In this document: positions 1-64,000 of the stretch, piece by piece | Layout of the letters: every line of letters begins with the position of its first letter | Position numbering within the stretch: the first letter of the stretch is position 1 | NCBI GenBank assembly: GCA_025449115.1 | Contig: JAHLKC010000089.1 | Coordinates: 62,001-126,000, forward strand | DNA from: Chytridium lagenaria | Taxonomy: Eukaryota > Chytridiomycota > Chytridiomycetes > Chytridiales > Chytridiaceae | Reading direction: 5' to 3' | Length of the DNA stretch: 64,000 bases | The notes under the pieces: generated by a model | What the model was told of the DNA's origin: nothing | The model's input: only the letters and a program-made list of their open reading frames with translations | The model's database searches: none | Program-made: the position numbers and the translations under genes

Positions 1-507
1 GCTTGTTTTTTTAATTCTGCCCGTCTCTAAAGTACCCTGGATCCTCGCTTATTCTCTTTCACGAAACTGCACCGTTCTTTCTGCATATTTTAACCTTTGT
101 TTCCTTTATTTTTTGACTATTTTGACCGTATTTGCGACGACTAAATATATTTACTGCTGACTGCCTTTACCGCACTGCAAACTATCTGCTGTAAGATTCT
201 GCGTCGCGGTTTTAATGCTAAACGCTATCTCTGCGATGGACGTGACAGAGGCCGTCGTTGTGAGCGCGTCAATGTGTCTTTGATGAGACCCTGAACCTTT
301 CCTTTTGATTAAGATTCGTACAACTGAAATTCAGTCAAGCAAAGCGTCGGTACTCGCTGGAGTGAGGATAATCCGCACCAAAACATCACCAGCAACAAGC
401 CATCATCATCAGTTATGAACCTTTGACTGAAACTGCTTTCACCAGGAGGAAAACTACGCGAAAAATGAACCCAGTCGAAGCCTACGATCACTTGTTTAAC
501 GCTGGAA
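1..507. other. Upstream intergenic stretch, no gene seen
   Basis: I see no convincing coding region here. A 60-residue minus-strand frame at 309-491 has no recognisable domain. The stretch probably holds the promoter of the HET-domain gene, but there is no clear TATA box. Confidence 0.4.
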
Positions 508-2602
508 ATGATGCCCCCATTTCAAGTCTGTCCCTCAAAACCCGCTCTAGATATCCACACCATCGCTATAGAGTTCACCTTTGACGTCTCTGATATCGTC
601 GAAAGAAGAATATTTTGAAACGCCCTCATTCCTTCTTCCCACAGAATCTCCTGAAACTAAGGTCCAACCTACAGCAGAAAACTCCAAACTGGAATGCAAG
701 GTTGGCATCACCATCGATCATAAGCCTCAAGAGGATGGAGCGCTGTTTGATGAATACTTTCGATGGAACCCGATCACACATGTTCGCAGACTGATGGCCC
801 TCAAAGAACCAAAAGTATCAGTACACGAAAACTCTATCCCGATTCTTCGTTCCCAAAACTCTTCTACCATTATTGCTCTTTACCAAAGGACTACCACAGG
901 TTTCGCCATCTACTCCTTTCGCCAAATCTCACCGTCACTATTCTCCACTACTTTCCACTTTTCCACCTTTCCTTCTCGCAACTCTGCCGAGGCCGATGTT
1001 ATCACCAAAACCCTACTCGCCGATAACGGCTTTGGTCATATCAAGCACAGCATAATCAATCCGTCATTCTACCACCCCTCCCATCTTCCCGCAGAGACCG
1101 CAAAGAATTTCTTCATCGCATCAATTTTCGCTACATCTGCCCAACGACCCAATGACGATTTGGAAAACTCTCCAGTCAGGGCTTGGTCGCCACCTCTCAC
1201 TATCCCACGTATGGGCCTCCCGATCATGCGAAAATGGTACACCAGAGAAAAGAATGCGACTGAAGCTCTCACATCCCGTCCATCAGTCACTCAGGCACTA
1301 GATGGTGTCCTTCGACTCTGGAACGTTCAAACGAATACCGTCGAAAGCTTCACGGAAGGCGAGCACCCACCCTACGCTTGCATCAGCTACTGCTGGATGA
1401 GCGACGTTAAAAACTACAGAGTGGATTCCTGGATTTCTGGAACAGATTGGTCAATGAAAAGCATGCCAGAGGAAAGGTTGAAAGGTATTGCAGAGTATAT
1501 GCGGATAAGGGGAGAGACGTGGGTTTGGATGGATGTGTTGTGTACGCATCAAGAGGATCCGGGGGAGTTGCGAGGTAGTACGGTTGCGATGGGGGTTATT
1601 TATGGGGGATGTGAGCTTTGTTATGCGTTTATGAATACGGCGGAGAGGTTTGAGGATGTTGTGGGAGATAGATGGTTTCAAAGAGTGTGGACATTGCAGG
1701 TAAGATATCCTCCTTTTATTTTACACCAACGTTTTTAGATACAGGATTTTCTTTTCAACATGTTTACAACCATGTTAGATTAGAATCACCTGTGTTTTCG
1801 CGCTTTTTGTCGTCTGCTTACCAACTTCATCGCTTTTTAGGAAGCCGTCCTTCCTCCAATTGTTAAGCTCGTCCTTAATAACGAAACTCTCACCACAAGC
1901 GACCTCATTGACACTCTCCAAGCTCTTCTCCCACCAACACACCCCCGTCCGTCACATCTCCAACGTTACTGGAACCCTCCAAAACGTCATCATCCCCAGA
2001 CCTCACTCACATCCACCGTCTCCTCCAACTCCGCTCCATCCCCTCCTTCGAACGCTCCATCAACCTCCCACAAGCTTTGAACCTGATCGGTTCCCGCGGA
2101 TGCCTGTACGATGAAGATAAAGTCTTTGGTGTTCTCGGTCTCCTCAGCGACGCCATCGCGATTCCACGAGGTCCAACCCCCGGGATAGGTTTACAAGCGG
2201 CGTTGGATAGAATTGTGGAGTATGCGACGGAGAAACAGAGGGCAAACGTTGTTGGTGGCGGGTGGGAGGAACTTGTGCCGAAAAGTGGGGAAGTGCTGCC
2301 TGTAGGGACTTTTGGAGAAACCGGTGAGGGTTTTAAAGATGGGGTGGGGGGCTGTGGTGGAGGGAGTGAAGATTGGAAAGGTGTTTCTTGCTGTTACTGG
2401 GGGAGTTTTGGAGGGGTATCGAGGGTGGGAGAGGGAGAGTGGAGTGCCGAGAGTGGAGTGGGGTGAAGGGACGAGTATGAAGCAAGTGGTGGTGGATGGA
2501 AAGTATGTGGTTTGGATAGATATGTGTGGTGGGGATGAAGTTGTTGAGATTTTCGCGATGGAGGAGGAGGTAGGGAAGATGAAGATGAGGTTGTTTGTGT
2601 GA
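508..2602 (+). CDS. HET-domain (heterokaryon incompatibility-like) protein, frame interrupted
   Basis: The domain resembles the fungal HET domain (PF06985) of vegetative incompatibility and NLR-like proteins. Seen: ACISYCW at about 1375, then WVWMDVLCTHQED, a variant of the family's W-I-D-x-L-C-I-N-Q-x-D block, then RWFQRVWTLQ. An intron runs from GT at 1700 to AG at 1839-1840, and exon 2 begins with Glu, restoring WTLQE. Downstream CLYDEDKVFGVLGLLS matches the usual ED-x-V-[FY]-x-x-L-G-L-L segment. The frame changes twice, near 1920-1975 and near 2320-2350 beside a G run, before the end at 2602. The start is uncertain: an ATG at 508 lies in another frame, and the long open frame from about 581 has no ATG until about residue 71. 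A pseudogene is possible, but similar indels occur throughout this window. Confidence 0.78.
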
Positions 2603-4178
2603 TGGTCAATAGTGAGATGGTGAAGATGGGGGTGGTTGTGGTTAATCCAAAAGCCTTTGAGAGCAAAGAAAAAGATTTGGTTTTCTTTGGTAAGTCTTTG
2701 TTTTCCGTGTGGAGACTGATTACGTTTATTGTTAGTTGATAAAGATATGGAAAGCAATTCCGAGAGATATTGCTGTGCGCATACTTCAGGATTTCAATGA
2801 TGGCTACGCGGGAGCGGATATTGTTGAGAAAGCAATGGATATTTTGATGACTGGCGATGTGGACGGCGCTAAAGAGTGTTTTGGATATTCGTGAACACGC
2901 GCCTGCTGCTTTTTGTTAACCAAGCAGTGGTCTTGAGCAGCGATACCGATAGTGCCAAAAGAGTTTTTTGGTTTCTATTAATGAACAATTGATCGTTCCT
3001 TTATTGTCTCTAAAATAACTTTTCTTTTTGTATTCTTTCTTTTTTGTTTCTTTCCCAGTTATTTTACCACCAACCGTAACCCATCAACCCGTACCTTCCT
3101 TTCTTTTCTTCCACCCTTATTTGCGACCTTATATCTCGCGCACAAAAATTGAATATGAGATGATTTTAGAGGCAAGTGTGTTTATGTTGCACCATAGACG
3201 TGATGACCCTAATAGCGTCAAGCTTTAAGAGATTGACTTTCACGAGCTTGAACACAACGAGATGGATATTGCAAGAGCAGTCTTAAAGCAGTAAAATGAG
3301 GATAAAACGATGAAGACGTGCTGGCCATGGGGACGGCACTTGTGGCAGCAACGAGGGATGCCACAAGGTATAGGATGCAAAAAAACAAACAGCTTCATGT
3401 TTACAATCGGATGTGCAGTGATGGGAGTGGAGGCTTTACTAATGCTTTAGAGTTGCTGATCGTGACGCCTTTTTGTGCCGTGCTGTAATACGCCAGGATT
3501 GTCAGCCTTCCTCGTTAAGAGTGTTTCAAACTTCAAATACGGCAGCTGCCAATGGATTGATAAATTATTTGTCTGTTTGCAGGTGTTTAAACATTGCCTG
3601 CTAGAAGTCGGCGTCATGCATGGTACGTCGTCGCATCAAGATCGTCCTGTCCATCTCGTCAGTGTTCAAGGTCGACGTCGTCAGCATATAGTCAATGTCC
3701 ACTTTATCAGTCCAATGTCGACGACAATGTCCCTGTAAGACTCGCCGGGCATCCAAGTAAAATAGCATCTGCATCCGCAGCATTTCTGATGATGGGCTCT
3801 CAAATGGTTCACTTTCTCAAAATGAAAGACGTGGTTGGCATATTCCTCTCAACCGACGCCTTCCTCACGACGTCGTAAACACCATTTAATCTGCATAAAT
3901 ATTTTATTTATTCCTTGTCTGGCAGGAGAAGGTTGGACCTTGGCGCCCTCTTTGAGTTCATTTGGAACTCAGCCTGACCTTGTGCGTGTTCAGCTTGTTG
4001 GGTTGTTGCCGGGGGGCGTGGTTATTGCGTCAACCAAAAAGTGTCTCAAAAACAATTTAAGAAAAAAACAAAGAAAAAACAAAAACCAAAAAACACACTA
4101 AAAACAATTAGAGACCATCTGAGTTTCTAGTTTCTACCTGACGATGTCTACACAATAAAAGACACAGATGCCCGCCGT
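2603..4178. other. Intergenic, no gene seen
   Basis: About 1.6 kb without a supported gene. Frames of up to about 94 residues at 3475-4101 lack signal peptides, repeats or known motifs. A run of A-rich sequence lies at 4045-4100. Confidence 0.4.
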
Positions 4179-4184
4179 TATAAA
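4179..4184 (+). promoter_or_regulatory. TATA box of DADEL-A
   Basis: TATAAA lies 55 bp upstream of the DADEL-A ATG at 4239, which is a normal spacing for a fungal core promoter with a short leader. Confidence 0.55.
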
Positions 4185-4238
4185 GGAAGAGCTCTTCCCC
4201 GCTCCCCCCACACCGTTTTTTCACCGCAAAAAACATCA

Positions 4239-5010
4239 ATGAACATCAAAACTCTTACTTACATCGCTCGTGATCGCTGTTGTCGGAGCATCAGCCCTCC
4301 CCGTGGTTGACTCTTACACGGGTGCTCTTGAGAGAAGGGGTAGGTCTGAAGCGTGAGTGTCCACATCATTGTAAACTCAAAGCATTTTAACCCTTATCCT
4401 AGTCTTGTTGAGAGCGCTTTCTTTGGGGATGGCCTTACGAATGCCAAGTTTGAGGACGACGACTTTACCGCAGATGAACTAGACAACCTCGATGCCGACG
4501 AAATGGAGGCCGACGAGCTAGAAGAAACGGACCTTAACTCTGACGAGCTGGACTCTGATGAGCTCGAGGCTGACGAGCTGGACTCTGATGAGCTCGAGGC
4601 TGATGAGCTGGACTCTGATGAGCTTGAGTCTGATGAGCTCGAGGCTGACGAGCTTGACGCTGATGAGCTTGACGCTGATGAGCTTGACGTTGATGAGCTC
4701 GAGGCTCCCGCTTTTGACGCTTCAAGCTGGTATAGGCGGGTTGGGCTCGACCCGAGGTCGCCTCGAGCGAGATCGACGCTGACGAGCTTGAGGCTCCCGC
4801 TCTTAAAGCTGCAGAATGGTATAGGCGGCGTTACGCTCGGCCCGAAGTCGCCCCAGTGAGCTCGACGCTGAAAGTTTTGAAGCTGACGAGCTTGCTGCTT
4901 CCGCGGGCCGTGGAAGGCGTAGGGGTAGGGGACGTGGACGTGGACGTGGACGTCGTCCCAGGCCTGCACCAGCACCAGAGCCAGCACCAGCTGAGCAGCC
5001 ACAAGAGTGA
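4239..5010 (+). CDS. DADEL-A: secreted acidic pentapeptide-repeat protein with Arg/Gly-rich tail
   Basis: First of six paralogs. Exon 1 (4239-4352) encodes a signal peptide starting MNIK and ending near GASA, then a Kex2-like LERRGR. A phase-2 intron (4353-4402, GTGAGT...CCTAG) follows. Exon 2 encodes ADELDNLDADE and then tandem pentapeptides of the type [DE]-[AS]-D-E-L. Next come two copies of WYRRR[WY]ARPEVA, and a basic GRGRRRGRGRGRG block ending in a Pro/Ala/Glu tail (stop 5008-5010). Three single-base breaks interrupt it: one extra A in the AAAA of codon 4 compared with DADEL-B and -C, one missing base near 4738, and one missing C near 4855. The two WYRRR copies act as an internal ruler for the last two breaks. 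No known domain. Function is unknown. The protein would be a polyampholyte with an acidic block followed by a basic block. Confidence 0.75.
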
Positions 5011-5727
5011 TTACATTGAAAGCTTTTGTTCAACCTCAAGTAAGCTACGCACGATATATGTATTTTTCAGATTGTGTTTTAATTTGTTTTCAATAAACCA
5101 AATCCATATCTTTTTTCGTTCCGTCGCATCCCTTTCTTTATATTCTTACATGGATTTATACACCGGTCGCGTTTTTCGATATGCGAGCTCAAGGTTCACC
5201 TGCCTTCATCAATGCAATCAGGAAGGCTGGTGTAAATGTAGACCTGAACTATTGTTTACAGCATCGTATGTCGGTAGTTCGTCATGCGGGTGCCGGCTGC
5301 TGGTCTAGTAATCAGAGACATTCAATAAAAGTAAAGTAGGAACAAACTGATGTCATGGAACCGATGAAAAGCGAACTGCCTTTAAGTAGGTATCGCAATG
5401 AGTACGTACGCAAATGAGTAATGAGCTCAGGCGATAATCCAGCATGGCTGAGATAAGGGGGGCAGACTCACCAAAGGTGCTTCACTGAAATGCTCCACTA
5501 CGAAGGCGGGGTTAGTTGTTCAAGAAAATCGAAATGTGTCTCGAAATGTCAGAAACACGGCTGGTAAGGTTTCACGCGCACTTGCCGCCAAAAAGTATGT
5601 CAACGGCATCGCGAGACAAACGATGACGAGACAAAGAGCCTCGAGACAACCGGCGGCGGAATGCGAACCTGTACATAAACAAAAAGGAAGGGTTCCCCAC
5701 ACATTTTCTCCATTAAGCCATTAAGCA
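5011..5727. other. Intergenic between DADEL-A and DADEL-B
   Basis: No gene seen. The region must hold the DADEL-A terminator and the DADEL-B promoter. I find no clear TATA box near 5728. Confidence 0.4.
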
Positions 5728-6337
5728 ATGAACATCAAACTCCTACTTACATCGTTTGCGATCCTTATTGTCGGAGCTTCAGCTCTCCCCATCTCCGACA
5801 CCAGCTATGCAGGTGGTCTTGAGAGGAGAAGCAAGTTTAAAGGGTGAGTATTTTTCGATCTATCGTTCTTTCATTGTTCAATGCTTGTCTAATCAATTAT
5901 CATTATTTAGTCTCGCAAAGGCCTCCCTCTTCGCCAACAACCTTGCGGAAGCCAAGTTTGCAGAGGACGACCTTGCAGCAGATGAAATCGATAACCTTGA
6001 CGCGGACGACTTTTCTGCCGACGAGTTAGAGGAGGTCGACCTTGACTCTGACTACCTAAACGCTGACGACCTCAACGTTGACGAGCTTGAGGTTGATGGT
6101 CTCGATGCTGATGAGCTTGAGGCTGATGGTGTTGATGCCGATAACATCAGCGCTGACTATCTCAACGTTGCAGAGGCGAAAGGTCACAAACGTCATCGCA
6201 GAAAGAGGAAGCACCACGGCCATAAACACAATAAAGGTCACGGCCATAAAGCGCATGGTCATGGCCATGGCGCCCATGCCGAGGCCCATGCCGAGGCCCC
6301 TGCCCATGCCGAGGCCCCGGCCCACCCAGCTGAATGA
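5728..6337 (+). CDS. DADEL-B: secreted acidic repeat protein with His/Lys-rich tail
   Basis: This gene is intact. Exon 1 (5728-5843, 116 nt) encodes the signal peptide MNIKLLLTSFAILIVGASA and a propeptide with GLERRSK. A phase-2 intron (5844-5910, GTGAGT...TTTAG) follows, then exon 2 to the stop at 6335-6337, giving 180 residues. Exon 2 opens like DADEL-A (AKF-x-x-DD, DNLDADD, ADELEE) and continues with degenerate pentads around D-A-D-E-L. It then switches sharply at GHKRHRRKRKHHGHK to a His/Gly/Lys stretch and ends with AHAEAPAH repeats. More than 15 His in the last 50 residues suggests transition-metal binding, which is inference. It is the tandem neighbour of DADEL-A in the same orientation. 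No catalytic motif is visible. Confidence 0.85.
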
Positions 6338-7059
6338 AACACCAAAGGTGCTTGAGCCAGGAGTGCTGATACTTTGATGTTTTATTTATCGTGTTTTGTA
6401 ATTTCAGTATAATCTGTTTATTTTTTTTTGTATCTGTCATAAGAAAAATCCTCTATTGTTGCTTCGCTCGTTCGCCTGAAAATAAAGAAATGTATTCAAA
6501 AGTGTGAATAGTTTTAATATCACGTTTTGCATTATTCCGATTCCTTTATTGGCAAATCACGTTATAGCCGTTTTTGGAAATGGATTGAATAAAAGGTTAA
6601 AAAAGGATATGACAGTTGATCGTGTCTAACCGAGGCTTTGAAAATAGCAGGAAAATCAGATCTAAAGTTCCACAACTCTTAATCCACAACTCTTTATCCA
6701 AAACCCCGTAACCCTGTCCCGCTTTCTTTTAGCGCGTTTTTTAAATGACTTTTATGTAGCACGATAACCCTTTCTTGGCTAGAAATGAAAAAGGCGCATA
6801 AGCGCTAGCGTAATTTTGAGTAATCACAGCCTTTATAGAATCGAAATGGAAAAGTGCATAACCGCGAACGTAGTTTTGAGTAATCAAAAATACATATATT
6901 CACAAAACTTTATAAAAAAGCAAGAACAACACAAAAAACAGCTTTGCAATACTGAAAGGCAGTCAAAAAAGAGGATAAAAACGAGGGTAAAAGATTTTTT
7001 CTAAAAACAAACAACCAACAACTACAAAAACAACGCCATCATACGGCAAGTGAATGTAT
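6338..7059. other. Convergent intergenic region
   Basis: AT-rich spacer between the 3' ends of DADEL-B (+) and DADEL-C (-). No gene or RNA recognised. Both terminators should lie here. Confidence 0.4.
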
Positions 7060-9100
7060 CTACTTTCTTCCTTGTGCAGCTCTTTGGGCGACGTTTCTCG
7101 CCATTTGGAGAATATTGAGGAAGGGGAAGATGGGTCTGGGTTGTTGTTGTTGCATTTGAAAGAATGAGTCGGCATCAAGCTCGTCAGCGTCAAGCTCATC
7201 GGCATCCATCTCGTCAGCGTCCAACTCGTCAGCGTCAAGCTCATCAGAGTCGAGGTCCACTTCCTCGAGTTCATCGGCGGAAAAGTGGTTGGCCTCATCG
7301 GCGTCGAGTTCGTCGGCATCAAGGTCTTCAGCATCAAGATCGTCGGAATCAAGGTGGTGAACTTCGTCGACGTCGAGTTCATCAGCGTCAAGGTGGTTGG
7401 CCTCGTCGACGTCGAGTTCGTCAGCGTCCAAGTGGTGAGCCTCGTCGGCATCAAATTCTTCAGCGTCAAAGTAATCGGCATCGAGATCATCAGCGTCCAA
7501 CTCGGATTGAAGGTGGTGGACGTTCTCAGATTGAAGGTGGTGGACACCCTCGGAACGGAGGTGGTGGACTTCGTCCGCGTCAATCTCGTCAGCATCAAGG
7601 TGGTTCACTTCATCCGCGTCAAGCTCGTCAGCGTCAAGCTCATCGGCGTCGAAGTGATTGGCCTCATCTGCGTCAAGCTCATCAGCGTCAAGCTCATCGG
7701 CGTCCAAGTGGTTGACTTCGTCAGCATCAAGCTCGTCAGCGTCAAAGTGGTGAGCCTCGTCGGCGTCAAGTTGGTTAGCACCCTCGGAGCGAAGATGGTG
7801 CGCCTTCTCAGACTGAAGGTGGTGAACGCCCTCGGATCGAAGATGGTGAACACCCTCTGCGCGTAAATGGTGAGCTTCGTCAACAGCGAGTTCATCAGCA
7901 TCAATCTCGTCAGCATCGAGGTGGTTGACCTCGTCAGCGTCAATCTCGTCAGCGTCCAAGTGGTGAGCCTCATCAGCATCAATCTCGTCGGCGTCCAAGT
8001 GGTTCACCTCATCCGCATCAAGCTCGTCAGCGTCCAAGTGGTTCACTTCATCAGCGTCAAGGTGGTTGGCACCCTCTGAACGAAGGTGATGTGCCTTCTC
8101 TGATCTAAGGTGGTGGACGCCCTCTGAACGAAGGTGGTGAACTTCATCAGCGTCAATCTCGTCGGCATCAAGGTGGTTAACTTCATCTGCGTCCAAGTGG
8201 TTGACCTCATCGGCGTCAAGGTGGTTAGCACCTTCAGAACGGAGATGATGTGCCTTCTCTGATCTAAGGTGGTGGACGCCCTCTGAACGAAGGTGGTGAA
8301 CTTCATCAGCGTCAATCTCGTCGGCATCAAGGTGGTTGACTTCGTCCGCGTCCAAGTGGTTCACCTCATCAGCATCAAGGTGGTTAACTTCATCCGAGTC
8401 CAAGTGGTTGACCTCATCGGCGTCAAGGTGGTTGGCACCCTCAGAACGGAGATGATGTGCCTTCTCAGATCTAAGTGGTGGACGCCCTCAGAGCGAAGGT
8501 GGTGAACTTCATCAGCGTCAATCTCGTCGGCATCAAGGTGGTTGACTTCGTCCGCGTCCAAGTGGTTCACCTCATCCGCATCAAGGTGGTTAACTTCATC
8601 CGAGTCCAAGTGGTTGACCTCATCGGCGTCAAGTGGTGGGCACCCTCAGAACGGAGATGATGTGCCTTCTCTGATCTAAGGTGGTGGACGCCCTCTGAAC
8701 GAAGGTGGTGGACTTCATCAGCGTCAATCTCGTCGGCATCAAGGTGGTTGACCTCGTCAGCGTCCAGTGATTCACCTCATCAGCATTAAGGTGGTGGGCT
8801 CCCTCGGAGCGAAGATGATGTGCCTTCTCAGATTGGAGGTGATGGACTCCCTCGGAGCGAAGATGATGTGCCTTCTCAGATTGAAGGTGGTGGACTCCCT
8901 CAGAACGAAGGCTACATTCAAATGATTAGACAAAATCCCATTCAATAAAGTAAAGGCTTCAACATAAAAACTAAACCACCCCCTTACCCTTCAACTCTGC
9001 CCCTTTTCTCAAGAGCAGCAGACCTCTGACCCACAACAGGAACAGCCGATGTACCGACAACGACGATAGCGAGCGAAGCTAAGAGGAGTTTGATGTTCAT
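7060..9100 (-). CDS. DADEL-C: large secreted acidic protein with His-His octapeptide repeats
   Basis: Exon 1 (9100-8988, 113 nt) encodes a signal peptide starting MNIKLLLAS, and LEKRGR as a Kex2-like site. A phase-2 intron spans 8987-8912. Exon 2 (8911-7060) is almost wholly repeats. One is an octapeptide of the form L-x-[AS]-[DE]-x-[VAI]-x-H, as LDADEVNH, LRSEGVHH, LRSEKAHH and LQSENVHH. The other is the pentapeptide DADEL/DADEI. The C-terminus is DELDADSFF and a Gln-rich tail (QMQQQQPRP...). Three one-base deletions (near 8475, 8634 and 8763) break the frame. Together they restore it: coding length is 1965 nt, a multiple of three. About 655 residues. The HH pair recurs every eight residues over long stretches, which suggests a multivalent metal-binding polymer (inference). 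Confidence 0.8.
8043..8770 (-). repeat. Higher-order tandem repeat inside DADEL-C
   Basis: A coding minisatellite. The anchor CGTCAATCTC (+ strand) recurs at about 8151, 8310, 8516 and 8722, giving periods of 159, 206 and 206 bp. The 206-bp units are 207 bp (69 codons) minus one base each. The 159-bp unit is 48 bp shorter, which is exactly two octapeptides, so unit length changes in whole octads. Confidence 0.8.
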
Positions 9101-9794
9101 CGTTGACTAGTATACAAAAACGATGAAGGTGGGTGTATCAAAGACGGTGTGGGTGCCCGTCGTCGTCTCTACGAAACAAAAAAAGAAATGGAAAAAGAAT
9201 GCTTCAAAGTTCCTGTCTCATCCGTCTCCTTTTTAGATTTTTTACCTTTAATCAGCGCAGACAAGAATGTCAAAATAAATTACTTGGGATTACAAGCAAG
9301 CCATTTGGACAATTCCAAAATGTGTCTGTTGTGATGAATTGTCATCCCCATTTATGGCATTCGTAATGGCAAAGTACAAGACGCAGTCGAGCAAGCAAGC
9401 CAACCCTGAGCATGCGTCACCAAATGGCACACCAATGAGAGAAAAAGATGCCGAAATGATACGGACCCGCGAAAAAAGTGGGTAGACGCGAAAGAGGCAT
9501 GCAATATTTAATAATGAAGGAATGAATGTGGAGGACTTGGATGTCTTTAAACGAGAGGATTGACAGGCGCACATCTACTCGTGAGTCATGCTACTGTGCC
9601 TGTCAATCCTTGAGTGTTTAACGGTCCTGGCGGTTCTACTTCTACTTATTACAATATCTAATTCACAGCCAGACGTCAAGACACAGATTGCAAAACTCCG
9701 TCAAAGAAATAAAAGTGAGAACAACGCATGTAAATATATATTTAGACAGAGAATGACAGGTACAAAGAAAAAGACAACACATCCATCAACAACG
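9101..9794. other. Intergenic between DADEL-C and DADEL-D
   Basis: Upstream region of DADEL-C and downstream region of DADEL-D, both on the minus strand. Several 60-95-residue frames overlap here but none has a domain or signal peptide. Confidence 0.4.
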
Positions 9795-10378
9795 TTACAT
9801 CCCAAACATGGATCCAATGTTAGCCACAGCCGGTGGAATAGGAACGCCAGCGTCTTTCATTGACGACATAATAGGAAAAAATGAGTCGGCGTCAAGCTCG
9901 TCAACATCAAGGTCATCTGCATCCATTTCATCAACGTCAAGGTCATCAGAGTCCATTTCATCATCATCCAGCTCATCGGAATCAAGTTCATCCATGTCTA
10001 GATCCTCAGAATGAGTTCTCGTGCTTCATCAGCATCAAGATCCTCAGAATCGAGCTCTCGTGCTTCGTCAGCATCAAGATCCTCAGAATCGAGCTCTCGT
10101 GCTCGTCAGCATCAAGATCGTCAACATCGAGCTCGTCAACGCGCCCAGCGTTGCTTGCGAATCTTGATGAATGAACGTTTCTGGCAACAGCACTGATGAA
10201 AAGTCGAGTTACTTTTATATATCCATGACAAGAGCACGGACAGAAAATCCGAACAGAATACTTACGCTTGTGCATTATGCTTTAGGTTTACAAGTGCGGA
10301 TGATCCATGGCCTATGGGAGCTGAGAAAACAGCGTGTACAGTGAGGACGAGCAGCGGGAACATGATCTTGAGATTCAT
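9795..10378 (-). CDS. DADEL-D: short secreted acidic repeat protein
   Basis: Exon 1 (10378-10266, exactly 113 nt as in DADEL-C and -F) encodes a signal peptide starting MNLKIMFPLL and ending near VFSAP. A phase-2 intron (10265-10193, GTAAGT...CATCAG) follows. Exon 2 encodes VDELDVDDLDADE and then a decapeptide-like repeat DADEARELDSEDL. Pentads such as DSDEL and DVDEM come next, then DELDADSFF and a short Met/Pro/Ala tail ending SMFGM. DADEL-C shares DELDADSFF at the same place, so this motif marks the end of the repeat domain in both. Two one-base deletions, near 10110 and 10013, break the frame within near-identical repeats. No dibasic site is obvious in the leader, unlike most of its paralogs. 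Confidence 0.72.
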
Positions 10379-12414
10379 TTTGACAGGACGTTTAGTGGTG
10401 TGGAATATGAGTATTGCGAATGAACTGAACGTCGACACAGAAATGTGTTTCTTTTATGTAAACCACGTCCTCCATAAACCTAAGATCCCTGGAGCTGAAT
10501 TTTAGGCAATATTGTAAAAACTTTCCTATTCAAAGAACAAATAAAATTGCCACCATCAAATTATAGAAGTTTTAGCTTGAATGTCTGAGAATATCATGGC
10601 AGGTAAATCAACCCGTAAACATTAAGAATAAAGAGGAGAGCTCAGGTAGCCTGTTTGATATTACGGCGATCACACGCCCAAAACGAGAAAATATGCGAAA
10701 GATAGGAATAGCCCCAAAACTAAGCCAAAACCAACGGTCATCGTTATAATATGAAGGCTAGATCTAAGGACAGACGGGTTCTCCTAAACTTTTGCTTGTA
10801 AAAAGACATGGATACGGATGTTTATAAAGAATTTGGATTGATATAAATTAAAACTTCTATAATTACGCTTATATGTTCGATAATGTACTTGCTTTATCTT
10901 GACAGACACCCCAAATTTGTAAGCACTTACTAATTTACTCTTTAACGACTGACATCCTGCAAAGGCGCAGTCCCAAGATCTGACCATAATTCCATAATAC
11001 CTAGCCATACAAGGTAGCAGTGTTGATTTAAAATAAATTTACGACCACACCAAAATTCCGCTCACAATAAAGAAATGAAACGTAGTGAAGACAGACGAGA
11101 CCTCAAAACTGAGCTAGTCACTGACGTTAACATTAAACGTTATTCTCTTATTTCACATAATGAAAGCCTTTATTTAAAATTAATGTGCACTTGGTGTACT
11201 CTTGCAACAGCATCGAGACACCCAAAACCTGTTCAACTGCAGCCATATACATAAACCATTCAAGCCACACAAAGTATTCTGGTTTAAACTTTAATTTCAC
11301 GAACTAAAGGGGTGTGGTTTTTTTGCGTCTTTTTGCATGTGGAGTTATAGTCCAAGAAAATAAACCTAACGATTATCATCTACCCACCTATATTTATATA
11401 AATATTTTTGTGCATGATCATTTCACGTCGGATTTAAGGTACACGCACCTGAATAAAAAAAAATATATAAACCGCTGCGTATACAGAAGAGATATAAGTG
11501 ATAATTACCGATGAGGCTTGAATTGAGGCTTGGTCCTCCATATTAGAGCTCAGGTCTGACGGAATCAAGTAGGCACCAGCCCGCGGAATAACTGTCGGCG
11601 TCAACGTTCTAGACCAACGCTGATAATGATAACTGCGAGATTCTCACCAGTCATAGCTGCCACCATCTCATCAACATTTCATTTAAGAATCAACAATACC
11701 ATATCATTTTATGCCGACGTCCCCACCACATCACAATTGTCATCAAGGGATCGTCATGCTCGATGAAGGAAGACGCCGTTATGGAATCCAAGGATGATGC
11801 AATGTTACATCATTTTACGCGGTCATAAGAATATGGATTTTGACAAAGCGCTTGAGCAAAGCAGTGTCGCTAGAACTTGAGACTGTCATCTGAAGCTTTG
11901 GTAGAATGGCATCTGTTGAGTCATTCCACAAGCAAACTGGTGTGATAATAATGGTTGTGCTGGTGCATCGTCATGTTTTTAATTGTTGAGAGGGATCGAA
12001 GAAATAGCTGTCAATATTTTAGTTATGAAGACGAGGGAGGACCATCGACCCATTCCTTCATGAAGTCTAAAAGCTCAACTCCCTCATGTCTTCTTCAAGG
12101 TTTAACCCCTTGCCCTTTTTTTGACGTCTCCTGGCAGCGACCGCAGCGTTTTCTCGCAGGCTCAGTCCAAACGTACAATTTCGGACAAGGTCACGTGACG
12201 TCCTAATAAGGTTGACAGGTCCCGCTGCAAGCACCAGGTCCTAACCGTCAGCCTCCAAAGCTGAAAGTGAATCGAAGCACTGCGGAAGCCGGAGTCATGG
12301 CATGCAAAGATCAATTCCTGGAAGAAGATGGAAGCTGGCGGCGGGCGAATATTGAAAAAAAAAAGAAGAAAAAGTATTAATAAAAGAGAAGCTTGACTAA
12401 TTTCTTTCAAACGC
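10379..12414. other. Two-kilobase stretch without a supported gene
   Basis: AT-rich around 10.5-11.5 kb. I found no gene, tRNA or transposon end in it. The 83-residue frame at 11955 has no support. Confidence 0.4.
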
Positions 12415-12420
12415 TATAAA
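12415..12420 (+). promoter_or_regulatory. TATA box of the Pro/Ala/Tyr-rich gene
   Basis: TATAAA lies in GCTATAAAAG, 65 bp upstream of the ATG at 12485. The leader between them is pyrimidine-rich. Confidence 0.65.
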
Positions 12421-12484
12421 AGCAACCCCCAACGTCTTCACCGTCAGCCTATTTCTCTCACCCAGACTTAACAAATCATCAACA

Positions 12485-12708
12485 ATGCAGTTCCTTAGCT
12501 TCTTCGTCGTCCTCGCCTTCATCGCCTCCGTCTTCGCAAGCGGACCCACTGCTGCCCCCGCGGCCCCTGCTCCCGCATACCACGCTGCGGCCCCCTCGCC
12601 CTCCCCGGCCGCTTACTACCAGGCTCCCCCCCTCCCCCTCCCCCTGCTCCCGTCTACTACGAGGCTCCCGCTCCTTCGCCTTCCCCTGCTGCTTACTACC
12701 GCCGTTAA
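12485..12708 (+). CDS. Small secreted Pro/Ala/Tyr-rich protein
   Basis: The protein starts with a clear signal peptide (MQFLSFFVVLAFIASVFAS). The mature part is a low-complexity chain of APAP, PSPSPAAYY and VYYEAP. The C/CT-rich run around 12625-12650 contains a frame change: after it, the frame that keeps the repeat (APAPSPSPAAYY) ends in Arg-Arg at a TAA at 12706-12708. The other frame runs on to 12736 but loses the repeat. About 74 residues, single exon. Short Tyr/Pro repeats like this are common in fungal cell-wall or matrix proteins; crosslinking through Tyr is possible but not shown. It sits inside the DADEL cluster. Confidence 0.7.
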
Positions 12709-14433
12709 GCGTGTGAGTGCTGTTAGGATGTGGTGATACCGTCAAGACTATTTTGTTTGCAAGACCCGTTTGCGTCAAGATGACTGCCTTTTGTGCTTGA
12801 GATACCTATTTGTTTCTTTCTTTTCTTTATGATGTTGTGTGAGCTGCCCCTTTTTTTTTGGCTGTCAACGCATGCCCTTCTCGTCTTGTTTATTTGCCCC
12901 CTCTCGTCTGCAGCGTTTGCGTGTGGTGAATGAACATGTATGGGATTTGCGGCTCGTTTTTTTAGTTGAATATCAGCGTGCGCAGCTCTACCACCCCTTT
13001 TTTTTTATTGAGCTCCTTTTTGTTTCCTGTAATGATTTCTTCCCGTTTGGTTGATTTTGCTATTTAATTTGACGCATCGTTTGTCAAATAAAATTATTTG
13101 GGCTTTGGACTTGGAACTTTTGTTTGACTTTTTGACTTTGACGTTGACGGGACAGGGGTGCCCTGGTTTGAGTCTGTGGACCGGAGATGGCGTCGGTGAT
13201 GTAAACATGATGCAAGCAACGTACCCACGATGCTTCGAATTGGTTATCGTGGGTCGTCATTGATCATGATCACTAAAGTTGAAGGGCATGCGCAATAATT
13301 AGGTCCCATCTGTGATGACCTTTCCGGCAACGGCAGACGTCCAACGAGATCGTTTCCGGTCGTTGACTGCCTGCGAGCCTGAAACTGCTGAACGGCCATA
13401 CATCACCATAAAGACTCTTGCCTTTAAGTATAATCAAAATTAATCTCCTCGTTCGCAACTATCTCACGTATAAGCGTACTAAATATCCCCATTCTCAATT
13501 AACACGGAAAAAAGTGTTAGGACTATAGCTTTCATTTACATGTATCAACAGGTTTCTCTGGTAATATGGTAAAAGATCACTGGAATGTGCTGTGTTATAG
13601 GTGTTTAGTCCAACAAATGAGGGTGAATGGCTCTCCATGGCTTTGGGTAATTTTAATGCAGTATGAGATTGAAGTGGGGGATACTTATTATGGATGCTCG
13701 TTTACCAAATATGTGCTTTCAATAAACCATGTTGTAAATATCATCGCTGATTAGGTGGTTTAATTACAGGCAACGATGGAGGCGAAGGGACCACGGATGA
13801 CTATATGAATGAGGCCATCGCTCATAAAGCAGCAACTCTCTTTAACTAGATTATTTCCTCAACCACCGTCGACGTAATCTTCCATCCCGGCCCATGTCCA
13901 CCGTCCTTATATTCACAACAGGGTCATACCATTTCTAGCTGTTCGCAAACACGGTATCTAGTCGATATTTTTCAATCTAAAATGCAATGGATGAGAGTTC
14001 TTGGCTGAACTACAAAGCCACACTGTTGTGGTTGCTCGTGCCTTTAAAGGCCGATCGATGCTCTGTCATTGCTATGATTCACTGGTGTCTGCTAAAGTCG
14101 ACGAAGTAATGAATGCACAGGGTGAATATCGGGGCGCATTTAATGGCTGGGTCCTCTTGTTAACGCAGAGGCAAGTTGCGCCGCCGTTCATCTGCTCCTT
14201 CGTCCCTTGACGGCAGAGTCAGACCACAGAGACAGAGATGTGATAAACTAAATGAATTGTCAGTTTGCATAGAACCGAGACAAAAAAATAAGTTTAAAAA
14301 AAGATGCGAATGTGTCTCGCTTGCAATCCAAAATACCTTTTTTATTAAAAACACACTTGCCCGTCTTGGTTTTTATTTTACCCCACACCCATCCATCCAT
14401 CCAGCCATCACACCTCCATCCAATCACTCAAAG
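12709..14433. other. Intergenic, no gene seen
   Basis: About 1.7 kb holding the 3' region of the small Pro/Ala/Tyr gene and the promoter of DADEL-E. Just before the DADEL-E start there is a pyrimidine-rich CATCCATCCATCCA stretch (14388-14403). No other gene recognised. Confidence 0.4.
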
Positions 14434-15561
14434 ATGAAGCTTATCACCATCATCCTCGCTGCTCTCTCCATCTCCATCGCTGCTGTCAATGCGGCCCCCT
14501 TCCTGCCTCGTTGGAGGCTGCGGCTAGGTTGAACGGTTTCTTGGCCAAGAGGGACTTTACGGATGAGTGAGTGCTTGTCTTTCTTGTGTGTGTTGTGCTT
14601 GGGTGTTTGGGAGGTTGCTATTGTAATATTTCATGGTCATGGAGGAAGGAGGATGGGGTGTCGCGATGGGTATCTGGAGACGGGATGCACACCGACTTTG
14701 AAGGAGAAGCGGAGAGAATGATAACAGGACAGACTCTTGCTATATCCTCAAATCGCGTAAAAGATGGCAAAACATGAAACTCACTCATGATTAAACAGAC
14801 TTTCTGCCGACGAGTACGAGACTGACGACCTCACCTACGACGAAGCCGCTGCCGATGAATTCGTTGGCGACGAGTTCACCGCCGATGAACTCGCTGACGA
14901 CGACTTTGCCGCTGACGAGCTCTCTGCCGACGAGTTTGAATCTGACGACCTCACCGCCGACGAGGTTGATGCTGATGAGTTTGAAGCTGACGAATTCGCC
15001 GCTGACGAATTCGCTGCTGATGAGCTTGAATCTGATGACCTCACTACTGACGAGGCCTCTGCCGAGGAATTCGACACCGACTCCCTCGCCTATGACGGTG
15101 TCTCTCCCAACTTTATCGCCGGTGAGCCCCTTGAGGCTGATGAGGCCGATGTTTCTGAGGTTCAGAGCCGTGGAGCCGCTTTCGCTTCCAGCGAGATTGA
15201 CGCTGATGAGCTTGAGAGCGGTGAACTTGAGGCCGACGAGGCTGACGTTGACGAGCTCGACGCTAACGAGATTGACGCTGACGAGCTTGATGCTGATGAG
15301 GCCGATGTTGACGAGTTGGACGCGGATGAGATGGATGCCGATGAGTTGGACACGGACGAGGCCGACGCTGAGGACCTTGATGCTGATGAATTGGATGTAG
15401 ATGAGTTGGATGCTGATGAGGCCGACGCGGAGGACCTTGATGCTGACGAAATTGAGGCGGACCCTTTCGCAGAGGAGGAGCTTGAGGCTGAGGGTGTTGA
15501 GAGTGCGGAGGTGCAACCTGAGGCCATCCAGGCTGAGGCTCACAACCACCACAACCACTAA
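14434..15561 (+). CDS. DADEL-E: secreted acidic repeat protein with His-rich end
   Basis: Exon 1 (14434-14566) encodes a signal peptide MKLITIILAALSISIAAVNA and a propeptide ending in FLAKRDF, a Kex2-like site. It lacks one base near 14503, since the length is 133 where 134 would give the phase-2 join. A 232-bp intron (14567-14798) follows. Exon 2 (14799-15561) is uninterrupted: about 250 residues of pentads in three flavours, ADEF, ADEL and DADEADV, with occasional Gly and a central GEPLEADEAD. It ends with AEAHNHHNH before TAA. It is strongly acidic with very few basic residues. This is the best-preserved long member of the family. Secretion is well supported; function is unknown. Confidence 0.82.
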
Positions 15562-16454
15562 GCAATGAACATTTTTGGGAAACATGCGGTTGGGATGGGG
15601 AGTGTTAGTTTGATCCTTTAGATTGGTACAAGGATTATTTTGTTACTTTGCTTGTACGGGATTGTTCTGCTTTAATCCTACTCCTTTGCCTCTTTGCGTC
15701 GCATGTTTTTGTTTCCTTTTTGAATGTCTCGTTGCTTTTTCTAGGTCACCCCTTTCACCTAATACTCCCATTGCATTCCACTTACCCTCTTCTCTTGTCG
15801 CGATCCTCTACATCTGTGTGAACTTGTCGTGTCGCCCTATCTTTCCAATGTTTTTTTTATTGACCACTGTGTTTTTGTTTTTTTTCCTTTCCATCTCTCT
15901 TGTATGTATACGCGTTTATTCTTAGAATGTGAGGAATAGAGTTTCTAATCTTTCACGCCATTTAAAGCATAATCTTTATTATTTTTTGTCTGCGGTTCTC
16001 TACGATAAAAATATGTTCTAATGCTATAACTGTCTCATCTGAAGATGGAGCACTTTTGATCAACCCAAACATATTTACTTAATCAGCCTTCATAAAACTC
16101 TGATGTAAAATATTACCAAAACGAAATGAGGTCCTTACCACACCTTCCTCCTCCTCATTCATCATGGCCATCGTAATGCAATCTTGGCCACGTCCAGCCC
16201 ATCAATTGAAAATAAAAGGTTTGTTGCCCTTTGGATGGTGTACTTTGCCCTGTTTGTCTCTCCTGCGAAAAAAAGCATCAGACTTTTCAGAGACACATTT
16301 TTTTTCGTAAAAGACAACTTTCCATAAATCACACCTCCCAACTTGAGTGCCTCAGCCAGACAAAAATCTTCATTTTCTCATTCCAACTAGCCCGTTGTCC
16401 GTCGTCCTCGTCGCTCCGTCTCATCCCAACACATACACTTTTTAACATTCAACA
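15562..16454. other. Intergenic between DADEL-E and DADEL-F
   Basis: No gene seen. T-rich stretches at 15840-15890 may contain the DADEL-E polyadenylation region. No clear TATA box precedes DADEL-F. Confidence 0.4.
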
Positions 16455-17221
16455 ATGAGAATCTCTGCTATTCTTGCTTTCTGCGCTCTCTTTGTCAGCG
16501 TTGCTGTTGCAAGCAACGTTGAGGGTGTTGCTGCCCCCGCTCTTGCCAAGAGGGAGGAGGTTGAGGCGTAAGTTTGCTTTCTATCTACTTGCATTCGTCA
16601 TTCTGTCATTTTCATCTCCATCTTTATCTGCTTGCTCTTATCGGTTCCTGGGTGAACAAATGCGCACAGCTCTGTCTCCCTTAAAGCCATATAGACACAA
16701 AATACTAACCCTCTTTTTCTCATGACAGTGTCGCCGCCGACTCTTTCGACGTCTCCGAGGCTGCCGCCGTCGACGCCCTTGCCTCGGACGACTTTGAATC
16801 CGAAGAAGCCACCGCCGACGAGCTCGACACTGACGAAGCCACAGCCGATGAGCTCGACATGGACGAACTTGACGCTGACGAACTTGACGCTGACGAACTC
16901 GACGTTGACGAGCTCGTTGACCTTGATGCTCGTTCCGTTGACGAGCTTGATGCCGATGAGGTTGACGCTGATGAGTTTGACGTTGACGAGGTTGACGCTG
17001 ATGAACTTGAGGAGGATTCTTTGGATGCGGATGAACTTGAGGAGGATGAGCTTGAGGGTGATGAACTTGAGAGCGAGGAGTTTGACGCTGATGAGGCTGA
17101 TGCCGATGAGGTTGACGCTGAGGAGGTTGACGCTGAGGAGGCCCAACCTGCGGAGGCTCAACCCGAAGAGGCCGTCGCTGAGGAGGTTGAGCCCCAGGAG
17201 GCCGTTGCTGACGAACAGTAA
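16455..17221 (+). CDS. DADEL-F: secreted acidic repeat protein, Glu/Gln/Pro tail
   Basis: Intact: exon 1 16455-16567 (113 nt), phase-2 intron 16568-16728 with ACTAAC before its CATGACAG end, exon 2 16729-17221; 201 residues. The leader is MRISAILAFCALFVSVAVAS followed by a propeptide with ALAKREE (Kex2-like). The mature protein opens with SFDVSEAAAVDAL, continues with D-[AV]-D-E-[LV] pentads and ELEEDEL stretches, and ends in AEEAQPAEAQPEEA repeats. The last member of the cluster, in the same orientation as DADEL-E. It is the most Glu-rich of the six. There is no known domain; it is very likely disordered. Confidence 0.87.
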
Positions 17222-17629
17222 ATCCCCTTCCTCACTCCCTTTCCCTCTGACACGCATCTCCTCCCTAATCAACTTCATTCGCACAATCATGCCCTTTCAC
17301 CATCCTCTCTTCTTGATATGAGCCTTGGTTTACTCTACAAAACCTCAAAACCGCCCTTTTTGTATGTAAAAGGTGGCCTCCCGCTTTCACCACACAACTC
17401 TCCATCATCTCTTCGTAAAAACTGATGTTCTTTTCATGTTCTTTCTTTTTTTCCTATGGGCTGTTGTCGCCTATATGCTTATAGCGGACTCTTCACTGTG
17501 CTGTCCTTTATCGTTTTTTACCTTGTTGATCTGGAATAATACACTTTTTGATATTTACAATGAAATACGATGCCGTCCTGTCCCAGGTGTCCCAAGTCCA
17601 GGTACTTGACGCTGCACACAATGGATATC
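17222..17629. other. Intergenic, no gene seen
   Basis: 3' region of DADEL-F. Nothing else recognised. Confidence 0.4.
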
Positions 17630-18064
17630 TCATACGCCCATGGCTGCAATTGCAACAAGACAAATTTTGCATGACAAGATGAGAAGGTCAGAAAGAAGGA
17701 AGACATCGACATCCACGACGCCGACCTCCAAGCCCAAGCCAAAGTCAAGAAGACCGTCAAACCGTCCGAATCCAATAATACTGTCAATCCATCCACACGA
17801 CCTACCGATGTGACAGCAGCTCCATCCCGAAAACCCGCTTAACGCACATCACCGACCAAGAAATGAGGTGCGCCGGGTGATCAAGGTGGGAAGAAGAAGA
17901 AGGGGAAGAAGGATGAAGGGGATGAGGTGATGTCGGATGTGACGGATGAGGAGACGGCTGGACCGACTGCTGTGGTGCATTTTACGGTGGAGGAGTGGAA
18001 TAAGAAGGTTGTGGAGATGGAGAAGAAGAAGGCGGAGGGGGAGGGGGTGCGTGGAGCATATTAA
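17630..18064 (+). other. Possible remnant of a Lys/Glu-rich coding region
   Basis: Two charged frames lie here. One, about 17681-17840, reads VRKKEDIDIHDADLQAQAKV and continues to a stop. The other, about 17878-18064, reads GGKKKKGKKDEGDEV and later FTVEEWNKKVVEMEKKKAEG. Together they look like parts of one Lys/Glu-rich, possibly coiled-coil protein, but I see neither a start nor a splice pattern that joins them. I do not recognise a family. Confidence 0.25.
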
Positions 18065-18208
18065 TCATGAAAAGAGGTCAAGTGTACGGATTTTATTTGG
18101 CATGTGTATATATTTAATGAAATGCGTTGGAGTTTTATTTACAGTCTTTGTATTGTTTGGGATCTTATAATTTAATTTTGTTCGATGCACTTACTAGGCT
18201 TTAACACC

Positions 18209-18914
18209 CTACCACCACCATTTCACGACATTCTTCTGAAACATATTCTCGTCACTCCCAAGACTCTTTCCATCTTCCGATACATTTTTCCTCAAAGCCT
18301 TTCCGAAACTCTGCGACACCCACGAACGACCGTTCCCGCTCCACCTCTCGTCCCAAAATTCACGCACCATGTTTATGATATATTGACTGTGCTCAGTTTC
18401 AAGACGGATTTTATCTTTCGAAACATGTGATACTCGCGATGCATCGAGATTCGCGGTACACCGGCTTTCCAATGTAGTCCCTCGACCATTGGCAGATGAA
18501 CGAACGAGCGTGATAGACGAACCTTGACATGATGCGCGGAAACAATTGACGTGGTTTTCAGAATCCCTAGGATGCAACGCGTTCAAAAGGTCCTGGACGG
18601 TGACATCGCCGTTTGTAGATGATCGATGAAGGAGTGTATCCGATGAAACGGTTGATGCGCGGGCGATGGATGTTTTGCGTGGTTGGATGGAGTCGAGGAG
18701 GGTTTTGAGGGGGATGGTTGTGTTGGTGGTTGTGTGGGTGAGTGCGGAGACTTGGGAATGGCGATGAGAGGTGCTTGTGGTGGATCGGGGTTGGAACGTG
18801 TCGAGAACTTCTTTGACTGTGATGGATTCCCTTGTTTCGGTTGGTGAAGGATGGATGATGGATGGTTTAGTCACGAGGAGTTGGGGGACCTCGAGTTGAT
18901 GGGTGGAAGTATGA
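18209..18914 (-). CDS. Unknown protein with three LLDxxQPR-type repeats, 5' end uncertain
   Basis: A 220-residue minus-strand frame with three spaced copies of one motif: ITVKEVLDTFQPRST, IPLKTLLDSIQPRKTS and VTVQDLLNALHPRDSE. Pattern: [IV]-x-[VL]-[KQ]-x-[VL]-L-[DN]-x-[FIL]-[QH]-P-R. These resemble short amphipathic helices capped by Pro-Arg. The C-terminal part (YIINMVREFWDERW, and a WWW end) is aromatic. No ATG opens the frame. It stays open upstream to a TAG at about 18912-18914 within CTACCTCATAG, which would serve as an intron acceptor, so a 5' exon probably lies beyond 18935. I found no convincing one. Family not recognised. Confidence 0.5.
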
Positions 18915-18935
18915 GGCTATGAGGTAGGTGAGTGA

Positions 18936-20008
18936 TGCAGAGGTTTAAAGGGGGAACCTTACACTTGGAGTGCGCGAAGCATTGTGAGGTCGCTTCGTGG
19001 TCTCCAGGGGTACAAACTATGAAACTGTTAAGCATATTTTGTGACTTTATTAAAGAGTTTCTTTACCTCTATACCCTTTCTAACGATTATGTCTGGCACG
19101 TTACCTTCTTCTTCAACCTTTGCACGCATCCTCACCATCTAAAAAAACTCATCAACGGTATGCACAAAAAGAATTTCAACTGCACCTGCGTCGCTTTCCT
19201 GAACCCCGCATCGACTTTCTTATACATTTTCTTCAGCCCCTTCCTCAACCGCTTTATCAAAGATCAGTACAGTCAAATTGGTGGCTTTACCTGCTGTGGG
19301 GTTGGTGTGGTGTTGGAGAGATGGAACATGGACTCGGTGGAGAGCATGGCTTCTTGAGTTGGGGTGGGCTTTATGATGAATGAAATTTGGAGAAGGAAGG
19401 ATCGACGCGTAAATTCTTTGTTTGAAAAGGGCGTGATTGAGATGTGTGGGATTGACAAAGGAAAATGTTGAGAGGTTAAACACGTGCACATCTATATGAA
19501 AAGTTGAGAAAAGGAAGAAGCAAGAGTGAATTTAGTGAGGTTGACAGTTTCAATTTTCTCCGTATGCGTTTATTCTATATATGATTTTGGGCTGTTTCCA
19601 AAAATATCAATAATTGCATAATGAATATAGATTATAAACGGTGAACCAACTTCTTTACTATACACCACTTGAGTGAATTTCTTGATAAGTTCATTCAGTA
19701 ATTTGATTTTAACGTTAAACACAATAATCAAAGACTAAAGCTTCATCATGGAAAAAAACAACATATCCACAACCACAATGTTTATTTAATTGCTGTTCGT
19801 ATCTTCTTTTTTGCTCACCCTGATATACAGCCATGTCCTCAACTTACCCTGTTCCATAGGAACGAGTCACCTTGTTTTAATCAGGGCACTTCTAAACAAG
19901 TGCCCAGTCCCATCATATCAACGCAGTTTAATTAGGCAAAAGGCCCAGTCCATCATCCACTATAAGTGCATTGCTCACTGCCCGTAAAAACGAAAAAGTC
20001 AGACCACC
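18936..20008. other. Intergenic, no gene seen
   Basis: May contain the missing 5' exon of the minus-strand gene at 18209-18914 and the promoter of the gene at 20009. The 19500-19800 part is AT-rich. Nothing else supported. Confidence 0.35.
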
Positions 20009-20728
20009 ATGCCCTCCCTCAAAACCATCACCACCGCAGCGTTCATCGCTCTTACAGGTGCCACATCCATTTACGCACAATCGGAGACGACAGTAGACCT
20101 CGATGTTTTCTCGTCTCTCTTATCCTCCATCGCCGTCCCCGAGGACCTTCCCACCGCCGCCCAAGACATTGTCACGGACGCAACCTCCGTTGAGAGCATC
20201 CCAACTTTCACCCAACCCAACATCCCGACCTTCACTAGACCCATTTTTACCGTTCGCACTTTCACTCTACCAACAGCCGCCCCAATTACAACACCCGTAA
20301 GCCCCGTCCCGCAATGCTCAGATCCCAAGACCCTCACCTGCGCCAAAGCTGTAGTCGGAGAAGCTCTGGTAATGATTCTTCTTCCTCCCATACTGTATCA
20401 TCTCAAACATTAACGATTTTCACACCAGGCCCTCCCACCAGCCTGTATCGACGAGATCCAACGTTTCAATCTCAACAGAACGTCAAGTTCTTCCAGCCAA
20501 CCCGGTCTTCCTTTCACGTTATCGGCGAATTCCACTTCCAACATCCCGCAGTGTGTTTGCCCCCTTTTAGTCAACTTTACTAATTGCATCAACCCGGTGT
20601 GTCCTGCATCTGTAACTGAATTTCGAAAGATGATACCAAAATGCTTCCCCACTTCCGAGGGTGTCAAAGTGCATGCTTTTGGTGTTTTGGGTGTTGTCGT
20701 GGGTGTGATGGCCTGGATGATGATGTAA
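20009..20728 (+). CDS. GPI-anchored eight-cysteine surface protein, paralog 1
   Basis: Intact: exon 1 20009-20368, phase-0 intron 20369-20428, exon 2 20429-20728; 219 residues. The signal peptide starts MPSLKTITTAAFIALTGATS. A Thr/Pro linker has repeated PTFTRP and PTFTQP units, then an eight-Cys domain. The Cys order is C-x7-C (CSDPKTLTC), C (PPACIDE), C-x-C (QCVC), C (TNC), C (PVC), C (PKC). The end is hydrophobic (FGVLGVVVGVMAWMMM) with no basic residue after it, which fits GPI attachment. The CxC spacing is reminiscent of CFEM or lipid-transfer folds, but the pattern does not match CFEM cleanly. The intron separates Cys 2 from Cys 3. Forms a tandem pair with the gene at 21293. Confidence 0.85.
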
Positions 20729-21292
20729 AATATTCCACTTTCCAAGTTATGTTTTCACTCTTTCCAAGTTGTGTTTTCACTCTTTCCAATAATAATTCAC
20801 TGTAATCAAAATGGGGATCTATCTTTTCACTTTCAAGTATTTTTTTAGCTCATTTGTGAACAATATTTACTTTTTACTGCGTTCAAGCTGTTTTTAGAGA
20901 ATAAAAACACACAGAAATATTCCGTTATTTTTTATTCCCTTTATTTATTTCTTAACGGCCCGTATTAGATTTCCCATACAGATATAGAGATATTAAATCG
21001 TGATTATCGCATACGTCTGTTCTTTTACTTGTTTCTATCGCGTCTCCAACTTGGCCGCCCGCGTCGCAGGAGGTCGTGCATTTATCTCACTTTACGTGTT
21101 TTACAATTTTGCCCCTTCAGTATCATCACCAAATATAGTCATGCCTGTGACCATACACAACATGTCATGCATGCCCAGTCCGTCCATAAAAAAAAGTACA
21201 AACTTTAAAATTTTCATTTTTTTGGAAACACTTAAAAAAGTAAACCTCCAACAGACCCTTCAGCAAAGAAAAAAAAAGTCTGATCTACAACG
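20729..21292. other. Intergenic between the two eight-cysteine genes
   Basis: AT-rich spacer. A short duplicated segment (TTTCCAAGTT[AG]TGTTTTCACTC) occurs at about 20742-20780. No gene. Confidence 0.4.
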
Positions 21293-21971
21293 ATGCCCTC
21301 CCTCACTACTCTGATCACCGCAGCATTCATTGCTATTAACGGCGCCGCATCCGTTTCTGCTCAACAAGAGACAGTCGATATCAACATCCTCTCCTCCCTC
21401 CTGTCTTCCATCTCTGTCCCCACCGGCATTCCTACTGCCGTCCAAGACATTGCCACCAATACCATCAGCGTCCCAACCTTCACTAGACCTGCTGTCACCG
21501 GCATCCCTACATTCACCAGTCCAGTGGCCGTCCCAACCCCCGCCAGTCCTATTACACAATGCTCTGACCCCAAGGGCCTAACCTGCGCCGTCGCCTTGAT
21601 GGCAGAAAGCCAGGTACACACTCTTGTTTTTCAATTATAAAACCACTAACATCATATCCCACCAGGCTCTCCCACAACCCTGCGTGGAAGAACTAAACCG
21701 CCTCGCTCCAACCACTACCACAGCATCAAGTTCTTTTATGCAACCCGGTCTCTCTGCCCCTTTTAGCGGTAACTCCACCATCAACCTCCCACAATGCGTT
21801 TGCCCTATTTTCGTCAACTTTGCAAACTGCATCAGCCCAGTGTGCTCTGCATCTGCGAATGATATCAAGAAAACCATCCCAAATTGTTTCCCAAAATCTG
21901 ATGGGGTCAGGGTGAATGCGTTTGGTGCCTTGAGTCTTGTTGCGGGTGTGGTGGCTATGGTGATGATGTAG
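21293..21971 (+). CDS. GPI-anchored eight-cysteine surface protein, paralog 2
   Basis: Intact: exon 1 21293-21613, phase-0 intron 21614-21665, exon 2 21666-21971; 208 residues. The same plan as its upstream neighbour: signal peptide MPSLTTLITAAFIAINGAAS, a short Thr/Pro linker with PTFTRP and PTFTSP, CSDPKGLTC, the intron, LPQPCVEEL, then QCVC, ANC, PVC and PNC. It ends in a hydrophobic tail (LSLVAGVVAMVMM) fit for a GPI anchor. A clear tandem duplicate with a diverged Ser/Thr linker. Likely a cell-wall or membrane surface protein; the ligand is unknown. Confidence 0.86.
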
Positions 21972-23284
21972 ATATGACTTTTTTTCAAGTTAATAGATGC
22001 AAGGTTTTCCTGCAGATTGATAAAATGTACTATATTAAATGATCATAATGAACAAGATTTGCCTCTCCAGCTTCTACATTTTTTATCGATCAACGCAGAG
22101 TTTTCAGCTGTGCTGTTAGTGATGAGCGAATTGCCTTTCATATCAACTTTAATCCCCCACCTCTGCACTCTCGGCGGAACAACTTGGCCACTTAACCCTG
22201 AAACAAAACCGTGTATAATAACTTGAGTTCCACGTATAACACCTTGCACTTTATCTTTACTTAAAAATAAATGCATAAAATTAGCATCCTGCAACCACCA
22301 TCACTTTCATTGCCCTCGACGGCGCCAATGTCTTGGCAGCCCAATTGTACGCAAATCATATGTCAGAAGAATGCCAGTTGAGATGCGCTTTCTTCCCGCA
22401 CGATTAACCCACCACAGATGAATGGTCCTCCCTGCTTCCTATGTTAACGAAATCAGCCGCATCAAGCCTAACATATCTCAAAAAGTAATCAACCGAGCCA
22501 GCTTTTTTCCTTAAACTGCACCACCTTTCGTCCCGAAGTTGTGCGTGTCAACTTCTGTCAATAGTCTACAATTTCGTTAACCCTTTCAGATAAAAGGATG
22601 ACTTAGAGCTGTTGTCCAAAAGTCGAGAGGTAAAGGTTGACGCGGTCAGTGTTTTGAGGTTTGTTTTGGATGTTGTGATTTTGTCGATAATGATGTATAG
22701 CAGCCTTATTATATGACTCCTTCCCCGCGACCCCCTTGTCCTAATGAATGTATTAATATTTAAAGCGTCGATAAAAAAAATTATGGAGAATAATGAATTC
22801 TGTTAAAGTTCTTGTAGGAGCTGCGGGTGCTTTTGATACCGTCGCGGGTATAGTGAAAATGATGGTGATAGTAATCTGTGTAGCATGTATTCTTCGTTAA
22901 ACATGCCGTGGTAATATCCGCTACCTACAAACTGAAATGTTCTTTTTTACCAAGCCCATAATGTCTGGATGGATCAGACTCCAAAAAAAGTTTGGTTATT
23001 GGTTGGCTCGGATTGTCAGAATTTACAACAATTTGAGGCTATGTATGACCTGCCATATAAGGCTATTGAGTATTTTCAATTAACATTTTTGAGCAGAGCC
23101 TCAGGCGGCGAGGATATCGTAACAACGGCTTGATACTTTCTAATGGACCTTGAGCCTGCGATAAATATAAAGTATGGGGACATCCCCCTAGTTCATACAT
23201 ACACCACCAATCAGTATTTATACCCTTCCAGCGCTTCCATTCAGCAGAAAAAGAAAAGAGCAACACCAAACAAACTAGGCAACG
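21972..23284. other. Intergenic, no gene seen
   Basis: No supported gene. A TATAAA at 23166-23171 and TTTATAC at about 23217 are candidate core promoter elements for the gene at 23285. Confidence 0.4.
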
Positions 23285-24205
23285 ATGCATCTCACCTCCA
23301 TCCTCTTCATCGCATCTCTGTGCGTTCTCACTCAACAACCCCAAACGGCATCCTCCCAACTCGTCCACATTCGCCGTTCCTTCCACATCGTCGACCATGA
23401 TCCAACTCTTCCCCCTGTCAACCGTGCTCGACGTCGACCGCGTCCCAGACCACTACCCAACCCCAACCCAGATGACGACGACGACGACGACCAACCCGAC
23501 CCCCTCGTGAGCCTAAACCATTCCCTGATCCCGATCCCGACGATGGCGATGACGACGACAGCCCTCGTCGACGCCGAACCCGCCGCCCAAAAACCTCAGC
23601 CGAACCATCCCCAAACTGGACGGGGACGGGGAAGAAGAACCAGGGAAACTCTCCTTGACCCTAGTGAGCCCACCGACGCACCTGAGGAGATACCATTCCC
23701 AAAATTCACCAACCCTTTCCCCATACCATTTCCAACTGACCCTCCTGTTCCTGTTCCGACTGGACGAGGAAGAAGAACCAAAGGCACTGTCGTTGGCCCT
23801 GCGCCAACCGACGAACCTGAGTTGCCATTCCCGAAATTCACGATCTCTGTTCCAACCAAAAAACCGGCTCCAAAGATACCTCCAAAGCTGACGAAGAAGC
23901 CTAAAAAGACTGATGAGGAAGAGGCGACCATCACTGATGATGATGTCGACAGGGAGACTGATATTGAGACCACACAGGTTGAGACGTCTACAACTGCGGT
24001 GACATCAAAGACGGAGGTTGAGACTACAACTGCGGTGACTTTAAAGACGGAGGCCCCCGAGCTCACATCGTTACACACGGGTCCAAAGGCTACTGAAACC
24101 ACCACATCTAAGACTGCTGACCCTAACGGGGCTGGAAAATTGCGGGGTATGATGGTTGGGGTTGTTGTGGGAGGAGTTTTGGCGTTGATGGGGATAGCTG
24201 CTTGA
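23285..24205 (+). CDS. Probable GPI-anchored Pro/Thr/charged-rich surface protein
   Basis: A single open frame of 306 residues. The signal peptide starts MHLTSILFIASLCVLTQ, close to the leader of the genes at 31470 (MHLTSIILLASLCFLAH) and 37934 (MQLTTILLLVSLCVLAH). The body has an Arg/Pro block (RRRPRPRPLP), an Asp run, and two copies of RGRRT...PT[DE]...FPKFT. It then has a Thr/Glu region with T-[AK]-V-T-[SL]-K-T-E repeats, and ends in a hydrophobic tail MMVGVVVGGVLALMGIAA. It lacks the eight-Cys domain of its relatives. Between about 23508 and 23640 another frame keeps the Asp/Pro style better (PDPDPDDGDDDD), so two compensating indels are possible. Likely a disordered cell-wall stalk. Confidence 0.7.
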   Translation: MHLTSILFIASLCVLTQQPQTASSQLVHIRRSFHIVDHDPTLPPVNRARRRPRPRPLPNPNPDDDDDDDQPDPLVSLNHSLIPIPTMAMTTTALVDAEPAAQKPQPNHPQTGRGRGRRTRETLLDPSEPTDAPEEIPFPKFTNPFPIPFPTDPPVPVPTGRGRRTKGTVVGPAPTDEPELPFPKFTISVPTKKPAPKIPPKLTKKPKKTDEEEATITDDDVDRETDIETTQVETSTTAVTSKTEVETTTAVTLKTEAPELTSLHTGPKATETTTSKTADPNGAGKLRGMMVGVVVGGVLALMGIAA

Positions 24206-24441
24206 GTTGGTTGTTAATACTTTTTTATAATTGTGTTTTTTGTTATTCTTGAACGCTTTGTTTTGGTTTCTCATTTGTTGCAAGTTCTTTTCAAAAGTTT
24301 CTATTTTAATCATCATCCATAACGCATTTATATCAAAGTGATTATCCCGTTAATTCTGAAAACGGCTGTGTCGGATGTTGGGCTGGCTGCCAGTTACAGA
24401 AATATCAGAGAGTGCCAATGTGTGAAGGATCGAATTCTGAC

Positions 24442-24900
24442 TGTTGGTGATTCCTCGGGGAACGTCGTCGCGTCCCACGCCGACGGACTCCAAGGATACG
24501 CGACAGAAGATAAAGAATAAAATGTTATACAAGACATATGAAATACCTTATTTATATTCTTGTTACACAAACCTTTTATTCCTTACATCTCATTCCCTTC
24601 ATTTATGAAGGGCGACAACTTCCTTTCTTAGCCGCACGGTGAAAGGCCAAAGTGGTGGTAAGCTCCCTTCAGAGCAGCCCACAGCAACCGGGTTGAAGGG
24701 GAGTCAGCACGAGTATTAAAAACCCGAGGTACTTCTTCCTCTTTACACTACCTTCTCTCACTCGAGATACTCCGCAGACTCTCTTCGGTTGACACCCCTC
24801 ACTAAAACCTATAACACTCTTCTACATAATAAACTCTTTTTTTTATTACTACTTATCTTGGTGCTTACACTACACGTTCACAACACGCCAGTTTCCAACA
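24442..24900 (+). repeat. 5' LTR of the copia element
   Basis: 459 bp, TGTTGG...CCAACA. Compared with the 3' LTR there are five one-base T indels and no substitution by my reading. At the promoter it reads TATTAAAA where the 3' copy reads TATAAAAA. Confidence 0.93.
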
Positions 24901-25045
24901 GATTCGCAGTCAAGGCGGGCACCATTATACAGTCAGTAATCACTCTCCCTCCCTTCTACACAACACCCAGAACGCGTCAAACGCGCCTCTTCCTACACTT
25001 CCTCGCAATTCTCTTCGTGCAAGTTCAAGTCTTCCCATCGTATTC

Positions 25046-26260
25046 ATGCCTTCAGACAAGTCTTACAAGAACATTGCACGTCACCTTGACGGAACCCGCT
25101 GACTGGCCCTCGTTCGTCAACGGCGTCAAGAATTGGGTCCAACGCCAAGGTTCAGCCTACAAAGGCGTCTTCACCAAGGCATACTACGATGAAAAGCATG
25201 AAGACTTCGAGAAACGAAGCACCAACTCTGCGAAGGTGGTCAGGCCATCTTAAGCAATGTCTCTTCAGACATCCTCAAGGTGGTGAACGAAGCACCTACC
25301 GGAAGTTCGTCTACGGCAAGGCGTCTCATGTATTTCCTCAAGAAGACCTACGGCGTCGGCAACATCACCGTGGTTGGCGAACTTCGAGACAAACTCCGCG
25401 AGATCAAGTACGAAGCTAAAGACACACCTGTGTCCTTCACGACTCGTGCCAAATCCCTTTGGCAGTTCCTCGTCGACGCCAACCAAGCCGAACAAGCAAC
25501 CGAAGCTCTTCTCTGTGAGCACCTTGCCAAAGCACTTCGTGAAGCTGGCAAATCAACCCCATCTGGACTTCATCCAGGTGCGATGACTAGCCAAACTCAC
25601 GACAGTGAAGGCAATTCAGAAGGAAATGGAGAGTGCAGTTAGCATTCATAAGCGCACTGGCGCTTCCACTGTTCAAGCTCTTACCGTCACAAACAATAAC
25701 GGCAAGCAGCACAACAAGAACCCTGCGGGTCAAGGCAACAAGAACGGCAAGACCAAAGACAGGCTTCATCAGCTCCAACCTGATGCTAAACTTATTGCCA
25801 AAGCAGGTCCTAACTCGGTTCACTCAACGGGTTTTACCTTCGGCCAGTTAAAACGCATGTCCAAGGCCAGTCGTCTTGAGATCTGCAAAGATCTTACTTG
25901 TGTTGCTTGCAACACAAAAGGACACATATCCATCGATTGCCCCAAATCCGCAGGTTCCAAGACAGTTTCGCACACGCAAACTAATTACAAGGCCACTCAA
26001 TCCCTTCTCGCAATGGTGAAAGAGCTCAAGGCAGAGGTCGCTACCCTCAAATCTTCAAACAAGACTCAAGTGAACCACGTCACCGTCAAGGAACGTGAAA
26101 CTCCAAGAATCGAGGTCATTGAACGTGACGACGGCAAACGCACACTTGATACGGCACTAGTTCCAAGCAAACGACCACGCTTTGCATTCCACGCCATGAT
26201 CAACCCCAACAAGTTCGACACCGTCAGTCACCACATTCACCCCGACCTCGACACTGGAGT
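25046..26260 (+). CDS. copia Gag region with CCHC zinc knuckle, frame-broken
   Basis: The first ATG after the LTR is at 25046. The gag region is spread over at least three frames, with breaks near 25090, 25240 and 25590. It includes DWPSFVNGVKNWVQ near the start and a capsid-like central part containing MYFLKKTYGVGNI. The nucleocapsid-type knuckle CVACNTKGHISIDC (C-x2-C-x4-H-x4-C, residues around 25910-25950) is intact. A Lys-rich stretch precedes the knuckle. Gag packages the element RNA in virus-like particles (known for the family). The breaks lie at or near short runs and repeats. Confidence 0.8.
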
Positions 26261-29200
26261 TAGTCAATGGGCCTTCGACCACTGGCCTCACCGACCAAGC
26301 TCTCACTCCCTTCGCAGAAGACCTTCAAGATCCTACACCCTACCGCACTAGCGTTGATGGGGCCTTCGCTGGCGAGCAAAGCGAATTGATGGGAACCATT
26401 CGAGGATTCACAAACCTTGGTTTTCCCATCCAATTCCCAGCTCTTTTACGTCCCTGGTATTCGCGTTCGACTCGTCTCAAGAAACTCTCTTCGAGATGCA
26501 GGTCTCTACCTTCAAGATGGACCGATGGTTCTTTCCTCACGAGAAATGGGGACGGCGAAGTTGCAGAAGTAATCACGGCTCCATCTGGACTCATGATACT
26601 CTCATTATCACCACAAGGACCCCGCGCTCCCGAAAACATCAACGCACTCGTGACTATCGTTGACGCCAACGACTTCTCTTCTTTCCATGCAGACGGTCAG
26701 TTTGATCTCGCCAACAGAACTGCCATGGAACGACAACTAGAGAAGATCCATACCTCCCTTGGACATCCATCTCGACAAGTCCTGAAAAGGATACTTCGTC
26801 GTAAACAAGATTACGGCATCGGTTCCAAGGCTCTAGTCCGCTATCTTGACGCACTCGACCCCTGCAAAGTATGTTCAGCAACTCGCCAACGTAAAACATC
26901 CAAACACGACTCAACAAGAGCTCACCTTCGCCGTCTTCAACGTCTACACGTTGATCTCGGGTTTGGACCAAGCCAAGCACCCCACAAGGGCACTACGGCA
27001 GTTGGCATCATTGTCGACTCATCCACCACATACATTTGGGCATCCCTTCTCCCATCCAAAGGAGCGATCGTCGACAGAGTAACAGTCTTGATAGAGAAGC
27101 TGCGTCGTGAATTCCATCACACCCCAGCTGATCCCATCATCACTGAACTCCGCGCTGATCAAGGTCGTGAACTCAAGAGTAACGAATTCACTCAATGGTG
27201 CGAACATCAAGGCATACGAGCCACCTGGACCGATGCAGACTCTTCTTGGATGAACGGCGTCGCTGAACGAGCCATAAGAACGGTATTCACCAAAGCACTT
27301 GCCTTGATGCTTCAATGCCGCTTACCTCTCTGGTGTTGGGGATATGCAGTCCTGCACGCAGTTTACTTGCATAATCACATCCCTTCCACCAAGAAAGGCG
27401 CACTCTCGCCTCATGAATCTCTTTACGGCCACCAACCAAGCCTCAAGGACTTTCATCCCTTTGGCTGCCTCGTCGGCGTCCACATCACCAAAACAAACCG
27501 AGCCCACCGCATGGAACCTCGCATCGCCAAACACATATTCATCGGCATCGAAAGCTCTTCCAAAGCACAAGTTCTGGACATTCACACTGGCCATGAAACC
27601 TCTGTGGCCTTAAAGAATTGCGACTTCTTTGACCGACGCTTCCCAGCGATATACGGTTCTAAAGAAGCACCACGCAAACTCTCGCTCGCACTTGACGGAG
27701 CTCTACAGTTTATTAATGGTAACTACTCATACTATCATTGCATCCACTCATCATCTCCTAACTGCCTTTTCATATGCAGATGAACAAGACACCATGGAGA
27801 TCGACTCCCCTTCAGAGGATGAGGGCAATGCCGACGCCACCCTTACCGCAAAGGTAATGCTTAAACACCCTGCAAAGTGTTTAAAATTGTGGACTGATAT
27901 GTATGGCTCTTACGCTGTTGGTCGCTAGATCCATGTAGTTAATGGGTGGAAATATTGCTAAGATATTGGCTCTCATGCCCCCATCATCCAATTAATACAC
28001 TTTATCAACCAAACTTGATTGTTATGACTTTATTACATTCCTTTCCATCACTCGTTTTAACATCAACTTTCTCTTTAATCAGCGCCAACGTGAGAGTCGT
28101 CCACCACCTCACGACCCCCAGGATTCCAATCGTCCTCGTCCGGGGGGAAGGAAGCAACAAGCAAACCGCGTTGAAAACTCAGACTCCGACGATTCAGAAC
28201 TCTCTGATACAGACCAGCCCAAGTACTCTTCTCGGTGGTCTCGTCCAGACTCTGAACCAACAAGCGAGGACGACGGGAACCCTGCACCTGTTCCCATTAA
28301 GCATATCTTCGATGACACCGAGGCCGAGTACGTTACAAGCGATGGCGACGAGTCCGACCTTGGCAATTACACCGATCGATCAATCGATGAGGTAATGCCA
28401 ACCAGTACAGGCACTCGTTCTGGCCGTCAGGTCAACAAGCCAACTCGGACCTACAACACAAGTGTCACTGAACCTTACGAGCCGAGGCATCAACCAGATC
28501 CACTCACCCAACGAGAAGCACTCTCAAGACCCGATGGACAAGAATGGCGTGACGCTTGCCTCGCTGAGATAGAAGCCCTCAAGCTCCGTCAAGTCTACGC
28601 ACTCGTAGATAGGCCTCCTGGTCAACATGTCATTGGTAGCAAATGGGTGTTTCGCCTCAAGAAAAACCCGGATTCTACCATCCGGTACAAAGCTCGTTTA
28701 GTTGCCAAAGGCTTCACTCAGAAGTATGGCATCGACTTCCTGGAAACCTTCTCACCAGTGATACGTGCGGAAACCCTTCGCTGGCTTTTCAGTTACGCCG
28801 TATCTCGTGGACTCGAAATCCACATGGCCGACGTAGTAACTGCCTATCTTTATGGCGACATGGACCACGCGGTCTACATGGAACAACCACAAGGTTTCGA
28901 GGATGGCACCAACAGAGTTTGGTTACTCGTTAAGTCCCTTTACGGTACAAAACAAGCTGGTCGGCGTTGGAACATCTGCTTAACCGACTATCTCAAAGAG
29001 ATTGGGTTCATTGCAAGTTACGCCGACCCATGCTTATTCATCCTCGACACCCCTGGAATCCTCATAGCCATCTATGTGGACGACCTTTTCTTCTTTGGCA
29101 CTAACGAAGCCATCACCACGGCTCTGGATTACCTGCAAGCTCGATTTGAAGTCAAAGTCATCGGATCAGCAAGTTTCGGTCTTGGTGTTGAGTTCAGTAA

Positions 29201-30065
29201 AGTCAATCAAGGACTACTCTTACACCAGCAAAAGTACGTCATGGAGCTCAAAAGACGATTCTTCCCAGAAACACACTTTTCTCCAATCTCGACTCCCATG
29301 GACTCCACCACCAAGCTTTTCCGCAAGAAACCTGAAGAACTCGAGTCAAGCGGACCATACTCCAAGCTCGTCGGTGCATTAATGTACCTCGCGACTCAAA
29401 CGCGACCGGACATCAGTTATGCTGTATCTGTCACCGCCAGATACATGGGAAACCCATCTCAAGCTCATTGGCAAGCAGCTGAACGAGTTTTTCGTTATGT
29501 TTGGAATACACGCGACTTAGGGGTGCTTTTCACAAAAGAAGGTCACCACACCGTCGTAGGTTTCTGTGACGCCTCGTTCCAGTCTGATCCCAATGACAGC
29601 AAGTCCCAAGTCGGCTACGTCTTCTTTCTTCGGCGGCAACCTGGTCTCGTGGCGAAGTTGGAAGCTTAGCACCATCTCGCTATCAACAGCTGAGGCAGAA
29701 TATCAAACGTTATCAGAAAGTGCACGAGAGATAGCGTGGATTTTCAAGTTACTTGAAGAAATCAACGTACCTCTCCGTCCAATTAACCTCTACAACGATA
29801 ATCTTTCTGCCATCCATCTCGCTTACAACCCTGAGCACCACGAAGCCACCAAGCACATTCGACGATCCGTACACTACATACGTTGATATGGTTGAGCAAG
29901 GTTTTCTTCAACATCAAACCAGTTGGAACGAATGACAACGTTTCTGACATACTCACCAAACCTCTCAAGCCTTCTGCTTTTCTTAAGCATCGAGACACCC
30001 TAGGAATGCATCAGCTATCAGTCTTGTTAGCACAGCTTCCAAACCTGGGGGGAAGTGTTGGTTGA
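26225..30065 (+). CDS. copia Pol: protease, integrase, reverse transcriptase, RNase H
   Basis: Domains in order. Protease: DTGVS at about 26248, with breaks on both sides. Pre-integrase: FYVPGIRVRLVSRNSL, then the HHCC zinc site as IHTSLGH and CKVC. Integrase core: Asp in HVDLG, Asp in RADQGRE, Glu in NGVAER. Two probable introns (27719-27779 and 27854-28082) follow, with the acidic linker DEQDTMEID between them. Reverse transcriptase: from PDGQEWRDAC through SKWVFRLK, RLVAKGF, DVVTAYLYG, to the active site IYVDDLFFF. RNase H: GFCDASF, then after a one-base break near 29640, STAEAEYQ and YNDNLSAI. Another break near 29884 leads to DILTKPL. The last codons run into the 3' LTR, with TGA at 30063-30065. 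Most of the integrase and reverse transcriptase is uninterrupted. Confidence 0.9.
27719..27779 (+). other. Probable spliceosomal intron 1 inside copia pol
   Basis: 61 bp, GTAACT...TATGCAG with CTAAC about 19 bp before the acceptor. The upstream codon is split after its first base (G at 27718) and is completed as GAT by bases 27780-27781. Read through, the frame ends at a stop right after the intron. Confidence 0.72.
27854..28082 (+). other. Probable spliceosomal intron 2 inside copia pol
   Basis: 229 bp, GTAATG...TTTAATCAG, phase 0. It has stops in the reading frame and a TTTAACA branch-like site near its end. Removing it joins the acidic linker to an open frame starting at 28083 that runs without a stop into reverse transcriptase at 28395 and beyond. 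Confidence 0.7.
30047..30055 (+). other. Polypurine tract of the copia element
   Basis: GGGGGGAAG immediately precedes the TGTTGG of the 3' LTR. This is the usual plus-strand priming site. Confidence 0.85.
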
Positions 30066-30515
30066 TTCCTCGGGGAACGTCGTCGCGTCCCACGCCGACG
30101 GACTCCAAGGATACGCGACAGAAGATAAAGAATAAAATGTTATACAAGACATATGAAATACCTTATTTATATTCTTGTTACACAAACCTTTATTCCTTAC
30201 ATCTCATTCCCTTCATTTATGAAGGGCGACAACTTCCTTTTCTTAGCCGCACGGTGAAAGGCCAAAGTGGTGGTAAGCTCCCTTCAGAGCAGCCCACAGC
30301 AACCGGGTTGAAGGGGAGTCAGCACGAGTATAAAAACCCGAGGTACTTCTTCCTCTTTACACTACCTTCTCTCACTCGAGATACTCCGCAGACTCTCTTC
30401 GGTTGACACCCCTCACTTAAAACCTATAACACTCTTCTACATAATAAACTCTTTTTTTTATTACTACTTATCTTGGTGCTTACACTACACGTTCACAACA
30501 CGCCAGTTTCCAACA
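30056..30515 (+). repeat. 3' LTR of the copia element
   Basis: 460 bp, TGTTGG...CCAACA. It contains TATAAAAA at 30329-30336 as the likely LTR promoter box. Five T indels separate it from the 5' LTR. Confidence 0.93.
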
Positions 30516-30520
30516 CTGAC

Positions 30521-31415
30521 GGCTATGGAGCTTTGATGCCAGCTCTGAATTCCCCCTTTGGCAGTGATGATGGCTTTCGTTCACCGTCCTGCCAAACAGC
30601 TTCGATGTTTTGGCGAGGAGGAGGCGAGAGCTTTTTGTTTTTTTTTGTTTTTATCGTACGTAAACAAAGATGATATAATACTTTGTGATGATGAAAGTTT
30701 TCGAGACAGAAATACGGACCTGAAAGGAATGGGTTTGAATTGGCCAAGAGTTGTGAGCGAGATAGAGATCGATGGAAAAGATAGGTGCGAGGAGGACTGG
30801 TGTTTCTATGATATTATTATGGATATTTTTCCTTTTAACGAATGAAAATTGGAAATTGTTATGAGAGAGGTAAAAAAATAAGAGTATTGAAACAGAAACA
30901 AAAACAAAACTATAAACTACACCCAAAAGAATAAGTAAGCAGGTTTTTTATATGTATGTGGATGATCTCTCATGAGGGATCAAGGGAGAGACCTCTTTCC
31001 TACTGTTCTGAGTACGTGTGTATGTATAATAAACGTTACTGTTATTTATTTTATACCCATTGTGGATTGTACCGACCAGGTTTATGAGCCTGAATAGTGC
31101 ATAAAGGGAAAATAGAGAGAGCGCCGCGCCAACTGAATGTGCAGACACTGACTCTTACATCAATTAGTATTATTATAAACGCTTAATTATAATATAAATA
31201 ACTATTACAAAGAAATCAGTCTGCGCTATATACCTTAATCGTAATACGTATTTGGCATATAGAAACGAAAGGAGTAGTTTATAGTTTTGATCTTTTGCTG
31301 AAAAAGAATAGACGTCTAAGCCGTCGGGTATCCTGCCTCAAATTTTAGCTGCCTGAATTCGCCATCGTTGTCAGAAAACAAAAGTAGGGTCAGCTTTGGG
31401 TCAGCCTCCTTTGCA
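30521..31415. other. Intergenic, AT-rich, no gene seen
   Basis: Right flank of the copia insertion. Short frames only. A TATA-like CATATATA at 31415-31422 precedes the gene at 31470. Confidence 0.4.
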
Positions 31416-31469
31416 TATATACCACCAGGAGATCCCCAACATTCCCTCCTTCACCACCGTCATCCACTC

Positions 31470-32253
31470 ATGCATCTCACCAGCATCATCCTACTCGCTT
31501 CTCTGTGCTTCCTGGCGCACCTCCAATTGGTTTTATCCATAGGCATTCCTCCAAACCTCTTCGCAAGGTCCCCGTCCTTCAAAGGTTACTTTGCAGGATC
31601 AAATCCTTCCACCCCATCCAACGACGATAAAAAAATCGACTCAAACCAAAGATACTCCTGGACCCGCGAGTGATGATAAAGAGCATCTTCGTCAGCTCTC
31701 CCCGGCCGATGTGATAGCTGGCTTACCAAAAGCCATAAGAGAATGCAACCCAAGAGCTGTGATGCCCAGAGGAATTTGCGATAAGATTTACAGAGACGCA
31801 TACTCGGTAAGTGCATGCATCTTTCTCATTGATACCTTGAAAGCAAGCCATCTAATGAGAAAACTCTTTCCAGAATATGATCCTCGCATCTGATGCAGAC
31901 CTTTGTCTGACCAAAATCCGTCGCGCCGACAACCCCCACAATCTGTTTTAGAAACACTGCTAGCATGGACCGATGTGCTTGTGAACCTGTCCGTCTCTAC
32001 GAAAAGTGTCTCCGTGTCCCATGAATGCACCACAGGCGTTACGGCTCTTCGGGAAGATGTCGGAATGTGTTTTGATAATCAGTCAACAAATACAAAGTCT
32101 GCAACGACATTGCCGAGCCCGACGCAGACAGAGAAGAAGAATGCGACACAAAGTCCGGCGACGAAGGATCCAAATGGGGCGGAAAGGTTTGGTGGAGGTT
32201 TTGGGATCGTGGTTGGAGGAGTCGTGGCGGCGGTTGTGGGTGCCGCATTTTAA
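31470..32253 (+). CDS. GPI-anchored eight-cysteine protein, subgroup II, copy 1 (frame-broken)
   Basis: The signal peptide starts MHLTSIILLASLCFLAHLQ. The first frame breaks near 31610-31660; another frame continues with PADVIAGLPKAIRECNPRAV and GICDKIYRDAYS. An intron (31807-31873, GTAAGT...TTCCAG) follows, then DADLCLTKIRRADNP, ACACEPVRLYEKC, HECTTGV and DVGMCF. The frame again breaks near 31948 and near 32018. It ends with a Thr/Lys linker and a hydrophobic FGIVVGGVVAAVVGAAF tail typical of GPI signals. Eight Cys with a CxC, in the same order as the pair at 20-22 kb, and with the intron also between Cys 2 and Cys 3. Closest relative: the minus-strand gene at 37028-37934. Confidence 0.72.
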
Positions 32254-33238
32254 ATTCATGGCTTTCTTTCTGTTTCTTCATTCGGTGGAGGCGGGGACCA
32301 GTTTATAACGCAGTATATCTTTTTCTTTTAATGAGTAAAAATAAATACACACTTGACAGAAATTCGCTTAAGCGACAATATGCTTATTGACTTTTGAGAC
32401 GCTTATAAATAATAAGCCCAGACATTTAATAAGGGAGATTAATGATGCAGGTGACAGCTTACGCGATGGACATATTCAATGTAGAACGCGTATAAATATT
32501 TAGGAAACCAGCTGAATGCGTGAAAAGCTTCAACCTTAAACAAAAAGTAACGTTTTATTAATTGCGAGCTGAGAGCTCTTGCGAAATCAGAAATATCATT
32601 AAAACGTTTTAGACATGATATTAACACCATTACAAAAATCTCTAATTCATTGTAAAAATACCTTTTTACCACCACATTCGGCACGCATATCAACATCTAA
32701 AGCCTTCCCCGCTTTTATTGGCTACAAACTTCTCATCTGCCACTACCTCACTCCAAAATTGCTCCCTACCGCCAATCTAGTGGCAACTATCACTCCGAAA
32801 AACTTACTCACCGTATGCCAAGATCCCCAAGGAGCTTGCTCAACAACTTCCACCATGTTCAAGTACCCCTTTCCGTCCGCATCTTCTCCTAGGAATCACA
32901 AAGAAACTTCCAACCACTTGTACCGCAGAAATCACCACCAACGTAACGAAAGCTCTCTGATATGGTCTTGTGGCTAAATTAATGAATGAATGTGTTCAAG
33001 CCGTCATGACCACACATTTCTTTTGTCCCACTTGTAGTTTCACACAGCCCAGTCTACCGAAAAAGGGAGCTGACAAGTCTTTTGGCAAGTCCATCATCAG
33101 GCTTCTGCAGCACATCACAAATCCCAAGATTTTAACGCATACGAAAACGATCCAAAATAATTTAATTGACTGCTTTATTATTCTCCACAAAATATGCGGA
33201 TATTATTAATTAAAATATGTATAAGCTACGTGATTTTC
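32254..33238. other. Intergenic, no gene seen
   Basis: 3' regions of the eight-Cys gene (+) and of beta-lactamase paralog 1 (-) converge here. A 120-residue frame at 32615 has two cysteines but no leader or domain. Confidence 0.4.
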
Positions 33239-35033
33239 TCATTCCTCCACAATCGCCCCCTTTTTAACAAGTACCATCGGCCGCATCCAGATATAATGGA
33301 TACTCATCTTGATACCCTCTGCCTCCTCCTCTCCCTTCTCAAAGTTAATCTCAAGCAGGCACGGCTTTTCAGCCTCAATCGGTTGGGCGTCACCTTAGGA
33401 TCGGAATCAGTCTTATCCGATCCCTCCAACTCATGCCTAATAAACTTGATCGTCTTCCCAAACCCACTAAACGTCAACTCCACGCTCTCAACACCATCCT
33501 CTCCCTTCTCTCCAACCTTCACAACCACCTCTTTGTTCATGGCAAACTTTTCCGGTACCTCCTCAGCTTCATAAACGAAGGTTCCAGTCACTTTCTCAAT
33601 ATCAAGACGTTCCGGAACGACAGGATCCTTTTGTCGTCATCCTCGCCAGAAGGTCGAGATGGCTTCTTGCCGCGAATGGGGCGCTCGTAGAACTTACCAA
33701 TAGCCTCCCGGATCACCCAAAGAATGTAATGTGTGTCGTCGGAATCTGCAGACGCCGAGCTGAGAAGGACAAGGCTTTCACCAGAGTCTGCGATTCCCTC
33801 AGCGTATAAAGTGTAGCCTTCATTCGCTCCACCATGCTGGAAAACAAGATAGTATGAGTATAGGGCATATTCGAAAAGAGGCAGATAAATGTATGCAGAA
33901 AACCTTACCATGTACATCAACCTCCCATTAATCTCTTCAACCATCCAGCCTAGTCGAATCCCACCCATGAGTCCCTGTCTCTCCAACATCCTCCAAGCCG
34001 TCTCCTTCTTCAAAAGTGCTCCATCAACCCCACTCAAACTCTCCCAAAAACTCTTCAAAAACAATCCCATCTCTTCCGCACTGGACCATAACCCAGCTGC
34101 AGCATTCTCGGGGTACAAATGGCAACCCCCAGGAACAGGCGTAAGCTCCATCTCGTGACCACATGCAACGTCGCCGTTGTTGACGAGGGTGGTGCGAGGT
34201 TGGACAAAAGTGCTGGAGGTCATACCAGCGGGTTCAAGGACGAGATCTTTCATGGCCTCAGGGAAAGATTGACCTGTGATAGTCTCGATGATAAGTTGAA
34301 GGACAGTGGTTCCACCCTACATGATTCCGCGATATTATTATTACAGAAAAATGAAGGAAGGGCCGATAACGAGCAAAACTCACCCCAGAGTACATTGGCA
34401 TGAACCTGGGACTCCAACAACTCAACCTTCTCAGAGTTCCCATTCCCAATCACAATATCCACCGTCTGTTTCGGCATCTCCTCCTTCCCCTCTAAAACGC
34501 TTTTCCTGTTATATCCCGTAAACCCACTCGTGCATGTCCCTCCCAGATGCGCCATCAACATTCCAACGGTAACTCCCTCAAACCCTTTCAAATCCACATA
34601 CTCTCCGACCTCCTTCTCAAGCTGCACCAACCCTTTCTCCACCAACCTCATAATACCAACACACGCGACAGGTTTCGAGATAGAAGCCATCTGGTAGGCC
34701 GTGAAAACGGTGATGGGTTTATCGGCAAACGCTGGTGGGAGAAACGTGGCGGTGATATCATCGACAGGACCGTTATGACGAACACCGTAAGCCTTTGACC
34801 AAAGCGGCTCAGCGTTCTTGCCAAGGACGTTGATGGACACAGAAGCACATCCGAAGCGACGGGAGGACCTGGAGGAGACGATTGTTGCGGTCAATCGGAC
34901 TGGGACTAGTAGTAGGAGGGGTTATCTTGTTAGATCCATGATTTTTCAGAGTGTTAATCTCTGGGATGGAGTGTTCGGCCTCGAGAGCCAAAAGAGCATC
35001 TTCGACAAATTGAATAGCGTCAGCAGAGGTCAT
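33239..35033 (-). CDS. Beta-lactamase/esterase-fold serine hydrolase, paralog 1
   Basis: Family: beta-lactamase-related serine hydrolases (PF00144; class C, LACTB, EstB type). Seen: ATG at 35033 (MTSADAIQFVEDALLALE), the nucleophile motif S-x-x-K as MASISKPVA, then LEKEVGEYVDLKGFEGVTV and MLMAHLGGTC. An intron at about 34386-34316 follows YSG, which sits where the family has Y-x-N. Next come GGTTVLQLIIETITG, EPAGMTSSTF and AAGLWSSAEEM. A second intron at about 33909-33838 ends right before HGGANEGY, equivalent to the family's third motif (HGG or KTG). The C-terminus is a beta domain ending VKKGAIVEE. Frame breaks occur near 34870, 34410, 33600 and 33370. No signal peptide, so it is probably cytosolic. 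The physiological substrate is unknown; an ester or amide hydrolase is likely. Confidence 0.82.
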
Positions 35034-35355
35034 GAGTGATTCTTTATGGAGATACTTTTGGTGCAGACTTTTATTAGGTTAGCGGGATACTTGATCCCTC
35101 TTTTTATACGAGATGTCATGGCAGTTTGAAGGGGGGCCGAGTCACTCAAATTTCATGGATTCAGACTATCCCTAAACATCCCTGAAATGCTGCTGACAGC
35201 GTCAGTTGGCTGGTGTGGTCAAGTCCAAGAAAGGGCAAGTTGGGTTTTTCCATGTCAACTTTTTAATTTTTTTTCCAATATTTTTTTCGAGTATTTCGAG
35301 TCTTTCCTTCTTTTTACCACATACCTCATTTTCCATCCCTACATATTTCGCGAGA
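35034..35355. other. Spacer between beta-lactamase paralog 1 and its relic
   Basis: Promoter region of paralog 1 (minus strand). T-rich; no further gene seen. Confidence 0.35.
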
Positions 35356-35725
35356 TTATTTACTACAAATCGCCCTTTTCACACTAATTGCCCGCTTAAG
35401 GCTGTCTTCGTCATTTTTAGCCTCAAAAAACGTAATCGACAGCAGGGACGGTTTCTCAACCTTTAAGTGATTTCGCGTCGCCTTGGGGGTCTTCGTCGCC
35501 GTCAGTCCTCCGTACATTGCCAGTTTCTTCAAATATTCATGCCTATAAATGAACTTGATCACATTGATATTACGCTTCGGGACGACACAGCCCTTTTTTT
35601 CGTCAGGTCCAATGGATGGCCGAGCGGATTCTTGCCGATAAGTGGACGCCCATAGAATTTGCAGATGGCCTCGCGAATCACCCAAATGACCTCGAGAGCC
35701 AAGAGAAATGCGTCGGTGAGGTCAT
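35356..35725 (-). pseudogene. Internally deleted relic of the beta-lactamase gene
   Basis: The start (ATG at 35725) matches the first codons of paralog 1, including LLALE from GCTCTCGAG. It then jumps straight to the C-terminal part: WVIREAICKFYGRP here against WVIREAIGKFYERP in paralog 1, then further C-terminal sequence with EKPSLLSITF against KPCLLEINF. Everything between, including the S-x-x-K, YSG and HGG motifs, is missing. The deletion joins directly after the GCTCTCGAG tract. It lies head-to-tail upstream of paralog 1 and is surely non-catalytic; whether it is expressed is unknown. Confidence 0.75.
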
Positions 35726-36187
35726 GGTTTCCCAGTTATTGAAATCTGCTCTGTAGATTTTCAGCTGAAGCCATATGTAACAAGCAGCGGCGCTCCCCTT
35801 TAAAAAGTGAAGAGGCTTAACATGTTGTTTCCATGGTTTAAGAAGGAATTGTCATCTGTTTACAATAAAAAGCCTGATTTATTTAAACTTACGACTCTGA
35901 TAATGAGTGACGTTGGAAACAACATGCGAAAACATGCAGCCGTGGGTGAGGGATAGATAGGCGGGGTTAGACATTTGGGGAGTTGAGGAGTTGAGAAGAC
36001 GATACTGTGGATGTTTGTGTGAATGAACGATGGTGAAGGGAAGTAAGGAAAGGGAAACAAGGTATTGGAAGCCAAAAAAAAAAAAAAAAAAAAACTGCCG
36101 TGATAAAGAAAAATTGGTCGTAATTTATAGAGGGCTCCTGAATTCAACGGAGATTTATAAGTCTTGATTTCTCGAATCGAAATGCTT
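35726..36187. other. Intergenic with a 21-base A run
   Basis: No gene seen. The A run is at 36074-36094. Confidence 0.4.
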
Positions 36188-36437
36188 TCACAACTCGATG
36201 TAGCACATCTTGTCGGTAATCTTGCAGCCAATCTCACTAGGAAGGCAGGCGCATACAGACTGGCACAAAGTATGCATTTCGTTCTTGCATTTCAGTTGTG
36301 GGCCGCAATGGCAGAAGGTGTGGCAGGTTTTGGCGACGGGCGTGGTTACCCTTCCTGCAGAACATAGCGTCGGATTGCGACGTGACGAAAACGAGGGCGA
36401 TGAGGAGGGAAAGAAGGAATTGGATGGTGCACTTCAT
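36188..36437 (-). CDS. Small secreted Cys-rich peptide, hidden by a one-base break
   Basis: The ATG at 36437 opens a strong signal peptide (MKCTIQFLLSLLIALVFV...). After MFCRKG, at a GGG run near 36350, the annotated frame turns Cys-poor and stops. The adjacent frame reads TCHTFCHCGPQLKCK and LCQSVCACLPSEIGCK, then MCYIEL and TGA at 36188-36190. Two halves share C-x3-C-x-C-x6,7-C-K, so it looks like an internal duplication with about ten cysteines. About 82 residues. TTTATAAAC near 36528-36536 is a possible TATA box. It resembles in general style the small Cys-rich secreted proteins of fungi; I cannot assign a family or activity. Confidence 0.62.
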
Positions 36438-37027
36438 CTTTAATGTGACGGCGGAAAAATGCGGAGTGTGGGATCTGATATTTTAGTTGACGTTGGGGAG
36501 TATGCTAAAAGAGGGGATTTGTCGTTTATAAACGCGTTTTGCCCAGGATTTCCCATAATAAAATACATCGTTAATGGTGAACCTTGGCTTGGGATCAATT
36601 GCTCATCGCTTTTTTTTACCGTCTCTGCAAATATACTATGCCGCCTTAACGTTTTCTTTTCGGCATTGTGCGTCATTTTTCTTTTTCAAGGCTTGGTATT
36701 ATTGTACTTTGGAGAAGGGGTCTGGTTCTAGTGCCAAGTCATCTGCAGCTGTTAAACGAATTTGCCCATGAGATTGAAATCCCTGCAACGTTATTTGAGC
36801 CTCCATTACTGTCATTGACTGAAACCATTTTCTTTCAACGGTTTCATTCTGGATGATGATGAGGAAGATGAAGTCTTTTGAAATATTGGAAGAAGGGGTT
36901 ACGGAAAATATATGTTCCGAGCATCCGTAACCCTCATTACGAAAGAACGCATCAGAACTTTTTATAAACTTGCTCTCTATTCTGGAATAAACAATTGGGG
37001 GTGAAACCATTGTAAAAATGGACGCCT
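36438..37027. other. Intergenic, no further gene seen
   Basis: Promoter of the Cys-rich peptide and 3' region of the eight-Cys gene at 37028. Nothing else supported. Confidence 0.4.
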
Positions 37028-37934
37028 TTAAAAAGCAGCACCCACAACCACCGCCAGAATTCCTCCCGCAACAATACCCAGACCCATCCCAGAACCCTAA
37101 TCGCCGCACTCGGTGTGATCAAAGACGGGTCCTTCTTCTCCGTCGAGATCGGCTTTGGCTGCTCCGTGGTCACAGTCAACTCTGTCGTTTCTGGAACGCT
37201 TGTCGTCGTCTTCGGTTTCTTTGTCTTGGGGTTCTTGGTCGTCGTCGTCTTGGTGTGTTTTTAGGGCAGGTCGTCCAATGAAGCATACATCAAATATCTC
37301 GCGAAGACCTGCAACACCCGAATCGCATTCGTTGACTCCAAGGCAGGCGTCGTAGAGACGGATGGGATCGCACATGCATTCCTCCTTGGGGATGGAGACT
37401 GTGAAAAGATTCAAAGGATTACCGGCGCGGCGGACTTTCTTGAAACAACTGGAGTTGGAAGCTTGGAGGAACTGGAAAGGGTGTTAAACTATAGTGGGTA
37501 ATGGGACCTACTTTGAATGATTGCCTGTAAGATTTATCGCAAGGACCATCCTTAATGTAAACATCCTTTTTACATCCCTCCAAAACGGATGGGACGTCAA
37601 TGTCAGACTCAGTGTCGGTTGGGAAGGTGACGGTGCGGGTCTAGTCCGACGAGGCGATCGTGTGGGTTTAGGAGCTGGATCCTCCTCATCCGGCTTCGGA
37701 TCTTCAGATGGAGTGGGATCTTCGGTTGGAGCTGGTTCCTCAGGATCTTCAGTTGGAGTCGGCTCTTCATCGTCATTGGATGGACTCGGTTTGGGCGTCT
37801 TGCACGCTCGGCTATACCAAAAAGTGGGGACCTTGCGACCAGATCTAATGAGGCTCGTTGACTTGGGACAAGGCGATTTGGAGGTGCGCGAGGACGCAGA
37901 GGGATACCAGCAGAAGGATGGTTGTGAGCTGCAT
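37028..37934 (-). CDS. GPI-anchored eight-cysteine protein, subgroup II, copy 2 (frame-broken)
   Basis: ATG at 37934; the signal peptide starts MQLTTILLLVSLCVLAHLQ. After a break near 37845, the protein continues with a Pro/Thr/Asp/Glu linker built of EDPxP units (PTPTEDPEEPAPTEDP). After another break come VLEGCKKDVYIKDGPCDKSY, an intron (about 37521 to 37460), CFKKVRRAGNP, ECMCDPIRLYDAC, NECDSGV and FDVCFI. A Lys/Thr linker and the hydrophobic tail LGIVAGGILAVVVGAAF follow, with stop at 37028-37030. Both the cysteine order (C, C, intron, C, CxC, C, C, C) and the tail match the gene at 31470. It is in opposite orientation to that copy. Confidence 0.7.
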
Positions 37935-38728
37935 GTTTGATTATGGTAGATGGCGGTATCTTGGAAACTGATGGGTGATGGTGGGGGTGTTTGGTACTAT
38001 AAATGTTGAGGGAAAAACGAGGCTGAACCCAAGCCGTCTGCACTTTTTAAGTGGTTTTTTTAATAAATTGTAAGTCAGACAAAAAAAATACTCAAAGCCT
38101 GACATTTCCTGACGACGGCGAGGTATAATATACCTAGCGAGGAGGCTATATATAGACACGGAATGAAATATCCCTCCTTCCAATCAGGGTAACGACGGAA
38201 AACTGTGCTCCTGCGGTCTTTGGGCTGCAAAAGGTGTTTGCGGCGGCGGGTGACTCTGTGTAAAAGTGATATTCATTTACTTCGACACGGAGTCATGAAG
38301 AATATTGCGTTGAGTTTACCTTGACACCATCTCCCTTCTTATCCACCTTCAAAGGCAAAAGTGAGAACGTTTGAGCTTGAAATGGAGCTGACAACGTTTA
38401 ATGATTTTCGACCTTTAATTAAAACACGTCCGATTTACACACATGTCGCATAAAAAAGAAACTGAAGCGAACTTTAAATATGAGCCAGAAAGCGCAGTCC
38501 GTCTCGAAGGCTTAAGAAAAAAGAAGAGAATAAAATATGGAAGCATAAACATGTAAAGAAGAAAAACGGAAGCATAAGAATAAAAAAATATACAGAAAAA
38601 AACGGCCAAAGCAAACGGAATGAACAAATGTTTCAAAGTCAACTCAAACTCAAGTAAAGAGCCCCACAATGCCATGAAACCTTGTACATTCGAACAATCT
38701 CCCCGCTGCGATCTTGTGAGTAATAGTC
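37935..38728. other. Intergenic, no gene seen
   Basis: Contains TATA-like sequences near 38127 and 38150. A Lys-rich antisense-looking segment at 38450-38600 has no support as a gene. Confidence 0.4.
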
Positions 38729-38950
38729 TCAGATAGCTGTTGGTGCCGCATTCAAGTACGCAACCTCGTCAAAGTTGGGAACAAGACCCAAAGCATTGCT
38801 TTCACCCGTCTTGCCCTTGATGATGATAACAACACCACCTGGTTCGGGAGATGGGCTGGCGCGAGGACCAGACGGAGCAGCGACGGTGAGATGCATGGAG
38901 AAGACGATGGCGAGAAAGAGGACAAGGAGAAAGGTGATGGTGGGGTGCAT
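38729..38950 (-). CDS. Small secreted protein, 73 residues
   Basis: Intact single-exon frame. A signal peptide MHPTITFLLVLFLAIVFSM is followed by a possible cleavage near TVAAP. The mature part is about 48 residues: Pro/Ser-rich (PRASPSPEPGG), then a strongly hydrophobic VVIIIKG, then GLVPNFDEVAYLNAAPTAI. No cysteines. CTATATAAGG on the minus strand (39085-39092) is a likely TATA box, 135 bp upstream. Family not recognised. It could be processed to a short peptide, but no dibasic site is present. Confidence 0.6.
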   Translation of the reverse strand: MHPTITFLLVLFLAIVFSMHLTVAAPSGPRASPSPEPGGVVIIIKGKTGESNALGLVPNFDEVAYLNAAPTAI

Positions 38951-40327
38951 TTTTGAGTGAGGTTTCTCGTTGACAACGAGTGATGAAGGGAAGGCGATGG
39001 TAGATGATGCTTTGGGGGGTGTTGTTTGAAGGGAAGACGATGCTTGGCGATGCTTTGTGGGGGGAAGAACCTGTGATTGTGACCTTATATAGCCTTTGAA
39101 CTCGACTTGAGTAGAAATTGCATCGGCATTGACGTTTTCGTCAAAGGTGATGGACTTTGCCGGCCATTGCGGATGGACGCGTCATATACGGAAAACAGTT
39201 AACACATTAATAACTATATTGCAGGTGGTCGGGTCCGCAGGTTTGCTTTACGAGAAGGATCACGACAACAGCAAACCCAGGCTACAATATGGCCGAATTA
39301 AGAAAAGGAGTCCGGCTTTTGAATACCGATTAAATGAGGAAAGAAGCCCATGACGTTGTGAGAGGCTGAACCTCGATGCCTGTCATGTCAATGCTGGTTG
39401 TTTGAAACAAGTCGAATTTGACAACCACGCAGGAGAGGTGAACTTCTTTCTCTAAACAGCTGCTAAAATCCAAAGACTTTGAAGAAAAAGACTGTAGGAG
39501 ATGGCCCAGCTGATGAGCGACGCTATGCTACTTAGGGTATAGACTATTCTCAGTTCACGAAAAGCATGATCGCCGAGTTAAGCAGTTAAGGGCTCCACTC
39601 AAAAATTATACAAAAAAATATAACGGAGACTCCATCTTCATGCAAGCAATAGAACTACAGGATGTCCATTTTCTCCTTCCAAATAAACTTATCAAACACA
39701 AAAAAAGTAATGTTGTTTTCCGTTATATTTATAGATAATACAGAAAAAACACCTCGTAAACGCTCTTCATTTTCGCCTCATTCCAATTTTTCTCACATAA
39801 ACATCGTCATCCTTCTCCGGCACTGTCTACTGAAACAATCCACCCACCATCTTAGTAAACCCGCCAGTTTTCCGCCACAAACCGTCGTATTCACCCCTAT
39901 TTTCTCCAATCGTAATGAATACTCACAGGCTCCTTAACAACGCTTCCGCTCCTCGCACACACTGTCATCAAAACTCACCACACACCATCAAGGGCGTGAA
40001 GTTCCGCTTCAGGGTCCCGTAGTTGGAGGTCTCCCAATTCAGATCAAGGCAACGACGTGAGGCTCTGACAAATAGTAAAGCAAGTCGTATGGAGTGGGAA
40101 TAATAAGATGATACTCTTGCTTTCAATATTAAATACCTTCCAAGCAAAGGGCTGACACTAACTAACGTCATTAACGAACAGGGTTGTAAATCTATGTAGA
40201 ATCGCCATCGATCCTCCCCTGTTATTGGCATCACCATCACCATCAACCCAAAATCTAAAACCCTTCACGCAAGCAGCATCCCTGCAGCGACCCTGCTTTT
40301 ATCCCTTATCTCAAAAACTCTCTTTCC

Positions 40328-40358
<31 letters not shown>

Positions 40359-41907
40359 GGCTTGGCCGCTTGTGCCAAAAGATGTGTAACATTTGTGTTT
40401 TGGGAGAGATAAAACGGGTGTCAGCGCTGGTGAGTGCTTTGGAAGGCGCGTTCTCCACGCCATCATCTCACCTTGAAGATGGTACTGACATAATACTACA
40501 TCACCTTGTTGTGTTTGTATATGGTGTTTTTGAGATTTATAGAAGGGTTGGGGAGAACAGAAAGCATGTCCTTCTTAAAGGCATCCGAGTTAATGACCTA
40601 TCACGAAATTAGCCTAACCACATACATCATCGTTAGCAAGGCAACATAGACTCAGTCTCATTGAAAAACCACAAGACCAAAACAAGTGGCTTGCGTGATC
40701 GGTATGAAAGTAATAGCGGCAAGCTGTCATTTGCATTGTACCGAGAGATGAGGATCAGCCACGCAGGATACTAATTGCGGATTTCGTTGGTAAAGGATCA
40801 CTTACTAATTCAATTTCTTAGCTAATCTTGTAACCAAACAGAACGGGTGAAGGTATGATGATCATCTTCCTTCATATCTTCCATGCATCAAGTTCCCAAC
40901 ATGACATCCTCATCATGATTATTGAAGCAGAAACGGCGACTTTGACGTTCTATGACGGCAAGAGATAAAGAAACTTTGCCTTTCCATCAACCCAAGGTCC
41001 ATGCAGCGATGATCGTTATCAGCTTTGAGCATCCATCATCAATCCAGGATCATATCTTCAAGTCAAGGTAGACCCACCCTTTGCCTTATCCATATATTCC
41101 CAAGCGTGGCAGTACGGGGCGATTTTGGGTAGGAGACAACGGGTTGCATCCCTGTCCCACTTTGTTTATCGCGAAAACTTGCGCACTGCTGTCACCTCCT
41201 CCTCCTCTCTCTCTCGATGGGTCAACCGCCGTTTTTCGATTAGAATTGATTAAAAGCAATTTACCTGAGAGAATGAGAAATCATCCCATGTGTGTTGTGC
41301 TCAACATTCCGACTTCTTATCGGTTTGGTGTCTCTTTTTCTGTTATCGCTTTTAAACGGCTGCGTCAAAGAGAAAAGATAAAACAGAGAAAGAAGGAGAG
41401 GAGAGGAGAGGAGAGAAGACGTCTTGTGAATGTCACATACGGTTTGTACAACCACACTCAAATTTACCATTTCCAGGCTCATGTGTGACAGATGACGTCC
41501 TTTCAACATGAAAATGGTGATACAGCTTCATTCCCCTTCCGGACTGTTCCGATAAGAAATATTCTAGTGTGACTGTCACTGTCATACAAGAGAGAGCTGA
41601 CAAGGTAATCAATTACAGAGTACAAATTGAAGTTGTCACTTTTCACCCCCTTTGTTTTTTCGTCTTTTTATCTTTTCTATAAATAATAATATGTATTAAT
41701 TTCCTTTTATTTACTCCAACAACTCAGCAACCAATGAAAATCCACTTCTTATTCATTCATTAAATTTTCCTCAATGAATTTAATAATAAAAATTCTATCG
41801 ATTCTCTTTCTCGTCTTTTTTCTACTCATCACTCGACCTTCTTTCCCTTTTTTTTTTTCTCACTTCACACTTGCAAAAAAAAAAAAAGGGCCAACAACAC
41901 TACACAG
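38951..41907. other. Three-kilobase stretch without a supported gene
   Basis: I found no start, splice pattern or domain in either strand. Features seen: a 28-base A run at 40328-40355, short GGAGA repeats near 41395-41415, and AT-rich blocks. It may hold long regulatory DNA or a gene too broken to recognise. Confidence 0.4.
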
Positions 41908-41915
41908 TATAAATA
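41908..41915 (+). promoter_or_regulatory. TATA box of the nucleoside transporter
   Basis: TATAAATA lies 64 bp upstream of the ATG at 41972. Confidence 0.65.
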
Positions 41916-41971
41916 CCTTCAACACATTTCTCTTTTCCTTTTTTTCTTCATCACCCCATACACTATAGATC

Positions 41972-44256
41972 ATGTCCGTTGAGAAGAAGGTTGAAGAGAC
42001 CACCGTCGAGGTCGTTTCAGAGAAGCCAATGGAGGTTGTCCCCCTCGCTGACGCTGCCGTCCCAGAGGAGGAGGCCGACAAGGCCTTCAAGCCCCATGTT
42101 GGCAAGAGGCCCCGCAACACCATGCTCCTCCACGCTGCCATCTGGTTGTTGTTGACCGCCTACATTATTGCTTTGATCATCAAGGGTCAAGGAAAGGTGA
42201 TTATCAATTGAGTCCACCTGTTTTCTGTCTTGTTGTTGTGTCGAATCTCCTCGCATCATCATATTGACACTTCATCATCTGTTTGATCATTTAGGTTGGA
42301 TACGAGTTCTCCATCGTTGTCTACGTCTTCATCTCCCTCCGTCTCCTCGCTCAACACGTCTCCATCTCCTACTTTATCTACGGTAAGAACCTGTTTTTTT
42401 GATTGTAGTTTAGTTTCTGTTTTTATTCTCGATCACACACTGCATCCGTTTGTTCTTCCGTTTCCGTTATCATCGTTCACTTTATCGCAGTTGTCTTTAC
42501 CCCAGCCAAAATGCTGGTGCTTTTTTTTTTTATCCCACGGCCGTTTGTCTTCACTTTTTTTTCTTTTTTTTTTCCCCTTTCTCACAAATTGTCACTTTCC
42601 TTTTCGAGTTATTTTTGTGCCCTCAGCCCATGAGTTGTCAAATTTATTTGTTTATTTCGTGTGACGCTCGGCGTTTCTTTCATTTTGACTTTGACCATTT
42701 CTGGTTGGTTCTTTCTGATTCGAGGGGGGCTTGGAGTCATCATTTTCCCACACAGTTCATTCTCTCTTTGTCACGTCACGTCCATTTCCTCACGCCTAAC
42801 ATTTATGATTCGTAGGCCCTATCAGCAACGCGGTCAACGGTATCGTCGGCGCTGTCCCCGAGTCTGGCCGTAACGCCCTCTCCAAGTTTCAGCAGCCTTA
42901 TCCTCGGTGCTGCCTTCCTTGTCGCCATCATCGTCACCGCTGTCGCCTCCCCCGCCACCGCGACCGGTACCATCGGTCAGCGTCTCCAATCCATCGCTGG
43001 TCTCGTCTGCATGGTCGGTATTCTCTACGCCACCTCCACCAACCGCGCCAAGATCCCGTGGCACACTGTCGTGTCTGGTCTTCTTATCCAGTTCATCCTC
43101 GCCCTTTTCATCATGAGGACCACCCTTGGTGTCAACATCTTCATCTTCATCTCCAACATGATCACCGACTTCCTTAAGCTCTCCTCCTCCGGCATGGTCT
43201 TCCTTTTCGGTCCCTCCATCCTTACCGTCCAGAACTTTGCCGTCGGTGTTCTCCCCGCCATCGTCTTCTTCTGCTCCTTTGTCTCCATCGTCTACTACCT
43301 TAACGGTATGCAATACGTTGTCGCAAAGATGGCTTGGCTCATGGTCCGTCTCATGGGTACCTCTGGTTCTGAGTCCGTCGTCGCCGCCGCCTCCCCCTTC
43401 GTCGGCCAAGGTGAATCTGCCCTCCTCGTCCGTCCCTTCATCGAGTACATGACCACCTCTGAGCTCCACTCCACCATGACCTCTGGTTTCGCCACCATTG
43501 CCGGTTCCGTTCTCCTCGCCTACGTGGAGGCCACCGGTAACACCCCGAGGCCACCGCCACCCTCCTCACTGCCTGTGTCATGTCGATCCCTTGCTCCCTC
43601 CTCATCTCCAAGATGCGTTACCCCGAGACCGAAGAGTCCCTCACCCGTGGTGCCGTCAAGATCCCCGAGAACGAAGAGAAGGATGCCAACTTCCTCCACG
43701 CCGCCGGAAACGGTGCCGCCACCGGTGTCCAACTTATCCTCTTGATCGCCGGTTCCCTCCTTGCCATCGTCTCCCTCTACGAGTTGCCAACTTCCTCTGC
43801 GGTTTCCTCTTCTTCATGGTTGGTATCGTCAACAACGTTGACGGTGGTATCCGTGTTTCCATCGGTTTCATCCTCTCCTACGTGTTCACCCCCTTCGCCG
43901 TCGCCATCGGTATCGCCCCCAACCAAGCCCGTAAAGCCGCCGAATTCCTCGCCACCAAGATGGTCGTCAACGAATTCGTTGCCTACTCTTCCCTCAACGG
44001 ATACGCTTTCCTCCCCGCCTCCGCCCCCGGTGCTCCCCTTGTCCCCTCTGGAAACTTTGACGCCCGTACCATCCGTCTCATGGCCTTTGCGCTCTGTGGG
44101 TTCGCCAACTTTGCCTCCATCGGTATCCAGATTGGTTGTCTCGGAGCCATGGCGCCTTCCAGGAAGAAGGATTTGGCGACCCTCGCTCTCTCTGCTATGC
44201 TTTGCGGTACCGTCTCCACTTGGATGACTGCCGCCGTTGCTGGTGCCCTTATCTAA
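41972..44256 (+). CDS. Concentrative nucleoside transporter (CNT/NupC/SLC28 family)
   Basis: A cation-coupled nucleoside importer of the plasma membrane (known for the family). Exon 1 41972-42196 encodes an acidic N-terminus and the first membrane helix (MLLHAAIWLLLTAYIIALI). Introns are 42197-42294 and 42383-42815, the latter with CCTAACA before its acceptor. Exon 3 carries PWHTVVSGLLIQFILALFI, GMVFLFGP, the nucleoside-site motif GQGESALLVRPFI, MTSGFATIAGSVL, then LCGFLFFMVGI. The hallmark C-terminal block is TKMVVNEFVAYS and ALCGFANFASIGIQIGCLGAM. About 600 residues, with 10 or more helices. Three one-base breaks (near 42890, 43540 and 43795) interrupt exon 3; all motifs on either side are preserved. 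Assembly indels are the likeliest cause. A single gene with no functional partner nearby. Confidence 0.93.
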
Positions 44257-44853
44257 ATTTCTTTATTCTTTATTCACGCGCCCAAACTTTTTTGTTTTTG
44301 TCGGCGACTCTTTTTTATCTGCGCCTGTTTACCATCCCCCCCTGAATTGCGATGTAAGGTTATTATTTTATTATCAACATAATGTTTTGTTTCCACCCCC
44401 CCTTTGTGTCGTCTGTGTGGGCGACGAGGGGGACGATTTAAGGACCTCTTGCTTTGTGCGTTAATGGAATTAACTCTTCATATCTCTTAAAACCATTGCC
44501 GTCCTTGTCCAGTATTCCAGATTAAATCACATGAATGTAATCAGAACTCCAGGACTCAAACACGACAGTAATATGTCAAAAAAAAAGATCTTAATAGAGT
44601 GACTCCGGTCACATTTGACGCCAAAATGTCTTTCATCCACAACTGCCCGCCAACCATGGAAATAGACAACTTGTCGTGGACAACGAACTGACAGGATGAA
44701 ACTGGGCGTCAGACCATTTACTTTATTTATTTTAACCGAGATATAACAAATACATGCAAAAGACAGGCTTGAACAGTAAAACTAGGCCCAAAATGACCCT
44801 AAAATGGTGTGACTGTGACTGTGTCCCTTTCTAACGTCTCTCCAGACCCCGTC
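44257..44853. other. Intergenic, no gene seen
   Basis: 3' region of the transporter and promoter of beta-lactamase paralog 2. Confidence 0.4.
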
Positions 44854-44860
44854 CTATAAA
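44854..44860 (+). promoter_or_regulatory. TATA box of beta-lactamase paralog 2
   Basis: TATAAAA lies 75 bp upstream of the ATG at 44935. Confidence 0.6.
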
Positions 44861-44934
44861 ACCAGAGCCTAAATTCCCTTACAAAAGAAGAAAAAAAGCA
44901 ACTGACTTTTTTCAACAACCTCACTACCGCAACC

Positions 44935-46765
44935 ATGACCTCCGTTGACGCTATCCACTTTGTCGAAGACGCTCTCCTGGCTCTCGAAAACGAACACTCT
45001 ACCACAGAGATCAAAGCCTTGAAAGCCCATCGCCTCAACAACACCACCCAGAACCAACCCCCCACCTCCCACAGACCGACACGCCCGTCTCCTCCAAGTC
45101 CTTCATCGTTTCGGCTGCGTCTCACTCTCCCTCGCCGTCCTCGGTCAAAACGCTGAATATCTTTGGTCAACCTCCTACGGTGTTCGTCACAACGGTCCCG
45201 TTGACGATCTCACCTCCACGCTTCTCCCAGCTTCCTTTGCCGATAAACCCATCACGGCTTCCACGGGCGTACCAAATGGCGTCCTTATCGAAACCCGTGA
45301 CGTGTGTCGCTGTCATGAAGTTAGCGGACATGGGGATCATTGATCTTGATAAGGAGGTGGGTGAGTATGTTGATTTGAAAGGATTCAACGGCGTCACGGT
45401 TGCAATGTTGATGGCGCATTTGGGGGGAACCTGTACCGGGGGTTTTATGGGGTATGATCGAAAAGAGGTTGCCGAAGGGAAAACAGAGGTACCGAAAACC
45501 ACTATGGATGTGTTGATGGGGAAAGGGGATTCGGAGAAGGTGGAGGTTATAGGGATTCCAGGGTTGATGTCAATCTATTCCGGTGTAAGTAACCATATTC
45601 CCTCGTTATGATTTATTGTACTGACGTTGCGGGGGAACGTAGGGTGGAACCACCATCCTCCAACTCCTCATCGAAACCGTGACGGGCAAAACCTTCCCTG
45701 ACGCCATGCGTGATCTCATCTTCATCCCTCTCGGCATGACATCCAGCACGTTCAACACAAACCCCGTCACCGGTGACATGGCGTGCGGGCACAGCATGGA
45801 TCTTGAACCTATAGTTGGGGGTGCAAGAATCCATCCTGAAATGGCTGCGGCTGGGTTATGGTCGACGGCGGAGGATATGGCGAGGTTCTTGAAAGGGTAT
45901 TGGGAGAGTTTGGCGGGGGTGGGTGGGATTATTGGGAGGGAGGGGGCGAGGAGGATGTTGGAGCGACAGGGGTTGATGGGTGAGGAGAGGATGGGGTGGA
46001 TGGTGGAGGGGGAAAAGGAGGGGAGGGTGGTTTTTCAGGTATGGATAAAAGATATCTTTGCTAGCTTTGTTTTTTTTTTTAAAAATTTGCGTTTTCCTTA
46101 TCCTCTGTTCCTTATTTACGTATCCGTCACGTACCTTTTTTACGTATTTATCCCCCGCCTCTTTTCCTATTCACTCCTTATTGACGTGCCTCTTTACGAA
46201 CCTTTCTTTCAGCACGGCGGCGCTAACGACGGCTACACCCTCGCCATCGAAGGTGCGGTTAGCTCCGGTGAAGGCTACATCCTCTTCACCTCTGCCCCGC
46301 CTCAATCCCGAGACACCCACTACATCCGCTACATCATCCGTACCGCTCTCTACGCCTTCTACAACCACCCCAACAAGCCAACAAAACCCACCCGTCCCTC
46401 CCTTGACGACACTGAACCAACAGCAGCGGTTGTAGCCCCCCGTATGGATTTGGTTGACATCGTGGGACGTTTGCGTACAGTGAGGAGGTGCCGGAACGGT
46501 TTGAGGGAAGAAGGAGGTGGTGGTTAAGGCTGGTGATGGTGAGAGTGTTGAGGTGACGTTTGTAGGGTTTGAGAGGACGGTGAGGTTTTTACGACAGGAA
46601 AAGAAGGAAGGGGGTGAGGAGACGCCAAATCATTTTGTGGCGGAGAAACCGTGTAGGCTTGGATTGACTTTTGAGAAGACGGAGGGACCGATGAAGATGA
46701 ATGTGGAGTATTCGTGGAATACGCCGATGGTGTTTGTGAAAAGGGTGAGTGTGGAGCATGAGTGA
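44935..46765 (+). CDS. Beta-lactamase/esterase-fold serine hydrolase, paralog 2
   Basis: The same gene structure as paralog 1, in opposite orientation. MTSVDAIHFVEDALLALE opens the protein. After breaks near 45085 and 45260 come the nucleophile motif as YQMASLSKPVTC (S-x-x-K), DLDKEVGEYVDLKGFNGVTV, MLMAHLGGTC and MSIYSG. Intron 45583-45641 follows, then GGTTILQLLIETVTG, IPLGMTSSTF and AAGLWSTAEDM. Intron 46039-46211 precedes HGGANDGY, as in paralog 1. After a break near 46510 the C-terminal domain ends SWNTPMVFVKRVSVEHE. All three active-site motifs are kept. A hydrolase of unknown substrate, probably cytosolic. The gene pair plus relic shows local duplication, inversion and loss. Confidence 0.85.
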
Positions 46766-47028
46766 TCGTTTGCGTGGATTGTTGTTTTCGTGGAGTGGAT
46801 TAGTGGAGTACGCCGTTGGTGTTTTAGAAGGGGTGAGTGTGGAGGAGTGATGATTTGCAAATGTTGTTCGAGTTATAAAAATAATGATAATAATAATAAT
46901 AAAAAACGTGTTTTTTTTTTTTTTGTTTAACTCCGTTAGACCATATGAATATTAAGTTTATGTCAAGGATATATTATAAAGCTTTATGTTCGCTCCAATT
47001 CGGCACCACATGAAATAAACAGACGAAT

Positions 47029-47952
47029 TTAGTTCATCACTTTCCACCACCAATTCACCCAAACCTTTCTTCCGGCCTCTCGGCCTTTCAACGACCACTT
47101 GCTGTCTGACTCCTTCTCATCTTTCCGCAACCCCTTCCCACCCCTCGTCTCCAGCCACCCTTTCCCACCCGTCCTCTCCAGCCAGCCCTTAATCCCACCC
47201 CTCTTCTCCGACCCCTCCTCCCTTTCAACCAACGTCTCACTCGACCCCTCCATCTTCCCCCAAGAACTCTTAACACTAAGCTTGAACGTCCACCTCCATT
47301 TCCACACCTACAAAAAACAAATAAACATAGGTAAATAGAGATGACGACAAACTTTTATACCTTGTTCTGGGAAGCATTCGTGATAGTATCATTAAAACGC
47401 TGCATAAAGACGGAACGTTAGACTATAAAATAATACATGTTTTCACCTCAACACTAAGGTCAAATCGAGTATGGTCCAGGTTAACGCCATCAAGTCTTTC
47501 CATATCGAATAACGATGTTTCTGAAATCCCTGACACGCCTCTGGTAGGGTTCGGCTTGGCCTCGTTGTCAAGGCCCTCGATTGTTCTCGGCATAGCAACA
47601 TTCTCTACCATCCGCTGTACCAATGTCTCTTCTCCGCGGTCACAATTCCCTGCTACCGTCGTACTGTTATTGGGGCCGCAAACCACTGTTTCCTTCAACA
47701 TGGTTTCCATGAAGGGCACTCGTTCCACCGGCGTATTGTCAACCCTGCCCTTATCAATCGCTATCTTCGGTCTCCTCTCACTCCCATCACATGTTCTCGC
47801 AAGGTTGTCAGCTCTCCGGAGAGCCTCAAAATAACCTCCAAGAAACCTCAATTGCGCCACCCGTTCTTCACGGCTGGCGAGGAGCGCCAGGTCTGCGGGG
47901 GTGAGGGATGGGAGGGGAGTGTGAACGGTATGGGTGTGTCAATGGTGGTCAT
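47029..47952 (-). CDS. Three-exon gene of unknown function
   Basis: Exon 1 is 47952-47447, starting MTTIDTPIPFTLPSHP. A one-base break near 47905 leads to LTPADLALLASREERVAQLR, a helical segment, then FLGGYFEALRRADNLAR and a polar region. Intron 47446-47400 is 47 bp with TCTAAC. Exon 2 (47399-47361) encodes RFNDTITNASQNK. Intron 47360-47308 follows, then exon 3 (47307-47029) VWKWRWTFKLSVKSSWG, a Gly/Lys/Arg/Glu-rich region with repeated GWLE[RT] and GGKG, and an aromatic end VWVNWWWKVMN. All joins are phase 0. No signal peptide, membrane helix or known domain. Conserved splice signals support a real gene. Confidence 0.6.
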
Positions 47953-49116
47953 GGTGAGGGTTTTGGAGTGAGGAAGAGTTGAGTGAGGAAGACTTGAGTC
48001 AATTGAGGAAGATAAAGTCAAGATTGGCTACGTGATTTCTCATTATTTCTTTTTTTTGTCAGCGCTTTTCAAAAACAAAGGACGCGAGAACGGGGAATTT
48101 AATATGTGAGGCTCAGAGCACCTCAAAAAACAGGCGATCACTTCATGTTCAACAAGATTATCGCCTTATGCACAAAAGGCCCAAGATTCTGGTCTTTAAG
48201 GATGACAAAGGCTCACAAAGAAGATTTTCGTTTAACATGTATGTAAATCACAGTCACGACATTAACCAACACTCCTTCGGCTGCTGAGTTGACTACCCAC
48301 CGCCTGCCTGCTCTTACTGCTCCTGCGCGCACGCTATCACCTTGAGGGACAGCGCCTATGCTACTGGTGGGAGCGTTGAGAAAGTGTGAAGAACCTAAGA
48401 CTTTCGAGCTCAACTTGAAGACACTTTTGAAACTGAACATGTGGGGGTTGGGGAATTACGTAGTTGACCGACCTGACGCTCTCGTGTCAATACTATATTC
48501 CCTTCCTCTGTTCTGTGTACATAATCAAAAAGCTTTACCGAAAATAAAAGAATGTACGGAACGTTACTAAAAGTGTTGAAGAAAGTGTCGATTTATGTAG
48601 AATGCAGATTAGCCGATTCCCATCGAGAGCAGGCACATATGACTCTGTCAATTCAAGAGAAATAGAGCAAGCAACGTACATCGTTTTCTTCCGCGTAAGT
48701 CGAAGCGGAAAAGGATGCGTGGTGCTTACAATATTGCCTCTGAAACCGACAATATCAGCAATTTCCGGTGCAGAGCATTCGTCGAGTAGCCTTGTGGGAT
48801 GCGGTGTGGGTGTCCTCCATCATCCAGCGCCTCGCCGTTCGTTCCCTCTGAGCCTCAACAGCCATCCAGCCAGCCTCAAATTAGAAATAAAATTTGCTGC
48901 CAGCCATCGAGGCTGACACCAGAAAACACTTGAAGAAGGGATCGAAGGAGAGCTCATCATTCTTTCGCTTCTTTACATCAACACATCATCACATCATCGA
49001 GTTCAATTCTCAACCATCGAGCATCCAGCATCGCGCATTACTTCACCCTGTCTCTGCATCATCACATTCTCATCATACCCAATCTTTGAACCTCAAGACA
49101 CACCAAAATCCACAGC
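47953..49116. other. Intergenic, no gene seen
   Basis: Divergent promoter region between the minus-strand gene at 47029 and the protease at 49117. CATCATCA-rich leader sequence lies at 48975-49095. Confidence 0.4.
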
Positions 49117-52100
49117 ATGCGCATTTACACTTTATCAGCACTGCGGCCTCTCCTTCTCATCCTCCTTGCATCTCTTTCTTCCATTATTCAAGCCGCATCC
49201 CCATCGACACCACTGTCATCAAACGACCCTTGTTCATCACTTGTATACGGAAGAGTGGTGACCGCCATCGAAGCCAGAAAACATGTTTTGAATCCTTTAA
49301 AGTATCTGACGAAACCAAGAAGGCTCAAATCAATGCCATCAAAGGATATCTTGAACTGTAAGTGGTTTCCATTGTAATTATGACTAAACCCCTTTATGTG
49401 GACAGATACCCCTATCTCAACCTCGTGAAAACAGTTGGGATAGACTTTATCTCCCGTCTCGACGCACTTGCAACCCAGCCCGAGCTTACAACCGAATACC
49501 TCTTCCAAGACTCCATTGTGACGCTTTTCAAATCCCTTCGAGACGCCCACGCCGTGTATTCACCAACATGTTTCACCACCGTGAATTTCATGCAACCCTT
49601 CATCTTGGCTGCCCGGCATTCGGATACAGGCAAGACAAGGATTGTGGTAAAGGAGACAGTGGAGAAGGGGACGACTCTGACGGTGAATTTGCCGAAATGG
49701 TTTCCGGATCTTGTGAAGGCTGGGTTTAGAGAACGGCTTTTGGATGAGTGGAAGAAGGCGGTTGGGGATGATTTGAACAAGTTTTTGGGTTGGGATGTTG
49801 TTGAGATTGACGGAATCGATGCTGTCGTGAGTTACTTCTCTTCTCATGCCTTCTTTAAATACTCTTTTTCCTTATTCATTCTCCACCAAGATGAAGTGGC
49901 TATAGAATAATTATTCTTTTTATATAGACTGCAGTGAAGGCATTCGCTGATACCAGCGTCGGTCTTTCCCACACGCCTCAAACCCGCTTCAACTTTGCCC
50001 TCGCATCGACCCAATTCCTTTCTGGCCGTCTCCGCCTCATCGACGGTCCCTTCTCGGCATCCCGTCGTCTCCCCTCCAACAACACTCGCACGTACCTCCT
50101 ACGTGATCCCGTAACCTTAAAAACCACATCTCTCACGGTGCCGTGGCTCGGATACTTTCGCGAAACCTTCTCTGAAATGGATACAGCGACGTACACAAAG
50201 GAGTTTTGTAGACCTAATGAGAATATCAGTGGTACTCATCATCTTGGAGGGACGATGCAGTTGGCGAGTGTGAGCAGGGGACGGTTGGAGGCGCATATGA
50301 AGGAGGTTGGGAAGGGTGGGGTTGATGAAGAGGAGGTGCTGAAACCTTTGCATCGCTACGCAAAGTTTGATAGGAGAGAGGAAATGGAGGAGATGAAGAA
50401 CGGCAAGAATGAGTTTATGAGACCCAATGCTGGTGAACCAATTTACAAGCATCCGTACCGCGGTATCAAGGAAAAAGGAAACGGGTTGTCTGAGCTTCGA
50501 CGTCGTAGTGATGCGCCTGGGAAAAAACCTGCGATTGGGCCGCTTGAAAGGGAGGATGACCCACCTACGAGTGTGAGGGAGCAACAACCTACTGGAACCA
50601 TTGATTTGAATGACCTTGAAGAGCTTAGGCGACAGCTGCCCCCCCGGAACGAATTTGGACCGCCGCCTCGAAACGAGCCATTTTACAAGCATCCTTACCG
50701 TGGTGCTGGGGTAGCGGACGAAAAGAGTTACGAAGGAGGGACGGTTTTTATGGCTTACATGATGAGAGAATTGATGATGAGGGTGGTAATCATGATGACC
50801 GAGCTGTGGATGGTTCTGGAATTTCAGAGCAAGACGTACCTATTCACACAGACAATCACAGACCGCGTTCTATGTTTTGAAGGATGATGAGGGAAGGAAG
50901 ACTTGAGTTTTGCGTTGCCTGGGTTTAGTGTGGATAATGGGACCAGGGCGGTGGAGAATTGGGTTGGGAGTGTGACGGAGGGGTTAAGGAAATTGGAGAA
51001 GGAGGGTGTGGGGAGGGTCATTTTGGATGTGACGAATAATGGGGGTGGTGTAATTTGTTTAGGGAAAGGATTGGCAAAGGTAGAGTCTTTCATTTCTTTC
51101 CATACTCTTGAGTTCTACATTTTCCATATTCTTTGATTATCTTCTTATCAATTCGGCTAACATGTCAAATTATAGTACCTCCTTGGCCCCAAAACCACAT
51201 TTATTCACTACGACATTCGTCTTTCCCCCGCAAACCTATACCTCCTCAACTCAACCCGGAACTCATCTCACTCCATATCTGACGACAACTCCTTCAACCT
51301 TCGCGACGCCATCCTCCCCATTACCCAACCCCCAACCACCAACGCCTACGCTATCCTCGACGCCCCCAACGTTCATCTCATCAAACGCGGTGGAGTTGAT
51401 GAATACTATACCGGTGAATTTTCTATTCGTTGTGATGTCGCCACCGAAAACCTTGACGCCCTGTTCGCCGCCCAAGAACCCCTCGAGAAGGGCTGGAAGA
51501 GTGGAGCCGTTGCTGTTTTAAGTTCTGGGGCATGTGGCTCAACATGCGCCATGATGGTGAGGGCGATGCGGAACTCTTTGGGGGTTCGAACGCATACTTA
51601 TGGAGGGTTTTGGGAGGATGGGTTTAAGGCATTTCAACCTACGACGTTTGAAGGCGGCTCCGTGTTGGATTTCGCAAGGATATTAAGGGACGTTAATGAG
51701 ATTGTAGCCAAAAGTGGGGCGGCAAAGGATGTCAGACTTCCTGTGGCGTTCCCGCTCCCTGTTGCGGGGCAGGTGTTGCATTGGGAGAGTTATACAACAC
51801 ATGGAGGAGATGTGACGACGCCTGATGAGTTTTTGAGACAGGAGGCTGAGGGGTATGTGTTTGTTGAGGATCCAACGGATGTGGGGGCGGTTTGGAGACG
51901 GCTTGCACAGAGGATGTGGGATGAGGGGGTTGGTGGGGGGTGACACCAAAGGGAGTTTCGGAGGTTGGGGGGAAGGGGGTTGAGGAGGGGGTTGTGGAAA
52001 TGTTGAAGATTGCGGCGGGTAGAAAAAAGGTGATGGGGTTGGGGGGGTTGAGGGTGGATGTTGGGGAAGAGGGGAAAGACGATGGAGGGAGCGGACGTGA

Positions 52101-52278
52101 TAAGGATGTGTTGGAAAGATTGAAAGGAATTGCTTTTATGGGGAGTGGACGGGAGGATAGCGGTGGGGAAGATGTTACAAGGAATGAAGTGAAGAATGGG
52201 TTCTGGAGAGGGTTTTCCTCTTCAGAGGATAATATTCCTTTCATGAACTTGAGATGCGCGTGGTGTGATCGACAGTGA
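49117..52278 (+). CDS. Secreted S41-family (CPAF-like) peptidase
   Basis: A family of tail-specific and CPAF-like serine proteases, common in fungi. Exon 1 starts with a signal peptide (MRIYTLSALRPLLLILLASL) and continues, after a missing T near 49287, to VSDETKKAQINAIKGYL. Introns: 49358-49405, 49827-49927 and 51080-51175. Exon 2 holds YPYLNLVKTVGIDF, DSIVTLFKSLRDAH and DGIDAV. Exon 3 adds a long linker with two copies of P[IF]YKHPYRG before the catalytic core. There, VILDVTNNGGG matches the S41 oxyanion segment and SGACGSTCAMM (exon 4) the nucleophile region. The stop at 51943 follows a G6 run; one base changed there keeps the frame open to 52278 (MNLRCAWCDRQ). A further break lies near 50750-50900. 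Extracellular or vacuolar. Confidence 0.85.
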
Positions 52279-52370
52279 CATTTGTTTGAGATGATAATAT
52301 AATATAGCAAGTATGTAGATAGAGTTTAATTCTTGAATCTTTTGTATAGATATTATGTGCCCGCCTTACT

Positions 52371-52832
52371 CTATTGCATCAACACAACTCGATCACACCC
52401 TTTTGAAGTTGATGTTTTTTCTGTGCACGACCACGGTAATAAGCGAACCCTCCCACAGCCACAACAACCACACAAAAGCACTATGTTCGCTACAATGCCC
52501 GTCAATCCCGTACCTAGAGTCATGAACGTTGGGGTGTCGCTTTTTGATTCGCCCATCGCGTGCAGCGGTAGACTGTAAGTAGTGACGTGGGTGATTGTGC
52601 ATCGAGAAGTAGCGGTTGACGTTGCTGTGATCGATGTTGGGATTATGTCTTGTGTTGGAGTGGTTGTAGAGTCGAACAAATTGGTGGTTGTTGGTTGTTC
52701 CAATGAATCGGTGGTGGTAGTTGAATCTCCCTGAAACACACCAGTCAATTCACCCGTAAAAACGATAGATCTCCATGTCGTTCTTCGAGCTCCAGGTGGC
52801 GGTGAAAACGGTGGACGCGATGAGGAAGTCAT
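52371..52832 (-). other. Possible Ser/Thr-rich coding region
   Basis: A minus-strand frame starts MTSSSRPPFSPPPGARR and runs through a Thr-rich stretch (STTTTDSLEQPTTTN). A hydrophobic TGLTGIVANIVLLCGCCGCG could be a membrane segment. There is no upstream promoter signal, no paralog in the window and no domain. A shortened or spliced surface protein is possible; equally it may be non-coding. Confidence 0.3.
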
Positions 52833-53325
52833 ACTCTATGTTGCTTCTGTGAAGGTGAGTATTTATCATGTCAATGGCCTATTCTACCTTGATAAGTCTG
52901 CTCCGTCCTTGTGTCCTGTGCTTGTGTTTGTCGCTGCGCAAGTATGTTCGTCTGTGTTGTGTCCTGTGTTGCGAGGGAAATAAGCACCACGCATAACTCA
53001 AAACAGCCAAGTTCATAAACACCCGCTTTACGACTCGTTTTTGTTCCGCGGGATACTCTTAAACAAATGCATAGTCGTAACTGAGTCTTTTGGCTCGCGC
53101 ATGGGATGTGATATATAAATATTTAATTAATTATAAAAGATGGACACGTTCCTTATCCCAAATTCCTCAAAGTTACCTTTTCTTACATTGTCGATGACTA
53201 AAAGAAGCATCAAGGTTCTTGACCCACACACCACCAGACAAGGCACCACCGATGAAAGAGTACACTGAGCTCTTGGTTAAAGGCTCCTGCAGCCTTTTTA
53301 GAAAGGGGACACAGATAAAAAAGTA
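52833..53325. other. Intergenic, no gene seen
   Basis: No coding or RNA feature recognised before the tRNA fragments. Confidence 0.4.
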
Positions 53326-53346
53326 TGCGTCGACTGGGGAATCGAA
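53326..53346 (-). pseudogene. tRNA-Gly fragment 1
   Basis: GCGTCGACTGGGGAATCGAAC on the plus strand resembles the 3' acceptor and T-arm of the intact tRNA-Gly at 53661, with one or two changes. The anticodon and D arms are not recognisable. Confidence 0.6.
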
Positions 53347-53547
53347 CAATATACGCCGACTTGCGATGGAGAATACCGAAGTCCTGAATGAATGAACATG
53401 GTATATGGAGTTGAAGCCACTGGGAGTTGAATTGGCAAAATAACCTAGAACTAAGTAAATACTATCCGCAGCAAAAAAATCAAAAAGATTATGGGCTCCT
53501 GAAAACTAAACATAGGGAGTAAAATGGAAAATAAAGAAAAGAAGACT

Positions 53548-53592
53548 GCGTCGACCGGGAATCGAACAACACTTGTGTTGGAAAGGCGCTTA
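53548..53592 (-). pseudogene. tRNA-Gly fragment 2
   Basis: The first 20 bases are identical to the T-arm/acceptor half of the intact tRNA-Gly. A degenerate anticodon arm (TTGGAAAGGCGCTT) follows; the D arm and 5' acceptor are lost. Its flank GAAGACT also resembles the flank of the intact gene, so the duplication included flanking DNA. Confidence 0.65.
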
Positions 53593-53660
53593 AAACTTAT
53601 TACACAAAAGGAACAAAGAGGAGAGGACAGATAAAGAGAAGGAGAGAAATAAAAAAGACT

Positions 53661-53730
53661 GCGTCGACCGGGAATCGAACCCGGCACTAGTGCTTGGAAG
53701 GCGCTTATTATACCACTTAACTATCGACGC
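53661..53730 (-). tRNA. tRNA-Gly (anticodon TCC)
   Basis: 70 nt. Acceptor GCGTCGA pairs with TCGACGC; the T-arm is CCGGG-TTCGATT-CCCGG; the anticodon loop CTTCCAA gives TCC. The anticodon stem has one C-A mismatch (AGCGC with GCACT) and the D stem one G-T pair. No CCA encoded and no intron. Confidence 0.85.
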
Positions 53731-53737
53731 TGAACAC

Positions 53738-53808
53738 TCCGATACGGGGAATCGAACCCCGGCCGCCGCCGTGAAAGGGCGGAATCCTAACCGCTAGACG
53801 ATATCGGA
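53738..53808 (-). tRNA. tRNA-Glu (anticodon TTC)
   Basis: 71 nt. Acceptor TCCGATA pairs with TATCGGA; the D-arm includes GTCTAGCGGTTAGGAT; the anticodon loop CTTTCAC gives TTC; the T-arm is GGGG-TTCGATT-CCCC. Confidence 0.93.
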
Positions 53809-53817
53809 TATTGAACA

Positions 53818-53890
53818 TGCTTCGACCCAGGATCGAACTGGGGCCTCTTCCGTGTGAAGGAAACGTGATAACCACTACACTATCGAAGCA
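53818..53890 (-). tRNA. tRNA-Val (anticodon CAC)
   Basis: 73 nt. Acceptor TGCTTCG pairs with CGAAGCA; D-arm TAGTGTAGTGGTTATCAC; the anticodon loop TTCACAC gives CAC; the T-loop is TTCGATC. Confidence 0.93.
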
Positions 53891-53900
53891 GAAGGAGAAA

Positions 53901-53973
53901 TGCCGCCTCTCGGGATCGAACCGAGTACCTTAGCATCTTCAGTGCTACGCTCTCCCAGGTGAGCTAAGGCGGC
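53901..53973 (-). tRNA. tRNA-Phe (anticodon GAA)
   Basis: 73 nt. Acceptor GCCGCCT pairs with AGGCGGC plus discriminator A; D-arm TAGCTCACCTGGGAGAGC; the anticodon loop CTGAAGA gives GAA; T-arm CTCGG-TTCGATC-CCGAG. No intron. Confidence 0.95.
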
Positions 53974-54251
53974 TTGTGGAAAAACTTGATTCTTTTTCGG
54001 ACATGCCCCCCAAGCTGCCTGAGACGGCCGTCCTCCCAAAGAGGACCTCCGAGAAAGAGACCACAAGGGGTTCACCGCAGGATGGCCGCGCGCACGCGGC
54101 CCCTGCGAAGGTAATATCCAGGGCCCCCCCATCAAGGCCATTACTTTTTAACAATTTTTTTTTTTTTTTTTGGGTGGAGACAACAATCAGGGAGACGTCA
54201 CAAGAGAGTTTGCCACGGAACCTGGATGATGGAAACTGTGAAAGAACTCTC

Positions 54252-54788
54252 ATGGCCTTCAACGCTGTTGATAAGACTGAGGAGATTCAGTCGTTCAAAG
54301 TGAAGCAAGGTAAGAATGCTGTTCATTTTGTACTTACTTCATCAGAAGGAAATCACAGCGCATTTCGTTACGGACGATATTTTCAAAAGATAAGGCAGTT
54401 GCTGGATGGAATTCTTCGTCATGTGAACCGGAGGAATCGTGGATCAATTGTTGTTGAGATGGTGGATGAAGTTCTGCAGGAGTCGGCGGAGTACATCATG
54501 GAGACTGGGATTATCTTCAAAGACGATTGGGACGTTCCTTGGGAGATTTTGGAGATAAACATATGTGAGCATGATGGTGAGCGTGGTGGAGTTCTTGTTG
54601 ACGCAATTTAAACTTGGATAGTTACCACTTTCCGCGTCTCAGAGAGTCAGAAGATGTGGTTGACGAGGACCATTGCTAGACTTGAGCGTGGGCATAAGGC
54701 TGGTCGTATTGTTTATCTTGTCTTTTTGTTGATGTCGTTTTTGAAGAGAAATGATCTGTTGTATATTGTTGATATGCGTCGAGCTTGA
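54252..54788 (+). CDS. Unknown protein between the tRNA cluster and the Helitron, one in-frame stop
   Basis: The frame runs for 179 codons from ATG 54252 to TGA 54786-54788 with a single internal TAA at 54609-54611. Before it: MAFNAVDKTEEIQSFKV, FRYGRYFQKIRQLLDGI, VVEMVDEVLQESAEY, DDWDVPWEILEINI. After it: TWIVTTFRVSESQKMWLTRT and a hydrophobic IVYLVFLLMSF. Unlike most breaks here, this is not a frameshift: both halves share one frame. No known domain. It could be a captured or decaying gene at the edge of the Helitron, or two unrelated frames. The open frame extends upstream towards a T run at about 54150. Confidence 0.4.
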
Positions 54789-54862
54789 AGTAATATATTG
54801 TTGCAAATGCATATGTGGTTTTTATTGGATGATGGCATACAGCAATGTGCGATATTCTTTCT

Positions 54863-55834
54863 TCATGCGGTGAAGTCTGGAGCGTCAGAGAGCGGTCCGA
54901 TGCTGGCCTGGGTCTGGTGGAGAACAGCTACGTATTGAGTTTCCAACGAGACGGTGTGTTGGGCAAGCCCACTGTGGTGCTCGCGAAGTTGAAAGACAAT
55001 CCAGCACCACGATCCGGGACCCCAAGTTCCTCCGTTATTTCCGGTGAATGATCGGATATTTTTGAAGTTGAAGGTTTCAAGGCAATTGTAAACGGGTGCT
55101 AAAGTGAGTGAGAATTGCTGTAAGCAGATTGGTTTACCTTTTACAAAGGATGCAAACTGAAGTCCACCGTTGGATTTCAGAAAGAATGGATTCTCAAAAA
55201 GGGACTCCATTTGACTGAAAAGCAACTTCATCCCGTCAGGGTCAAACACTGCGACGGACATCATGCACTGCGCGATGGGACCGGTTTTGGATTTGATGCT
55301 GGAGGTTCGTGTCGTCCGTCACCATGCCAACCGTGAAGAAGTCAACGGGTTTTGCCGCCAACGCAGAAACGGTTCCCACGGCTGTTGTGGAAGACATAGT
55401 GATCCGGTACCTTTGAAACATTGTGGGATGGCGTCATTTCCGGGGAAAGTTGAGGAGAACCTGAACTCGTCGTTGAACGTTTTTGGGAAGCTTAGAGGAG
55501 TCCAGAATGATGCTTGGGATTTCGTTACTTCTTTCAGGTTCACCATAACCGCCTATGATGTAAGCCATGTTGAATTGTGGAAGTTCTGGATGTTTAAAAT
55601 GACACCATTAACCAAACCCATTAGAGCTCGCCACTCAGGGAGGACAGCTTCAACAGTAACGTGACTTGTTATGTTGCAAAACTTTTTATTGAACTTCTGA
55701 TAACATCTGATCATACAGGAGTTTTGCTGCTGTTGGAAGACGGTCCCAAATGGCGATCCTTTGTCTTCTGAGCGAGACTTTCGATTCTTGCAATCTCGGC
55801 TTTGATGTCTGCGGATGGTTGGGCTTTTATGCAT
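54863..55834 (-). other. Unresolved minus-strand coding fragments at the 3' side of the Helitron
   Basis: Three minus-strand frames read like pieces of protein: SVAVFDPDGMKLLFSQMESL (to 54863), KEVTKSQASFWTPLSFPKTF (55319-55546) and AVLPEWRALMGLVNGVI (55553-55834). They follow the helicase in the same direction, with frame changes. They may be a second Helitron-carried gene or captured host exons. I do not recognise a family, and I could not locate the Helitron 3' hairpin and CTRR end. Confidence 0.35.
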
Positions 55835-57694
55835 TCGCGAGTGATCTTGGCATCAATAAACAGCAGTGACCGAGAAAGTCTCGAGCGCGTGAGAGAATAG
55901 TGTACAATTCACAGAACGAAAGACACTGCCGTTTTCCTTTCGTAATGCTGGTGATGATGCGATCGATGGTCTGGCCTTGTGCACGATAGATTGTAAAAGA
56001 ATCCGCAGGGACCAGGCTCATCTGTCTTCGTGCTAACGTGAGGGAATGGGCCTTTCCTTTCACGTCATTGTAGGAGACCTTGATTTTTCTCTCCACCGGG
56101 ATAAGGCTCATTGATCGATTATCTTCGTCGTTGCAAGCCGGCCACTTATTCGAAATGTTGTGGAGGGGTGATTGAAGACGAACTTCCAACCATGATGGTA
56201 GAACTGTCGGGAAGATGTTGGAGGAACTCCCTGAATCTGTTACGATATATATGTTTTTATACGTACCTATGGGTGGATTGTAGTTGGGGCGGATAATGGA
56301 TCTTCACTAAAGAGCACCGCGTGGCCTTTGCTTATATTCAGCTCCGTCCGAGGTTGTTGGTGATTATGTAGTCGTGGCCCTCTAAAAGCGGTAACAGAAG
56401 TGGGAGGTCCCCAGTCTCAGTATCCGATTGATCGCGGTTTTGGTGTTGAACTTTTGCGATGGTTTCTTTACCGATAGTCTGTGCGTGATCGTCAGCAATG
56501 ACCCAGTGTACTGGGGTGGACACTGTTGCCAGCGCTTGCAGTGATCTCATGTTGAAGTTGATGCGTGTCGCGTTGTAGGGGATGATGAACGGAGCGTTGT
56601 GCCAGGCCGGATCTTCAAAGATGTTCGGGTGACGAGACAACAACCGTTGATTGAGTTTCTCTAGATGGTCTTCTGTCGTGAATCCATGGCGTAGATTCTC
56701 TAAGAACTGGGCGTAATCTGGACTGCAACGATAATTCTGACGGAGTACTGCAGCAAACGGGATTGTCCTCCACAAGACGAGACCTTCAGTTGTCGGGTGT
56801 TTGTCTTTGGTTGACAAGGTTAGCGTGCAATGACGTCGCGCTCTGTGATGCCTGATGGTAGAGAGGGGATTGTTGGATCGGCTTAAGCTGCATGAAATCG
56901 CCAGTGAACATCACGTCGATGCCGCCGAAGGGGTGCTCTTTATCCGATTCATCCACCATCGTTCGATTTTGTCGTGCTTGCACATCCATGTGATTCAGGA
57001 GAGACGGAGAGATCATGCCAAACTCATCAATGATCATGGTAAACAACACTGACCAAAGCCGCTCTCGTCGTATGGTCTCTGCGCAATTGCCTAGAGGAGC
57101 TTGATGCTTCAGAGCGGTCCATTCGTACAGTCGATGGATTGTCTCGCCGTGGATGTTTGCTGCCGCGACTCCCGTGAATGCTGCTCTCTCTAAAGCTGTC
57201 TCAACACCCAACCGCTTATGGAAGTCGGAGAGCGCATTAACGAGGTGGGATTTGCCAGTGCCTCCGGGACCAAGGACGATCATTCTTATGGGATTTATTG
57301 GTAAACCATGAAGACGCGCTTGAAGTTGAGTGGCAAATACGATGAAGGGTAGTATCTGATCCTTCCCAAGACCATTATCAACAATAACGCTCTTCATGAG
57401 GTTGATGTTGACGTGCCAGAGATCTTCAAGATAAATTTGCTCGATCGTTGGCGTGTTGCAATCTGGGGGGTGAGCGATGAAGTATGACTCTCTTCCTTTC
57501 TCCGCCCGCCTCAAAAATGCCGGTAGCCTCTCCAAACGATCTTGCTTATATCTTCTTCGACTTTCATTCAAAAAACCAATTAACTTCGTTGGGGTAATCT
57601 CTGGCACTGTTGGGGAAGATGTGTGGTTGGTAGACGACAATGTCGGAGGAGGAGCATACTCGTGAGAACCGTCCACTGGAACAGACCGCGTCAA
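55827..57694 (-). CDS. Helitron Pif1-type DNA helicase domain
   Basis: 5'-3' superfamily 1B helicase of Helitron transposase. Walker A is GPGGTGKSHLVNAL, motif Ia AFTGVAAANIHGETIHRLY, motif II (Walker B) MIIDEFGMIS, motif III GGIDVMFTGDFMQLKPI. After a break near 56810 come motif IV LRQNYR and PFIIPYNATRINFN. After a short intron at about 56266-56237 come motif V TIYRAQGQTIDRIITS and motif VI YTILSRARDFLG. All motifs are conserved, so the domain appears recently functional despite two frame changes. Confidence 0.92.
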
Positions 57695-58961
57695 TCAGTT
57701 GAGATTGTCTTTGATCCATGTCCGGAACAAGTCGATGGAATGGTTCAACACCGTCGTCAACGTCCATTGGATCCTCTTTGATGTTCTCGTCCACGTGATC
57801 AATGTCATTCCCCTCCTTTTCCTCCTCATCAAGGATATCCATTTGTAATCCTCCAAAGTTTGGGAGCTGTCTCGATGGTTCCAATTTATACCTTCCGGAT
57901 TTGTAGTCGGCAATTGCTTGTCTTGCTCGGCTCATGACCTCAATGTTGTCAAGATATCTTCCCAGAAAGCCGTGCACAGATTCAGCATGAGGATCCTGGG
58001 CATAGGCGGAGCTGAGGTCATCCATGATGATCTTGGACCGATGCACAAAGGATTCCTCGTAGTTGAGGATATCTTCTGCACGTCGCCAAGGCTGAAAAAA
58101 AGTGCAGACTAATCGAGCAAATTCAGGAAGAAGATCCAAAGATTCCATGGTGACATCGCGAGGTTGATGTACGGATCCATGAAAATAGGGACGCGAACAA
58201 TGGTTGAATGAAGAAGATTCGAATCATCATGCCTTCCCACATACTCAAGGACCGACATTTCCTCGCAGTGCTCCGGTCTTTGGATGTAATCTAATACCTC
58301 GTTACTGTTGCTCTCAATATGCGTCCAATCTTGCGCGTTTGGATGTTCCGTGGTAAAAGTCCCCTTTGCTGCTTCTGGGAACTTGGATGAGACGTACGCG
58401 GCGAACATTCTATGGTGAACAGGATGATACGGAACGGACACGTAAAAATGGGGACGGCGTCGAAGATGAAAAGCCACAGTCGCTAGTGAAGTTTGCTGCT
58501 TGGCGGTTGTGCCATAAAAAAACGTCTGGAGTAGCCTATGCCCACGATCCTTGGGATTGGCCATCAGAGTTGGTTTCTTTTCGTCAACCGTTCGCATCCT
58601 ATGATTCATAGATTCCAACAACAAGACTGTGCTTGCTTCGTGGTATTCCATGTAGTTTAAATAATATAAACCCGTGACCTAACCATGTGTGTTAATAAGT
58701 GATGTGAATGTGATATTGTACCAAGCCTGTTGTGCCAGAATCTATCAATCGACCGGCGGAATTACATCCAACTTGCGCCGAGACGTGAACGTTTGTTGCA
58801 ACAACATTGGGGTCGTCTCGTTTCAAATGGAGCAAGGCTTCGTCTTTTGTTACCTCCAATCGCGTCGTAGTCTCAAGGTCCCACGGCGCTCTTACACGGC
58901 ATTGATCGCGAGTCAATTGGGAAAGATCCTTCGGAACCTTTGCCAACTCTGTAGACTTCAA
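57564..58961 (-). CDS. Helitron central linker between Rep and helicase
   Basis: Three frames read in series. 58961-58692 has CRVRAPWDLETTTRLEVT and LKRDDPNVVATNVHVS, which resembles the segment after the HUH motif in fungal Helitrons. 58651-58109 has EYHEASTVLLLESM, LLQTFFYGT and DYIQRPEHCEEMSVLEYV. 58148-57564 has FVHRSKIIMDDLSSAY, VHGFLGRYLDNIEVM and an acidic stretch DEEEKEGNDIDHVDEN before the helicase. At least two one-base breaks or introns separate them. Part of the transposase; no independent function assigned. Confidence 0.72.
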
Positions 58962-58994
58962 TTTTTTTAAACACGATTGAGTGTGTTTGTGGAT

Positions 58995-61160
58995 CTATAC
59001 ATTGTTAAATTGAAGTATTGAAAGGTTTTCTCTCACCAGATAGCTGTTGACAATATGTCCTATGAAGTTACGGTACTCAATACGGTAGGCGTTCATAGAT
59101 TCGTCGTCTGTTGTATCCGGTATGTTGGGAGCGGCACGGTATCCTCTGTTTTCAACACGCTCTGGTCGTGGATGATCAACATGGCTTGATGCCTGAAAAA
59201 TGCTATCCGCAAAGGCCATGTACTGCAGCTGAAATTCTTTATCCTCCTTTATCCGAGCCAGAAGAGCTGTTGGATTTGGAAACCCCGCAATCCAACCTAA
59301 AAAATGAACGTGAAGGCCTCCTCGATTCTGATCGTGAAACTGATATAACACGTGTTCTAGCATCCCAAGAAGCCCCTTATGCTTCAACGGTTTTTCAGAT
59401 TTAAGATCAAAAGCAAAGAGCTCGCGAAACATTAGGACGGTGAATTCCCATGCAAAGTCCGCCACGGCCACTCCGTCGTTGTTGCTTATCTCAAGCCGAG
59501 ATTTCTTATCAGGAGCGACGATGGTCCCATCCGACGCGAACACAATGTCTTCACCAGCTATCTTCAAAACCAATGGATGATTTTGGTCATCAAAGTTGAC
59601 CGTGAACATAAAACTTTCCATTCCCATGGCCATCATAACTCCTTGACCAACTTGACGATGGTAGTCTCTCTCATACGCACTCCCTTCAGCATATCGTCCG
59701 TGGTACCTTAAACCTTGCATGACCCTCTGAACGTCATGGTTCATAGGCTTTCCGGAGGCTGCAAACTCAATTGCTTTGTCGATGTCGTCAGTCGTCAATC
59801 TCCCAACTTCTTCCAAAAGATTATCGAAGTAAGGTGAATTCTTCATTATGAAACCGGCCTTATCAATCGAGCGACCTTGCACGTCACCATATGCATCATA
59901 CAGAAAACGATGAGAGGTTTGAATACTTCGTTCTGGATCACCATCATCAAGCATGAAGTTAATCCAACTTTGCCTGGATGGTTTTCTTCCAGCGATTCCA
60001 CTTGGGCCGCCGATTCCAAACGGAAAATATAGTGGGAAAGGAAGCCTCATAGAACTTTGACTCTTCGTATCGACTGACGGGATTGGTGTTGTGGACAACG
60101 TAGGCATCATCGGTGAATCGCCTTTTTCGGTAAGCTTGAAGGAGATGATCGGCATTAGATTGACCCGTGGTCATATCAACACTGATCATCTTATGAAATG
60201 AATTCTCTTCTCGTGTTCCGTGAACAGAAGCTTGCTGATCCGTGATAGATGAAGAGTCGTCCTTAAACGTTTCAGCAAACTCAAACAAACATTTTGGTAT
60301 TCCGTTGTCGTCTAAGTCGGATGGAATGATGGCCGTTTCGTCAATGTCAATGTCAGCGAAAACACATGACCATTGCTTTAGAAACCGGAGAACCTCAAGA
60401 CAGACAGAAGGCCTTACTGAGACCATATGCCTGATTGCTGACATTGTCAAATGCTCGCCAGTGAACATGATCTGGATGTGATCCTGAAGACGAGAGACTG
60501 GTCGGGGTAGTCTTTTGCAGATTTCTTGGACGTTGTTCGAGTACACGATAAGTTTCCTTTCATTGCAGAGGATCCTTGAACATGACCGTCAATGGATCGT
60601 AATGCAATAATCATGATATGCGGAATCAAAGGCGATATAAGCATTTGTTCTGCGTCGGTTAGGTGCGGCAGATGACTGGGAAGACGACCTCTCCAAAATC
60701 CTCGAGAAAGAAAGAAATCGGGAGTTGACGTGTTAAGGGATTCCATGCATTCTAGACAAACAAGAACACCATCGTCTCGTAATCCCTCCGATGCAAGCAC
60801 AAGACCATCCAGTATCGGGTTCGAATTCCGAAATACGTCTTTGGCTGCAAGATTTTTAGCTCCTCCGTTGTCGGCAAAAACCGGCCTCTGTAGCGAGAGA
60901 ATTCTGATAAGGGTAGCTTCACCGTTTGAGATACGTATTTTTCGTCTTCCACAAGTACAGCAAACATCTGAACGTTTTAGGTTGTCAGTTTCCAACATCA
61001 AACCTTTATCAAAGTTGGACAACCTCATCGATCGTTGAAAATTCCGCACCACGTTATCCACATCTTCATTGGAGACTGGAGTTGGAAAATCGTTTCGAGC
61101 TTTTTGGATGTCATTCAAAGTCGCAAGTCGAGATTCGTCTAAAGCTTGATTGCAAGACAT
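58995..61160 (-). CDS. Helitron Rep region: DUF6570-like segment and HUH nuclease domain
   Basis: Continues from the knuckle array. Seen: a CCTCGRRK zinc site, CLECMESL, then LPHLTDAEQMLISPLIPHI and SNNVQEICKRLPRP (DUF6570-like). Next come FYEASFPTIF and FGIGGPSG, typical of Helitron_like_N. The Rep domain has MFTVNFDDQNHP and the HUH metal motif GGLHVHFLGW. It nicks and joins single strands in rolling-circle transposition; the two catalytic tyrosines should lie downstream, but I cannot place them with certainty. The frame changes near 60540 and near 60010 (extra T in a T run). After YLV at about 59035 a GTGAGA donor suggests another intron towards the segment at 58692-58961. Confidence 0.85.
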
Positions 61161-61300
61161 ATCCGGGGACTCTTGTAGGTTCGTTTCCTTGTTGCGATGT
61201 GTGGCGACGGTTTTTCATCATTTGAGTGTGTTCCGTGAGTAGACAATGATGGCGTGGGTTGTTGTTCTTCATGATACCAACAAAAACGATTTGCCCGCGA

Positions 61301-62396
61301 CAGCATGGTAGTGGCAATCCGTACCCTTTTTTGTCTTTCCTTGGCATACAACAACATGATCTGGATAAACCTATTTAATTAGCTTACAAAATAATCAAAG
61401 CATACATTCTGATGGTGGCAACAAAACTTGGAACCGACGATGGGCCTAAAATGACACTGCATGCCATTCTTTGTAGTGCCTTGACAGAGTAATGGAAGTC
61501 CCTTTTCAAAGTGAAGATCAATCTAAAAAAATTAAACCATGCAAACATTAAATGTAACCAACATCGTCAGAATGCATATCATGGTCATTTTCTGAAGTCG
61601 GTGCCTTATAATGTTGTTAGTCCATGAGCGTGAATTTTTGTTACCTTAGCTTCAAGAAATTCATGGTTGTTGCAAAACAACGACTGCAATACACGTCGGT
61701 TCCTGCATTGTTCACCGTTGTCTACTGTGCCCAAACATATCATCTTTGATAATTAATGAGAAGGGAATGGAAATCAAGGAATTACCTTTAAATCCGTATC
61801 GTGATAATGACAAAACTTATTCTTAACAGATAATTCTTCTGAACACGAAGATCCAGTTCGGGTTCGACCATGACACTTGTTTGCTGCTGAGAAGGTTTTT
61901 GACTGTAATGGTAAGCAGTATGAATGATGATAATAACAAACCTGGTTTTGATGATGAAAGCAATATTGACTTCCCTTTTTTTTAAAAGCGTTACATCGTC
62001 TGCCGTCCTTCCGATTTCCTAAACAAATGTCTGACGTTCCACTCTAAAATACCATTAGTTAACGAAAATCCTCTATCATTATACATCCGGCTGGGGACCA
62101 TTTCGTTTCGATGATGATGAATCAACAGATGACTTTATCCGTTTCGAGGGTGCGCTGGAAGGTAGATGTTCTTGTAAAGACCTCAGAGTGTTGTGATTTG
62201 AACAAAAAGTGGTGCCCCCCGAACTTCTGTTGCGACAACATCCCGTTTCACTCTCCATCCATGTGCAAGATCTGGATTCGTTATGAGGAACGTCGATAGG
62301 TGTTCCGCGATGTTTCAAACAATAATGCGACCCAACGATGGTTGTTTCCGTACAAGGATGACCATCCACTTCAACAACGCATTTGTCTGAAATCAT
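61301..62396 (-). CDS. Helitron transposase N-terminus: seven tandem Cys/His zinc knuckles, exon-per-knuckle
   Basis: Pattern: C-x8-C-x9-11-[FY]-C-x2-H. Units 1 and 2 lie in exon 1 (62396-62085): CVVEVDGHPC...HYCLKH and CTWMESETGCC...TFCSNH. Unit 3, exon 62043-61942: CLGNRKDGRRC...YCFHH. Unit 4, exon 61902-61786: CHGRTRTGSSC...FCHYH. Unit 5, exon 61743-61645: CLGTVDNGEQC...FCNNH. Unit 6, exon 61522-61406: CQGTTKNGMQC...FCCHH. Unit 7 opens the next exon at 61370: CQGKTKKGTDC, then FCWYH after an extra T near 61290. Every intron is phase 0 and GT-AG, 35 to 121 bp. The units resemble the short knuckles seen in DUF5763-like proteins (from memory, not searched). They likely bind nucleic acid or protein for transposition. 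Confidence 0.82.
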
Positions 62397-62499
62397 TTTC
62401 CCAATTCTTTTTTGTTTTATGATTTAAAAAACAAATTCCAGACGGATTTTGAGAGGCACGGTTAAAAGCCTGAAGGACTTTCTCAACATATTTTATCAT

Positions 62500-62620
62500 T
62501 TCGAGAAGGCACAGCGTCCTTTAAAATAAGACTTTCGGCGGGTTCGAACTGCGGACCTTCTTCATTGTGGCGGGGCACCCATGCCATTTGACCACGAGGG
62601 TAAAGTTGAACCGGCCGGAT
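62500..62620 (-). repeat. tRNA-like sequence with A and B boxes (tRNA relic or SINE-like head)
   Basis: On the minus strand, TGGTCAAATGG fits the pol III A box, and AGTTCGAACCC about 44 bp later fits the B box. The acceptor and T stems do not pair, so it is not a functional tRNA. It lies between the 5' side of the Helitron and the start of the retrotransposon at 62.7 kb. Confidence 0.45.
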
Positions 62621-62737
62621 GGTCCTTCTTTTGTTCCGAACGCTCGAGGTCCAGCCATGTGATACGAAGGTCACGTGACCAGCAACCCCGCCCAGTATGG
62701 GCCCTGTATATTAACACACCCAACTAACGATACTCGC

Positions 62738-64000
62738 ATGGAAGAAGACAGCTCCAGCGCCCGTAGGAGCTGGGCCGACATGATGGATGCAGAAAAGGAA
62801 GAAGATAAGGGAGAGACACCACTCACCGTTAAAAAACGACCGAGGCCAGACGAGATACCCGACCATCCCGACGATGTAGGCATCATCGCGGAGAGAGGCA
62901 TTAGGTTTCCCAAGGTCGCCATGGAAGACGTGGAGATCGTAGATGGCTGTATCAAAGAACCAGTTAGTCAAACTGCAAGCACCAAAAGCAGAAATAGCAG
63001 GATCGAAGAAGCCATCATGTCCTCAATCAAGAAATGCACAAACGGCAAGGGCCTGCAGGAACTCGCAAAGACAATCAAGCCAGAGGACGTGACCCTTCCC
63101 ATCCTCAACGCCTTCCTCCAGATACTCCAACCCCTTCTTCAGTGCCCAGCTTGTGAAGGTATAGGCAGCAACCATCATTGGCAGCCTTTCGGACAACAAG
63201 GCCAAGCACACTGCAGCACAAATGTGAACAGCACAGGAGGTTCCTCCCAGCCATGCTCGGGGAGGATCCCAATCTCTACCTTCTGGGCCTTCTGCCTCGA
63301 CATCCCCTCCATGAGACTGCCGCAGCACACCCACCAAACTGATCCAATCCCTCCTCACTCCACCCGTGATTGAAACAATCCCAAAAATCCCCCAAGCTCT
63401 CCATGAGTGCAAGAAGGACATCAAAGAACTGTTCACCACTTATGCCATCGATGACAAGACTTCAATCCCACCGGTACTCAAGAAGCTCATGCAGCAGATC
63501 CAGAAATTCATCACGATGTCCGAGCACCACACGGAGGCAGTAACGCAACTCTGTATGAAAATCGCCAAAGAAAACCTAGCCCTGAAACAGAGCGAGTTCA
63601 TGGGAGGACAACGCCACAGCACTCAACCCAACTATCTTGCGGCCGCGAAGAAAGCCCCAGGCAGGAAGAGCTCCCCGACCACGCAAGCCATCCAGGCCAT
63701 AGAGAAACTGGCTCCTGCGGTCCAACAGGAACACCTCGATAGGCTTGCCGAACATCGGCGGAACCCTGTAACAAACGCACCCCTTCGCCAAAGGGAACCG
63801 GCCATAAAGAGAGCTCCTACCAACATACAGTCAGCAGAAGATATCACCAATCCTCTGCTACGCGAAAAGGTCCAGCAAATGCAGTGGACCGTGATAGAGA
63901 ACCTCCCAGGTGAAAATCGTACAGTCATTCGCCAATACTTGAAAGCCCAAGGAATGCCAACTCACAGTATAATCAACATCCGGATGATGGGAAACCGCAC
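62738..64000 (+). CDS. ORF1 of a probable non-LTR retrotransposon, cut by the window end
   Basis: ATG at 62738 starts MEEDSSSARRSWADMMDAEK, followed by an acidic and basic N-terminus (KKRPRPDEIPDHPDD). A helical region TIKPEDVTLPILNAFLQIL precedes frame changes near 63140 and 63335. Then come IPKIPQALHECKKDIKELF, MKIAKENLALKQSEF, RKSSPTTQAIQAIEKL and NLPGENRTVIRQYLKAQG. The long helical and basic style and the AT-rich start (GTATATTAAC upstream) fit LINE ORF1 proteins. No reverse transcriptase is in view, so the class is inference. The end lies outside the window. Confidence 0.55.

Follow-up and report, generated by a model that had tools for sequence, protein, structure and literature searches.

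The acidic repeat genes and their surroundings

The stretch of DNA analyzed here, hereafter the window, comprises 64,000 nucleotides of Chytridium lagenaria (C89:62001-126000) and belongs to an assembly of 41.9 Mb in 356 contigs, which we used for own-genome searches. Between positions 4239 and 17221 we read six genes, base by base and with splicing, four lying on the plus strand (A, B, E and F) and two on the minus strand (C and D). Each follows the same plan, namely a short first exon encoding a hydrophobic leader, an intron and a second exon of D-A-D-E-L-type pentapeptides:

Gene A, 4239..5010, plus strand: exon 1 4239-4352, intron 4353-4402, exon 2 with a DSDEL/EADEL array and then an RG-rich cationic tail
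Gene B, 5728..6337, plus strand: exon 1 5728-5843 (MNIKLLLTSFAILIVGASALP..LERR), intron 5844-5910; 180 residues, reads through
Gene C, 7060..9100, minus strand: exon 1 9100-8988 (LEKR), intron 8987-8912, exon 2 with a mixed array
Gene D, 9795..10378, minus strand: exon 1 10378-10266, without a dibasic site; exon 2 with a DADEARELDSEDL-type array; two frame changes
Gene E, 14434..15561, plus strand: exon 1 14434-14566 (FLAKR), intron 14567-14798, exon 2 of 253 residues
Gene F, 16455..17221, plus strand: exon 1 16455-16567 (LAKR then EEVEA), intron 16568-16728; 201 residues, reads through

In C, D and F exon 1 is 113 bases long, and in B 116; it has 114 bases in A (one extra) and 133 in E (one short). 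The introns span 50 to 232 bases. A preliminary description of this DNA had given shared exon-1 length and a phase-2 intron among the grounds for common descent; the phase holds as read in B, C, D and F, and for A and E it depends on discounting a one-base anomaly in the length of exon 1. The intron of gene D starts at 10265 and has a candidate acceptor at about 10193, where several AGs leave the frame open. A seventh cluster member, Z, lies 17 kb upstream and outside the window (C89:45484), with a 54-base phase-2 intron. The combination of leader exon, phase-2 intron and acidic pentapeptide array is thus common to all seven members on this contig, with one-base anomalies in A and E and a tentative acceptor in D. 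By inspection, hydrophobic leaders are present in all seven, though gene A has its leader only in a frame that lacks the ATG: one surplus A after MNIK breaks the leader, which as assembled has no in-frame ATG. A dibasic Kex2-like site precedes the array in six of the seven, the LERR of gene A lying in its exon 1.

The second exon of gene B carries a degenerate acidic array followed by a K/H-rich tail (11 Lys plus Arg and 15 His in 52 residues). That of gene C mixes DADEL pentapeptides with HHLRSEGV/NHLDADEV octapeptides, the period of eight giving an autocorrelation of 0.40 at lag 8, and ends in a short cationic amphipathic segment; its longest open piece has 475 residues, 53 of them His. Exon 2 of gene E encodes 112 Asp/Glu and one Lys/Arg and closes with HNHHNH, while the 163 residues of exon 2 in gene F include 81 Asp/Glu and one Lys/Arg. 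Net charge reaches -142 in the longest open piece of C, -111 in exon 2 of E, -80 in exon 2 of F, -49 in the array of A and -30 in that of B.

A small Pro/Ala/Ser-rich open reading frame with a signal-like start (MQFLSFFVVLAFIASVFASGPTAAP...) lies inside the cluster at 12485-12736 on the plus strand and is not a family member. A CCCACAC-like upstream motif was set aside, since the window has 14 copies of it, spread over both strands. Spliced genes are present in the window, and the genome encodes the flagellar transport protein IFT57 (above its cut-off). Other features of the window are:

25587-29669: pieces of a Copia-type retrotransposon (RVT_2 reverse transcriptase and SH3-like domains pass their cut-offs, integrase core and zinc knuckle do not)
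33588-34921, minus strand, and 45643-46527, plus strand: two beta-lactamase-family (PF00144) genes in pieces, similar by eye
42816..44256, plus strand: CNT nucleoside transporter, outside the family and taken as control, split over three frames by two single-base frame changes
53660-53973, minus strand: four tandem tRNA genes
56786-61214, minus strand: Helitron-like element (Helitron_like_N, PIF1 helicase and DUF6570 over cut-off)

Repeat statistics and frame changes

To quantify the arrays we defined a strict unit, [DE][ASTV][DE][DE][LIVMF], and counted it per stop-free stretch. Gene C has 40 such units (plus six and three in neighbouring frames), E 16, A 12, F 11, D five plus two and B two. 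When the window was Markov-shuffled 20 times, the maximum per stretch was one in 19 runs and two in the remaining one, by which a chance repeat is ruled out; beyond positions 4239-17221 the rest of the window contains no stop-free stretch with two or more strict units. Six genes in 13 kb with signal peptides and D-A-D-E-L pentapeptides, as the preliminary description had it, are therefore seen here with arrays far above chance, its statement that all six carry such arrays needing qualification for the degenerate gene B.

The arrays, in which tandem DNA repeats are present, were also compared with themselves at a lag of one repeat, in eight tracts (D left out) and in the frame chosen by Asp/Glu content. 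Changes at codon position 3 (0.40-0.67) exceed those at position 2 (0.06-0.31) in all eight tracts; an earlier count on pattern-selected units agrees for position 3, but is biased by that selection. In the same eight tracts nonsynonymous differences outnumber synonymous ones among differing codon pairs, from which it follows that, as far as these codon comparisons go, the pentapeptide motif is kept loosely, without residue-by-residue conservation.

Only B and F read through as assembled. The other four genes contain nine single-base frame changes: three in A (that of the leader and two more near 4740 and 4850), three in C (from 8911 to about 8470), two in D and one in E, just past the signal peptide. 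The CNT transporter, which proved a useful gauge of assembly error, has breaks of the same kind: at one of them its C-terminal domain is picked up again in the new frame, the two matched pieces lying about 35 bases apart. Since this conserved gene of the same window shows the same single-base breaks, those in A, C, D and E are probably assembly errors rather than marks of gene death, a judgement that applies to the four together and not gene by gene; some of the four could be dead.

Family members, leader types and cationic ends

Searches of the genome with F and B, combined with reading of sequence stretches, gave at least eight array genes elsewhere, on contigs C12, C34, C26 (two, C26a and C26b), C52, C75, C191 and C207, all such counts being minimum figures. 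We saw leaders in 12 of the 15 members, including five of the eight on other contigs (C26a, C26b, C52, C75 and C207); C12 has only a possible leader, and none was seen in C34 and C191. The donors of C26b and C52 looked like phase 1. Contig C33 was dropped from the count, having one short acidic stretch only, and two sites on C76 that matched our first exact DNA pattern are without an array. Judging from these sequences, the DADEL family is expanded locally and present genome-wide.

Leaders were aligned in 15 pairs, each against 300 shuffles. The pairs A-B, A-C and B-C score strongly above all shuffles (DNA identity in 80-85 of 116-118 columns); C-D, C-F and F-Z, too, rank above every shuffle, with lower scores. 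B-D reaches z 3.6 and is matched by two of the 300, and the remaining eight pairs have z below 2; A-D, A-F, B-D, B-F and D-F thus fail to beat all shuffles. The signal piece of gene E, tried against B, C, D, F and Z, stands above all shuffles only with C. Of 13 sequences scanned, only A, B, C and Z contain the motif [AT]DELEE[VT]DL. Given this alignment pattern and motif distribution, the cluster looks like a set of at least two leader types joined to one common array type. Paralogy on the strength of a shared leader, proposed earlier for all six genes, consequently stands firmly for A, B and C, more weakly for C-D and C-F, and is without such support for A-D, A-F, B-D, B-F and D-F.

A cationic C-terminal part is present in eight of the 15 members (A, B, C, Z, C26a, C26b, C52 and C207), a count made with the ends of C12, C34, C75 and C191 not settled; D, E and F have no such tail. 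Besides the RG-rich end of A and the K/H-rich end of B, there are short amphipathic segments in C and Z (helical moments 0.55 and 0.57, no acidic residue) and large basic blocks, of Lys-Ala-Pro type in C26a, C26b and C52 and K/R-rich in C207. The Lys-Ala-Pro diblock genes have a common C-terminal motif like CRIRRRMVGGRLERRM. A dibasic pair lies near the acidic-to-basic junction of all four large-block members, namely LIRR in C26a, LVRR in C26b, LVRR in C52 and AAKR in C207. Of the four, only C26a and C52 run from the acidic block through the dibasic pair into the beginning of the basic block in a single frame; C26b has a frame change just ahead of LVRR and C207 one shortly past AAKR. The acidic blocks of C26a and C52 contain 52 and 48 Asp plus Glu, and the stretches measured in their basic parts, of 140 and 201 residues, contain 53 and 61 Lys plus Arg.

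The preliminary description knew of no family with this consensus and proposed profile searches as the test of its novelty. No Pfam family came over cut-off for B, F, exon 2 of E, the longest piece of C and pieces of A, D and Z, nor did any NCBIfam model for B, C, E and F, the four window proteins scanned. The closest Pfam entry, PF25296 ('Decapeptide'), gives weak matches (14-33 bits) to A, B, E, F, Z and the Phlyctochytrium bullatum protein HDU96_009883, reaching at most 27.4 bits for window pieces and 32.7 for Z versus a cut-off of 45; a search of the genome with it returned nothing at E 0.001. Far sub-threshold NCBIfam matches of E and B to DotG/IcmE probably reflect periodicity alone. Pieces of F, E and C matched no solved structure, and the open-licence literature, as represented by titles and the starts of abstracts, contained no paper describing this acidic pentapeptide family. 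These sequence searches support the earlier view that the secreted acidic repeat proteins form a family that matches no curated one.

Among proteins at large, B alone matched none of 485 candidates, whereas F alone gave at least six matches with an E value of up to 1, including two from the chytrid P. bullatum. HDU96_009883 (P0001; E 5.8e-15) is the sole significant named relative among the matches listed, the other P. bullatum protein, HDU96_000468 (P0005), reaching only E 0.11. An alignment of eight rows retrieved at least 22 matches; both P. bullatum proteins were among its query rows and score there by construction. We inspected 14 sequences among the matches listed; those not from P. bullatum appeared to be unnamed or bacterial proteins that resemble the arrays over short stretches.

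Possible function and comparison with known systems

Single-sequence AlphaFold models show no confident fold for F (mean pLDDT 56, no secondary structure) or C (47, four low-confidence helices), and on such predictions the chains are probably disordered. Composition, leaders and this lack of a confident predicted fold together point to disordered extracellular polyelectrolytes. In line with this are the codon-position pattern, the periodicity of the dense Asp/Glu arrays at the protein level, the cationic ends of about half the members and the clustering. Our preferred reading, to which we give a probability of about 0.4, is that of a fungal, probably chytrid, locally expanded family of secreted, probably disordered polyelectrolytes that would form gels with divalent cations or polycations. 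Processing would take off the signal peptide and a short pro-piece, the latter at the dibasic Kex2-like site ahead of the array; the remaining chains have two to three carboxylates in every five residues and, once outside the cell, would be joined by divalent cations as well as by polycations, including the cationic ends of the family itself. Periodic Leu, Val and Ile would serve as weak stickers; zinc or copper would also be bound by C, through its His octapeptides, and by B, through its His tail. The product would be a soft coacervate or gel that may serve as wall coat, cyst glue or matrix. A more specific version, for which we hold out rather little hope, is a two-part coacervate cement used as zoospore cyst adhesive, in which preproproteins composed of DADEL polyanion, dibasic site and Lys-Ala-Pro or Arg-Gly polycation would be cut into matching polyanion and polycation chains that condense on release, with E and F, as pure polyanions, tuning the charge balance. 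Against the polyelectrolyte reading in general we count the tail-less D, E and F, the four frame-broken genes of the cluster, the doubtful or unseen leaders of C12, C34 and C191, the frequent amino acid changes between repeats and the low-confidence helices of C. The frame changes beside the dibasic pairs of C26b and C207 count against it too, and chance alone may place such a pair where a K/R-rich block begins.

Two other readings rank next after an ion- or polycation-driven gel, both unlikely on present sequence evidence. Acidic pro-pieces of antimicrobial peptide precursors mask cationic cargo, and the arrays might similarly be pro-regions that mask RG, K/H or Lys-Ala-Pro blocks or amphipathic segments during secretion, dibasic cleavage freeing the cargo. 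The acidic-then-cationic order with its junction pair in all four large-block members would fit, as would the ends of C and Z, with the helical moments given above and no acidic residue, and the acidic-to-GRG junction of HDU96_009883, matched by gene A. However, cargo is missing from D, E and F, C has a very long array, and in C26b and C207 the frame changes close to the junction. A secreted buffer or scavenger of zinc, copper or calcium, equally doubtful, would make sense of the Asp/Glu arrays together with the His of the long C piece and its period of eight, the B tail and the ending of E; yet exon 2 of F and the arrays of A and B are without His, and no metal-transport gene was recognised in the part of the window's open reading frames scanned.

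That the arrays are a decaying or low-complexity by-product of tandem DNA repeat expansion, without selected function, we regard as improbable. The tandem repeats, the frame changes in four of the six genes and the mostly nonsynonymous codon differences agree with it; the excess of position 3 over position 2 changes in every tract, the intact B and F, the like breaks in the conserved transporter and the relative in a second named species, P. bullatum, all speak against it. Mineral control is the least probable of the readings; we know of no mineralised structure in chytrids. Its appeal lies in a composition resembling that of molluscan Asprich, by analogy with which the arrays might work. Charge pairing with polycations seems at least as plausible, given the cationic ends in eight of 15 members.

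To our knowledge, the protein-level basis of the coats and surface sticking of zoosporic fungi is poorly known. An expanded family of secreted polyelectrolytes with polyanion and polycation blocks would offer concrete, cheaply expressed candidates for coat and adhesion proteins, and a model for how charge-patterned disordered proteins evolve via repeat growth.

The nearest analogue in mode is Asprich, likened here by description and not by sequence: its composition is similar and fits the arrays, but it is an animal biomineral protein and, as far as we know, lacks a pentapeptide with periodic Leu. The Asprich shell proteins of Atrina rigida are described as having disordered polyanionic repeat domains, with peptides that are unstructured by circular dichroism and change calcite form (PMC3317751). 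The nearest fungal class of secreted repeat proteins is that of the KEX2-processed repeat proteins (KEPs; PMC6339444). Like them, the cluster members have signal-peptide-like N-termini (by inspection); unlike KEPs, where at least three repeats are parted by KEX2 sites, the arrays of E and F have no such sites (one Arg each in exon 2, no dibasic pair). PF25296, which appears on the precomputed label of HDU96_009883, has an acidic-hydrophobic periodicity like that of the arrays, but stays below cut-off.

Also close are the two P. bullatum proteins. A shared middle domain adjoins the arrays in both (about residues 155-245 of HDU96_009883, where DUF4258 matches weakly at 16.2 versus a cut-off of 25 bits, and about 1-90 of HDU96_000468) and has no match in this genome: of 16 genomic matches to HDU96_009883, 15 fall at residues 234-333 and one at 110-141, and all 17 to HDU96_000468 start at residue 90 or later. 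HDU96_009883 as such is not encoded here, its best match having 52% identity over residues 234-333. Both proteins nevertheless carry DADEL/EADEL-type acidic arrays as found here, and HDU96_009883 adds a signal-like leader (by eye) and a GRG-rich stretch, residues 110-141, that matches the RG-rich tail region of gene A.
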